This document shows, in pieces, positions 1 through 64,000 of a stretch of 64,000 nucleotides of DNA (within the stretch, counting starts at the first letter, position 1; every line of letters begins with the position of its first letter). Where the stretch lies: positions 682,001 through 746,000 of the forward strand of contig KE546978.1 of NCBI GenBank assembly GCA_000442125.1, given 5' to 3'. The notes under the pieces are model-generated. The model saw nothing but the letters and a program-made list of their open reading frames with translations, was not told the origin of the DNA and did not search any database. A program made the position numbers and the translations under genes. Origin of the DNA: Opeltia flavorubescens (taxonomy: Eukaryota > Ascomycota > Lecanoromycetes > Teloschistales > Teloschistaceae).

Positions 1-51
1 TATCGAACAATCACGATTAGCTTCAAGGTCCAAGATTGCCGGAGCCTTGAC

Positions 52-210
52 TCACGATGATCTTGGAGGTTTGGCGGGCTGTTTCTTATTATGGCCGGGA
101 GTGCACGCCGCTTCACCCAAAGACCATTTGTGCTTTCGATCCAAGTCGCGTTTACGATCTTGCTGCAGCTTGCCCCTCATGACCTGATCGTTGATTCCCT
201 TTGGAGCCAT
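52..210 (-). CDS. possible small protein or first exon of a gene running off the left edge
   Basis: A minus-strand ATG at 210 opens a 52-codon frame rich in lysine and arginine (starts MAPKGINDQVMRGKLQQDRK) that stops at 52-54. A consensus splice donor GTGAGT begins at 55, just before the stop, so this may be exon 1 (56-210) of a gene continuing left of the window. I recognise no family. The basic, glutamine-rich composition looks like real coding sequence rather than noise, but that is the only support. Confidence 0.25.
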   Translation of the reverse strand: MAPKGINDQVMRGKLQQDRKRDLDRKHKWSLGEAACTPGHNKKQPAKPPRSS

Positions 211-2114
211 GAAGGTAGTCGGAAAGTTCGAACGGAAGAGGCTTTCCTAAAGAGCGACAACGAAGCTGGACGTTGATGATGAATCCAAGAGAGATATTCT
301 AGGTCGATCTGAAGAATCCGCGATGCAATAATAGGGCTGATGAAGTTTAGGTGATATAGGTAGAACACGTGGAAGATAAGAGGAATGATATGATCTGGCT
401 TAGGAGGGTTGAGCGTCTTTATTGACTCACTGGACAAAGGTTTCGGGTGATTAAGGATGGATGACTCGATGGAACTACGAAGAATAACGCAATGAAAGAG
501 GAACAGCTATAATTCAGTCGAGGATATGATTCTAGAGTTCAGACTGATGATAATCGGCAGGTGCCACTGGGATTAGAGCTATCCTGTCCGTCCGTCACGG
601 GGTGTGACTCCAACTACTGCTTGAGGGGACTATGATGTAGGAGGCCCCCTGTTTTGCCAAAGCCGCCCTTTGTGTCCGTCAAACATCCTTCTGACAGAAT
701 GATTATAGGCACTCATAATCACATCAACATTACACTTAATCATGTTACACCTCCCAGCCAGTATGACACTCAGGCGATATACACAGCCCAGAACAACAAT
801 CAGAGTAGCTAAATAAGGTAGATAAGGTTGCCATGAAGCATCAACTAATTTTAGCTTAGCTTAGCCGTTAATGTATGACATAAGGCACTTTAGCTCCTTT
901 CTGTATCACTTATCAATTTTTTACGCAAAGGCTAGCTCGTGACTTCATATGGAGGGAGATGTTAGATGATCGAAGTGAACTCGATGAAGTGCCTGTGACT
1001 ATTACACCGTCGCCGAACGAATTCCATTATGACCTTTTATTACCGTGCCAGGATTTCGATTGCATCTAATCATCCAATTCTCCTGCGCTGCTATGCCTGC
1101 TGTTGATATCCGAATCGTCACCGGGTAGTCTTATTGGGAACCATCCAAACGAGCTGTGACCAGAATTAAGTCACCGGCTCACCAAGACTGCACGCACTCA
1201 TACCTCAGATCTACCATCAGCTCGCCCAGAGACCCGCTTCCCACAGTCACGCCTTCTCGTCGTAACGCAGCAGCTTGCCTAGACGCTCCACCTGGACCTC
1301 TGTTCAGAACAGGAGTTAGCATCATTATCCTTAAACATAGTAACTGTAGCCTTGGCGGAACCGACCTCGGCGAAATGATACCCTTCGCATTGATCACTCT
1401 TTGCCAGGGTACATTATGATCGTGGAAAAAGTGTTCACCATGGTCCGCGTAGGGAGGTAGATGCTTTAAACATACACCTACTTGTCTGTGGCTTGCCCGT
1501 GAGGAACGGCTCAAACTTGCCTCTGCTAGAGATGGGAGTCACTGACCGAGGGCATTCCGCTGAAATGATGACAGACGGCGGCGCCATAGATTAGCCCTTT
1601 GCGCGAGACCATGACCCTCGTAGATCTTGACAATTATCAATGGGTCTCACTTACGTCTGCCTAAAAGGAGGGCAATGTGTCCATAGCTTGTGACCCTACC
1701 CTGTGGGATTCGCTGAACCGCTTCGTAGACTGCGTTGAAGAACCACTGGGCTTCGTCCGATCGAGCCATCTTTTTGGGCAGGGCTCTTGCAGGCCCAAGT
1801 AACAGGGCTCATAAAAGTGACGACACTTGGGAGAGGTTCTTGGCGTTCTAAAAATAGAATTCGCACGGAAACGTTATGAACGAAAGAGTTCAAATCATCA
1901 AAGACTGATCGTTATAGAAGGGTACATATTTGATAGAAACTCAAGCTTCCGTACAAGTATTTGTTCAATTGGCATGGGTTGAGATGTCGAGCTGCACTAC
2001 ATTGTCTGATATAAGAGCTCGAGTCGGTACTACGGATCTTCCGAGCTACCGAGCGCCCGCATTTCTACAAGACACAGGACCAGCTTCCGTAGTCTTCCCT
2101 GCAACAGTCATACG
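211..2114. other. intergenic region, no convincing gene
   Basis: About 1.9 kb upstream of the CWC26 start. Short frames exist on both strands near 1156-1514, but they overlap each other antisense, have no recognisable domain and no supporting splice pattern. I see no tRNA, repeat or mobile element here. Confidence 0.5.
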
Positions 2115-3123
2115 ATGGCTTTAGCGGACTATCTCGCCAAGAAGTATCTCACTGCGGACGTACCTGGAAAGAAATCGAAAAAGCGGAAAAGGGATGATGG
2201 AGCTCGACCTGGTTTTATTATGGCGGACGACGATGCCTTTGCATGGGGAAGCAAAGAGAATGGCTTTGACGAGGAGGATGCACCACTCAACGGTAAGCAG
2301 TATAAGTATCCTAATTCGGCCAGATACTTACAATCGTCTAGTCGGCGCTGTTAGTGCAGAATTTCGAAAGACGAAAAGAAATAATTGGCACATCATAGGT
2401 ACCGCAGCTCCGTCATCCGCCGATCAAGCTGCCGCCGATGCCATTATCGCCTCCGCGGCTGCCGAAAATCAGTCACGAATATTGGCGGATGAAGATACTC
2501 CTACTGTGGACACGACGGGACAACAGATGGAATCAGGGGCACATGCGGGCTTGCAGACTGCCGATCAGGTGACAGCTCAGCTGGAGCGAAAGCGATTCGA
2601 GGAGCGCAATCGTTTTCTGGCCGAGGGCGCCGAGCGTAGCGGGAAAGGGACAGAGACTATTTACCGGGATGCCAGCGGCCGAATTATCAATGTGGCCATG
2701 AAGCGGGCGGAAGCGCGCAAAAAAGCTAACGATGATGCTGCCAAAGATGCCACGCAGGTCGAAGCTCGGAAAGGGGAAGTACAAAGAGTGGAGCGTGAGA
2801 AGAGAAAGGAGGCGCTGAAGGAAGCAAAGCTCATGCCTGTGGCGAGATATGCGGACGACGTCGAGATGAACGAGGAATTGAAGGAAAAGGAGCGGTGGAA
2901 TGACCCGGCCGCTCAATTCATGGCCAAGCCACAGAAAGGGAAGAGTGCGACAGGAAGGCCATTATCCCGTAGGCAGTTCATGCCGAACCGTTACGGAATC
3001 AGACCAGGGCATAAATGGGATGGCGTTGATAGAGGGAACGGATTTGAAAAGGAGTACTTCGCCGCGAGGAATCGACGAAGGGATTTGAAAGAATTGGATT
3101 ATGCATGGCAGATGGATGAATGA
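2115..3123 (+). CDS. CWC26: pre-mRNA-splicing factor CWC26/BUD13
   Basis: Two exons, 2115-2292 and 2342-3123, joined across a 49-nt intron (donor GTAAGC, branch CTAAT, acceptor TAG); the phase fits and gives 319 residues. BUD13 family proteins belong to the RES (retention and splicing) complex with Snu17 and Pml1 on the activated spliceosome in the nucleus. Seen here: an N-terminal KKSKKRKR basic run, a long charged central helix (about 160-250), and the family C-terminal block reading RYGIRPGHKWDGVDRGNGFE followed by a YAWQMDE ending. The start is the ATG at 2115, which opens with the family-typical ADYLAKKYL. The gene converges with the IST2-like gene, whose stop lies 181 bp away. Confidence 0.93.
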
Positions 3124-3304
3124 TATATCGCCTCCCTTCATTTTTTGAAAGTGCTGCAGCGCAGAGACGGTGCGATTTGCGCTTAAGCCCAATCCTTGCC
3201 CGTGAAGATGCCTCAAGGTCCTAAGAGAGACGCGTCGATAGAAATGGCTAAAGGCAAGTCATATGATATTGAGTTCTCTTGTTAACAAGTAACGAAGCTA
3301 GTAA

Positions 3305-5674
3305 CTACTGCTGCTTCTTACTCTCCTTCGGAACCATCTTATCAATCAAATTGGCGCCAACTTTAGCCGACTCCTCCCAACTTCTCTGCCTGGACCAGAA
3401 GTGATCCTGAGGGTTTGAAGTCCTCAGGCTACTCTGACGAGCATCTTCCTCAAGTGAAGCTCGAGTTATCTTTTCCTCGGTATGACTGGGTGGAACATCC
3501 ATTACATCTTGTCCCAAAGCGTCTTGAAGATAACGTTTCCTTACCATGAACCGTTCGGCTCTCTCTTTCTCCATACCTGGCGAATCAATTTTCGAGACTG
3601 CGAGACGGACAAACCAGCGAACGAGAAGATAGACGTGCTCCGAGAAAAAGACTGTTAAAAGAAGAGCCCAGCCTTGGATTGAGGCCGGTGTACCGTCCGG
3701 ACCCATCCCGTCGTTACTGAAGAGGTAAACCAAGGCAGCCGTTGTGATGCTGCCAAGCCATGTGAGGAAACCTAGGCTGTCAAGCCAAGGGCCTATGCTA
3801 TCAGCACGGAGTGGTGTAGGCCGTTGCATCTCAACACAGATTTTGACAGCATCAGAGCGGAGCTCCACCCAATTATTGACGATAAACGATACTGGTGTCA
3901 AAGGCCAGACCACAGAGAAAAGCGAGAGGTACCCAAATTGTATGATCATCTCCCGAAGATCCGTGGCCACGTCATAGACGTCCAGCTCTGCTTCTTTTCT
4001 GACTCGTTTAAGGAATTCGGCTTCTTCTGGTAGGTCATCGATAGTCTCGCTAGAGCTGACGCCACCCTTCTTGGTAGCTCGGTCGCTCTTCATCTCTTGA
4101 TATTTTGAAAAGCCGCGGCGTTTGACGTACGGTACAATGGTTTCCAGCGCGAAGTTGACAATCTGAGCGGTGACCGTGAAATAGATGACCTGCTTCCGAA
4201 GTCGTGAAGGGTTGATAACGAAGCCATTCTGCGGTATCTGCAGCTGTTTTTCGTTTTCTGCAAAGGGTCTTGCTGTCAGGTTGAAAACGTCAAGATATGG
4301 TACGACAAGGCTACCAAAGGGCACGTAGACGAATGCTGTCAAGAAAATGGGGAGATAGGAGGTAATGAAGTTCAGAACAAAAATCTTCTGAGTAAGAGCG
4401 GATTCGTAATTCTCGGATGTCTCCCAATTCTCATAATCGTTGAGTCGGGTAGCGATACCCGTCAGCAGTGTTGTTAAAGTTGGAACAAGAGTTGTAAGTA
4501 GTCCCGTTGGCAAGAAAACCTAAACTAGTTGTTAACAACGAAGACGATTGGTTCCAAAGGTACGCACCAGTAAATTTTGACCTGGGCCGTTGTACACTTC
4601 CGAGAGGAAGATCTCAATTCCAAAACAAGTTGCAATCAAGGTCCCAAGAGCCATTGTCGCCAAGATGGCAAAGGGAACTTGCAACAGCTGGCGCCCAAAC
4701 CTTTTCGTAGCTGGAAATATCCGAACAATCTCACCGGTCACGGGGTCTTTCACTTCTTTCTCATGTTTAAAGTCGCGTCTTTTCTCTTGAATGGCGGTGA
4801 CGCCCTTCACTCCCCAGCGAACTCCGAGGTCGATCTCCTGCCGTTTCCAATACTCGACAAAGGTGACACACCAGAGTCCATTTACCATGGCATAGACCGG
4901 GGAAAAATAGCCCAGAATTACCCAAGCAGCAAAACCGAAGCCGGCAGGGAAAATGAGAAAGCTAAAGTAGGATTGTGTGAAGGCAAAATAATAGGCAATC
5001 TAGGCAGGAGATCAGTTCCACTCCGGGCTTATGCACGAGTGTTGGCAAGCTACCTTCTCCCCAAAGCGGTCTCTGATCTGATCCAAATCCTCAACTCCGA
5101 GGAAGGTCATAGTGCTCCATTTTTTGATCCACTCTTTGTTGAAAGCGTGATCATGCAAGGGAAAAATAGACTCGACGTTCTTCCATTGCCCTTCCTGGGG
5201 TGTAATACCCGCTCCACCTTCTTGCCGTGGGCTTGTGATAAGGTGGTGGATGATGCGAAACCTCTCAGCTTCGGTCAAAGACTGGCCCTCCAATGTCCTC
5301 TGGGTCTCTCTGGCGGGTTCAGCGGCTCGTACACCGTGAAGCCAATCCTTTACCCTTCGAAGGATGTTACTAGTGGTTTAAGTCGTGACTGAAGCTTTGT
5401 CGTACCTTGACCTGTAGACCTCACTGGCGAATCGTTCCTGGGATCCGACCTTGACGAAGACAATGAGGCTACAATTGTCGCCGTTTCGAGTCTCGATTGA
5501 TAGGCCTACACGTGCCAGTGCTTGCATGAGCGACGTGAATCCATCTTGAGCTTCTACGCTGGCTGTACGAAGCAAGAAGGTCAGCACATATCTTTGGTCT
5601 AAGCTCCAGGGCTTCGTACGTGTATCAGCAAACCGGTAAATTATCACGTAGTCAACACTATAATTGGAATTCAT
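3305..5674 (-). CDS. IST2: anoctamer (TMEM16)/IST2-type membrane protein
   Basis: Four exons on the minus strand: 5674-5406, exon 2 down to 5054, 4999-4568 and 4519-3305, about 740 residues. In yeast Ist2 is a cortical-ER protein that tethers ER to plasma membrane; the family includes lipid scramblases and chloride channels. Seen here: an N-terminal ferredoxin-like dimerisation region, a KDWLHGVR-type lead-in, then about eight to ten hydrophobic segments from roughly residue 200 on, including the EYWKRQEIDLGVRWG loop typical of anoctamers. Intron 1 has two in-frame acceptors: TAG at 5370 (36-nt intron) or AAG at 5355 (51-nt intron). The latter gives the tidier SRVKDWLHG junction. The C-terminal tail is short and lysine-rich (ending PKESKKQQ), unlike the long PI(4,5)P2-binding tail of yeast Ist2, so ER-PM tethering is not assured. 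It is divergent from the phosphoesterase gene. Confidence 0.9.
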
Positions 5675-6044
5675 TGCCACTCAAAAGTCGGTGTATTTAC
5701 GTCTTCTGTCCGTGAAGACGACGGAACACAACAAGGTCCTCTGCCGCGATCGAGCAAGAGATTCAGTAAAAGAACTTGGCAGTGGGAGTTTGGAGAACAA
5801 GAGGCACGACGTCATTGTGCAGCTTCCAATCGTTTGTCTCTTGGCATGATCCAACTACCTTTCGCTAATAATTGTTCGGTATGTTTTTGGGAAATGAATT
5901 TGCAACATTGATGTGCTAAAATTCAAAGAATTTCCAGCAAGTGCCGATGTTGCCATTCAGACATTACCTCTCAATAGCAGTCTAGAAGTGTGCTCCAAGC
6001 ACATCAATAGCAATCACGCTAAACAAAACGCATATGTTCAGAAC
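5675..6044. promoter_or_regulatory. shared upstream region of IST2-like and phosphoesterase genes
   Basis: A 370-bp gap between two divergently transcribed genes, presumably holding both promoters. The reading frame of the phosphoesterase stays open into this region (from a GTG at 5913), but the first ATG is at 6045 and the upstream stretch resembles no part of the family. No specific site was recognised. Confidence 0.35.
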
Positions 6045-7007
6045 ATGCATTGTATCAGCTCACCTCCTTCTCCTTTCGAGCCCCCTCCACTGCTCTTTCA
6101 ATTCGTATCTTCTCCGCTTCGATTTCTTGTTCAAACCCTTTATCACCTGCTTCTCTATTTCAGGGGTTCTGCGGTCAATTCACCTGATCCATCATTGAGT
6201 ATACGCCTCGTGTGTGTCTCCGATACCCACACGAAGAAGACGAATATACCAGGGGGTGATGTGCTGATCCACGCTGGAGACCTAACCAATCAAGGTACTG
6301 CTACAGAGATCCAGGAGCAGATCGATTGGATTGCCTCCCTGCCACACCCAGTGAAGATAGTTATTGCAGGAAACCATGACAGCTTCTTCGATCCTCGAGC
6401 ACGACATGCCCCAGATATCCACAGAACTATCGATTTTCATGGAATTCATTACTTGCAACATTCTAGTGTGACGCTGACATTTCCTAAAAGCTCCCTCCGT
6501 CAGCTGACATTTTACGGAGCACCGCAAATCCCTGCATGCGGCGGTGACAACTTTGCCTTCCAATATACGAGGGGTGAAGATGCTTGGTCGGATACAATCC
6601 CTCGTCGAACCGATGTACTGGTCACACACACCCCACCAAAGCATCACCTCGACCTACCACATGGAATGGGATGCGAACATCTTCTACAGGAACTGTGGAA
6701 GCTGAGACCTACAGTGCATATTTTCGGGCATGTCCATGCGGCTTACGGAAAGGAGAATGCCTTTTGGGATGAAGGTCAGAAGGCGTACGAAAGGGTATGC
6801 GCTCGAGAACAAGCAGGTTTGTTCCGAGATTTTCTTGAACCCTTTGCATGGTTTGAAGTTCCGCGGATCGTGTGGTACGGGGTCAAAGGGGCCATTTGGA
6901 GACATGTCTGGGGAGGAACTGGCGTAGCCACTTTATTGATCAACGCTTCCTTGACATACCAAAGCACAGGGAAGCTAGGCAATGCACCAACAATAGTGGA
7001 TATTTGA
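6045..7007 (+). CDS. calcineurin-like metallophosphoesterase, MPPED1/2 type
   Basis: Single-exon gene of 320 residues. All dimetal phosphoesterase motifs are present and in order: SDTH (59-62), GDLTNQG (78-84), GNHD (109-112), VTHTPP with the metal-ligand histidine at 195, and GHVH (228-231). The spacing, together with YGAPQIPACGG (157-167), matches the MPPED1/MPPED2 (UPF0046) family, whose members hydrolyse cyclic nucleotides or phosphodiesters; the true substrate is unknown. A proline-rich then hydrophobic segment at about 11-40 could be a membrane anchor, which is unusual in that family. I chose the ATG at 6045 because the longer frame begins only at a GTG. The stop lies 90 bp from the stop of the convergent dehydrogenase gene. 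Confidence 0.9.
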   Translation: MHCISSPPSPFEPPPLLFQFVSSPLRFLVQTLYHLLLYFRGSAVNSPDPSLSIRLVCVSDTHTKKTNIPGGDVLIHAGDLTNQGTATEIQEQIDWIASLPHPVKIVIAGNHDSFFDPRARHAPDIHRTIDFHGIHYLQHSSVTLTFPKSSLRQLTFYGAPQIPACGGDNFAFQYTRGEDAWSDTIPRRTDVLVTHTPPKHHLDLPHGMGCEHLLQELWKLRPTVHIFGHVHAAYGKENAFWDEGQKAYERVCAREQAGLFRDFLEPFAWFEVPRIVWYGVKGAIWRHVWGGTGVATLLINASLTYQSTGKLGNAPTIVDI

Positions 7008-7097
7008 AACAGTCTTCGTGGTGGCATGTAAATTGATGTGCGGTAGAAGATTCTATGCATGCCAAGTACGCTTTACATTTCTACTTTAATTAAATAT

Positions 7098-8668
7098 CTA
7101 CAGCTTGGCTTTCTCCTGAGGCGTCACTAACGGGTCATACACGCCCATCCCCAGGGTGTCAGCGGGTACGGTGGTCGAGTGAAGACTCAGCCCTCGAGTA
7201 TCCACCAAGGTCGGGTTCAGCTGATCTACGGTCGAGCATCCGATCAACCGCATATTCATCTCCATCTCATCCTTCAGTAACTGCATCGCGCGATCAACAC
7301 CAGGCAGACCGTATGCGCTCATCGCATATAGAAATGGTCTCCCGATGCCGACACCTTTGGCACCTAAGCAGAGCGCTTTGATAATGTCAGTCGCTCGTCG
7401 AATGCCGCCGTCGATATATATCTCGATACGGTTCTCCCAACCCCGTTCGCGCAAGACCGGCATAACTTCCGCGAGCACCTCGATACCTGATCTCGCGAAG
7501 TCCAGCTGACGTCCTCCATGGTTCGATAGTACGACGCCGTGAACTCCTGCCTCTATGGCTCGGATGACATCTTCGACTCTTTGTACACCCTTTAGGAGTA
7601 TGGGCATCTTCGTGATATTGAGGAACCAAGGGATATCTTTCCAGCTCAATGCAGGATCGATGAACGACGATATAGCCCGGGCAGCACCTTGCGACCGGTC
7701 AACGTTATCTCCGCCAGTATCTTGTACATTTGAGCCAACATCGGAAAACTTGCTTCGCATATCCTTTTCCCGCCGGCCGAGTTGAGGCGCGTCTACCGTG
7801 ATGAAAAGGCCTTTGCATCCACGCTTCTCGGCATGTTGAACGATGCGTTTCGTGATTGCGCGGTCTTTGTTCACATATAATTGCAGCCATTGGGTTTGGT
7901 CGCCTTGCTTGGCATCGACGATCTCGTCAAATGAGCAGCTCGCGAGCGTGGGAATCATCTGAACCACATTATGCTTCTTTGCACCTCTGGTCAGGATTAC
8001 CTCTCCTTCCGGGTTACCGAGCTTGCCGAGGGCAGTTGCCGTCACGTAAAAGGGTATATCGACTTGAGTCCCAAGCATAGTAGTGGATAAGTCGATGTTT
8101 TCGACGTCTACCAACACCCTTGGTCGGAACCATATCTTGTGGTACGCGCTATGGTTTTCGCGCATTGTCTTCATGACACTTGCGTTAGGAAAAGTAAAGG
8201 AGAGTTTGAGAAAACACTTACAATTTCGTCGTCTGCGCCGCTTGAATAATATGCCCAGGCGGACTTCTTCATAACCCGCCGGGCTACTGCTTCGAAATCC
8301 ATCAGGTTATAGCACTGCTCGAGTATAGGCATCCGTCGAATCCTCTCCTGGCGCTCCTGTTCGTCAGGGTCCTCCTCGACTCGGTCTTGTTGAACGGTGT
8401 TCATGTCAACCTCCCCTAAATGCTTAGATTTGTCGAGATACTTGTCCAGTGTATCTGGAGGATGAATTGGATCATACGTTTCAGTCGCATCTTTGCCAGC
8501 CCACTTTAAAATGATTTGTTTCCCGCCTGGATGTTCCTCCTTGAACTCGGTGACATCGTAGGCCTTTCCGTGGATTATAACCCAGCAATCGCCATCATCA
8601 TTGTGTTTTGCCACTTCTGTGCCATCAAGCTTCTGCCCTTTGGGTTGCTTCTCGGATTCATGATTCAT
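7098..8668 (-). CDS. CYB2: flavocytochrome b2-like (L-lactate/2-hydroxyacid) dehydrogenase with C-terminal AKL
   Basis: Two exons, 8668-8222 and 8168-7098, across a 53-nt intron with an AAG acceptor, giving 505 residues. The cytochrome b5 domain (about 12-88) has the HPGG heme ligand H46 and the second ligand H69. The FMN-dependent alpha-hydroxyacid dehydrogenase domain follows (about 125-495), with FYVTATALGKLGNPEGE, QLYVNKDR, the active-site SNHGGRQLD (H366, R369) and the IYIDGGIRRATDI phosphate-binding stretch. Family members oxidise L-lactate or related 2-hydroxyacids and pass electrons to cytochrome c. Unlike yeast Cyb2 there is no mitochondrial presequence (it opens MNHESEKQ) and the last three residues are AKL, a canonical PTS1. 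Peroxisomal location is therefore an inference. The gene starts 315 bp from the giant element. Confidence 0.93.
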
Positions 8669-8977
8669 ATCGCTTCTATAAAACTTTCAAGGCAAAGAAA
8701 ACTATGCCCTCTAGGATACCAGTGAGTTGACAGTTCAAGGACCATGTAGCTTTATATAGAATAGCTATTACTAGACGAAACAAGACAAGCAATGTACAAA
8801 GTAAATTTTCAAAAGCAGGCACCAGTGTCCTATACCAGGAGGCCGAAGTAAGTCTTGAGATTGGGGAGTGTATCAATCAATTGAGCTTTTATGTGTTCGG
8901 TCCAATGGATCGCAACATATTAGATACTTCTAGCTTGTGAATAGATAAAGTTTGGCGATCAGTGGGGAAACGGGCAC
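8669..8977. promoter_or_regulatory. truncated upstream region of the b2-like gene
   Basis: About 310 bp of ordinary composition between the dehydrogenase start and the target-site duplication of the giant element. Together with 31624-32025 it would have been one divergent intergenic region of about 720 bp before the insertion. No motif recognised. Confidence 0.4.
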
Positions 8978-8982
8978 GGCAT
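8978..8982. repeat. target-site duplication, left copy (GGCAT)
   Basis: GGCAT lies directly outside the left terminal inverted repeat and is repeated exactly at 31619-31623 directly outside the right one. The base on the other side of each copy differs, so the duplication is exactly 5 bp. Confidence 0.8.
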
Positions 8983-9130
8983 TATAGTCGCCCAGGTGTG
9001 CCAGATTGCTATAACTTTTTCACTTTTCCATTTCGCTAAAATAAATTTTAAAAATTCAACTTCTATATACGCTTAATATTTTATACCTTTATTTTACTTT
9101 TATTTCGCTATAATTTCGTTATAATTTTAT
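8983..9130 (+). repeat. left terminal inverted repeat of the giant element
   Basis: Matches the reverse complement of 31471-31618 over 148 positions without a gap. I count 22 differences, all transitions, as RIP would produce. The outer roughly 60 bp keep ordinary composition and several CpA sites (for example in CCAGGTG, TTTCACTTTTCC), while the inner part is RIP-depleted. Confidence 0.85.
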
Positions 9131-9140
9131 AACGAAATTA
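9103..9140 (+). repeat. subterminal 11-bp repeats, left end
   Basis: Two head-to-tail copies of TTTCGYTATAA (9103-9113 and 9114-9124) are followed by an inverted copy reading TTATAACGAAA, making a palindrome around 9114-9137. Similar iterated units lie at the other end. Subterminal repeats of this kind are often transposase-binding sites; that role is inferred. Confidence 0.6.
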
Positions 9141-12100
9141 TAATTATTATTTAAATATTATTTAATATTTTTAAAATTATATTAAAGTTATTTTTACTTT
9201 TAATTATATAATAAAATTTACTATTATTAATTTAAAGTTTATTTTAATTATATTTTTATAATATATTAAAAATAATAATATAAAATAAATTTTAAATTAA
9301 AATAATAAATTTATTTAAAATTATTAATAATAAAGTTTTAATTCTATTTTATTATATAGTAAATAGTTATTATATACTATATTTATTTTTTATTTATTAT
9401 ATATTATATTTATTATATATATTATATTTATTTATAAATTTAATTAATATTAACTAATAATAAAATTATATAATAATAAACTTTTAATTTAATTATTTAA
9501 ATATTAAATTATTAGATTAAAGCTTTTAAAATAATAAATTTAATTTTTTTTATATATTTTTTTATATTTTATATAAAAAGATAATTTTTTAAAAATAACC
9601 GAGTATATTTATATTATAAAAGGTAAAAAATATAATTTAATCTAATTTTTATAAAATATTACTATATATTATAATATATATTATATTATATAATAATAAA
9701 TTAATTTAATATTTAAATAAACTTTAGAATTTTTTTTTTAAAATTAAAATATTTTTTTTATAGTAGTTTTAAAAGTAGCTAGTTATATTATTTTTTTAAA
9801 TTATATAATTTATTTATATTTTTTTAAAATTATTAATATAAAATTAATACTAATAAAGTTTATAAAATTATCGCTAGTTTTTAATAAAAAGCGTTTTATA
9901 TAAAAAAGATAATAAATTATTTTTAAAGTAATTAATAATAATATTAAATATAATAAAATTAAAATAGGTTAAATTTAATTATAATTAATAAATTATTATT
10001 AAAATTATTATAAAAACGGTTATTAATAAGTTTTTTAATAAATATTTTTATAATATAAATATAAATTCTAACTTTTTTTTTTTAAATTATTATAGCGGTA
10101 TTAGTAAAATTTTTATATAAAATATTATTATAATTAAACTCCGTTTATTTTTAAAAAATAGTAAAATTATTTTTATTATTATTTTTTTTAATATTATATT
10201 AATTCTATTTAATAATAGTTAAATTATTTATAATATATTTTAAATTCTATAAAATTTAATATTTAATAATATTTATAAGGTTAAAAAAAATATAATAAAA
10301 ATAAAATTCTTTTATAAAGCCGATTTAATTTTTTAAAATAAATCGATAATATAATAAAAATAGAATTTTATAATTATTAATCGAATTTTTTATAATTTAA
10401 TAAAAATTAAATCTAATATTTAATTTATAGGAAAAATAGTCTATTTTTATAGTAATTTTTATTAATATTTACTTATATAATTTAATATAAGCCCGGATTC
10501 GGTAATATAAATATATTTATAGAACTTTTTTTTTTAGAAAAATCTTTATATTTTATAATTAATAATTAATATATAGTTTTATAACTTTTTATTAAATATA
10601 TAAAGCCGTTTTAAAATAAAAAAATTTATTTAAAAAGTATTAAAAATAAATAATACTAGTATTTTTATTATAAATAAACCTAATATTAAAAAAGTATTAT
10701 AAAAATATAAATTAATTTTGAAAAATACTTTAAATAATTTAATTAAAGTTATTTATTTAAATTTTACTAATTTTAATAATAATAATAACTATTTAAAAAA
10801 GCGAGCTATTTTTATTATAATAAATATTAATATATTAAAAATTAATAATAGCTACGCGGATTTAATAAAAAGCGAGTTATATTTTAAATATAATTAAAAC
10901 TAGATATTAAAAAAAATTTTAAAAAAAAAATTCGATTTTAAATACTTCTATAATTTTAATAAAATCTTTTTTTATTATATATTTTTCGTTTTAAAATTAA
11001 TATATTTATTATATTTATTTATCTATTAATTTAAACTGTAAAAAGATATAATATTAAAAAAAAATATATACTTTAATTTTTTTTATTAATTATTATAATT
11101 TTACTTAATCTTAATTAGATAATATAAATTCGAAATTCTAGAATTAAAAGCTAAAAATAGATATAGAATTTAAAATATTTATAAAAATAAATTATATATA
11201 GCTAGTCCTTTAATAAAAGGGTCGAATTTTAACTTATACGCTTTTTTTTTAACTAGATTACCGATTTAAAAGCTAAAAAAAGATAGAAATATAGATAAAA
11301 TAGTTATTTATTTATCTTTTAATAATAGTATTTTATTTTTTTTTTAAAAAAAAAAGGAAGGTTTTATATATTAAATAATACTTAAAAGATTAAATTACGC
11401 GGTTATTAATAAAAATATATTAGTTATAATAAAATATATAAAAGTAATTTTAATTTATACTATACTAGATTTAAATTAAATTATAGTAGTATTTTTACTA
11501 ATACTCTATTATAGTTTTAAGTTAAGTTATAATATTCGAAACCGCTATTCTATATATATAAAAAAAATCCGACTAGTTAAAAAAAAATATTTAAAAAACT
11601 CGAATTTTTTATTTATATATATTATAATATATTTAACCTCCGTTTTATAAAAGAAAATTTATTATAAATAATAAATAATAAAAATAAAAACTAGACGCGT
11701 TAAATAGAAAATATTTATTTTTATATTAAAAATTACTTAAAAAACTAGATTATTAAACTCTATAACTATATTAATAATATAATATTAGCTAAAGTATAAT
11801 ATATAAATATAAATTTATATTATACCTATTATCTTTATTTATATTATTATTATTGGTTATATTTTATAAGAATTTTTAATTAAATTATATTTTTTATAAT
11901 AATTATATTATTAAATATATAATTCTATTTTAAATAATCGATATATTATTATAATAGTTAGAATTATATAATAGCTTTTATAGTCGAGTAATAAAATATA
12001 TATATACTAATATATAAAGCTCGGGTTCGATTTCTAGTAGATATTATTATACTAAATATTACTCGAAGAAATTCGAGTATATTTAATACTAGCGATAGTA

Positions 12101-15100
12101 TATAATAATTTTTTTTTATTCCGTTTTTTTCTTTAAAATTTCGCGGTAGAAAACGACTATAATAATTTAAAAAGTAGTAATTTAAAGCTAATATATTTAT
12201 AGATATAAATACTAAATAATAGTAATACTTTTATAAAATAATTAATATACTTTACTAGCGCGTAAATAAAAAGTCTAGACGCTATTATATAAAATATAAT
12301 ATAAAATAGAAAAAATAAAAAAAATATATTTAAACTCTATAAAGCTTTATATTATAAAGTTAAAAATAAATAATAAATAATAGAAGATAGAATAGTAAAT
12401 AGTAGTAGATAAATTATTAAATAATACCTTAATATTTTATAAAAAAGCGGGAAAACTCTAATACTAGGTTTTAATAAAAAGGTTTTTATTTTTTATAAAT
12501 AATCTAATTAGCTTAAATTTTATTTTAACTATTAATTTTAAAAATTTTTTATTTATATATAAATAAAAAAAGGTATAATATTAAAAAAAGATATTAAAAA
12601 GAAGTTTAGTATTAAATAATATTAAAATATTTACCCGCTTTTATATAATTTATAATTTAGCTAATATTTAATTAAAATATATAATTTAAAATATATTCGA
12701 ATATTTAGATTTAATATTTTAAAATCTATAGATAATATTATTTATTTAAAGCGTGGTTTATAAAATAAAATAACTATATATTATAAAACCTTTAAAAAAA
12801 TTTAAAATCTCTATAATTTATTTAGTATAGGTACTTCTATAAAACTTTATATATATTAATTTAAAGCGTATTTTTATAATAAAATCTTATATTAAATATA
12901 AATAATATTAGTCTATAATTTAATAAAATTATATAGCTAATTATATATTTTAAAATAATCTAAAAATTATTTAATTTTACTCGATATTAAAATATAAATA
13001 GCTTTAAAAATAAAAATTTAAAAATATAATTATAGAGTTTAATAGTTTTTAGTAATATTTTTTCTTTTTATTATATTTTTTTTTTTTTTAATTCTTTTAT
13101 TTTGATATTTAAAACTATTTATAAACTATTTTTAAATTAATTTTAAACCGTTTTTTTATTTAATTATAAAATTATCTAATTTTTTTTAATATAATTTATT
13201 AGATTTAAAACTTTATAATTACTATAAATTCTACTTCCGCGGTCTTTAATTCTACCCCTAGTCTATTTATTAAAAGTACTCGTTTATAAACGCTTATTAA
13301 AAGAGCTTAATTTCTAAAATCGGTTAGTAAATTTAATAATATAATTATTAAAATTAATAGTATTAGTATTAATATTAAAGCGAAAAGAAAAAGTAATAAA
13401 AAAAAAATTTTAAAAATATATATTATTTAATCCCTCCTACTTCGATTAAATAATAATAGGAGTCTAATTATATAGTATCTTATATTATTAAAGCTAGAGT
13501 TTAAAATTATAAAAAAAAAGTTAATTATTAATTAAAGATATAAATATTATACGCTATATAAATATAAGAGAAGAAATAATAAAAGGTTAGATAAAATATA
13601 TAAACGAAGGTAAAAGGTAAATAATAAACTATTATTATAGAAAATAGCGGATAAATAATAGCGAATAAAATAATAAAAAAGGCTTTAATTATTATAAAAC
13701 GGAATATAAAACTTATCGCTTTTTAAAATAACGAGATTATTACCCGCTATAGAAAAAAAGAAAAATACCGCTATCGCGAAGAAAAAAAAGAAGTTTATAT
13801 AATAGTAAAGAAAGATAAAAAAAAGAAAACTTTAGAAATAAAAAGAAAATATTATATAGGAATTCGCTAGTTTATATATAAAAATATTAAAATAAAGCTT
13901 TTTTTTATTAATTAATTTATTTTAGGCGAGAATAAATTTCTAATTAATTATAAATTAATAATCGAGATTAAAAACTATAAAAACGAGGTATTATATTAAT
14001 AATAGAATAGATCTTATTTATTTAATATTAACTAGTTTTTAAAATTAAATCCGGGTTAAACTATAAATTACGGTAAATAAATAAAATTAATAAAAAAAAA
14101 TAGAGCTATAATTAATTCGACGTTAATTTATTTAAAAAAAAATTTATTAAAATATTAAAAGATTAAAGGTTTAATAATAATTATAAATTTATAATTTAAA
14201 TTAAATTATAATATTTTAAATTTATATATTAATATATTAATCTCAGCTCTATATTTAATTAAAGTAACTAATATTAAAAAATTTATTTTAAAAATTTAGA
14301 TAAAATTATATTTAAAAGTTTACTATATTATTTAACCAAGTTTTCGCTATATTTTTATAGCGTTTTTATTATATTTTTACTACGATATTATTTTAATTAT
14401 AGATTATTACCTTTTTATTATTTTATATTAAAAGACTTTATTATTTTTTTAAAGTAAACTTTATTAAATTATAAATTTTATTAATAAAATAAATTTAATT
14501 AATTATATCTATTAAATAAAATAAATAAAATACCTATATAAATTTTTTTTTTATTCTTTTTTATTAAATTTATCGCTAATTATATTAAAAACTATAACTA
14601 TATTTTTTAAATTCTTTTATATTTATTTTCTAGTATAAAAATTCTTTTAAATTAGTTAATTTATAGGTTAAATAATTAATTAAACGATTATTTAATTTTT
14701 TATTTAAATAACTAGTCGATTATTTAAATATAATAATTTTATTTTTTTAAAACTTTAATTAAATATTACCGGTTATATAAAAACTAGAATAAAAAAGGTT
14801 TTTAGTCTATATATTAGCTTATAGATCGCCTAAAAAAGTTTATTTTTTACGCGTAGTAGAAACTGGTTTTAGTTATTTTTAAAAAAGGTATTAATCTTTA
14901 ACTTTATTAAATAAAAATAAATCCTATAATATAGCGTTTAAATCCGTAAATAAAGATATAAAAAGGCTATAATTAAAAATATCTTTAATATATTAAAATA
15001 ACGGTAATAATACTTTTTAATAAAATAGTAAAGTTTTTTTTAAAAAATAAAAGACTTATAGTACTTTTACGCGATAATAATAATAATTATTATTTTCTAG

Positions 15101-18100
15101 TTTTAACTATATTTAATTCGTTTATTATATACTTTTTTTATTTTATTTTAAATTATAGTTTTTTTCTTTTACTCTAATCTTTTATAATATCGAAAATTAT
15201 TCTTTTTATTAGGTTTTTTTTAATTCTAGCCTCTATTTTAATTTTTTTTTTAATATACGCCTAGTTCTAGTATTAAATCTATATTTAGATTTTATTTTAG
15301 ATTTTTTTTTAATATATTTATATTCTATTTTAGACTTTTATTTAACTATTATTCTTTTCTTTAATTCGATCTTAACTTTATTATTTAAATTAAAATCCTT
15401 TAATTCTATTTCGTTTAAATATTAATTATACTATATAATAAATATATATACCTTTTTTTTTTTTAATAAATTTAATTTTATATTTTTAAAGTATAATAAT
15501 AAACGGTTTAATTATATAATTTTATATATTATTAGATTTATTACCGTTTTTAACTTCTATACTTCTTCTTTTAGAAAAAAGGATATAATAAAAAATCGGC
15601 GATTCTAGTCTATATTATTTAGGTTCTTAAAAAAACCTTAGATATTTTTAACTCGAAGGATAAATAAATTAATAAATATATTAATATTAATAATTATCTA
15701 TTTTTTTAAAAAATATTTATATATAACTAATAATAATTAATATTAGATAGATAATATTAAATAATAATATAAAATAAAAAATAAAAAAAAAAAATATATA
15801 ATTACTTTTAAATTTATATTCTAGAATAATAAATATATCTCTACTTTTATACTAATAATTAATAGCTATAATTTTAATATTTAAAGTATATTTATTATTA
15901 AATAATAATTTTATATCTTTTAACTTTCTATAAATTTTATATAGGAGATTATTAAAATAATTTTTAATATAATTAAATAATATTATTTTTAAATCTTTAA
16001 AAAGGGCCGGATTTTTAACTATAAATATTTTTTAATAAATTTCCGCGTTTATATTATATAAGTTAAAATATAGTAAAAGAAGTTAATCTAATCTAGAAAT
16101 TATCTAAAAAAATTAAAAAAGGACTAGAACGGAAACAACTTAAAAGTAAATAAAGCCGGGTTAAAAAAATATATTAAAATATATAATTTCCTATAAAAGC
16201 GGAGGTAATAAAAAATCGAAAATAGAATTTTATATATTATAATCCGGGTAATAGCGGTATTTTATATAATTTTTATAAAAGCGACCCGATTTTAAATAAT
16301 ATATAAATTAGATAGAAAAAAATATAATAAATTATTAAAATAATAATTTTAAACCGATAAATAAAAAATTAATAAAAAGTTTTAATAAAAATTTAAAATT
16401 AACAAAAAATTTTAATATCGAAGCGATAATTTTATAAAAAATATAATAAAAATAAAAAAAAAAAAAAAAATTTATAAAAGCTAGTAAAAATATTTTTAAA
16501 GAATTTATATAAAATTAATATAAATCTTTATTAAAAGTAATTAAACGCTAGTTAAATAAATATTTAATTATTTACCTAAAAATTATAACGTTAATACCTT
16601 TTAAATTATAATTTTAATAAATAATTAAACTTTTTAATAGTTTTTAAAAATTTAGATTTTATATCTTTTTATATCTATAAACTCTATTAATAAACTTTAT
16701 AGGCCGTTTTAAAACTACTATTTTTAAAATTCTAAAATATTATTTTATAATCTAGCTTTTTATAATACTATAGAATCTTTAATAAATACAAGTATTATTT
16801 AATTTTCTATAAATATAATTAAAGCGGAAAATTTATATAGTTATTAAAATAAAAATAAAAATAAATAAAATAAATTAACGTTTAATATTAGGAGGAATTA
16901 TTAATAAAAAGAAAATTTAGAGTATTCTATAGATAAATAAATATTAAAAAAAAAATTTATAAATAAAAATAAGGTATAATTAATTATAGTTAGTATAATA
17001 AGTAAAAAAAATAATAATAGTACGTTTTACTAAATATAGTTTTTATTTGATTTATTTAAATAGTTATAGAAGTTTATAAAATTTATTATACCATTTTTTT
17101 TTTATTATAACTACCGCCGAATTTTTTAATTTTTTAAATTTATTTAAACCGGTAATATTAAATATAATAGCTTATTTAAAAAAGCGGGCTAAAATATAGT
17201 AAATAAATATAAAGCTGTTCCGAATAAAAAAATATATTAGAATCGTTTAATTATTTAAATAAATATTCGGGATTTATTTATTTAGATAAAAGATATAAAA
17301 TTAAATATAATTAATAAAAAGGAATTTTTATTTTTTATTATAATTATAACTATAATTTATACGGTTAAACCGATATAATATATATATTTTTTTATTTTTA
17401 ACTATATTTTTAAAGAACTAATTTATTTTAGTTTAATATTATTTAATATTTTATATTAAATTTTTCTATATTCGCTTAAAAGAATATAAAAAAATATAAA
17501 ATAAATTTATTAAAAAATAGTAGTATATAATAAATATTAAATATAAAAACGAAAATAATAGTATATTTAATCTATAATAAAAAATTATATTTAATATTAA
17601 TAAATATTCTAATTATATTTATTTTATTTTTTTATAAATTTTATAAAAAGTTTAACTAGCGAGGAATATTATTCCTTTTTTTTTTAATATTAGACTTTTT
17701 TAATATTTTTATTAGCGATTTTTAATTTATTCTTTATTTTAATATAGAATTTATAATTTCGATAGCTTTTATATAGTAAAATCTTTTATAAAATAAATTT
17801 AAAAATATTAATCTATTATTTTAATTTTTAAAACCTATTATTATAGTTTTTTTTAAATTTTTTAATACTTATAAATAAAATTTTATATTAGATAAAATAT
17901 TAGAAAAAAAAAATATTAAAGGTTTCTATTTTTTTAAAAATATTATTCTCTATTTTAAAAGAAGTATTAGTATTTAAAATCGGAATATAAAATAGATTAA
18001 AGAATAAAAAATATATATTAAAAATTTAAAAAAATAATTAATAGATTTTTAATTTATATATTAATATAAAATTTTTAATTTAAATAATTTTTATAATACT

Positions 18101-19149
18101 ATAATTATTTATTTTTAAAAAAATATAAATAGTTTTTATTTAATATTAGATTAGAATTTTTAAATAAATTTATAAATTATAATAATTATATAACGAAATT
18201 AAAGTAAAAATATAATTAAATTATAATATATCCCGCTAAAGCGAATAATAAAAAAAGCTAGTCTTTAATATTAATATTATAAAAGTATTCGATTTTTTTA
18301 ATTCTATTTTAATATATTTTTAATCTATTTTTATTTTATTTTATTATTATAATAAACTCCTTTATTTATTATAATCGATACTTTTAAAAAATTTTTAATT
18401 TTATAAATAAATAAAACTATTATAATCATTTTAATAGTATTATTTATTATTAAAAAACCGCGACGTTAAAAACGTATATATAATATATTAGGCGGTATTA
18501 TAGTATAAAATAATATTAAACTATATATTTTTTTATTTATAATTTTTTTTCTATTAATTAAACAAGTTTTAAAAATTTTTTTAGAAATTTATATTAATAT
18601 CCGCCGAATTTTAAATAAAATACGCTATATAAATAATATAAATAAAAATATTTTTAATAAAATAAAAACTCTAGTTTAATATTTTAATATTTAATTAATT
18701 AATATTTTTAATAATATAACCGAGGTTTAGTATATAATATAAATAGTATTTAATACTATAACGGAATTTTAATAATTAATTTAAATAGTTTTTAAAATAT
18801 TATAGTAATTTAATAAATAGAAATCTAATTTAATATAATAGTAAAATTAAATTCGCTTTTTAAAATATAATTATTTTAATTATAAAATTATAATAAAATA
18901 TAAAATCTCGGTTTTAAATAAAATTTATATATTTCTTTAAGTATTATTACTATTAGAAATAATAAAATCTTTATTTCTATCTAATATTAAACCTAACTTA
19001 TATTTTAATAAAATATTAGATTATATTTAAAATACGTTTTAAACCTACTTTTATTAATATATTTTTATAATTTAAATTAATAATAATCCTTTAATACGAA
19101 CTAATATTATATTCTAATTTTTATATTATTATTATAGCTATAATATTTA

Positions 19150-19990
19150 ATTATTTAGATATTAGCTTTTCGAGTAGTATTTAATACGAAGATCTTCTTT
19201 TTAATTTAATAAAAAGTAGAGAATTAATTTAAAGCTTATTATTATATTAATATAAAAAAAATAATCGATAAAATATTATTACCGATCTACTTTACTACTA
19301 TTTATATAGTTAACTAGAAGTTTATTAATATAAAAAAGCGTAGAAAATCTCGGAATAATATCTATAAAAAATAGTAAAAAGAAATAAATAAAAATATTAT
19401 TCTTTTTTTAAAATCTATAAAGGCGTTTAAAATATATAAAAATAATAAAGCTATTAAATTTAAAAATAATACTACCTTTTATTATTATATTATTATTAAT
19501 AAAGTATTATTATTAACTATTTTAATTAAATTAAAACGTTTAAAGTTTTTATTTTTTTTTATTAATACTATAAATAGTATTAATTTTACCGTTAGTATAT
19601 TCTTTTTTAAATAATATATCTTTTTTATTATTAATAATAGATATTTACTTTTTTAGTAAAACTAGAGTATTTATATATTATTTAGCTATTAAACCAATTT
19701 AAATTATATAAATAAAAACCGTTTATTAATAAGTAGGTAGGAATTTAAATTTATTAGATATTTTTAAATTAATAGACCTTTTTATATATATTCGAAATTG
19801 TTTTAATAGATATAGATTTAAATAAAAAACGCGAGTAAAAAATAGATTATAATATAAATCAATAATATAATAAATCTATAAAAATTAATAATTAGAATAT
19901 TTATTAAAAGTTAGAAAAAATTATATTAAAAAATATAAATATATTATTTATACTATTTCTATTTTTATTATTAGAAAGCTTACTAGTTTT
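19150..19990. repeat. internal segment related to 24130-24850 (copy A)
   Basis: Boundaries approximate. Shares ordered landmarks with the second segment about 5 kb away: a CTTCTTTTTAAT-like stretch, AGTAGAGAATT, TTATTATTATAT, then AGTTTATTAATATAAAA, followed further on by a TAGATT...AAAATTA..AGAAG/AAA..TATATTAAA block. Both are in the same orientation. Probably two diverged, RIP-mutated copies of one gene-like module. Low-complexity AT sequence makes chance similarity a real risk. Confidence 0.4.
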
Positions 19991-21070
19991 ATTATTTTTA
20001 AGCCGGTTATATATATAACGCCGTATTTATAAGTTATAATAGCTTTTAAAACCGTAGAAAAATATATTTTTATTCTAGCTTTATTTATTATAAAAAAATA
20101 AAAAGAGATATTTAAATAATATATAATAGGAATATTAAAAAGAAATCTATTATAAAATACTATTATAGATTTATTAAATAAATATATATTAATTAAAACG
20201 CTGAAAAATATTATTATTATATTAATATAATAACCTTATTTAATATAAGCTTAATATATATTTTATATTCTTTTTTAAATTTAAAAAAAATTATATTATA
20301 TTAAATTAAATATTAAATTAGAATTAAATATTTATTTAATTTACCGTTTAGTATATATATATAATATAATATTTAAATTATTCTCCTTTATAATATTTTA
20401 AAATAATTATAAAATTCGAATATTAATTCCGATTTATTTTTAATAGAGATAATAATATATAAAAATAATAATTTTATAAAAATTTTTAAATTTATAGTAA
20501 CTAGTAGTCCTTTTATACTTATAATAAGTTTTTATTAAATTTTTAATATATTTTCGCTATAAATTTATTAATTTCTTATAAAGGTTTAATTATATATATA
20601 TTTATATTAAATATATTAATTATATAATTTATTTATTTAAAAAGGGTATAAAAGTTTTTAAAATTATTTTTAATAAAATATATATATTAATAAATTAAAT
20701 TTAAAATATTTAATTAATATCTTTTTAAATCTTTTATTAATTATATATATTTTATATAAATATTGCTTTTATTACTATATATCTCGCGTAGTATTAATAC
20801 TTTTTTTCGCCTTTAACCTTCTACTTTTAATATTTAAAGTCCGGTAATTAGTAATAGTTTATATACCTACTATTTATTCTAAATTTAATATAGTATTTAT
20901 ATTAAATTTTAAAATCTAATATAAATTTCTATTTTTATTACTTTAAAGTCCCTAATATATAAAAGGAATTTACTAGTTAAAGCTTTTTTTAATTATTAAT
21001 AATATAATATTAAAAGCATTTTATAATATTTATAAATATTTAACTTTTTAATTAATTCCGATTTTTACTA

Positions 21071-21310
21071 GTATAATATTTTTTTTAGTTTTTTTTAAAT
21101 AATTATAGTTTCTTTTTTTTAAATAATACTCCTCCGTTAATATTTATTTAATTTTTATCTATATTTTTATTTATTTTTAAAGCTAGTAGTAGCTTTTTTT
21201 AATTATTTTAATTTCTTTTTCTTAAATAATACTCCCTTATTAATATTTACTTAATTTTTATTTATATTTTTATTTATTTTCGGAGCTAGTAATAGTTTTT
21301 TAAAATTATT
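21071..21310. repeat. two-copy tandem repeat, period about 103 bp, inside the giant element
   Basis: The unit starting AAATAATACTCC at 21121 recurs at 21224 and the two stay alignable without gaps for about 78 bp, ending in AGCTAGTARTAG. Differences I can see are transitions, so the duplication predates RIP. Confidence 0.55.
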
Positions 21311-24129
21311 CTATAGTTTTAACTTTAATTTTAATTATTATTAAAAGATTTAAACGAGCGATTATATTTTATTATAATACTATTCTATACTATTTATATA
21401 TAAAAAGAACCTTTATAAAAAAACCTTTACTAATTTTTATTAAAAAGGATTTCTTTTAAATAAAATATTAAAATTTATTTTTTAATCTATTTATAGCGGG
21501 ATATAATTTAATAAAATTTTAAATATAATATTATAAATAAAGCTTTAAATTTTTCTAAAAAAATACCTTTTATTATATAAATAAATTCGAATTTTTATAG
21601 TAAAAAACTAGTTTAACTACTAGTTTTAATATAATAATTATAATATATTTTATAAAAATTTAAAAAGAGTTTTTTATTATAATTTTATAATTTTTTTTAT
21701 TTAACTTTCTTTTTTATTTATTTAACTCGATATTATTAATATTATTTTTATTATACTATATCCGGTATTATATTTTAATAAATATTAAAGATATATTATT
21801 AATTATATCCGGGATAATATAAAAGTAGATAATATCCGATAATTTTTTAATAATCGATTTTTTATTTATATTTTTAAATATACTTTTAACTAGTATTTAA
21901 AATAATAGAATTTATATAAATTTCTAAAAATCGAAAAATCGGACGATTTAATATAATATATAATATTTTTCTATTTTTATATTTATTTTAATAATAAAGT
22001 AATATTTTATATTTTATATAAAGAAAGCTAGCCGATATTTAATAGAACTTTTATATAATATCGTCTAAATTTAAATTTATCTTAAAAGATAATTTTAATA
22101 AAAAAACGAAATATAATAAATTTATAAATATTTAAATTATTATAAAAAAAATTTAAAAAAAGCGTTATATAAAATTATAAAAAAAATAGACTATTCGATT
22201 ATTTTTATATAATAGGCTATTAAATATAGAAATATAGCCTTTTAATAATAAATATTTTATTTTTATATTAACCCGCTATAAAAATAGATTTTATTAATAA
22301 TATCGGCTTCTTATACCGGAATATATAGAATAGCGCGGTAAAAAAATTTAATAAAAAAAAGGAGAATTTATTTTATTTAGGCTTAATACTATATAATTTC
22401 TTAATAAATATAATAAATTTAGAAATTATAAAATTAAAATATATATTATTATTAATAGATATTTCTATTATTTATTATAGATTTATATTAAATATATAGT
22501 TTATATTTAAATTAATATTCTTTAATAGTATTTTAATTATATCTAGTTTTTAGAATTTATTTTTTATATAATTCGGACGGATTATAGAAGCGAAACCGGG
22601 TTAATAGTATAAATATATTATTAATTATATTAATTAATAAATTTTAGTATATAATTTTTAAATTATTATAAATATAGTATTAATACTATAAATATAAAAA
22701 TAAAAAGATAATAAAATAAATTTATAGATATCTATAAGTTCCGCTAATAAATATAATATATTAATCTATCTAGTTATAATATAGCGTTTATATTATATAA
22801 ATCTATTTTCGATTTTTTTAAAAAGAAGGTTTTTTTAGTAATAACCGCCTAGAAAATTAAATTACTTTTCTAGCTATTTATTTATATATTATTCGCTTTA
22901 AGATTAATAAATTTATAAAACTATAGAATATATATTAAATAAAATTATAAAAGTATTGTTTAAATATAATATTTAGATATTTATAGAAATTATATTATTA
23001 TAATATAGGATTTACTAAAAATTATATTTATTTATTTATTAATAATAAATTTAAAAAATTTTAATAAAATATATAAAAATTCGATAAATCTATTTTTTTA
23101 AATATTAAAAAACTATTTAAAATTAATTTCTAAATATAAACAACTACTTTCCTTAATTAATATTAGATTAGTATATTAACTAGCTTATAATATTAGGTTT
23201 TAATTTTATATAACTACCGTTAATTTTAAAATAAAAATATATAATATTTTATAAAAACTATTATCTCGCTTTTTAAAATATTATTTATAAGTATATATAT
23301 AACGGCTAATTACTTCTACTTAGGTTTTTAAATAAACTAGAAGGTATATAAAATTAGTAGCTATAAAATCTAGCGTAATTCTATATTTTACGATTAGAAT
23401 TAATATTATAAAATAATCGATTAATATTAAATATTATAACTTTATATATTATATATATCTAATTATAACTTTTTTTTTAATTATAAAATTTAGAAACGGA
23501 ATAATAATAAAATTAATAGTAAATAAATAAAATAGGTACTACTTAATAAATAAAAATCTAGAAAATTAATAAAGCCTTTTTAAATTTTAGAATATTAATA
23601 AAACTAGGTAAAATAATAGAATAATTATAGTAGTTTTTTTTTATTACCTAGCTATAAATTTATCTTAAATACTTTTAATTTATAAAAATTTTAAAAAATT
23701 AATTAGATTAAATATATTATAAATAATATTTACTATTTTATAAAAAAAAACTTTTTATAATTTTATAATAGGTTTTAAATATAATATTTAAAATTATATT
23801 AAAAATTTATTAAAAATCTATTTAATATATAATAAAATATTAATAATTATAAATTTTATTTTAATTAATATTTAGTTAAAATAATATATAATTATATTAT
23901 TAATTTATTATTAATTATCTTTTATAATTTAATAATTATAATATTTTAGTACAATTCTATTTTAATTTATTTCTATTTTATTTTTTTATATTTATAAATA
24001 TATATAATAAACTAAAATTAAACGTTATCTAAAAAAGTTTATATTCGAATTATAATAAAAATATTTAAGTTTTTTTTTAATAGGATATAGAATAAAAGAA
24101 AAGCTATTATCTATTAATAGGTTAGTTAT

Positions 24130-24850
24130 TATATATACTATTATTATATTAATAAAATCTAATTCTTTAGCCGCTAGCTTTTTAAATAACACGAAAATCG
24201 TCTTTTTAATATAAAGTAGAGAATTTATCTAAAACCTATTATTATATAACTATATTTAGACTATTACTAGAAAAATTAACTAAAAGTTTATTAATATAAA
24301 ATAATAATACTTTAAAATAATAGGACTACTAAATATAAATATAATACTATTTTTTATTATTATATTATTATAAATAAAATTATTAATAAAATATTTTTAT
24401 TAACCTTTTACTAAAAATTAAAATTCTATAATTTTTTAAATTTTAGCTTTTTTATTATTATAATTATTGATTTTTAAAACTTTAATTATATAATTAGTAC
24501 GTTTTTTTTTAAACGATTATTTTTTATTATATTTAATAACAGTCGCTTCTTTTTTTAATAAAAAAATAAAACTTTTATATTTTTTAATAATCTAAATAAA
24601 GTTAATAAAAAAAGTTTTTTAATAAATAAATAGAAGTTTAAACCGCTAGAGATTTTAAAATTAAAAAAAACTTTAATATATTAATAAAATCGGTTTAATA
24701 AATTTAGGCTAAATTAAAAAATATAGATAAATATTAAGTTATAATATAGATTAATAGGGTAATAGATTTAAAAAAATAAATAGTTAAAATATATATTAAA
24801 AATTAGAAGAAGCTATATTAAATAATTTCGGTTCGATATATATATACGGT
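24130..24850. repeat. internal segment related to 19150-19990 (copy B)
   Basis: Partner of the 19150-19990 segment; same landmark order (CGTCTTTTTAAT, AGTAGAGAATT, CCTATTATTATATAA, AGTTTATTAATATAAAA). Boundaries approximate, and identity is modest because RIP has altered both. Confidence 0.4.
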
Positions 24851-25376
24851 TATATAGTAGTAATAGCTATAAAGGCGAATTATTATAATAAACGATATAT
24901 TAAAATTAATATAATTAATATAATTAAAATAAATAGAATTAATAAACTTTTCGCGTATATTAAAATAAATTAAATATTTAAATATTTATTAATAATTTAA
25001 TTTTATTTATTAAACTATCTATTTTTTTATAATTATCTATTTTAGTAATAATTATAAATTTAAGTAATTTTATTATCTATAAACTATATATAATATTTAT
25101 TTTTTACTACTCGCTATTTATTTATATAAATAATAATAGTTTTACTAATAATAATAATATTAATAGAATTCTAAATAAAAAAAAAAATATTTATATTAAT
25201 TTAAATATTATTTAAATTTTTTTAAACGATATTTAATACGGATACTTTTATTAAAATTCGAATCTAAATATTCCGGGTTTTTATATAAATATCTTACTAT
25301 TAGATTATAAAGGCGCGATATAAATTTATTTTTATATTTATTAAAGTATTTATTAATATTATTAAATCTTTTAATT

Positions 25377-25540
25377 ATAAATTCCGATTTTTTTTTAATT
25401 AAATTTATATTTACTTTTAATAGATTTAATAAAAATAAATTATTTTTTATAAATTCTAATCCTCTTTTAACCAAGTTTATACCTATTTTTAATAAATTTA
25501 ATAAAAATAAATTATCTTTTATAAACTCGATACTCCTGTT
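25377..25540 (-). repeat. 72-bp tandem repeat inside the giant element
   Basis: Units at 25377-25448 and 25449-25520, with the start of a third at 25521, align without gaps; the differences I can see are transitions. The period is 24 codons, so this may be a relic of a protein with a 24-residue repeat, and it lies within the only long frame of the block (minus strand, 25208-25474). Confidence 0.55.
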
Positions 25541-28500
25541 ATTATTTAAATAAATAGATAATAATAAAAATATAAATAAAATCTTTTATTTAAAAACTAT
25601 ATAGTTTAAATTTTTTAAATAATTTTTAATACGGAAACCTTTAGTTTATAACTAAAAAAAAAAATTTAGTTAAAAATATAAATAAATATAATATAAAAGA
25701 ATTTTAATACTCTATTAATTATTAACTAGAAAATAATTACTAGTTTTTACTAAATTCGATCGCTCGATTGTTAATTTTTTAGGCGATTTTTAATACAGTT
25801 ACTCTAGCTTTATAAATAAAAAAAGAATAAATTAAAAAAAAAAGGAAATAAATTAAAAAAATTCGAAAATAATTATAGTTATATTAATAAATATTAAAAT
25901 TAAAGTTATATTTAAAAATATAAACTAGTTTTTTTTAAAATATTAGAAACCTAATTTAACTATAAATATTAATAGCTCTTTTATAGAAAAATATATTAAA
26001 GTAAAAATAAATAAAAATTTTCGAATAAAAGTTTTTTTAAAAGATAATTTTATTTATTAAAAGATAATAATATATAGTATAAAAATACGAAAATAGGTAA
26101 TAATATAAAATCCTAAAATAGAATAGTAGGCTATAGGATATAAAATATATAAAAACGAAAAAAAAGTAATATAGTTTAATTTAAAAACCTAAAATTATTA
26201 TAAATAAATAATATAATTAGCGATTTAATTATTTAATCGAGTATTATATTTAAAAAAAAATAATATATTTTTATAAATTAGATTTTATATATATTAAACT
26301 CGCCTATATATTTTAAATTTTATAGTTATTTTAAAAAAATCTAGAAAATATTAGCGGAATTAAACTAAAAATATAACTAAAACGTGGTTAAAATTAAAAT
26401 ATTTTATATTATTTTTATTATAAAGTATAATATAAATCTATATATTAAATAAATATAGTATATTTAATATATATAACTATTTAAAATTTTATAAATTATA
26501 AAATTTAAAAGTATATTTATAGATAAACTAATATATAAAAGTTTTATAAATATTTTATTATTAAAACCAGTTCTATTAATATACTAGTTTCTAGAGTAAT
26601 TTTATTAACGTCTTATCGTCTAGAAAATTTTTATAGAACTCCCTATCTATTTTACCGGTAGCGGGGCGGACTATTTATAATAACCCGCTATATATATAGC
26701 TATTTATAATATTTATAACTACTCGCTTTAATTAAATTAACCTATAAAAGCGGTAAAATTATAATAACTAGAATATTATATTAATAAAATTAGAAAATAG
26801 ATTATTTATTAAATTAAATAATTCTATAATAATATTAAATTCCCGCTAGTTATCCTCTATATTTAAAAAACGTAAACTATATATAGTTAATTTTTTTTAT
26901 TTATTAAAGTATTATTATTAATATCCTCTATTTTATTAATAATATTCTTTATAGCGTTTTAATAAATAATATCTTATTTTAATATTAGTATAATATTATT
27001 TAATATATTTAAAAAAAATTATATATATTAGAAACGGCTTAAAGCTTTTATTAAACAAATTATTAAACTAGTAATTAGATTTTAATATATATTATAAAGC
27101 GATAAATATTTATTTTTATTATTAATATAATTAAATTAAAGGGTTTATATTAATTAAATAAATAAATATTAATATATTAATTAGTTTTTTTATATTAAAT
27201 TTCCTTTATATTATTTTATAATTTATTATACTTTTTTATTTTAAAAAATTTTATTAATATTATTAAAAGCTTTAATAAAATTTAAAAAACTCGATTTTTT
27301 ATTAATATAATACTTTAATACTATTTTTTTTTTTTTTTTTTTTTAACTAGACTATTTTTTTTTTTAATATAATATTTTTTTTTAGTATTAAATTCTAAAC
27401 GGTTTTTTTTAAAAGTTTTTTTTTTATTTCCTTTATATTTTATATTAATAGTACTAGTAAGCTGTTATAGATTATACGGCTAGTTTTTAATAATTTAATC
27501 TTAATAATAATATTCTAGTTTATAGTAAAAAAATTATTTAATATAATAAAATAGAAATATAGACTAATAATAATATAATAGTTAGTATAATAAAAGAAAA
27601 AAAGAAGGTTAGATAAATAAGTAGAGGTAAAAAAATAAAAAATAAAAAAAGAAATAGATTAAAATTTAATTAATCGCTAAATAATTATATTTTTAATAAT
27701 AATCTCGTTTATTATATAGCTAATTATTTTTTAAAAAACTTTTTATTAATTTTTTATTATAAATCTATCGAATTATAAAAAAAAATTTTATATTTATATT
27801 ATTATTTATTAGTGTTATAATTTTTATATTTTTATAACTTTTTAATAATAATAGTATTTAATTTATAATAAAATACCCTTTATTTATATTAGATTTAAAA
27901 AATATTTTATTTTTTTTAAAATAAAACCTTTAATTTATAATTAATAACTAGACCGGTTTTATTTATATTATTTATAATATATTTTATAATTTAATTAAGC
28001 CTTTTAAAGGTATTTAAATTATAAAAAAACTAATATCTAGTAATTTTATAAAGGTTTTAAAGTAGGAAACGGTATTTTATTATAATATTAGCGTTATTTT
28101 TAATTTAATTTTATATTATTAATAATAAAATATAATACTTTATTATAATATTATTATTATTACTTATTTAAATATACTCGATATTATAAAAATCCGGCGA
28201 ATAAAAAAATATAATAATATCGGATTATTAATAATAAAAAAATAAAAATTTAAATTTTAATAAATTTTAAATATAAAAAATAATTATTTTTTTCTAATTT
28301 TTTTTTTTTAATTAACTTTTAAATTAAATTTTTTAGTACTAGATTAAATAATAGCTAGAAAATTATTTTATTTATATTATTTTAAATATTTATCTAGCTT
28401 TATATTTAATTATTATAAATATATAATTCCCGCGTTTAAATATTAATAGTCTATAATATCTAGTAAATATAAACTTTATAGATTATTAAATAGGAGAAAA

Positions 28501-31090
28501 AAGGACTATTTATTTATATATAATCCGATTTTTATATATTTTTTTACCTATTACTAAAATTGTTAAAATTCTACGTGATTATAAATTTAAATTATACTAG
28601 TTTTTAAATTAAACTAGATAAATTTTTAATAATAAAATTAACTTTAATATAACTATTAAATATAATATTAGCTTTTTAATTATTTATATTACTAATATTA
28701 TTTATAATATTAGTAACTCCGATATCTTTTTTATAAAAATTATCGATTTTTACTATAGAAATAACTATAATACTATTAAAATTTTAAGGATAAAAAAACG
28801 TTTAAAGGTTTTAGAGGTTAAAAAAATAAAAAATTATTATTATTCTAATTAAACTAATAATCTAGAGTTTAATTCCCTAAATAGAGTTAAATATAGCGAT
28901 TTTTTTTTATATAATAATCCGGAATATAAACCGTTTAGTAAATATAATTATAAATATCTACTAATATTTTATTATTTAATTATTCTTTTTTTACCCTTTT
29001 ATATAACTAGTAGGATAATTTATCTTTTTCTTTTATATATAGTTCTTTACTTCTACTCTTTAATAATTTCTAGTATAAAATAGCCGCTAGTATAAATAAA
29101 TTTAAAATATTATTAATATCTTTTAAATAATTAATAAAGTAAATTTAGAATTTTTATCTTTTAAAAGTTATTAAAGGTAAATAGTATTATTATATTATAA
29201 ATTAGATAAAATATTATATAATTATTTATAAACTTTAAATATTTTATAAAATTAAAACTAGAAAATTTTTATTTTTAATTTATAGATTTTAAAGTTTTTA
29301 AAAAACTATATTTATAAAATATTTATAATAAATTTCTCGATTTAAAAGGTTTTATTAAATTTAAATTTAAATAGAATTATTTTATTATATAATTATAGAT
29401 TAGGTTAATAAATTTAATATATAGTAATTTACTTTTTAATACTATTCTAGTACTATTATTATTATTTTAAAAGTAATTCCGTTTTATAATTAAAAATTTA
29501 TTACTATTATTAAATTCTTTTATAATCTATTTTTATATATATTTATATTTTAATATTTTCTTTAAATCTTTAAATTTAAGTTATTATATTTTATTTAAAA
29601 ATTAAAAGCCGGATTTTTAATTTAAATCTATTAATAAAATATTTTAAAAATTTATTTTTTTTATTTAGCTTCTCCTTTTTTAAAACCCTTTTTTTAATTT
29701 ATATAATAGTCGTTATTATTTATTAATAGCTCTAGTTATAATTATTAATTAAAATCTACTATTTATTTTAAATTTTTTATTATTTTTTATTACCGCGAGT
29801 ATTAAGCTAGTAAATAATTAAAAGCTTTTAATAAATATTAATTTATAAATTAAATATAATATTTAAAATTTTAATTAATATAATAATAGTTTAGTTAATT
29901 TTATAAAATATAATAATTTTAAATTTTAGAATTTATATTTAATAGTAAAAAATTAGTATTTAACTCGTTTTAATTAAAGATTATTAAAAATATAAAATAT
30001 AAAAATAAAATATTTTATATACGAAAAAAAAAATATAATTATAAAAGGTTTTTAAATTAGTAATAATTTTTTTTTTATATATATATTAAAAATTTTTAAT
30101 AGTAATAATATTATATAATAATATAATTATAAAATATTATATAATTTTTAAATTTTATTTTAATTACTTTTTATAATTTTAATATTATTTCGCTATTTTT
30201 TTACTATAAATTCGCTATATTTTCCTAATTTTATTATAGAGGTTCGATTATATATATATTTATATATATAATATTTATTATAAATTTAAAATTATTTTAA
30301 AAATTTTTAATTATTTTTAAAGCTTTTATTAGAAAAAAACTTATTTTAATACTTTAATTTAAATATTCGAATATTTATAATAACTCTATTAATATTATTT
30401 ATAAATATTATTTTTTATATTATATATTTTATTTAATATAAATCCCTTTAAAGTATAAAAAATTTATATTTTTTTTTATTTTTAATTTTTTACTTTTTAT
30501 TTAAATTATCTCGCTAGTAGTAATAATATACGAACTTTTTATTTATTTCGGATTATATAAAATATATTAGTAAATTTATTAGAAATAATAATATAAAAAT
30601 TTATTATTTTAATTATTTAGAAAATTTTAATATATATTTAGTTATAAATATATATCTCGCGAATTTATATATCTAATTTAATATATTTTAATAATTAAAT
30701 TTATAAGTTATTAATTATTATAATAAATATAATTTAAATAAAAAATTAAATATATTTAAATAAATAAAAATTTTTTTTTTTTTTTTTTAAAATTTTATTA
30801 TTTTTTATATTTAATAGTATATATAATATAAGGATTCTTATACTAGAATATCTACTATTAATAATTCCGGTTTTTAATATTTATTAATTAATATATATAA
30901 ATTTTATATAAATATTATTATATATAATTAAAGCGTTAATATTTTTTAAAAATAATTTAATATATATTAATTAAAATTAAATTAAAATATAATAATTTTA
31001 TAAATATTATATTTAATATAAATTTAATTAATTTATTTTAATAAATAAATTAAATAAATATAAAAATAAATTTTAAATTTTTTTTAATTA

Positions 31091-31095
31091 NNNNN
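31091..31095. other. assembly gap (5 N)
   Basis: Five N within the AT-rich block, 523 bp from its right end. Element length and the sequence next to the gap are therefore uncertain. The matching GGCAT duplication and inverted repeats on either side argue that the two contigs were joined correctly. Confidence 0.95.
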
Positions 31096-31454
31096 TTTAA
31101 AAATATAAATTTTAAATTTAATTTTTTAAATTATAATTATTTATTTCTAATATTTTTCTATTAATTAAATTTCTTTTATATATATAAAATAAATTTATAG
31201 ATAAAATTTAAATAAAATTTTATAAATATAAATTTAGCTAAAAAATAAATATAAAAAATAAATTATAATAAAAGTTAATAAAATTATAAATTAATATTAA
31301 TATATATTTATATAATATAATAAAACCTAAAAAATATTATATTAAATAGTTTTTAAAATTTTATAAATATTAAATAAATAAAATTTTAAAATATAAAAAA
31401 ATATTACAGTATATTTAATTATAAAAGAACTTTATTAATTTAATATAATAAAGA

Positions 31455-31498
31455 CTATTATAAAATTATAATAAAATTATAGCGAAATTATAATAGAA
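31455..31498 (-). repeat. subterminal 11-bp repeats, right end
   Basis: Read on the minus strand, four consecutive 11-mers follow one another: TTCTATTATAA, TTTCGCTATAA, TTTTATTATAA and TTTTATAATAG. All four can be derived from TTTCGYTATAA mainly by transitions. They begin within the right inverted repeat and run about 16 bp inward beyond it. Confidence 0.55.
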
Positions 31499-31618
31499 TA
31501 AGGGTAAAATAGGGGTATAAAGCGTCGGGCGTATATAAAAGTTAAATTTTTAAAATTTATTTTGGCGAAATGGAAAAGTGAAAAAGTTATGGTAATCTGG
31601 TACACCTGGGCGACCATA
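31471..31618 (-). repeat. right terminal inverted repeat of the giant element
   Basis: Inverted partner of 8983-9130 (148 bp, no gaps, only transition differences). This copy keeps more C and G in its middle part (TACGCCCGACGC on the minus strand) than the left copy, so it is the better guide to the original terminus. Confidence 0.85.
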
Positions 31619-31623
31619 GGCAT
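31619..31623. repeat. target-site duplication, right copy (GGCAT)
   Basis: Exact partner of 8978-8982, abutting the end of the inverted repeat (CGACCATA at 31611-31618). Confidence 0.8.
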
Positions 31624-32025
31624 GGAGCAGATCTGTCAACGCCAGTGCACGACTAAAGGAGCCGAGAGGATCGCGTAGCTTCAATATCTACTCTTGGTTT
31701 CTAGGCTCCTCGAGAAAACTATTTCGTGCCCTCTAGAACTATCGTTGATGTGGAAAGATATAAAGTTCGAGGTCTATCACCATTGTGCCAGTATCAAAGT
31801 GATGACATCGTTTCCGCGTATAGCCGGCGTGGCTGTGCGAAACCAAATCACTTTTGCAGCCCTGGTTTACGTCTCCCTTCACTTTTGGGAACATTATTAT
31901 TGAAACCAGGGGAGAAAAGAACACTCATTCCAACGCCGTAACCTGTGTTTTGTGTGATGTAGGCTGTCTCACCCAGTGATCAGGATGCACCTTTCCCCGA
32001 TCGCTGCCCTATAGCTCTGCTACTC
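31624..32025. promoter_or_regulatory. upstream region of the Rab gene, abutting the element
   Basis: About 400 bp of ordinary composition with no AT skew even next to the element. Short overlapping frames around 31694-31941 have no recognisable content. It presumably holds the Rab promoter; no specific site recognised. Confidence 0.4.
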
Positions 32026-33009
32026 ATGACTTCCAGCCTCGAGGCCAAAATTTGTATTCTCGGTGCACAGGGTAACTAGGGTTTGCTCAGGACTTTCTTT
32101 TACCATTGCTGACGATTGCAGGCGTAGGAAAGACTTCTTTAGTCCAACGCTATATCAGAGGTACTTTCACTCCGTCCACCACTGCGTCCACCGTAGGCGC
32201 CTCCTTCTTGACGAAACGAGTTCTCGATATCGATAGCGGAATCACCGTGCGCCTCCAACTGTGGGACACTGCTGGTAAGCTGTTTTCCGAGTACCTCGCC
32301 CACAGGCAGGATATCTAATCCCAGGGTTTCGGTAGGCCAGGAAAGGTTTCGGAGCATCTCAAAGCTTTACTATCGTGGCGCATCGGCCGTCCTCCTTGTC
32401 TACAGCATAATCGATGAGCAAAGCTTCAGTGAGATGGGCAAGTGGATGAAAGAGATTCAACAGCATATCACGGACGACGTGATTGTGCATGTCGTCGGCA
32501 CCAAAAGTGACGTTGTCGCCCAAGACCCAAGCCAGAGGAAAGTACCGTTCGAAAGATGCATAGGCTATGTGGCCGAGAATCTCTTCTCCGCTCCGCCCAT
32601 GACGTCGACTTCCACTGGGGTGGGTATCAGTGGGGTTCAAAGCTTGGACAGCAAGCGAAACAGTGGACTCTGGGGTCAAGACATCGGATGGGACTGCTGC
32701 CATGAAATTAGTGCTAAGGATGGAGAAGGTATCGAGGAGGTCTTTCGGGTCATCACTCGGAAACTCGTTGAAGACAAGTTGAAGCGCGCGGAGCAGGAGC
32801 AGACTCTTGAGGCTGCCACCCCAGGCTATGACAGATCGCAAGCTGGCTACTTTGAGGTGCCAGGCTCGGACGGTCATGGAAGTTTCAAAGTTGGGGTCGG
32901 CGATAAGCGAAGAAGCTGGTTAGGCTTTCCGACACCGAACCTTATCGGAGAGGAAAGAGAATCTCAACCGCCGGGTCAAGGCTCCGTTAGGAAGGGAAAA
33001 TGCTGTTGA
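32026..33009 (+). CDS. Rab-family small GTPase with an enlarged G4-G5 region
   Basis: Three exons, 32026-32071, 32122-32274 and 32336-33009, give 290 residues; introns are 50 and 61 nt. GTPase motifs: P-loop GAQGVGKT (13-20), switch I with TASTVGASF, WDTAGQE (63-69), G4 as TKSD (123-126, Thr instead of the usual Asn) and G5 as EISAK (191-195). The protein ends KGKCC, a double-cysteine geranylgeranylation signal for membrane attachment. The switch I and RabF-like region (SFLTKRV, LYYRGASAA) is closest to Rab5/Ypt5-like endosomal Rabs as I remember them, but subfamily is uncertain. About 65 residues separate G4 and G5, against about 30 in standard Rabs, and the C-terminal tail is long (about 95 residues). 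Confidence 0.9.
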
Positions 33010-33640
33010 TGACAATAGGTGACTATACTAAACCGATGTAATCATATTAATGAGTATTGCCCATCCTGCGTTCACGATTAATAGCAAGTAAACTTGGGGT
33101 ACAGCCCAGTATTGAGATATAACCTCTCCACTTCGCCGAGTTCCCGCGCTCTATGTAGACATAACCAGGACTGTCCAGGTGCATTGATTGATGCAGCCCT
33201 ACCGCTTTCAGTTGAATATATCTTTCATACGCATACCACACTCCGCTGCACAGCCGGGGTTGCGCCGGATGATGAGCAGATTACAAGCATAATAACGACT
33301 GGAAGAATTGGACAAGACCAAGCACGCATGCTCTAGATTCGTAGGTGAATCATGTTAATCAAGTCGGGATGTGGGCAATGGAAAGCTCAACGAATTGGAC
33401 AGAAGAAGGCTACTCTCAAGGCTGCGCACATAGACTGCAGTGTCCGTACTTGGCATGAGGCTGCGGGGGGGTCGAGGAGTATAAGCAGTCGATGAGTCTA
33501 CCACATCTTCTCCTCTACAATCTCAGACCTTGATTACTCTGACTTACATACGCGACGCACTACTTGCTTTACCCTCGCATACTGTGTCTATCGATTGGCG
33601 CTTCTTTGCATTTCCCCACAACCCCGGAAAAAGCGGGTCA
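33010..33640. other. intergenic region
   Basis: About 630 bp between two tandem genes. Small frames (33047-33336) on both strands are not recognisable. Nothing else seen. Confidence 0.4.
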
Positions 33641-35396
33641 ATGTCGGGTTTGGAGTTGGTCGCCGTCGTCGCAGTACAAAATCCTTTCCCACTCTCGACG
33701 GTCTCGTATTGACGACGATTGATAGTGCGTCGGAGCGATCGTTAGCGCCTATCATGATGGCGCCGAGCTTGTCGCCCAAATCAAGGCCAAGAGAAAGGCG
33801 AAGAAAACTTTACAGAACGGTTCCTTACAAGAAATCACCACCCAAGGACTCGAATCCTCCCTCCACAGAGGCAAGCAGGTTGTCGAGAGCCAATTTGACC
33901 GCGACGCTCGCCGCTTTGGAGAGCAATTTAGAGTGGGCGATAGTCAAACATGCCAAGCTCTTAAGGATGTCATAATTCATCTTCAGGGGCAGATGATCGC
34001 CAACCTGAAGATCCAATGGCAGCAAGAGACCATTCTGGATTTCTCTTCCCTCCAGGACGTTTCAGATTCTTCCCAAGACCGAGTTGTATTAATACTCCTA
34101 CAGCTGCAGCAGCGGATCATTATGGCTGGCCCAATCGAGAACATGAAACCTCCACCACTGTTCTGGGAGTCCAATACGGTCTCAAGCCAGCTTGGACCTT
34201 ATACAGCCTACGATCACGCTGGACCGCCGGTGGGCGCTGCGCCGATACAGTCCACAGATCATGAGCAATGTCTTCCGGCTATTCCGCATCGCGCCAGGCT
34301 ATCTTCTGGGTCCCGGACGCCTTCCAACGGTTCTCTTCCTCCACAATCTGCGTACAAGGAGCTCCCCACACCTCCAAAGTCTGGCGATGCATCCAACAGC
34401 AATTTTGAAGCGAAGCCAACGCCTGTGACAAGGATAGGGCTGTTTGGCAGGAAGAGGAAAGATCCTGTTGCCCCTGTGGAGAAGGCCCAGTCATCGATCA
34501 ATACTTCACCTGTACCGCAATATCTGTTATCAGCAATTCATGGAGGCCAGAACCCAAACACTGCGCACACGCGCCACCTGTCCAATCAAAGATCGAGTAC
34601 AGGGACATCACCTTCTGCCACCGACTCGTTCGACACTCAGTCGAGGGTCGAGTCCATTAGTACTCGAGACGGTTCCTCGATATACGAGGCCGATCAGCTC
34701 GACCACAACCCATGGGTTGTTCCAGACGGTAACGCTATGTCTTATACAAATCACGATGCTCAGTCAGTCACCAGCTCCAATCCATCGCATAATTCTGAAG
34801 AAGTTCGTTCGGTCACAAGCTATAGACCCATCCACCCGAGTTCGGTGACTGTTATCGCTTCGAACAAGGCTTCCATTAGCGCTAAAGACTTACTGCCCTC
34901 AGAGGTGAACCGGTACTCAGGCTTCTGCAAAGGCGCGTGGAGATTACAAATAGGTGATAGAAAGAAAGCAATGGACGAGCGCCAAAGACCCGGAAGCATG
35001 TACAATGCATTGAAATATTGGCAATGCTCCCGATGCAAATTCGAAGGTCGTTTGGTACAAATAGATCGGAAGACTGCGCGGTGCGATCGACAAGTCATGC
35101 TGGCGGACGGCATACAATTCCGGTGGGAATTCTTGTTCAAGAGCCACGTCGAGTGCCGAGACGCTGCTCCAAATCCTCTCAAGTCCACCTTTGGCTGTAT
35201 CTTCTGTTGTGCCGAGGGCAGAGGTACTCCGACATTTGGCGGTGCGCAAAGTTTCATGGATCATCTCCAGGAGCATCGAATCCGTTTACCTGTTGGAGAA
35301 GTTGTGTACAGAATGAACTGTCTAGTTGGTCGCAAGGCATCTACGGAAGAAGATTTTGATATCAATCTTGAAAGCAAAGAGGGCATTACGTTCTGA
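33641..35396 (+). CDS. fungal protein with C-terminal cysteine/histidine-rich (zinc-finger-like) region, function unknown
   Basis: Two exons are inferred: 33641-33673 and 33726-35396, 567 residues. The 52-nt intron (GTACAA...ATAG) joins MSGLELVAVVA to CVGAIVSAYHDGAEL, an N-terminal pattern I associate with a widespread Pezizomycotina family of unknown role, followed by a basic coiled-coil-like helix (about 27-110). The middle (about 130-390) is low-complexity, rich in Ser, Pro and Asn. The C-terminal 150 residues hold paired cysteines and histidines: QCSRC, HVEC, CIFCC, then HLQEH, which could bind zinc, much like a degenerate C2H2 module. Starting at the second ATG (34123) would lose the helix, which has clear coding character. 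No function should be assigned. Confidence 0.75.
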
Positions 35397-35777
35397 TAGT
35401 TTACCGTCAGTCATTTTGCGTTCTCTCCCACCGTTAGTCCACCGCTCGACCCAATATTCAGCCAACCAACAAAAAAAAACAATAATGCTTGGGCATATAC
35501 ATTCTCGCCGAGGTCGGTAAATCTTTGCCGGTCTATACTTATTTCTGTATAGCGGAGTGTTTGATGAATGAGTATGATTTGGCGTTATGTATGAGCTTAG
35601 AGGAGGCAGCCCATAGGCGTTAAAAATGGGAAGGAACTACCGAGAATCAAATTCATGCGGAGCAGTCGTTGCTAAATCAGGTAGCTCATCTCCATCGTCA
35701 TCAAAGGATCATCATTACAATATGGATATCCTACACGCAACTCTTGCCCAATGCTTAGCCTGACCAGAAACGTGGAT
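35397..35777. other. intergenic region between convergent genes
   Basis: About 380 bp holding the two 3' ends; an A-run at about 35471-35479. No gene seen. Confidence 0.4.
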
Positions 35778-36596
35778 TCACATGACAACACAACACGAGT
35801 TCTGCTGTTTCGCCTAACGTTGCAATGCTGTCAGCTTGACGTATAGACCGTGCCGAAACATAGAAACGTACCTGCTTGTAGAACATTTTCGACTGTGCAC
35901 TCAATCCGTCACTCTTTTCCACCAAGCTATCAATCTTCTCCCCTCTCTCCAATACACTCTCAATTGTCTTGTGTAGTACGATTTTCGTCTCATCCAGCTC
36001 TTTCTGGATCTTCATGATGCTATCTGCCTGTTGCGGGTCCTGGTATTTGACGAGATATTCTTTGAGTTGGGGAAAGTCGAGCGTGGATGTAGTATTGGTG
36101 AAAGCGGTCCGGGGATATCGGGATAGAAACTCGTCGACAACTTTCGACAAGAGCTGATGGGCGACGAGGGCCGGGTAGTCGGCGTCGCTAATGATTATAC
36201 CGCAGACACCTTCAGTCCTACCGTAGGCGTGGAAGGTGTAGGCTTTGAGTGCGAGTTAATACCGAACCACTTCATGTTAAAATTTCTTCCAGAACATACA
36301 TTTCTCTTCGACATCCTGTCGTTGGCCGGGTCTTGTTCGTTCGGCTACCGTCTTAGCGAACAGTGACATGAAATCACCATAGCTGACGAGAACATGGTAT
36401 TAGAAGTTGGACAGAATAGGACTCAACACCACAGCATACCTTGACCTCGTGAACCTGGAATAGGCACTGAGGTCCATCTCGACACATAGCTCATGCGCTG
36501 GCTTCGCCTCGTTTCTGATAATCTGTCGATGCATTAGCTAGGTCTTCTAAAGGATCGTTCATATGGACGAATCACCCCGATGTAATGTAATTTCAT
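35778..36596 (-). CDS. YKT6: R-SNARE YKT6
   Basis: Five exons on the minus strand: 36596-36576, 36522-36440, 36382-36300, 36242-35872 and 35813-35778, giving 197 residues, the family's usual length. Ykt6 is a prenylated SNARE working in ER-Golgi, intra-Golgi, endosomal, vacuolar and autophagosome fusion. Seen here: longin domain from the first exon (MKLHYIG, then IIRNEAKPAHELCVEMDLSA) through GRTEGVCGIIISDADYP; SNARE motif QADSIMKIQKELDETKIVLH with the zero-layer arginine (in VLERGEK); and the terminal CCVVM, a palmitoylation plus farnesylation CaaX box. A frame reading through the last intron would lose the CaaX box, which confirms the fifth exon of 36 nt. Intron 3 uses an AAG acceptor. Divergent from SLH1. 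Confidence 0.96.
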
Positions 36597-36875
36597 TTTA
36601 ATCACTAGGGGGTACCTGACTAATTTGCGAGGTTTCTTAGGTAAATGAGAATCAGATTGGAAGGGAAGATAAAGGTCGTCGTTGTCGTTGTCGACAACAA
36701 AAGGCTCGGCAATAGCCGATTTTATGTCCGTGCTGCGGAGCCATGCAGGTTAATCGATTACATATATGTACTGCTGAACGTTATAAGAGGGCAAATCCCG
36801 CCACTCGCTCCTTTTCAAGAGCTTCTATTCATACCAGTACATTATGTGAGAAGCCAACTTCTTTTGTAGTCTGGT
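36597..36875. promoter_or_regulatory. bidirectional upstream region of YKT6 and SLH1
   Basis: A 279-bp space between divergent starts. It contains a perfect 12-bp palindrome GTTGTCGACAAC at 36687-36698, followed at about 36706-36719 by the short inverted repeat TCGGC-AATA-GCCGA. Either could be a protein-binding site; no known factor assigned. Confidence 0.4.
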
Positions 36876-39800
36876 ATGTCACCATCAGCATTCTCTACCG
36901 AATCGCAATGGCTGGCTCAACTCACTGCGATGCGGCAAGCCATCGCCGAGCTCAAACTTGATCAGCGTAATGGCTCAAACCTTCCGTACGGTCGCGATAT
37001 CGTAGTCGACGAAGGTGAATCATCTGATTCAAGTAGCAAGAACGGCCTCTGGGATGTGTTCAGCGAATCGGGGGAAGAAGACGAGGAGGATAGTGATCTC
37101 GTTGACGGCGTCGACGAGCTTGACCTTGCCAGCAAAACCCTCAACGACAAATCTAGTGCCTGGCTGACAGAAACGTGTCATACTCTGGCCGCCAAGGACA
37201 GTAGCTCCAATGCTGATGAGCTGCATGACCGAATCTCTGCTCTGTTAGCATCTGATATGCGAGGTACGAAGGCCATCATACTTGCTAACATTACTAACGC
37301 GCAAACAGACGAGGCATTGCAGATGACTCTCGCGGATGTTGTTGGCTTTGACGATCTAGATGTCGTTATAGAGCTTATCACTCGTCGAAGCAATATAAAG
37401 GCCTCCAGTCATGAGTTCTCAAAGGAGTCGGGAAATATCTTGGAATACCTTTCATCGAAAGAAGAAAGAGAGGCCGCAATACGACGAAAGGATTCAGAGC
37501 ACAAGAATGCAGTTCTCGGCCCCAGCCAAAACAGGGAAGGTGTTCAATACCCCCATGTATACAAAGTACATCAAGCTGGGAATACACTGAGTGATGGCGG
37601 GCGAAAGTACGGGCTTCCTGCAGGCAGCGTTAAGCATGAATTTGAAAAATACGACGAGTTTTCTATCCCCGCTGCCCAAGTTGGTACACTTGGTGCGGGT
37701 AGGAAGCTTGTCGACATCTCCGGAATGGATGGACTTTGCAAGAGGACATTTAAGGGCTATAAGACTTTGAACCGCATGCAAAGCCTAGTTTATCCCGTGG
37801 CATACAAGAGCAATGAGAACATGTTGATATGTGCGCCGACTGGCGCTGGTAAGACAGACGTCGCTGTGTTAGCTATCTTGAATGCAATTAGTCACAACAT
37901 TATACCAAACCCCATACAACAGCCTGACGCAAACGACTTTACTGTTCATACCCAGGATTTCAAAGTCATATATGTTGCGCCAATGAAAGCATTGGCAGCC
38001 GAAATCACCGAAAAACTGGACAAGAGGCTTGCCTGGTTAGGCGTACAGGTTCGCGAGCTTACGGGAGACATGCAACTGACGAAGAGGGAGATTGTGCAGA
38101 CGCAGATCATCGTCACTACCCCAGAGAAATGGGACGTGGTTACTCGGAAAAGTACCGGCGATACTGAACTCGTTCAGAAGGTACGCCTACTCATCATCGA
38201 TGAAGTGCACATGCTGCATGATGAACGTGGAGCAGTATTAGAGTCTCTTGTGGCCCGTACTGAGCGGCAAGTTGAGAGCACGCAGTCTCTCATCCGCATT
38301 GTTGGTCTCTCCGCGACATTGCCAAATTACACCGATGTTGCAGACTTTCTCAAGGTCAATCGTATGGCTGGTATGTTTTACTTTGACTCTTCGTTCAGGC
38401 CAGTACCTCTGGAGCAGCACTTCGTGGGTGTCAAGGGCAAGCCAGGCACAAAGCAATCCCGAGATAACATAGACCAAGTCGCGTTCGAGAAGGTAAAGCA
38501 AATGCTAGAACAAGGCCATCAGGTAATGGTCTTTGTGCATTCTAGGAAAGATACCGTCCACACGGCCCGAACATTCCTCAAAATGGCCGCTGAGGAAAGT
38601 TGTCTCGGCCTCTTAGACTGTCAGGATCAAGAGGGCTACGGGTTGGCAATGAAGGACCTAAAGCAGACCAAGGGCCGAGAACTCAGGGAATTAGTTCCTC
38701 AGGGATTCGGAACGCATCACGCTGGGATGCCAAGGACCGATAGGAACAAGATCGAGAATCTGTTCGCATCCGGTCATATTAAGGTCCTCTGCTGCACAGC
38801 GACTTTAGCTTGGGGGGTGAACTTACCGGCTGCGGCAGTAATCATCAAGGGTACCCAGCTATATAATGCCCAAGAAGGTAAATTCGTGGATCTTGGTATC
38901 CTGGATGTCCTTCAGATATTCGGAAGAGCTGGGCGGCCACAGTTCCAGGCATCTGGTATAGGATTTATCTGCACGACCGACGATAAGTTGACTCATTATC
39001 TCTCTGCTGTTACTCAGCAGCAGCCGATCGAGTCGAAATTCTCCCGGAAGCTCGTCGATAACCTTAACGCTGAAATCGCGTTGGGCACCGTGACATCTGT
39101 CCCAGAGGCAGTGCAATGGCTCGGTTATTCCTACTTGTTTGTCCGCATGCAAAGAAACCCCTATACATACGGTGTAGACTGGGCAGAAATCCGTGACGAT
39201 CCGCAGCTGGTCCAAAGGAGACGTAAACTTATCATTGACGCAGCGCGGATTCTGCAGCAGAGTCAGATGATAATCTTCAACGAAGTGACAGAAGAGCTTC
39301 GAGCTAAGGACGTTGGAAGGATCGCCAGTCAATATTATATCCTGCAGACAAGCATCGAAATCTTCAACTCGATGATGTCGCCCAGGGCTTCGGAAGCTGA
39401 TGTCCTGAAGATGATTGCGATGAGTGGCGAGTTCGACAACATACAGTCTCGCGATAGCGAATCCAAAGAACTTACGAGGCTAAGGGAAGAGGCTATTGCT
39501 TGCGATGTCGAAGGAGGCAATGATTCGAGTCATGCCAAAACGAACATCCTCTTACAATCATATATTTCTCGCGCCCGCCTAGAAGATTTTGCCCTGGTTT
39601 CCGATTCGGCTTACGTCGCTCAGAATGCAGCCCGAATTTGTCGAGCCCTTTTCATGATTGCGCTGAACCGTCGTTGGGGTCATCAATGTACGGTTCTACT
39701 GTCTCTTTGTCAATCAATAGAGAAGCAGATATGGTCCTTCCAGCATCCTTTCCATCAATTTGACCTTCCGCAGCCCATCCTCAAGAACCTTGACGAAAAG

Positions 39801-42800
39801 ACGTCCGTGTCATCAATTGAGTCCTTGAGAGATATGGAGTCGGCTGAGATCGGTCAGCTTGTACACAACCGAGGAATGGGCAACACACTATCCAAACTAC
39901 TGGACAACTTCCCTACCTTGACAATCGAATACGAGATCGCACCACTCAACCGAGATGTACTACGAGTTCACCTTTTCGTGACGCCTGATTTCCGCTGGAA
40001 TGACAAGCACCATGGGACTTCAGAATCTTACTGGATATGGGTCGAAAATTCCGAGACTTCTGAAATATACCATCACGAGTATTTCATCTTGACGAGGAAG
40101 AAGCTGTACGATGACCACGAGTTGAACTTCACGATCCCACTCTCCGACCCATTGCCCACCCAAATATACGTAAGGGCAGTATCGGACCGATGGCTCGGAG
40201 CGGAAAGCGTGACTCCCATTTCGTTTCAGCATCTAATTAGGCCCGACACCGAGAGCGTATACACGGATTTGCTAGATTTGCAGCCGTTATCTGTAGCTGC
40301 CCTGAAGAACCCGTTGCTAGAAGAGATCTACGGACAACGGTTTCAGTTCTTCAACCCGATGCAGACTCAAATCTTTCACACGCTCTATCATACGCCACAA
40401 AACGTCTTGCTAGGATCACCTACCGGGAGCGGAAAGACCGTCGCAGCAGAATTGGCCATGTGGTGGGCGTTCCGCGAGAAACCCGGCTCGAAAGTTGTTT
40501 ACATTGCCCCCATGAAAGCGTTAGTCAGGGAACGTGTACAGGATTGGCGGAAACGTCTCACACGGCAGATGGGTCTGAAGCTAGTCGAATTGACTGGTGA
40601 CAATACCCCCGACACGCGTACGATACGGGACGCCGATATAATCATCACCACTCCCGAAAAGTGGGACGGCATCAGTCGAAGCTGGCAAACCCGCGGCTAT
40701 GTCCGTCAAGTCAGTCTTGTGGTGATTGATGAGATTCATTTACTGGGGGGCGATAGAGGTCCAATTCTTGAGATCATTGTATCGAGAATGAACTACATAG
40801 CCTCACAGTCGAAGGGTTCTGTGCGCTTAGTAGGTATGTCCACCGCGTGCGCCAACGCCATGGATTTGGGGAATTGGCTTGGTGTCAAGGAAGGCTTGTT
40901 CAACTTCCGTCATTCAGTCCGCCCTGTACCTCTGGAGATCTTTATTGATGGCTTTCCTGAGCAGCGAGGCTTTTGCCCTCTGATGCAATCGATGAACCGG
41001 CCAACCTTTCTGGCAATCAAGTCACATTCGCCCGATAAACCGGTAATCGTCTTTGTGGCGTCACGCCGGCAGACCCGTCTTACGGCAAAAGACTTGATCA
41101 ATCTTTGTGGAATGGAGGATAACCCCCGACGATTTGTCAAGATGGCCGAAGACGACCTGCAACTAAATCTTTCTCGCGTCAAGGACGAAGCACTCCGGGA
41201 AGCACTGAGCTTCGGCATTGGCCTCCACCACGCCGGGCTTGTCGAAGCTGATCGACAGCTCGCCGAAGAACTGTTTGCGAACAATCAGATACAGATCCTT
41301 ATTGCCACTAGCACATTGGCTTGGGGAGTCAACCTGCCAGCTCACCTGGTGGTCGTCAAAGGAACGCAATACTTCGATGCGAAAATCGAAGGGTACAAAG
41401 ATATGGATCTTACAGATGTTCTGCAAATGCTTGGAAGAGCAGGACGACCGCAATTCGATTCTTCGGGAATAGCACGCATCTTCACTCAAGACGCGAAGAA
41501 GGCTTTCTACAAGCACTTCCTCCATACCGGTTTTCCGGTTGAATCCTCCCTGCACAACGTACTTGATAATCATCTCGGCGCCGAAGTATCTGCAGGGACC
41601 ATAGCCACGAAGCAGGATGCGCTGGACTATCTTACTTGGACATTCTTCTTCCGCCGTCTGCACAAGAACCCTTCCTACTATGGCCTTGAGATCTCGGCTG
41701 AGGAGCACAACACCATAGCCGCTCAACAGTTAGCGAACGATTACATGATCGAAATGGTTGATAAATCTCTGGAGCAGCTCGCTGAATCTGATTGTATTGC
41801 CTTACATTCTAATGGCGATGTGGACTCGACGCCTCTTGGAAAGATCATGAGTTATTACTATCTCTCTCACAAAAGTATCCGTCACCTTATCCGACACGCC
41901 AAGCGGGACGCCAAGTTCGAAGACGTTCTTACATGGATGTGTGGAGCAACAGAATTCGATGAGCTTCCCGTCCGCCATAATGAGGATCTCATCAATGCGG
42001 AACTATCCTTGAATCTCCCCATCAAAGCAGATGCACTGGGTCTTCCCATGTGGGATCCTCATGTCAAAGCTTTCCTATTGTTACAGGCGCACTTCTCACG
42101 CATCGACCTACCGATATCTGACTACGTCGGCGATCTGAACTCGGTCCTCGATCAAAGCATTCGTATTATACAAGCTGCAATCGATGTTCTTACCGAACTC
42201 AGCTACCTTTCTAGCTGCAGCATGATGATGACGCTCCTGCAATGCGTGAAGTCAGCCCGCTGGCCAGATGACGGTCCGCTGTCCATTCTCCCGGGTGTAG
42301 ACTTGGATATGGAAAGACGGCGCCACGGAGCAGGCCAGATGCGACCACGCTCCCTCACAGAAATCCACCACCTGCCCAGACCTGCCATCCAGACTGCGAT
42401 GGAAAACATAGGCATTCCTCCAGATAAGATCAACCACATCGACAAGATCACCAAGATTCTCCCAGATCTTAAACTCAACGTCACAGACATCTCAGCTCTC
42501 GGACTCACCGTCCGTTTCGCAAGACAAAACCCCGTCGTCCAACCCGATTACCACATCTACGCGCCCAGATTCCCCAAGGTACAGACAGAAGGATTCTTCG
42601 TTTTAGTCATAGATCCTGCAAAGGATGAGATCTTGGCGCTCAAAAGGGCGAATTGGCCAGCTGCGGAGCCAGATCGAAAGCGGTCATCTCCAACAGCCAA
42701 GGCATTTTTCAAGTTGAAGCCAGAGGCTGTGGAGAGAAAGCTGGAAGTATATGTCGTGAGTGATGCTTACGTGGGAATGACGTGGAAGATTGAGGGTGTC

Positions 42801-42866
42801 GATGTGCCTGCTGCGCCGGCAGTTGAGATGGATGGGAAGAAACGGACGAAAACAAGTGAAACATGA
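36876..42866 (+). CDS. SLH1: Ski2-like tandem-cassette helicase SLH1/ASCC3
   Basis: Intronless gene of 1996 residues. SLH1 (human ASCC3) is the RNA helicase of the ribosome quality-control trigger (RQT) complex, which splits collided ribosomes. Two helicase cassettes are present: cassette 1 with APTGAGKT (about 320-327) and DEVH (442-445), QIFGRAGRPQF; cassette 2 with GSPTGSGKT (1180-1188), DEIH (1285-1288), MSTACANAMDLGNWLG and QMLGRAGRPQF, each followed by a Sec63-like unit. The close relative Brr2 is longer and lacks this N-terminus; the opening QWLAQLTAMRQAIAEL and the DEVHMLHDERGAVLESLVART block fit SLH1. Both ATPase sites look intact. An acidic stretch lies at 45-85. Confidence 0.95.
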   Translation: MSPSAFSTESQWLAQLTAMRQAIAELKLDQRNGSNLPYGRDIVVDEGESSDSSSKNGLWDVFSESGEEDEEDSDLVDGVDELDLASKTLNDKSSAWLTETCHTLAAKDSSSNADELHDRISALLASDMRGTKAIILANITNAQTDEALQMTLADVVGFDDLDVVIELITRRSNIKASSHEFSKESGNILEYLSSKEEREAAIRRKDSEHKNAVLGPSQNREGVQYPHVYKVHQAGNTLSDGGRKYGLPAGSVKHEFEKYDEFSIPAAQVGTLGAGRKLVDISGMDGLCKRTFKGYKTLNRMQSLVYPVAYKSNENMLICAPTGAGKTDVAVLAILNAISHNIIPNPIQQPDANDFTVHTQDFKVIYVAPMKALAAEITEKLDKRLAWLGVQVRELTGDMQLTKREIVQTQIIVTTPEKWDVVTRKSTGDTELVQKVRLLIIDEVHMLHDERGAVLESLVARTERQVESTQSLIRIVGLSATLPNYTDVADFLKVNRMAGMFYFDSSFRPVPLEQHFVGVKGKPGTKQSRDNIDQVAFEKVKQMLEQGHQVMVFVHSRKDTVHTARTFLKMAAEESCLGLLDCQDQEGYGLAMKDLKQTKGRELRELVPQGFGTHHAGMPRTDRNKIENLFASGHIKVLCCTATLAWGVNLPAAAVIIKGTQLYNAQEGKFVDLGILDVLQIFGRAGRPQFQASGIGFICTTDDKLTHYLSAVTQQQPIESKFSRKLVDNLNAEIALGTVTSVPEAVQWLGYSYLFVRMQRNPYTYGVDWAEIRDDPQLVQRRRKLIIDAARILQQSQMIIFNEVTEELRAKDVGRIASQYYILQTSIEIFNSMMSPRASEADVLKMIAMSGEFDNIQSRDSESKELTRLREEAIACDVEGGNDSSHAKTNILLQSYISRARLEDFALVSDSAYVAQNAARICRALFMIALNRRWGHQCTVLLSLCQSIEKQIWSFQHPFHQFDLPQPILKNLDEKTSVSSIESLRDMESAEIGQLVHNRGMGNTLSKLLDNFPTLTIEYEIAPLNRDVLRVHLFVTPDFRWNDKHHGTSESYWIWVENSETSEIYHHEYFILTRKKLYDDHELNFTIPLSDPLPTQIYVRAVSDRWLGAESVTPISFQHLIRPDTESVYTDLLDLQPLSVAALKNPLLEEIYGQRFQFFNPMQTQIFHTLYHTPQNVLLGSPTGSGKTVAAELAMWWAFREKPGSKVVYIAPMKALVRERVQDWRKRLTRQMGLKLVELTGDNTPDTRTIRDADIIITTPEKWDGISRSWQTRGYVRQVSLVVIDEIHLLGGDRGPILEIIVSRMNYIASQSKGSVRLVGMSTACANAMDLGNWLGVKEGLFNFRHSVRPVPLEIFIDGFPEQRGFCPLMQSMNRPTFLAIKSHSPDKPVIVFVASRRQTRLTAKDLINLCGMEDNPRRFVKMAEDDLQLNLSRVKDEALREALSFGIGLHHAGLVEADRQLAEELFANNQIQILIATSTLAWGVNLPAHLVVVKGTQYFDAKIEGYKDMDLTDVLQMLGRAGRPQFDSSGIARIFTQDAKKAFYKHFLHTGFPVESSLHNVLDNHLGAEVSAGTIATKQDALDYLTWTFFFRRLHKNPSYYGLEISAEEHNTIAAQQLANDYMIEMVDKSLEQLAESDCIALHSNGDVDSTPLGKIMSYYYLSHKSIRHLIRHAKRDAKFEDVLTWMCGATEFDELPVRHNEDLINAELSLNLPIKADALGLPMWDPHVKAFLLLQAHFSRIDLPISDYVGDLNSVLDQSIRIIQAAIDVLTELSYLSSCSMMMTLLQCVKSARWPDDGPLSILPGVDLDMERRRHGAGQMRPRSLTEIHHLPRPAIQTAMENIGIPPDKINHIDKITKILPDLKLNVTDISALGLTVRFARQNPVVQPDYHIYAPRFPKVQTEGFFVLVIDPAKDEILALKRANWPAAEPDRKRSSPTAKAFFKLKPEAVERKLEVYVVSDAYVGMTWKIEGVDVPAAPAVEMDGKKRTKTSET

Positions 42867-43398
42867 CCATCATTCAACTATGAAACGATATGAATATTAA
42901 AAACAAACTGCGGGAACATATGTATCTCAGTTTTTGGATCTCTGGCATATTTTCACGGCTCAAGGTCACTTTGGTATTACTATACTAGTAAAAGTTACGG
43001 GTGGATCGGTTCCAATAACCAAGGTACGACGTTGCGAGACTTTAGCGATCATTTGCAAAGGAAGAAAGAGTAGACAGAGAAGAGATCTCTAAGTAAAGCA
43101 ATTGTATTGTAGCAACTGATCTAAACAGCTGTTCTTTTGTCATACATCAAGCCCGCCCAGCAAATGCATGTCGACGGCTGTATGTAATGCATGCTTGTTG
43201 TTAATACCGTACCCTGGATATCTCCCGCACTATGCCACCCGCTATGCTGTAAATCCTGAATCCTGATTTTGGTAGTACACGTAAACCTTCATCCAAGAAC
43301 ACCTTCAAAAGAGTTGTAAATCATGAGCAAGCCTGGCGGTGGATGTTGGCCAGAGCTAAAGTGTTGTTATCGGGTCATCAGAACCGGCTGATGCCAAA
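42867..43398. other. intergenic region between convergent genes
   Basis: About 530 bp holding the SLH1 and RCC1-type 3' ends. No gene, repeat or RNA recognised. Confidence 0.4.
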
Positions 43399-45445
43399 TC
43401 AAGAGGTCAGGGCACCCGACATGATCGCCGCCTGAGAATTGGAAACACCCTCGCCGTTATCCGTGACGGGTCCAATGTCGGCTGGTGCAGTGAGGATGGA
43501 GTACTGACCACCGGCACCAGCCCAATTCAAGTGCTTGTCGCGGACAGCAGTATTGTTGAATATTGTCGCAGTGGTGACGTCGTCGTCGGTGCCCTGGCCG
43601 GTTTGATAGTTGGCACTGAAGCCCCAGCTATAGCCTTTCCCATCTTCGGTGATGGCAAGGGAATGATCAGTTCCAGCGGCGACCATGGCGCAATTCTGTA
43701 CACCAGGAACTTGGGTAGGGCGAACCAAAATACGAGCGTTTCCTTTGATGTCGCGAACAACATCGTCGTCAGTCACCGAGGAAACATCAATGCCGGTCTG
43801 GCTACCATCAAAACGACCCCAGACAAGACACCGACCATTAGTCGTGGAGGCCAGGGAGTGGTGAGTACCACCGGCCATGTGGGTAATAGTGTCGTTCTCA
43901 AGGTTGAGGTTGGTGACGACGGTCGGAGAGATGATGACCGCGTTATCCTCGCCAGCATTGCCATAAATACCCGTAGCGCCAAAGGAGTTTGCGCCCCAGG
44001 ACCAAACTTGCTCTTTGCCGTCAATAGCAAACGAATGATCGGCACCACATGCAATATAGCGGATGTTCTTGCCGCGGAGACGGAGAAGGCTCGGGTTGAG
44101 AGAGTCGAAACGCTTACGCTGCATCATACGGAACCCAAGCTGATTTTGCTGACCCGAGCCCCAGGTGTAGACGACGCCTTTGTGATCGCGAGCGAGAGCA
44201 TGGTTGGCACCGGAGGTAATATCAACAATCTTTTTGAGGCCGGGAAGCAAAGTCGGAGTGTATTGCACAAGCGTGTCCTTGTTGAAGCCGAGAATACCTT
44301 CGTTGTTCTGATATCGCCATTAGCAGGGTCATATGATCGATCGCATGCAGAGAGAACGACTTACTCGGAAAGTGCCCCAGCCGTACACAAGTCCCTCGTC
44401 GGTTAAAGCGAGAGTATGACTGTCACCAGCAGAAAGCTTAACAATAACAGTGCCCTCAGGAAAAGTAGTGATGGCAGTAGGAGTGCTCTCGTATGGATTG
44501 AGGCCGCTGTCGCTGCCAGCGTCACTCTCATTGTCACTCTCTCCAACGTCTCTCAGGCCACCTTCCCAGTTGGTATCGCGACCAAGGGCGCCTTGGTCGT
44601 TGACACCCCAGGTCAAGACTTTTCCGTCATGGGTGAGAACGGCGACATGCATACCACCGCAGGCGACGTGAACAACGCCGACAGTCTCAGCTGAGAGGAA
44701 GGCATTAAGACGTGGGCGCTTCACGTCGATGGCATTCTTAGCTGTGCCGAGACCAAGCTCGCCAGATGAGCCCTCGCCAAAGACGTAAACATTGAGCCGG
44801 TTGGTTGGGGCATTGCAGACGACAATTTTCTTTGAGGCAGGCTTCTCTTTAGTCTTTGTGGAGGCCTTCTTGTCGTTCTGTGCGGCGGTCTTTGCGGTCT
44901 TTGCGCGCTTTGTTTGGGGCTCTTCAGTCGCACTCTTTTCGGCATCAGAAGTAGCTTCGTCGTCGTCGGTCTTGCGCTTCTTGGAGTCTTTGGCGGCAGG
45001 GGCTTTGCTCTTAACCGTGGTAGCGGCCTTCTTTGCGGCAGTGTTAGCCTTTGTCTTTTTGGTGGATGGAGCCGGGGTGGAATCTTCAGCAGCGGATTGG
45101 TCATCGGTGGCAGAAGCTTCAGCGGCGCCAGGTAAGTTGGGGAAAGTGGCCTTGGGCTTGACTTTGGATTTGGGTTTGGATTTGGCAGCTTTGGACGCGT
45201 TGGCAGTAGATGCTGCTTTCTTCGAAGCGGTCTTTTTCGCCCTGGGGGCTGCAGGAACCGCAGCAGGCATAATGGTGTCGGCGTCAATTTCTTGAGCCTT
45301 GACACTCTTCGTAGTCGCACGTCGGGAACGACGAGGGGCAGAGGTGTTTACGTTGTCAGTCTGGAATGGAAATGAAAAAGAAAATAAAGTTAGTCCCGAG
45401 TACCCCTGTCACTGCAGATCGGATCGGGTCGCGACTCACCGACAT
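43399..45445 (-). CDS. PIM1: RCC1-type Ran guanine nucleotide exchange factor
   Basis: Three exons, 45445-45440, 45360-44365 and 44307-43399, 636 residues. The first coding exon is just ATGTCG; the consensus donor GTGAGT and the TTCCAG acceptor join it to TDNVNTSAPRRSRR. RCC1 (S. pombe Pim1, yeast Srm1) loads GTP on Ran on chromatin, setting the direction of nuclear transport. Residues 1-185 form a Lys/Ala/Thr-rich basic tail likely to bind DNA and hold nuclear signals (KKRK, KRAK); it is longer than in yeast. The seven-bladed propeller follows with repeated GxxHxxALT and WGxNxxGxxG elements, for example CGGMHVAVLTHDGKVLTWG, SAGDSHTLAL, CGADHSFAIDGKEQVWSWG and AAGTDHSLAI. Divergent from the cyclase-fold gene. 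Confidence 0.94.
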
Positions 45446-45980
45446 GTTTTAGTGTTCAATCCTAGCGGCAACGGCGAGAGCCGACTTTCGCAACAAATTG
45501 TGGGGAAACTGACGACGGGATTGTGTGAAAGTACATGAGAAGTAATTGCAGTGAAAACGCTCTGGCCAGCAGAGTTGGAAATAAGTTTCGTGAGTAGGAG
45601 CTGATGACCTGAACAGTCAATGTATGAGGATGGGGGAGAGAAGGAGGAGGAGTAGGAAATCAGGAAAGAAGAGGATTGTGCGAGCAGGAACGAGTAGCGA
45701 CAATAGTATATTCCAGTGCCTTACATTGCTAGTATTGTTGAACTCGACTCAATTACCTGATCCCTTTGTCTGTCACCCCTGATCAACAGCCATAGCTCCG
45801 TCCCTGTGACCATAATAGACAGCACCATTGGACGCTTGGAATGAGCACTTGAATGTCACGAGTTTGTGATGACGAGGGCTGCAGTGTTGTGCTAATCTTA
45901 TATAGGAATGATATAGAGCAACCACTCTTTCCATCTAGAACGTATCAATACACACGCATTTCGCCTTATCTTCCTACAGC
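45446..45980. promoter_or_regulatory. shared upstream region of RCC1-type and cyclase-fold genes
   Basis: About 535 bp between divergent starts, with a purine-rich G/A tract at about 45626-45680. No specific site recognised. Confidence 0.35.
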
Positions 45981-47360
45981 ATGGCTCTTCGATCGATTCT
46001 ACCGGAGTTCAGCTCCCTTCCATTGCATCCCGAAGACCCACCCCATTCAGCTTGGGGTCTCTACGGACCTGATGATCAATTGGGGTCTCTGAATCGATTG
46101 ACTGATGAGATGGTTATGCAAGCCGCTCGAGAAGAAATTCAGACTGGCTCAAGGTATGGTTCTACTACTTCAGTGCTCAAGTGGGATAATTCAGCGATTA
46201 AACAGGACTGGGACAGAATCTCCTTGAACTGGCCTATGGATGCTCAAAAGGTATGACGTTCAAATTTCAATGCCATACCATACAGCTACGACAAATCGAT
46301 ATAACGATCTCCGCGCGGTGGCTTGACAGTTGCAGATCCCTTCGTTCAAAAGACAAGCCTTCCGCAAGGATGTCATCCAAAAACCTCCTAGGATAGTCAA
46401 CGATGATGTTTGGACGTTCAATACTCAAAGCAGCACGCAGTGTATGTTCCCACCTGCTCCGAGGGGAAAACGTCCAAGTCCTAACTCGTACCTCTGGAGG
46501 GGATGGAATGCGCCATTTCGCGTATCAGAAAGAAAAGAAATTTTATAACGGGGTTACTCTAGAGGATATCCATTCAACCGAAGAATCAAGGGTTAATGGG
46601 ATTCATGGTAATATCTGATCTGAGCATTGTCCTGTGTCACACCCGAATCAATGACTATCGTGTAGCCTGGGCGGACAAGGGCATTGTCGGTCGAGCAATC
46701 CTGCTTGACTTCCACTCATGGCGCCTTGCACAAAATATCACGTACAACCCCTTTGAGACCGGGGTTATAACTTTCGAGCAGATGCAAGCTGTACTCAGAT
46801 ACCAGGGTACAGAGATTCGATTTGGAGACATCTTGTTCATCCGATCAGGTACTCCCATGGCTTCAGACCGCTCCATGCCCGTCTACGAGATCCTGACCTT
46901 CGGTTAGGATACATTGATGCTTTTAATAAGTTGTCGCAAGCCGCAATCGAAGAATTTGCATCTGTTGTACCTCCGCATCTTTCTGGAGTTGAACAAAGCA
47001 AAGCGGTACTCGAATGGATCTGGAACAACTTCTCGGCAGTTGCCGGAGACCAACCGAGTTTCGAGTGCTGGCGTAAGTTGGCGCTCCCGAGAATCAGATA
47101 GTTACTGATACTCTGTGCAGCAACTCGGGAATCTTGGTCACTTCACGAAGTCTTGCTTTCTGGCTGGGGAATGCCAATCGGTGAACTCTTTGATCTAGAA
47201 ACCCTCGCGAACCACTGTAAGAAGTCGAAGCGTTGGTCCTTCTTCCTGACGAGCGAGGTTTGTAATGTCACTGGAGGAGTCGCTAGGTTCGTCAGACTTG
47301 CTCCGCTATAGACTGCATTACTGATTGGCAAGCCCGGCAAATGCCCTTGCAATACTTTGA
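45981..47360 (+). CDS. cyclase/kynurenine-formamidase-fold protein (putative metal-dependent hydrolase)
   Basis: Eight exons: 45981-46153, 46217-46250, 46336-46441, 46500-46607, 46666-46848, 46908-47072, 47121-47286 and 47333-47360; the phases close to 320 residues ending SPANALAIL, as in fungal relatives. The fold is that of PF04199 cyclases, which include kynurenine formamidase. In place of the classical HxGTHxDxPxH metal motif this protein has STQWDGMRHF, in which the first histidine is glutamine but Asp and the last His remain; this is usual for the fungal branch, whose substrate is unknown. Intron 1 (63 nt) keeps the frame open and could be retained. Intron 3 needs a GAG acceptor and intron 7 an AAG acceptor. 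Its stop lies 84 bp from that of ARL1. Confidence 0.88.
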
Positions 47361-47444
47361 TAGCTATCACAGCAGGGCCGGTCGATGCCGGGCCATAAGG
47401 AGACCGGCGAATGACCGAAGAAGTACAGCGTACGCACGAAAGTG

Positions 47445-48209
47445 TCATGATTCGGAATTAACGGTTTGCTACGTGCGTATGTAAGCCTGTCATTCGCCAA
47501 AATCTGAAGTATGAAGAGCAATTACCACAAGCCAATCCATACCTTCTCCGATACCTTTGCCATCTACAGCCGAGCAAGCTACAATGCTCCAGTTTCGGTC
47601 TCGTAATTGGCCCAAATGTAGGGCTTCTGATATCTCACCAGCACCCTTAGCTCCAGGCTGGTCTTGTTTGTTCGCAAATACTAGAAGAGAAGCATCTCGC
47701 AGCTCGTCCTCATTGAGCATTGCTGCGAGCTCATCCGAAGCTGTATTCAATCTCTCTATATCAGTAGAATCGATGACGAAGATGACGGCTGCAGTGTTCG
47801 CATAATAACATCGCCAATATGGTCGTATTGAAGTCTGACCTCCAAGATCCTGGGAATGTCTTAATGTTGGCAGTATGCAAATACCAATCGACTGCAGCTG
47901 ACATACCCATACATTGAAGTTGAGATTCTTATACGTCACTGATTCGACGTTGAACCCTATCGTTGGTATTGTTGTAACAACTTCACCAATCTATACAGAG
48001 GTCAACTACAGGGCTGGAATCATGTTTTGCAGCAGTTTGACCTTGAGTCTGTAAAGTAGAGTTGTTTTGCCCGCGTTGTCCTAAGGGTAGATTCAACCTC
48101 ATGATCTGGGGTTGTTTGACTGCATGAATCATACAAGTCCTAGAATAAGAATTCGGATTTCCTTCTTGGACCACAAGCCCGACAATATCTTTGATATCTG
48201 GCCACCCAT
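47445..48209 (-). CDS. ARL1: Arf-like GTPase ARL1
   Basis: Five exons on the minus strand: 48209-48135, 48080-48042, 47990-47907, 47849-47526 and 47468-47445, giving 181 residues, the family length. Arl1 recruits GRIP golgins to the trans-Golgi. Seen here: N-myristoylation start MGGQISK, P-loop GLDNAGKT (split by intron 1), switch [11 protein letters not shown], switch [19 protein letters not shown] and the SAVDGKGI guanine-binding loop. The last exon (24 nt) gives the ending WLVQTVNSES; reading through intron 4 would instead end in [11 protein letters not shown], which does not look like the family. Intron 2 has the weak donor GTCAAA. Confidence 0.95.
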
Positions 48210-48507
48210 GTTACTTAAGAAGCAGTGCTACACGGTCGATAGGAATCAGGCCAAAAGTCTGAGGACAGGAGATATACTACAGAGAGACTTGGCAACTATT
48301 TTATATACTTGAAAAGAAGACAAGCAATAATCAATATGGTGTATGTATGCATTGACGTTGCAACGTCAAATCTGGTGTAAACGCGCGCTTGGGAAACCAA
48401 CATTAGTCATACCAAACGCTCCTGAAGTCTTCACATCACAGTCAAGTGAATGACAAAATCGGCAACATACCAGCTTTAGCGCGGTTGATTGATAGTCTGG
48501 TCTCATC
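48210..48507. promoter_or_regulatory. bidirectional upstream region of ARL1 and ARP8
   Basis: A 298-bp space between divergent starts; it contains a near-palindromic TTGACGTTGCAACGTCAA at about 48352-48369, whose central GACGTTGCAACGTC is self-complementary. Possibly a bZIP/CRE-like site; that is a guess. Confidence 0.4.
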
Positions 48508-50963
48508 ATGGTGGGCAAGAAATCTGGGAAAGCACTCTTACGGGAGGAAGGCATGTCTCCAGCCCTGGCAGCTTCATTGTGCTCGATGTCGCTTCACACA
48601 AAATGATTACAGCCAACTTCTGTACTGACTAACATTCTTCTTCTGTACTCAGGTCTTGAAAGAACAGACAATAACATGGATCTGACAACATGGCCTCTAG
48701 TAAACATGATCAATCAAAAAAACTATTACACGTAAGCTCTTAGATTCAATCTTTTCCCTCACCTGAATCGTTTGCTGTATGATATCTAAGCCACACTGTA
48801 AAATGTATCACTTAATTGGCAAATTGAACGTTCATAGTGGTGCATTGCTTGCTTTGTTGTAAACTAAAGATTTATATTGAAATAGAGAATACCTCAAACG
48901 AGACGATCAGATACTTCCACTGCGTCTTCAGCAGGAAGAACGTCGTAATCGCATGACTACCAATGCGAAAGATCGCGACCGTGCATTGGCTCAAGCGAAG
49001 CCTGGAGATGCGCCCGTACCAGATATTGAAATGGACCTAGACGATGACGTCGCAATGGACGAAGCTGCTGGGCTCATGGGCCAAGATGCTCTTGGGTCCA
49101 AAGTCATCGTACTCCACCCTGGAAGCCAAAACTTGCGTATAGGTCTGGCCAGCGATGCATTGCCCAAGACCGTTCCTATGGTGATTGCGAGGAGATGGGA
49201 GTGCAATGAATCTGAAGAGGCAGGAGAACCGAAGCCGAAACGCTTAAAATTAGACGACGGTACTGCTCTGGAGCCAGAAAAGATGTTTGGTGAACCAGTG
49301 AGATTAATTTCCAGAACGACCAGATGGAGCTGATCATGTCCAGTTTGCCAACCAATACTCTACGATGTGTTCCGAATTAAAGATTCACATGCGTAGTCAC
49401 AAGCGCAGGGTCCTGCCGAACTCGAAGGAGTTGATTGTCAATTACAATAAGCGCACTCCCCCGGAAACCATTTCTGAGCACAATGACCCCCTTCGTATTG
49501 AATGGACGGAAATCCCTCAAGACCTACGGCAAGCACCAGCGTTCATTACCGGGAAAGACGCTTTACGAATCCCTGACTTGTCAGTGCCACGGTATAAGNT
49601 CTTTTGGCCACTCCGACATGGTTGGTACAATGAGCATGATTATGACCAGAAAAGAGCGCTTTACGACGACATTGCTACAATCATCGAAGAAGCCATCAAA
49701 ACGCAACTCAACGTTCCTCGAAAGAAGGAATGGGCGCAGTATAGCTGCGTTCTCGTCGTGCCAGACCTCTACGAAAGGCACTACGTGACTCAATTCCTCG
49801 ATATGCTTCTCCGTGACTTCGGCTTCGGGAAGGTATGCTTCATCCAGGAAAGTCTTGCTGCAACTTTCGGGGCGGGCTACACTAGCGCTTGCGTCGTTGA
49901 TCTGGGAGCTCAAAAGACTTCAATCTGCTGTGTGGAAGAAGGCATGTGCTTGGAGAATTCACGGATCAATCTCAAATGCGGTGGCGCCGACGTAACTGAA
50001 ACCTTTATCAAGATGATGCTCCATGATCACTTTCCATATGCTGAAATCAATCTGAATCGACGCTACGACTACCTCCTTGCCGAAGAGATCAAGATCAAAT
50101 TCTGTACCTTGAATGAAGGAGACGTCAGTCCACAGCCAGCCGACTTCCATTTAAGGGCTTCCGGCCAGGATACACGGAAATACATGTTCAAGACTTATGA
50201 CGAGATCCTCCTAGCGCCTCAAGGATACTTCCAGCCTTCAATATTCGACAATTCACTCAAACTGCGTGATAGAAGAAAACTAATTGATCGGTCACGTGAT
50301 CTCTACGATGGTTCTCCCAACGACCCGGTGTCGACAGCACAATCGGCTATCATTGCGATGACCGCTCCAACCCTCCCTATGAGCAGTCAGGCCCTCAATG
50401 GTCAGCCTGATGGGCCAGATGTTGCTGCCGTATCGACACCAGGTCGTCAGCTACCAAACCCACTACTAAGATTTTCCGAGCAGGAGAGAAGCTCACATTC
50501 AGTGATTGGGTCTCCAGCTCCGGATGATGATGATACCCCGATGCCTCAAGTTGACAGTGAGAATATTGGGACTAAACATGAACTGGATCCTTCGCTTCGA
50601 GATGATGTATTGCCAATTGCTGCTTTAGACCTTGCGATACTGACGTCGATATTTCATGGAGCTCGGAATGACGACCGCAAGACTAGGGATTTCCTGGGCG
50701 GGATCATGGTCATTGGAGGAGGGGCTCTGATACCTGGACTATATACTTATTTAGAGGAGCGGCTGAAGGAGTCAAGACCGGGTTTCGCAAAGGACATCAT
50801 GATTGGCACCCCTCCAAGAGAATTGGATCCTCAGGGAATAGTATGGAAGGGTGGTAGTGTTTTTGGTAAGCTCAGGGGAACAAACGACAGCTGGATCAGC
50901 CGTTTAGAACATGACAGACTTGGAGCTCGCATATTGGCCTATAAGCTCATGTGGGCATGGTAA
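48508..50963 (+). CDS. ARP8: actin-related protein 8, INO80 chromatin-remodelling subunit
   Basis: Four exons, 48508-48550, 48653-48731, 48886-49297 and 49344-50963, 717 residues. Intron 1 is of the GC-AG type (donor GCATGT, acceptor CTCAG, branch CTAAC). Arp8 sits with Arp4 and actin on the Ino80 HSA helix and binds extranucleosomal DNA. The first two exons supply MVGKKSGKALLREEG and LERTDNNMDLTTWPLVNMIN; actin-fold elements follow: VIVLHPGSQNLRIGLASD, CVVDLGAQKTSICCV (phosphate loop), and VIGGGALIPGLYTYLEERL. An insertion at about 490-570 is Ser/Pro/Asp-rich, as in other fungal Arp8. One base is undetermined (N at 49599, residue 264), probably leucine by family pattern; it is an assembly ambiguity, not a mutation. 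Confidence 0.95.
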
Positions 50964-51512
50964 GGTGGTGTAATAGTCATTGGCGCGACACTCTTGACTT
51001 TAAGGGGGGGGGGTCATACCATACTCTGGGGAGGTAAATTTTGATGTGGTAGCTAAACGGAAATGAAAGTTGTAAAATACCCTTAATGAGCGGATGATGT
51101 ACTACCAATGGGGTAAGACAACTCTGTGAGATATAGAAAATTTTATTTGATGTCGGTGATGGAAAGGAATACGAGTCTAAATGTCCGAGGGCTGGATAGG
51201 GTCTGGTACGACAGGGGTAAAAAGTGGCTTGGCAGCCCTTACCGACTTTACGCCAGGGGAACACAATAACGAGTAATCATGTAATAAGAAAATTGAGCGA
51301 CTTTCAAATGGTTAGTCAATTGAGGTCAGATTGAGTACTGTGAGATAGCAATAGAATCTTTGTGTCATTTGCGATGTGCGAGTAAAAACAACATATTCCG
51401 TAATTCGGAAGGGTATCGTCCACCGTAGTACGCGCTTTATGGTTAGCGATTGCATCTTTCTTATCCATTGTCCGTCTCTGGATGAGGCCACTGATGCGTT
51501 TGATCTTCTCCC
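50964..51512. other. intergenic region
   Basis: About 550 bp between ARP8 and PAF1. A run of ten G lies at 51004-51013. Antisense frames around 51312-51689 show no recognisable content. Confidence 0.4.
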
Positions 51513-53031
51513 ATGGCAAATCCTGCGTCTCGCCCACAGCGTGCATATCACCAGGACTACATCTGTCGCATCCGGTACGAAAATAATCTTCCTCCTCCTC
51601 CGGGCTCCGTCAAGCTTCTCGATATCCCTATCGATGGCTTGGATTACTATGCCTCGCCTGGCTTTGCCTCTCGCCTTCATAGATCGCAACCTATAAATAT
51701 TGAAGCAGATGCTGAGCTCGGAATGCCTATTGATCTCGTGGGCATGCCTGGCGTCTTTGATGGCGACGAGAGTTGTATGTCATCCGTCCCCTCAACAGCT
51801 TATATTCCATGCTCTACAATCTCCTCTTTTCTCGCTTCCTAATCATCATACAGCAATTCAAGCTCCACTAATCCCCCCTCCTATCCATCCTCGTGACAAG
51901 AATCTGCTTCGGCCCCTTTCCGAGCTCGGCAAGCCAAAATACCAGCCTGGAGGAATTAGCTTCCTACGTCGCACTGAATACATCTCATCCGATGTTGCCC
52001 GTGCTCGCTCAGAAGCCGCATCGAAGAGCGCTCCGAAACCTGCCGGTCCAAAGCTTCGTAAAGCTGTCGATACCAGCAAGGATGACCCTATCAATGTTCT
52101 TCGAGCCGCTGTCAAGGGCTTTGACATTGCTCATCCGGAGGATGCATACACTGGCCCTGATACTAAAGACAATATCAAAGGGCTTGAGCCGACGCCTGCC
52201 GAGACTGAAGCCTGGAACAATCCTAAACATCCGACGAAGAGTAACCTCAAACCGGTTGACTTTTATCCCATCTTACCTGATCTTGAAGCCGGCACAGATA
52301 CGGGCAGCTACATGATTGCCAAATTCACCGCAAATCCCACCCAAGTCATTGAGAAGCACGACCCGCGGATGGACGTGGGTATGCTTCGGCCGATAGAGAT
52401 GGACGATGTAGTCACTGCTGAATACAACGCCAAGCTGGCTGCGCATGGAGCTGACCCGATGCATAATCCTCATCCTGGCGGTGCTCCGTTCAACTACCAT
52501 TTTTTTCTCCCGACCGATGAAATATCGGCAAGTAATCTTAAGAAGAAACTGGATGTCCACGATCCGGATAAAGATAACCTCGACCTCTACACCACCAAGA
52601 ACAAGGATGGCAAAGACGCTTTCCGCATGAATCAGCAACGCGTGTATGAAACTGGACGATCGACCGCAGCAGATCCGGACCACGCGTACAAGGAGGTTGC
52701 GCTCGCTCTTCATGATGCTGAAATCCAACCAGCAGATTATAGCCAGCCTGCTCGTATCACGAATGGAGAGTCTACGAAGCGCCTGGAAAAAGCTGCATTT
52801 TACTACCCTGTGATGCAAAAGATGCAGCTGAAACCACATCGGAGCAAAACACTAGCTCAACTTGGTGTAACCTCACGGGTAGAGGATGATGACGACGACA
52901 GGAAGATCGACGCATTGGAGGTTGTCGTGGATGACCTTAATGAAACCGAAGAGGGTAAACGAGCCGAGCATCGTGCAACACTCATGGGCGAGGTGGGTGA
53001 CGAAGAGGGGACCCAGCCTGGCGATACGTAA
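51513..53031 (+). CDS. PAF1: PAF1 complex subunit Paf1
   Basis: Two exons, 51513-51774 and 51854-53031 (79-nt intron, branch CTAAT, acceptor CAG), 479 residues. Paf1 is a core subunit of the Pol II elongation complex with Ctr9, Leo1, Rtf1 and Cdc73, needed for H2B ubiquitination and H3K4/K36 methylation. Seen here: N-terminal YHQDYICRIRYENNLPPPP, the typical opening of fungal Paf1; LRRTEYIS; PDLEAGTDTGSYMIAKF; and the acidic C-terminus (DDDDDRKIDALEVVVDDLNE), family features used for binding Leo1 and histones. The start at 51513 is the first ATG ahead of that conserved opening. Confidence 0.94.
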
Positions 53032-53705
53032 TCGGTAGACGGAGTATAGGGACTCTAGGCTTCTCCTCGTCTATGAACCGGCGCAGCATAGCAAGGATCG
53101 ATGGAACTTCTCTTCTCTAATATGGACTACGGATACCTAAGAGATGGCGTTGGAGGTTGAGTGTATGGCGCTCATCGTTTGTAATGATACCCCGAAACAG
53201 CGTTGATAGTCCGGGTATTTTAGCATGGTTCAATGTGAAATAGCATATTGATTCACATAGTCCAAATTACATTTTTGGCCTTCACACAAAATAAGTGATG
53301 AGACGGATAAATCTGCTTGCCATTTGTCTCGAGAAAGGCTGCCGTAAAGAGGCTAGATTAAATAACCCAAGCATTGTAAACTGCACAAAGGCTACTGTGA
53401 CGGCTCCACCACCTTTATCGTGACAATTGGTACACCGATTTTCTCTCGAGGTAAGCTACCTGATCCTATAGCCTACTGCTACCTGCTCCCGCTTTTGATA
53501 TTGACTAAAACTATGGAGAAGACACCCTGCTCCAGGCGGGTTACGCCGTTGTATCTGCCATTGATCCATCTATTTTACATACCTCCTCCTTTATTGTCCG
53601 CACTACCTTCGGGGAACGTAACAAATTCAACGTCGGACCGTGCTGGCGAAAGCGACTTGTCTATGATAACAAAGCTCTTTCGGTCCGACATACCCGCTAC
53701 TGATT
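53032..53705. other. intergenic region
   Basis: About 670 bp between PAF1 and the RIB7-containing gene, including an unrecognised 99-codon frame at 53420-53719 that overlaps the next start and is probably untranslated leader. Confidence 0.4.
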
Positions 53706-55508
53706 ATGAGCGACGTTGAGCACGAGGCGAATGGCGATACTCCGGCGGATCAACAGCGACAGGATAATGCTTCAGATCATGACCAAGCGGACCAGACTGT
53801 TCCACACGAAGCTACAGCTCAGTCCAATTATCCCAGCCGCACCATCAAAGATCTTTTCAATCCGCCTAGGAACATCGCAGCAATAAGACAGTTGTTGTTT
53901 GACGTCTCCGAGAGAATTGAACTTCATACCCATGAGTTCGATCTCTACTGGCCTTATGTCGACAATGTATGGGTCAGACAGCACAGAGCCGGCACGGATA
54001 AGACTGGTCGCTATCGCACTGATTACTACGCATGCCGCTTGCAAAGACCAACCTATACGCCTAAAGCAATGGACAAGCCCCGACCTGAGGGTACCCCAAC
54101 AAGGAAGAAGCAAATCAGGGAAGGAGGGAAATGCCACATGAAGCTGAAGGTCGTGCGTTATGAAGGTGGCTACGAAGGGGTGACTATTACGCAGCTGGGC
54201 GACAAAACCGAACATTTGCACGACTTGGATACCATGGATAGGATCAAACGCTCGACTGTACTCATGGAGATTGCCAGATCAGAGGTCATGAACGGCTACA
54301 TGCCAGCTTCGGTTTATACTGTGATGAGTGAAGACGAGGCTAAGCTTACAGCATCAGGGGGTCGTTATCTTAAGCGCGAAGATGTTCGCAATGCGTCCCA
54401 GTCGTGGCGGCAACAACACAAGGAGAGCCTGCGCGTACATGAGGGCTACAGATATGATCACGGCAATGGCATTGTCCGTCAAAATGGCATAATGCCCTTG
54501 GCCGAAACCGTGAACAGCGCCCTTGCCGTTGATCTTAGCCTGTCCTACTATGCAAATTTACCTCCAAATACACTTACATTTCCTGAAGAAAATCGCACGT
54601 TCCTGGACCCATATCTGCCGCAAAAGGATGCTACGACTGCTGAAGATGGTTTGCCACATGTTACATTAACATACGCCACATCAATGGACTCCTCTCTTAG
54701 TCTAGCACCTGGTATCCAGACCATCCTATCTGGTCCCCGGTCCAAAGCCATGACCCATTACTTGAGATCAAGACATGACGCTATCCTTGTCGGTGTACGA
54801 ACAGCGATTGCTGATGATCCTGCTCTTAATTGCAGGTTAGAAGGTGCTGGTGGTTACGGTGGATTGGGCTGGGAAGGTCAGCCTCGACCCGTAATCATCG
54901 ATCCCGCTGGGAGGTGGCTATTGACGCCGCAAACTCGGGTCATTCGGACGGTCTCAGAGGGCAAAGGTAAAGCACCATGGATTATCATGGCTCCTGGATT
55001 CGCGATCGATCCGAATCGGGTGGAGATGCTCAGATACTATGGTGGGAAGCATCTTGGCCTTTCAGACTACGACAAGCGGTGGAGGCTTCGCTGGGAAGCA
55101 ATCCTCAAAGCTCTTGCTGCCGAGGGCATCAAAAGTGTCATGATTGAAGGAGGAGGCATGGTGATCAACGAGTTGCTTTTGCCCCAGCATTCACATCTCG
55201 TGAACTCAGTCATTGTTACAGTAGCCCCAACATACCTTGGCCGAGGCGGTGTTACTATCAGCCCAGCTTCTAATCAGGACCAGTTTGGTAGGCCTCAAGT
55301 TGCGTTGAGGTTTAAAGACGTGAGATGGCAGTCATTTGGTGAAGATGCCGTAATGTGTGGAAGGATACCTGTTGTGGAAGGACAATCTGCTCCTGACTCT
55401 GCCTCAAGCACAGCGCCTCCTCGTCCGGTGTCTTTCTTCAATTCGTCGATCGATGCCCAAAATGCATTTCAGCGACGGATACCGCAGCCTGAGCCTTCTC
55501 AATTGTGA
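53706..55508 (+). CDS. RIB7: fusion: FAR1/WRKY-GCM1-like zinc-binding domain plus RIB7 riboflavin reductase
   Basis: One uninterrupted frame of 600 residues. The C-terminal part (about 288-565) is a complete Rib7 (2,5-diamino-6-ribosylamino-4(3H)-pyrimidinone 5'-phosphate reductase, third step of riboflavin synthesis): LPHVTLTYATSMDSSLSLAPG, TILSGPRSKAMTHYLRSRHD, VGVRTAIADDPALNCRL, SVMIEGGGMVINELL, TYLGRGGVTISP. Fungal Rib7 is normally about 250-290 residues and starts near the stretch LTFPEENRTFLDPYLP (290-305). The first 255 residues are something else: a domain with C110, C143, H170 and H172 (spacing C-x32-C-x26-H-x-H), reminiscent of the FAR1/FLYWCH/WRKY-GCM1 zinc fingers of Mutator-like transposases. 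Either this is a true fusion, or two genes lie in one frame, with an in-frame ATG at residue 263 as the Rib7 start. I see no convincing intron or stop between them. Confidence 0.85.
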   Translation: MSDVEHEANGDTPADQQRQDNASDHDQADQTVPHEATAQSNYPSRTIKDLFNPPRNIAAIRQLLFDVSERIELHTHEFDLYWPYVDNVWVRQHRAGTDKTGRYRTDYYACRLQRPTYTPKAMDKPRPEGTPTRKKQIREGGKCHMKLKVVRYEGGYEGVTITQLGDKTEHLHDLDTMDRIKRSTVLMEIARSEVMNGYMPASVYTVMSEDEAKLTASGGRYLKREDVRNASQSWRQQHKESLRVHEGYRYDHGNGIVRQNGIMPLAETVNSALAVDLSLSYYANLPPNTLTFPEENRTFLDPYLPQKDATTAEDGLPHVTLTYATSMDSSLSLAPGIQTILSGPRSKAMTHYLRSRHDAILVGVRTAIADDPALNCRLEGAGGYGGLGWEGQPRPVIIDPAGRWLLTPQTRVIRTVSEGKGKAPWIIMAPGFAIDPNRVEMLRYYGGKHLGLSDYDKRWRLRWEAILKALAAEGIKSVMIEGGGMVINELLLPQHSHLVNSVIVTVAPTYLGRGGVTISPASNQDQFGRPQVALRFKDVRWQSFGEDAVMCGRIPVVEGQSAPDSASSTAPPRPVSFFNSSIDAQNAFQRRIPQPEPSQL

Positions 55509-56096
55509 GTTGAACTCTGTTGTCTCTACAACGACGATTGTGCCGTCCCGTACCCTTTGAGAACAAGGGTCTTTCAATTCACACTCCCTAGGTACGTCAG
55601 GTTGGTGTAAAATTCACCTCGAACCAAAGAAGCAGGGGCTGTGGCACCAGAGGTCAGAGACATGATTTGTTTGTTGGAGAAGCTCTCAAGCGCTTGCGTA
55701 CTTATTCCATGCGGCTTGGCTTCCACTGCCTGCCTCTATCTGCAGCTGTGAGTCCATGATCTATGTGATAGGTCCAAGTCCAGACTTCCACTTGCTTATT
55801 GGCAAAGAGCATTGACAAAGACTGGAAGAGAGAAGAACGGAAAAGTGATGATGTGGAACCATCGAAATCCCCTTGGTACCATCATTTTTCTTGCCATTAT
55901 ATCACCTCACAAGGACAAATAGTACTCTTAGCTTATCGCAACTACTGGTTTTAGGTGCCCTTTTGCTTGCAAGTTTCAATGATCCTATTCATACACTGGT
56001 ACACCTTTGCCGGAAGGATCGACATCTTGTAGACCAGCCTCTAATGATTGATTACATAGATGGGGAAGAACGTTCCGTTTGAAAAAGAGCCCCTGT
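55509..56096. other. intergenic region between convergent genes
   Basis: About 590 bp with the 3' ends of the RIB7 fusion gene and RER1. No gene or repeat recognised. Confidence 0.4.
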
Positions 56097-56941
56097 TCAA
56101 TGCCCACTTCGCTGGTTGTATCTTGCTTTGCCAAATGAAAATGGAACATAACGATATTTGATCATGTGCTGGATCTGCCTCCGCACTAGGAATCTTAGTC
56201 AGTCATCCGTCCATTCAAACGCTATGCTCATGAAAGCAGAATTTGTAAAGATTAAATGGCTTACTCGTCAATGAGAACAGTATCAGGAAATACACCACTA
56301 GCACGGGCCAAAAGACCGGCACATTGAAAATCGAAAACCATGTACAGAAAAAACTGATGGCGATTGCCCTTGTAGCCGAATGCCAGAACTTGAATTCGGG
56401 TAGCCGTCTGATGAAAGGTCTGAACTCTTCGTCCTTTTTTGTTGGAAGGCTACTGCTCGCGTCGCCGTCTTCTAGGCCTTCGTCTTGGGTAAGAGAGGGA
56501 TCAATTTTAGGTTGGAGGAAGGCGAGGAAGAGATTGAGGAGATAGATCCCTAGGGAGTAGCAGACTGTGATTGTGAAATTCTATATTAGAAGTTGTACCA
56601 GAATGTTGAAGTTGATGCGGACAAAAAGAAAATTACTCTGACGGCGCGGATATGGAGGAGCGTGACATACCAATGTACCACCCTTGCGCTAGGACGATAC
56701 GGAGGAAGAAGACGAAGAGTAAGAGGCCGGTGCCTATCCACCGGTAGGCAGTGTATGGGGTACTTTTGTCAAGGTAGGATTGATATATCTAGTTGGGTCG
56801 ATACGCGTCAGCAATTATTCTCTCACTTCATCGTTCAATAGCAATGTCTTCATGAAGGAGAAAGCCGCATACTCTGCCTATTCGTGAAGTCTGCGCACTC
56901 ACGGCTGCGAAAGGGGTTTGATCGGGCTCAGGAGCGTCCAT
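56097..56941 (-). CDS. RER1: ER retention/retrieval receptor RER1
   Basis: Four exons on the minus strand: 56941-56873, 56788-56671, 56564-56265 and 56185-56097, 191 residues, the family length. Rer1 cycles between Golgi and ER in COPI vesicles and returns escaped ER membrane proteins. Seen here: MDAPEPDQTPFAA, YQSYLDKSTPYTAYRWIGTG, four hydrophobic segments (LLLFVFFLRIVLAQGWYI; LGIYLLNLFLAFL; IAISFFCTWFSIF; VFWPVLVVYFLILFSLT), the DEEFRPFIRRLPEFKFWH loop and the C-terminal MRRQIQHMIKYRYVPF. The last exon starts by completing the ATG codon of MRRQ. The tail ends GKARYNQRSGH instead of the lysine-rich ending I expect. Confidence 0.95.
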
Positions 56942-57205
56942 GAAGAAATCTTAGTTGGCGAAGTGCGCCCGCGAAAACGACGATCCTGATCAAGACTTAT
57001 TTCTCGCTCCCAGCATAGGAGACCAAGTGCTCTCTGAAGATTACTTTGCGAGATAACTGGTCAAGGTGGACAACGTTGATGTGAAAGTTCAACTGCACTA
57101 ATCCCGATCTGTCCGGCGACTTTCCCGTCCTTACCCAGTCGCTAACCCCCCTCCTGCTGTCTAATGGATGCGTTCCTGGCTCTCATTCACTGACTCCTCT
57201 CTACA
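56942..57205. promoter_or_regulatory. bidirectional upstream region of RER1 and enoyl-CoA hydratase
   Basis: Only 264 bp separate the two divergent starts. Pyrimidine-rich tracts (CCCCCCTCCTGCTGTC near 57146 and CTGACTCCTCTCTAC just before the hydratase ATG) resemble the CT-rich blocks near fungal transcription starts. Confidence 0.4.
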
Positions 57206-58274
57206 ATGACTATGGCGTCTGTGAGAGTGATGAAAAGTTTGCGTCTTCCACCGAGTTTGTATTCTCCGCTCCGCTTTCGCAAATCATACTCGGCTGCCGC
57301 TCCATCCTCCTATGAGAACATCCTGGTCACCGCACCGAAGCCCGGAGTCGGTCTTAGTATGGTGACCATCTCCCCGCTGAACTGGACGCTGCCTTCATTA
57401 GCTGACGTGTCAGTAACCAATCAGTCACGCTCAATCGTCCTCGAGCCTTGAACGCCCTGTCCACTGGCTTGTTCCGTGAATTAAACGAAGCCCTTGATCA
57501 ATTGGACAATGACAAGAATACTGGCGCCATTGTTTTGACCGGGGTTGCAAAGGCTTTTGCGGGTATTTCAAAAGTGTTCTTGTTGTCAATCAGCGTTTTG
57601 CTAATAGTATCTCTTACTCAGCCGGGGCGGATATTAAGGAGATGCAAGATCTCACCTTTAGCGAAGCTTTTAACACCAATTTCATCACCTCATGGTCATC
57701 GACAATCCCCGGCGTCCGAACTCCTCTCATTGCCGCGGTAAACGGCCATGCTCTTGGGGGTGGATGCGAACTTGCATTAATGGCGGACATTATCTACTGT
57801 TCAGCTACTGCGTCATTCGGCCAACCGGAGATCAAGCTTGGAACTATACCGGGAGCTGGTGGTAGCCAGCGATTGACGAGAGCGATAGGGAAGAGCAGGG
57901 CAATGGAAATCATATTGACCGGTAAGACTTTTAGTGGGATCGAAGCTGGGCAATGGGGACTTGCAGCTCGCGTGTTTGACAGCAACGAATCGTGCGTCCA
58001 GGGGGCAATCGATACTGCGGAGAAAATTGCGGGAATGTCGAGCGTTGCCGTCAAAGCAGCGAAAGAGGTCGTCAATAAGAGTCAGGATTTACCATTGCGA
58101 GACGGCCTTGAATATGAACGGAAGGTGTTCCACAGCCTTTTCGGAAGCAAAGACCAGAAGATTGGTAAGGGCTTCGACGTGCAATTTGCTATCTTTTGAG
58201 GATTCTCGCTGATAAGATTGTTAGGGATGACCGCGTTCACAGAAAAGCAGAAACCCATTTGGTCCAATGAATAG
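57206..58274 (+). CDS. mitochondrial short-chain enoyl-CoA hydratase
   Basis: Four exons, 57206-57356, 57425-57562, 57622-58164 and 58225-58274, 293 residues; introns 59-68 nt. The enzyme adds water to trans-2-enoyl-CoA in beta-oxidation and branched amino-acid breakdown. The N-terminus (about 1-34) is rich in Arg, Ser, Leu and Ala and lacks acids, a mitochondrial presequence. Crotonase-fold motifs: [11 protein letters not shown] (oxyanion hole region), [17 protein letters not shown] with catalytic E146, and [20 protein letters not shown] with catalytic E166, matching Glu144/Glu164 of the rat enzyme. The last exon provides [16 protein letters not shown], the normal family ending. An ATG two codons downstream could serve as start equally well. 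Confidence 0.95.
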
Positions 58275-58788
58275 TTAATATGCATATATCGTAGATGCAG
58301 AAACTTCCCAGCTTGACCACTTTTTCCGAGAACTCCGACGAATGGATTTCAACCGTTCCTTATTATGATGCTGCAGATTTTGATGTTCAGATTATTACTG
58401 AGCAGCCAAATATACGCCGAGTCTATACATTAACCTTCCATTGATTCTGCATGAAGCCCAATACCCTGGCAGTCATGGCACCGCCTGGTACGGGCTCGTT
58501 TGTCTAAATCCTGTGCATTTCTTCGGGTTCACAAGAGTACTTGATATTCAACATGATTATTCCAAAAAGACCGTTAAGAAAATGCCCTGATGGAGAACAG
58601 TCACGATCGCGAGTAAAATTGATATATGAACAAACAAGGTCCATTCGTACCATTCGACGGGTACTTGATCAGCTGTAAGCAGCACAGCTGTAAAATGAGT
58701 CTCTTTAAGCTGTCTTAGGCTCCTAAAGTTATATAATATTCGATTTCAAAAAGCCTCCTATATCCACCCACTTGTTTATTACACGCCA
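58275..58788. other. intergenic region between convergent genes
   Basis: About 510 bp with two 3' ends. No gene seen. Confidence 0.4.
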
Positions 58789-59179
58789 TCACAATCCCAA
58801 TGGGTTCTGCGCAGTTTGCTTCTTCTCTCCGCCACCAGTAGCGTTGCTGGCGGTATCGCCAACAGTATCGGTTGCAGACTTGGCTGTGTTGCCTACTCCC
58901 TTCGTGGCACCCGATACAGCTTGAGAAGGTTGGAGTCAACTTCTTCTGTTTTGAATCTGACCTGGTGGTGGGTTCACTTACTGTCTGTTAGGCCTTTCGT
59001 TGTGTCGCCAACGGTGTTTCCAAGTCCACCCACTGGAGATAATGTCAGCGCGTACTGCAAGGAGCCACGTTGTTTCGATTGGACCAACCTGCATTGCCTG
59101 CGGTATCGGTAACACCACTGACGGTATTACCAAGCGTACCGGTAACCCCACTTAAGACTCCTTTGTTTTGATCTGACAT
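58789..59179 (-). CDS. small repeat protein (90 residues), LEA/hydrophilin-like
   Basis: Three exons inferred on the minus strand: 59179-59089, 59032-58982 and 58919-58789. The protein is built almost entirely from degenerate GNTVxGVTDTxG-type units (VTGTLGNTVSGVTDTAGN, GLGNTVGDTTKGLTDTVSG, GVGNTAKSATDTVGDTASN) and ends GGGEKKQTAQNPLGL. It has no cysteine, no aromatic residue and no signal peptide, and is rich in Gly, Thr, Asn and Ala, so probably an unstructured hydrophilic protein like stress-induced hydrophilins or LEA-like proteins; function is inferred only. The repeat continues in phase across both introns, which supports the splicing. Intron 1 has donor GTTGGT and intron 2 an AAG acceptor. 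Confidence 0.75.
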
Positions 59180-60513
59180 GGTATTGCTTGCCGATTTACG
59201 TCAATGGTTTATGCTGAAGTGCTCGTCGACTGTTGAATAAGAAGGTAGCAATTGTGTCTGGCTGAAGTATATATCATTGACATCTTCCACTGACGTAAAG
59301 AGCCAAGTTCACCCCACCCCCACTAAGAACCCCGCATCGTAATCCGGTTTCTACGAGTCTGCTTAAGTACCCTCTGGGGCGTATCTGTTAAGACTATTCT
59401 CTATTCATCTCTGAAGTACCCGTCTTTCCTTTATGCGAGACATTGACATAGTGGTCCGTTTGGATGTAGGGAGGGTTGCAGCATGCGAAAAGTAAATTCC
59501 ATGTAAAGACTCTCCCCGAGCTCCAGCTATGCTCCAGCATCGTAGCGGAGGAGGATCGGTGCTGGCTGCCAATGCCCGATCAAGAGATTTGGAGCAACTG
59601 GCGTCTACCATGCCACAACGCCTCTGTTTCAGAATATCTCAGCCTCGACTTGGCCCCCACACGCTTAAGCTACATGTTGAGCACGGGATAGGTATGACAT
59701 GTTCCGGATTCGAAGAAATTATCTTTGTTCGGATCACAAAGACATCGACCGTATGGAGGACCATCAACATGAATGAAGAGTTGTGCTCCTGCAGCCCAAC
59801 AAGCAACTCGAGATCATTGCTTACAACACGAGTCGCCTTTTCCAATTGCCAGCGTGAATACGATCAAAGCATGCATTCAACTTTGCATCTCTCCATTGTT
59901 TTCGCTATTGCGTTTGGTTGCCGAGATTATGATGAAGATTCTTTGAAGGATGTAGCCTCCCAACCGCACCGGTAAGGTTTTCCGTGAAGGATTTCTTCTA
60001 TGAGGCTACAAGGCTACGAGCCCCTTTATGGACCAGCAAGATTGCTTTGTGTCAGGGTGGCTATGTGCAGAACTTTATTGGCTCACTACTGTACACACAT
60101 TTATTGCATTGGGTAGAGTATACCGGTAACTGTCCTGTTATACATTTTCATTCTTGGTCTTGACAGTATTTGTAATGTTCTAGAGTAATTGATCTTGGTG
60201 GCCCAATTTTTTCTTTTTCTTCGTTGTCATCGGTCTTGTGTGACTCCATCTTTAAGGAACCGTCTTCATGGGCATGGGCAGTGAAGATTGCGCTACTGCT
60301 GTCGTCGATCCTTCGTTAATGCATCTAGAGCAGGGTTATGATCCTTCGCGTCCAAAGCATTGGGCTGTGGGCCTATGTTTAATCTCCTTCCGTGCGCCTA
60401 GTCCTTGGCTCTCCGAAGCACCAACAATCGTCCCGTCACCACCCCGATAACAATTATGTCGACATCCCTTGGATCTGCTGTCGCGGTTCGACTCATGTAT
60501 CGTGGAAGGCAGC
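59180..60513. other. intergenic region, no convincing gene
   Basis: About 1.3 kb upstream of both the small repeat protein (leftward) and the GH72-like gene (rightward). A 148-codon frame at 59529-59975 (+) has an ATG but no recognisable domain, and its antisense is also open in part; I do not call it. Confidence 0.4.
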
Positions 60514-62354
60514 ATGGCGAGCAAATGGACCACCTTTGTTGCGGTGCTTCTAGCTACTTCACTGATCCCAATCGCTCAGAGCATCGCACCCATCAAGGCC
60601 GTCGGCTCAAAACTGTACGATAGCGACACTGGGGAGCAATTCTATATTCGAGGTAGGGCAGCGAGATGGTAGGCATTAATGATAGCTTACACATACTCAA
60701 AGGTGTCATATACAGAATCTACAGAGACTTAGATCCTCTGTCCGTCCCAGCACAATGCAAACTCGATGTTCCACTCATGACCACTCTGGGCGTCAATACC
60801 ATCCGCGTCTTTCATGTCGACTACAATCGCACACACGACGAGTGTATGAACATTTTTTCCGATGCCGGTATCTACGTCATGATCGGGCTTGACTCGGACG
60901 ATGCCTTTGTCTCAGACACCTCGCCTGCCTGGGACATGAACATGTTCGACCACTATACAAAGACCTTGGATACCTTTGCCAACTATGACAATCTGCTTGC
61001 GGTCGCGGTAGGGAATAATGTCATCGATTACCCGGATACATCGCCTGCAGCTCCCTACTTGAAAGCTGCTATAAGGGACATGAAAGCCTATCGAGATGGG
61101 CAAGGCTACCGCCAGATTCCGATCGGCTACACGCTCAACGCAGACACAAGTTATAATTCCACACGGTTGAGCACGCAGGAATACCTCGTCTGCGGAGATA
61201 CAGTTGCAGACAATGCTGATTTCGTGGGCTTGAACCGCTACTCCTGGTGCGGAAACTCATCCTACACCGCGTCAGGCTACGACGAGCTGTGGCATGACGC
61301 CGAGGATTATCCCGTGCCGATTTTCTTTGCCGCGACTGGCTGCGATGACGTGGGCAACCGCGATTTCGACGACCAAGAGTCAATTCTTGGTTACGACATG
61401 AACGATCGATATTCCGGTGTTTTTGTGTGCGTTTTGTCTCTTAGCATTGTATTGACGGAAATTTTTAGCTGATGTGGCCAGTTACGAATGGCGACAAGAG
61501 AGCAACCTCTACGGCATAGTTTCTTATGAGTTTGGGACTCAAGAACTTACCTGGACTGCGGTTGGAACGCCCGCAGGCTCCACGCCCACCCCCCTCAGCC
61601 CGGACTTTTACAGTCTACAGAGCCAATGGTACTGATGCTGCGCTCTTGGACTGTTGTTTGACTAATACTCGACAGGGCGGCCATCACCACCACCGGGACC
61701 CCGTCTTCGGAATACACGCCGGTGTACACGTCCGTCGCATGCCCTCCGTCTACCAGCTCTGGCTGGGAAGTTGTACCAACAGCACCTCTCCCCTTCATTG
61801 AAAATCTCGTCATCACCACCTTGGCCACAGTCTCCTCCTCATCAACCGGAGCCTCATCCAGCACTCCAAGGGTCATCCCATCATCGTCCGCACAGAAGAC
61901 GTCCAATGATAGCTCGGGTCTCTCAACAGGCGCCAAAGTCGCAATTGGTGTTGTCATCCCTGTAGTCATTCTCGCTTTCGCCTTCGCTGCCTTCTTCATC
62001 TGGTGGCGAAGGAGAAAAGCCAAGACTGCCATCGCACCGAACGAGCGAGGACCAGAATACAGCCAAGTGATGACGCAGGAGCAAGCCAGCCCGGGCCCAG
62101 CGGTCACTGAGTTCTACAACAAGCATGGCTCAGAGATCCATGGTACTCCCGTGGCGCAATTGCATGCCGAGGAATCGAGACAGGAGTTGGGAACCGGGAT
62201 GGGTTATAATATTGGAAACCCGGAAAGGGATTTGGCGGAATTGGAATCGTATAGTCCACCGTTAGAACTGAGTAATGGGCCAAGTGTGAAGAGGGCGTCG
62301 AGGGATAGTAGGAGATCGACGGAGGGGGATACGCCAAATCACCTTGGGCTTTGA
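60514..62354 (+). CDS. GH72-like (Gas/Gel) protein with both catalytic glutamates replaced and a transmembrane anchor
   Basis: Four exons, 60514-60652, 60703-61416, 61469-61628 and 61676-62354, 563 residues. Signal peptide about 1-24; GH72 beta-1,3-glucanosyltransferase domain about 25-320 (KAVGSKLYDSDTGEQFYIRG, NTIRVFHVDYNRTHDECM, APYLKAAIRDMKAY, YGIVSYEFG). Active members have Glu in GNEV and in FFSEYGC; here these read GNNV (N152) and FFAATGC (A257), so transglycosylase activity is very unlikely. There is no X8/CBM43 domain. Instead of a GPI signal there is a Ser/Thr-rich stalk (340-420), one transmembrane helix (about 427-448) followed by WWRRRK, and a cytoplasmic tail of about 110 residues. 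Architecture resembles a wall sensor. Intron 1 ends in AAG. Confidence 0.88.
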
Positions 62355-62966
62355 AATGGGGTCGATGATAATTTCCTTTGGAAGGAGGAAGAAAAAGACC
62401 ACTGTATTCAAGGCCTGGTTAATTGCCGTTAATTTCCACTATGGTTGCGAGTCTGGAGCGTGGGTGTTGGTAAAAGGCTGACGGCATCGTTCAAGTACAG
62501 GGACGGTTTTTCTCTCCGGTTCTACGTTTATCATATTCAATACCCAAATGCAAATGAAACAGTGCAGTCATGTCATTGTCCACTTTGCAATATTGCACTC
62601 GTACAAAATTGAAAAGAACGAATTATTGGCTATGCAGTTGTCGAGGCCCTTCATCTCCCGCATGTAATCTTCATATGCCACTTGCTCACGTAGGGATGTA
62701 GCCAGCTCTAGATTTTTCAGCGAGGGAGAGAATATGTCTTTGTCAGGATTGATGAAGTAGGCCATTTAATTTCTATACAATTTGTTGTACGATCGTCGTC
62801 CTCTCCAGCATACTGAGCGTTGTCGAAGTGCTACCATGCTTCATGCGTCATCCTTAGCCAATGTATGCCTTCGCAATGCGTACAATGCCCACAATAATAC
62901 AAAAGCGCCCACCATCTCATAATCCCATCAAATGCCCGCTAAATCATACCCAATATAACATGATGC
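62355..62966. other. intergenic region between convergent genes
   Basis: About 610 bp. A 65-codon minus-strand frame at 62568-62765 (starting MAYFINPDKD) is unrecognised and may be chance. Otherwise nothing seen. Confidence 0.35.
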
Positions 62967-64000
62967 TTACTGGCCGGTTGGCCTCGCTGTCGCTTTCGGC
63001 GTAGCTAAGTACCCGTATCTCTTCGGCTGTGGATCTTTACACCGTCCAAACCATCCCCAATGCTCGCATGCTGCCGTCTTTGAAGGTCCACCCGTACCAG
63101 TCGCTGTTGCATCGGCGGTGGTTTTGGCAGGCACGGCCATGGTACTTGTTATTGTCGAAGTAATCGTTGTGGTGCTCGAATCTAAACATCCGCCGAACCA
63201 GCCATAACTCTTGCACGTCACGGTTGTAGAAGTGACAGTACTGGAGGTGGTAGTAATCGGCGTAGAGGTGGTCGATGTCTCATCTCGGCAGCCCCACCAC
63301 CCAGGTGTTTTACAGGTTGAAGTCCTCGTCAAACTTGTCGTTGTACTCAAAGAGACGGAGCTTGTAGTGGTAGATTCAGACCCGTTGCTCTCGTAGTACT
63401 TCCAGTTGAAGCAGTCGACACACTCTGTATCTTGTATGCATTCTGGTAGCTCATCGTATGCACGGTAGACATCTGAGATGACGTTGCGGATCTTGTGCCA
63501 GCTGATACTCACTCGCCAGTTCTTGTCCTTGACGGTGTCGTAGACGCAAACATTGCCGGTGTGGCATTGCGTCTCCATTGCGTATCCGCCCAACGTGCAG
63601 CCGGATGTGGCACTATTGCAGCTGCCCATGAAAATAGGGTCTGCGGTGTGGCCAAAGTGGTATGCACCAGTGTTTACCCGGCCTTGTGGCGCGCTCCGAT
63701 GAGTTTCTGGTGGGAAGGGAAGACCAAGGCGAGCGGCGGCGAGGGCCTCCCCAGGGGCTTCGAAGGTGGTGGCTGGAAGACCAAAAGTAAGGCCAAGCAT
63801 ACTGCTAACTGAGCCACCCAGAGAGTGGCCTGATAGCCAGATATTTGAGTTGGGGTACAGTTCTGTAACGTTGCCGTAAAGTTCGGTGGCGGCTTGGTAG
63901 TATCTGTTTTCCCTCCTCAAAGCTTTGATCAAGCAAGTCTGGTTACATGTGAAAGCGGAGGTGGCGCAGTCGCAGACTTGTTTCCAGAGATAGTGACCAC
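62967..64000 (-). CDS. ATG15: vacuolar phospholipase ATG15 (partial, 5' end outside window)
   Basis: The frame is open from 62967 to the right edge without a stop, so the N-terminal half lies beyond the window. Atg15 is the lipase that breaks down autophagic bodies and cytoplasm-to-vacuole vesicle membranes. Seen here: [20 protein letters not shown] at the edge, then [18 protein letters not shown] with the nucleophile serine of [36 protein letters not shown] with a likely catalytic Asp, and SWHKIRNVI with a likely catalytic His. The C-terminal 125 residues are Thr/Ser-rich with three cysteine units: [19 protein letters not shown] and [10 protein letters not shown], an extension absent from yeast Atg15. 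Convergent with the GH72-like gene. Confidence 0.94.

Follow-up and report, generated by a model that had tools for sequence, protein, structure and literature searches.

A 22.6-kb AT-rich tract with 148-bp inverted ends and a 5-bp target duplication in Opeltia flavorubescens: a candidate giant DNA transposon saturated by RIP

The 64-kb window (the whole stretch of DNA that was analysed) contains an extremely AT-rich tract of about 22.6 kb (8983-31618) between recognisable fungal genes. Is this candidate single insertion one mobile element and, if so, of which kind? The initial annotation had read it as one insertion of a very large element with 148-bp inverted ends (TIRs), directly bounded by GGCAT. 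When the two ends were compared, the ends and the bounding repeats were confirmed. The left TIR (8983-9130, plus strand) begins TATAG, and the right TIR (31471-31618, minus strand) reads TATGGTCGCCCAGGTG on the minus strand. In inverted alignment the arms differ at 22 of 148 positions and every difference is a transition, including position 4 of the left TIR, where the right arm has G and the change is TpG-type. Purine/pyrimidine letters cannot be changed by RIP. Since the arms agree at 148/148 positions in these letters, the TIR length of 148 bp is exact. The first transversion between the arms falls at position 149, transversions are common beyond it and similarity is lost abruptly. In purine/pyrimidine space the TIR pair scored 154, versus 46 for the best of four shuffled controls.

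GGCAT directly abuts both the left TIR (8978-8982) and the right TIR (31619-31623). The arithmetic chance of a 5-bp match at fixed ends is 1/1024, and the adjoining 6-mers are unequal (CGGCAT and GGCATG), so the target duplication (TSD) is 5 bp and not 6. This geometry of TIR and TSD supports a single insertion. The insertion site is intergenic with recognisable host genes on either side, as nine of the ten flanking frames scanned (21 frames listed) have Pfam matches. The 12-mer GTCGCCCAGGTG has two exact matches in the window, which are the two TIRs. With one or two mismatches it has four matches, in host DNA (0.82 expected in total when the whole window was shuffled), and this search revealed no second end like these TIRs within the 64 kb. 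Among IMG/VR contigs, seven carried a 16-base end pattern, with the TIR continued past 16 bases in none of them, and a 28-base inner TIR pattern had no match. Two TIR stretches searched as text had no match in the literature searched, nor did Rfam at gathering scores or tRNA scans give a match in the whole window. The evidence on the element is drawn from one copy only.

An assembly gap of five N (31091-31095) lies inside the element, 375 bp from the right TIR. The final 523 bp, with the right TIR among them, lie beyond this gap, so the 22.6-kb length depends on the assembly join. The gap and the single copy seen would also suit a block that is not one mobile unit, with ends that are alike by descent of unrelated repeats or through a join at the five N. 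Against this stand the complete purine/pyrimidine identity of the arms, the abrupt loss of similarity, the matching flanking 5-mers and a composition shift at both ends, and we regard it as the least probable of the readings weighed here.

The composition shift was analysed next to the dinucleotide content. The interior (9131-31470; statistics computed on 9111-31490) has about 11.4 % GC, and the flanks have 48.7 % and 49.2 %. CpA and TpG are nearly absent inside (observed/expected 0.04 and 0.03) and normal outside (1.04-1.13). The target pattern of RIP, C-to-T at CpA on both strands, was found in the dinucleotide depletion and in the arm differences, all of them transitions. When CpA plus TpG were counted over 300 bp inside each end, the outer 60 bp contained seven (left) and eight (right), with one more per arm further in; the flanks contain 40 and 35 over 300 bp. 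The RIP footprint stops at most about 100 bp from the TIR ends on both sides, and the flanks are normal. In the first 85 bp of the arms, six of the seven differences are CpA/TpG-type. The suggestion that the block is more than degenerate heterochromatin stands as far as a bounded TIR element is concerned, with the modification that its AT-richness is saturated RIP ending at the TIRs.

The exact 148-bp TIRs, the 5-bp TSD and the RIP-type damage ending at the TIRs are direct observations. With a little more confidence than doubt, we read them as the single insertion of a cut-and-paste TIR DNA transposon of giant size (about 22.6 kb), of the integrase-type DDE class, near IS3EU/GingerRoot, unplaced as to family and killed by RIP. 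Relatives of retroviral-integrase/IS3-type DDE enzymes make 4-6-bp duplications, and their TIRs are often long. An enzyme of this type would have bound to the TIRs, cut the target with a 5-bp stagger and joined the ends to it. Related genomic copies may have triggered RIP along the element after insertion, presumably more weakly over the outer 60-90 bp, and RIP would have killed it.

When Pfam was searched with 18 readings and two stop codes, RVT_1, DUF3435, PolB, Helitron Rep and transposase families gave no match at E ≤ 0.1, and rve, alpha-kinase, capsid and packaging ATPase had no match in the 18 readings; the sensitivity of this read-through was gauged on RIP-simulated host proteins and not family by family. 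A RIP-aware IS3/IS481 profile, built from prokaryotic ORFs of 128 of 151 loci, reached 20.2 bits at best, which is noise, as controls went up to 23.9 and 24.5. IS3/IS481 proteins put through simulated RIP scored 60-237 bits, and 12/12 were found in place; as profile members, and not distant relatives, they speak for the power of the method only. When the TIRs were still part of the scanned sequence, the top match was the un-RIPped TIR itself (34.5 bits; eight shuffled profiles up to 37.8) and, because of this, the outer 150 bp of each end were left out of later profile scans.

The initial annotation had described the element without any genes. This has to be modified, as a PIF1-like helicase remnant is likely close to the left end (Pfam PF05970, profile positions 18-216 of 223; 10055-10660, plus strand), only 924 bp from the left TIR. 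It was the single credible Pfam match, obtained in one of 18 six-frame readings through stops, with an E-value of 4.4e-4 when stops were read as X and 2.7e-7 (30.8 bits; cut-off 25.9) when they were read as Q/Q/R. The probable extent of the helicase frame is 10055-11647 (plus strand; 531 codons with 31 stops today), and it shares its phase with a stop-class-depleted segment (10634-11647) and a segment of the purine/pyrimidine model (9990-10874). In a control, the X-at-stop reading named all four RIP-simulated host proteins submitted (seven were made) and, in the Brr2 piece, overlooked the second helicase domain. The helicase call depends on one Pfam profile, because a bacterial PIF1 profile (26 ORFs) did not detect the region (best 22.9 bits elsewhere in the element, noise level), a reading of 10334-11947 that starts 93 codons inside the domain had no Pfam match at E 0.5, and inspection by eye shows Walker A without its first glycine.

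In the preferred reading, the helicase gene would act as a helper or ride along as a passenger, and it may have come from a Helitron. Helitron helicases are of the PIF1 type, a likeness to the present element; to our knowledge, Helitrons have neither long TIRs nor target duplications, in contrast to the 148-bp TIRs and 5-bp TSD here. Helitrons encode helicases (PMC6431247, excerpt), and the Rep domain upstream of PIF1 was unmatched here in any frame, with sensitivity gauged on host proteins only.

A truncated Helitron could also have supplied the PIF1 gene if a smaller TIR transposon had been a landing pad for others, with the whole nest RIPped and one element as its outer shell. Such fungi often contain RIPped nests, a PIF1 helicase is what Helitrons typically carry and coding-like segments in the interior are few. 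In addition, 11 non-TIR repeat pairs, including two adjacent tandem pairs, score above the best shuffle (46). A dispersed repeat (19431-19953, plus strand) recurs in diverged form and in the same orientation at 24306-24845 (82 % of 550 columns identical in purine/pyrimidine letters), and another (20436-20961, plus strand) recurs likewise at 30092-30636 (76 % of 547 columns). Just inside the right TIR, a subterminal repeat (31216-31353, plus strand) is related to copies at 19802-19934 and 24692-24829. The dispersed pairs are about 15-24 % diverged in purine/pyrimidine letters, gaps counted, versus 0/148 for the TIRs, so the repeats look older than the insertion; separately inserted copies that had already diverged would, however, look alike. 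Beyond the two adjacent tandem pairs, the interior showed no near-identical repeats such as LTRs, whereas LTR elements nested in it would be expected to leave them. In no frame was there a match to reverse transcriptase, Tc1/pogo-type transposase, DUF3435 or Helitron Rep, at a sensitivity gauged on host proteins only. As hallmark domains were unmatched and LTR-like near-identical pairs absent, we consider a nest of ordinary elements possible and rather unlikely. The internal repeats were also considered as coding paralogues; this was not supported, as codon periodicity was absent, including in the 19431-19953 repeat and its copy.

The single-transposon reading was compared with known element groups. 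Fungal IS3EU elements (Pucciniales families) have TAYGG..CCRTA termini, TIRs of >30 bp and several genes, usually with 6-bp TSDs and with transposase, alpha-kinase and TET/JBP genes, the alpha-kinase being a feature of the fungal TET+ families (PMC12730594, excerpt). The outermost ends here, TATGG..CCATA, fit this pattern and the TA..TA of IS3EU in PMC10045372 (excerpt): the right end is TATGG, and the left end is TATAG with a TpG-type change. The differences are the 5-bp TSD and a PIF1-like helicase in place of the IS3EU transposase, alpha-kinase and TET/JBP genes, which were undetected here. Styx of Zymoseptoria, with a transposase related to IS3EU, also comes from an ascomycete and has several genes enclosed by TIRs, but it is smaller (7.9 kb, 36-bp TIR and 6-bp TSD; PMC10853768, excerpt) than the 22.6 kb, 148 bp and 5 bp here. 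GingerRoot shares the TA..TA ends in most cases and differs in its 6-bp TSDs (PMC10045372, excerpt). Because the 5-bp TSD does not fit and the transposase was unseen, the element was not assigned to IS3EU/GingerRoot.

Ginger2 has TIRs of 45-297 bp, 4- or 5-bp TSDs and TGTNR termini, its listed autonomous elements being 2.8-6.7 kb (PMC2836005, excerpt), and TDD-4 and TDD-5 have 5-bp TSDs (PMC10045372 and PMC2836005, excerpts). The long TIRs and the 5-bp TSD here agree with this group, whereas TATRG ends differ from TGTNR and the listed Ginger2 elements are smaller. The descriptions of GingerRoot and Ginger2/TDD in the excerpts of PMC10045372 and PMC2836005 mention no helicase, in contrast to the PIF1-like one here. 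Transib shares the 5-bp TSD (GGCAT here), and the termini of the CMCT group are CA..TG in most cases (PMC12730594, excerpt) versus TA..TA here, so the ends differ, as had been said at the outset.

Size brings in two further groups. Starships are giant fungal elements moved by a tyrosine recombinase, and a small one could also account for the inverted ends and the short flanking direct repeat. Exact 148-bp TIRs would be unusual for a Starship. Starships span about 20-700 kb, and a curated set of 20 from A. fumigatus comprises 19 with direct repeats (2-12 bp) and 18 with TIRs, long or short (PMC12153272, excerpt), so the earlier remark that Starships normally lack long TIRs needs this gloss. It is the unmatched DUF3435 captain, expected at the 5' end, that speaks against a Starship here, rather than the presence of TIRs: none was found at E ≤ 0.1 in 18 readings with two stop codes, sensitivity gauged on host proteins only. 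A Starship is therefore improbable. Even less probable is an integrated virus-like element, of the Polinton/Maverick kind or another, in spite of a size near 20 kb, long TIRs and a short duplication. PolB and the retroviral-type integrase were unmatched in Pfam (sensitivity gauged on host proteins only), as were capsid and packaging ATPase, and PHROGs gave one unnamed family (phrog_33872, E 0.0032), taken as chance. Polinton duplications are 6 bp (PMC10045372, excerpt) versus 5 bp here.

An undescribed family, as had been suggested, is possible; TATGG..CCATA fits the published IS3EU pattern, which the initial annotation had left out of account, though the IS3EU TSD is usually 6 bp. Tentatively, the element could represent a novel family or even superfamily of giant DDE transposons in fungi, characterised by long TATGG..CCATA TIRs, 5-bp TSDs, their own PIF1 helicase and several unknown genes. 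A cut-and-paste element would then have recruited a replication helicase, RIP would hide it from genome annotation, and purine/pyrimidine and RIP-aware reading could reveal such elements across Pezizomycotina. Discussion of giant fungal mobile elements centres mainly on tyrosine-recombinase Starships; if the preferred reading is true, integrase-type DDE transposons may also reach the 20-kb class in a RIP-competent fungus. Saturated RIP tracts remain readable, as purine/pyrimidine identity gives the exact TIR length and, with stops read through, genes at 11-12 % GC can still be named by Pfam (4/4 simulated cases).

The element interior looks poorly coding, which counts against the preferred reading. 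With a 64-codon model, five weak segments were found in the element (one within the helicase frame) and none at a stricter setting, versus 13 in RIP-simulated host flank and 0 to 4 in shuffled controls; since the training set of the model was those very host frames, the comparison is biased towards the flank. A first self-training codon model was dropped as it drifted towards A-rich codons. The purine/pyrimidine codon model gave two segments in the element and none in five shuffled controls. Two Pfam families at E about 0.06 and PDB matches at E 0.03-0.07 (unrelated bacterial protein against AT-rich sequence) were taken as chance. Three coding-like segments without a family match exceeded the best of eight shuffles (9.8) in stop-class depletion. 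The first (28622-29080, plus strand; score 11.8) has one stop-class codon in 153 codons, no Pfam match and a purine/pyrimidine-model segment (28620-28898) in the same phase. The second (13208-13921, minus strand; 11.4) has no Pfam match. The third (25211-25645, minus strand; 11.1) has no credible one, DUF3150 at E 0.096 being taken as chance, and contains a 72-bp (24-codon) tandem repeat at 25375-25541.

When GC content was followed across the window, values of about 48-49 % were observed except in a single AT-rich block of about 22.6 kb (8983-31618). The two ends of this block (8983-9130 and 31471-31618) are inverted copies of each other. These terminal inverted repeats (TIRs) were compared in purine/pyrimidine letters, since a purine stays a purine and a pyrimidine a pyrimidine under C-to-T mutation of either strand. 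The arms differ at 22 of 148 positions, every difference being a transition, and the first transversion falls at position 149; purine/pyrimidine identity is 148/148. GGCAT immediately adjoins both ends (8978-8982 and 31619-31623), and a 6-bp duplication fails to parse (CGGCAT vs GGCATG). The identity of the arms and the abutting GGCAT therefore bear out the initial annotation of a giant element in its coordinates, its 148-bp arm length and its 5-bp duplication. We conclude that the block is a real, well-bounded giant TIR insertion, killed by repeat-induced point mutation (RIP), with its right end joined across a 5-N assembly gap. The five N lie inside the element at 31091-31095, 375 bp short of the right TIR.

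The AT-richness is saturated RIP that stops at the element ends. The interior has a GC content of 11.4 % and observed/expected ratios of 0.04 for CpA and 0.03 for TpG, with normal values in the flanks. CpA/TpG counts were 7 (left) and 8 (right) in the outermost 60 bp of each arm, 1 per side in the next 240 bp inward, and 40 and 35 in 300 bp of flank. In the first 85 bp of the arms, 6 of the 7 differences are of the CpA/TpG type. Since RIP acts on repeated DNA, this footprint implies, short of proof, that the genome once contained other, related copies sharing these ends.

Twenty-one long frames were listed in the flanks, and 9 of the 10 scanned against Pfam gave matches, including Bud13, anoctamin, calcineurin-like phosphoesterase and FMN-dependent dehydrogenase on the left and Ras-family GTPase and Brr2-like helicase on the right. 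The insertion site appears intergenic, as the element sits between the dehydrogenase frame (7101-8306, minus strand) and the Ras frame (32212-33006, plus strand). Judged from the flanking genes and the mutation pattern, the host was taken to be a RIP-competent fungus.

Long TIRs with 5-bp duplications are found among integrase-type DDE elements; Ginger2/TDD elements are described with TIRs of 45-297 bp and duplications of 4 or 5 bp (PMC2836005). Complete IS3EU families are described with TA..TA ends and usually 6-bp duplications (PMC10045372), and their fungal ends as TAYGG..CCRTA (PMC12730594). The element ends (TATGG right, TATAG left, the difference being a TpG-type change) fit this fungal pattern, whereas the duplication is 5 bp instead of the usual 6 bp. 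A RIP-aware scan with the prokaryotic IS3/IS481 profile gave at best 20.2 bits, which is control level: 25 shuffled profiles reached 23.9 bits and 10 shuffled sequences 24.5 bits. Scores of 60-237 bits were obtained for 12 profile members after simulated RIP. A transposase close to prokaryotic IS3/IS481 is therefore unlikely in the element, though the scan would miss a diverged IS3EU enzyme. By their terminal sequences the ends appear closest to IS3EU/GingerRoot, and the element was not assigned to IS3EU. About five 11-bp units around TATAAT, possibly transposase binding sites, make up 31444-31499, which spans the inner portion of the right TIR and the sequence beside it.

The interior (9131-31470) was read in six frames and three pieces (18 readings, stops as X) against Pfam. 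The sole match at an E-value of 0.1 or better was a PIF1-like helicase (plus strand, 10055-10660; E-value 4.4e-4). With stops read as Q/Q/R it improved to 2.7e-7 and 30.8 bits (family cut-off 25.9); two more families at about 0.06 were what chance allows. As a control, RIP was simulated on seven host frames of the window (10.3-12.2 % GC). All four of those submitted to Pfam returned the correct family (weakest E-value 0.013) and none a wrong one; the second helicase domain of the Brr2 piece was missed. The PIF1 frame shares its phase with coding-like segments 9990-10874 and 10634-11647. A profile of 26 bacterial PIF1 proteins was blank at 10055-10660, and the X-at-stop reading of 10334-11947, in the PIF1 phase and starting inside the domain, had no Pfam match at an E-value of 0.5. 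On visual inspection, Walker A lacks its first glycine; the residues that follow, as well as motif Ia, are largely consistent with the consensus, codon class by codon class. A PIF1-like helicase remnant is thus likely present, and its Helitron-type ancestry would be a guess. Among the matches listed in the literature search, no TIR transposon with a PIF1 helicase was recognised, although one may have been published.

Three other segments showed stop-class depletion above eight shuffled controls (best control 9.8): 13208-13921 (minus), 25211-25645 (minus) and 28622-29080 (plus). Pfam gave no fitting family for these; DUF3150 for 25211-25645 (E-value 0.096) did not fit. A 64-codon model found no segment in the element at the stricter setting and five weak ones, one within the helicase frame, at the looser setting (shuffled controls 0 to 4). 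It found 13 in the RIP-simulated host flank, a comparison biased towards the flank because the model had been trained with simulated versions of these host frames. The weak yield therefore means either that the element is gene-poor or that its genes are old or compositionally unusual. The only PHROGs match in the interior (phrog_33872, function unknown; E-value 0.0032, one of 18 readings) was treated as chance.

Among known giant elements, Starships are reported with direct repeats of 2-12 bp in 19 of 20 cases and TIRs in 18 of 20, and the captain recombinase is said to occur in all (PMC12153272); in contrast, no captain was detected in our 18 Pfam readings. Styx of Zymoseptoria, mostly 7.9 kb long, is described as having TIRs of 36 bp and duplications of 6 bp, four open reading frames and a transposase related to IS3EU (PMC10853768).

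Eleven non-TIR repeat pairs in the interior, two of them adjacent tandem pairs, scored above 46 (best of 4 shuffles) in purine/pyrimidine space. The strongest (19431-19953 with 24306-24845) shares 82 % purine/pyrimidine identity, and the two longest pairs lack codon periodicity. Such a pattern would also arise if two diverged copies had inserted separately, as in a nest of other elements inside an outer TIR shell. This we regard as less likely than a single unit, though with an appreciable probability, since no dispersed pair in the interior has LTR-like near-identity and the 18 Pfam readings, whose sensitivity was gauged on four simulated host frames, contained no reverse transcriptase, transposase, DUF3435 or Rep match. 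The dispersed pairs diverge by about 15-24 % (purine/pyrimidine, gaps counted) vs 0/148 for the TIRs and so look older than the insertion, which together with the lacking enzyme matches favours one element rather than several common ones nested in each other. In the interior, a stretch of about 133 bp close to the inner edge of the right TIR (31216-31353) recurs at 19802-19934 and 24692-24829 (84-85 % purine/pyrimidine identity), and a tandem pair with a 103-bp unit lies at 21090-21313 (96 %).
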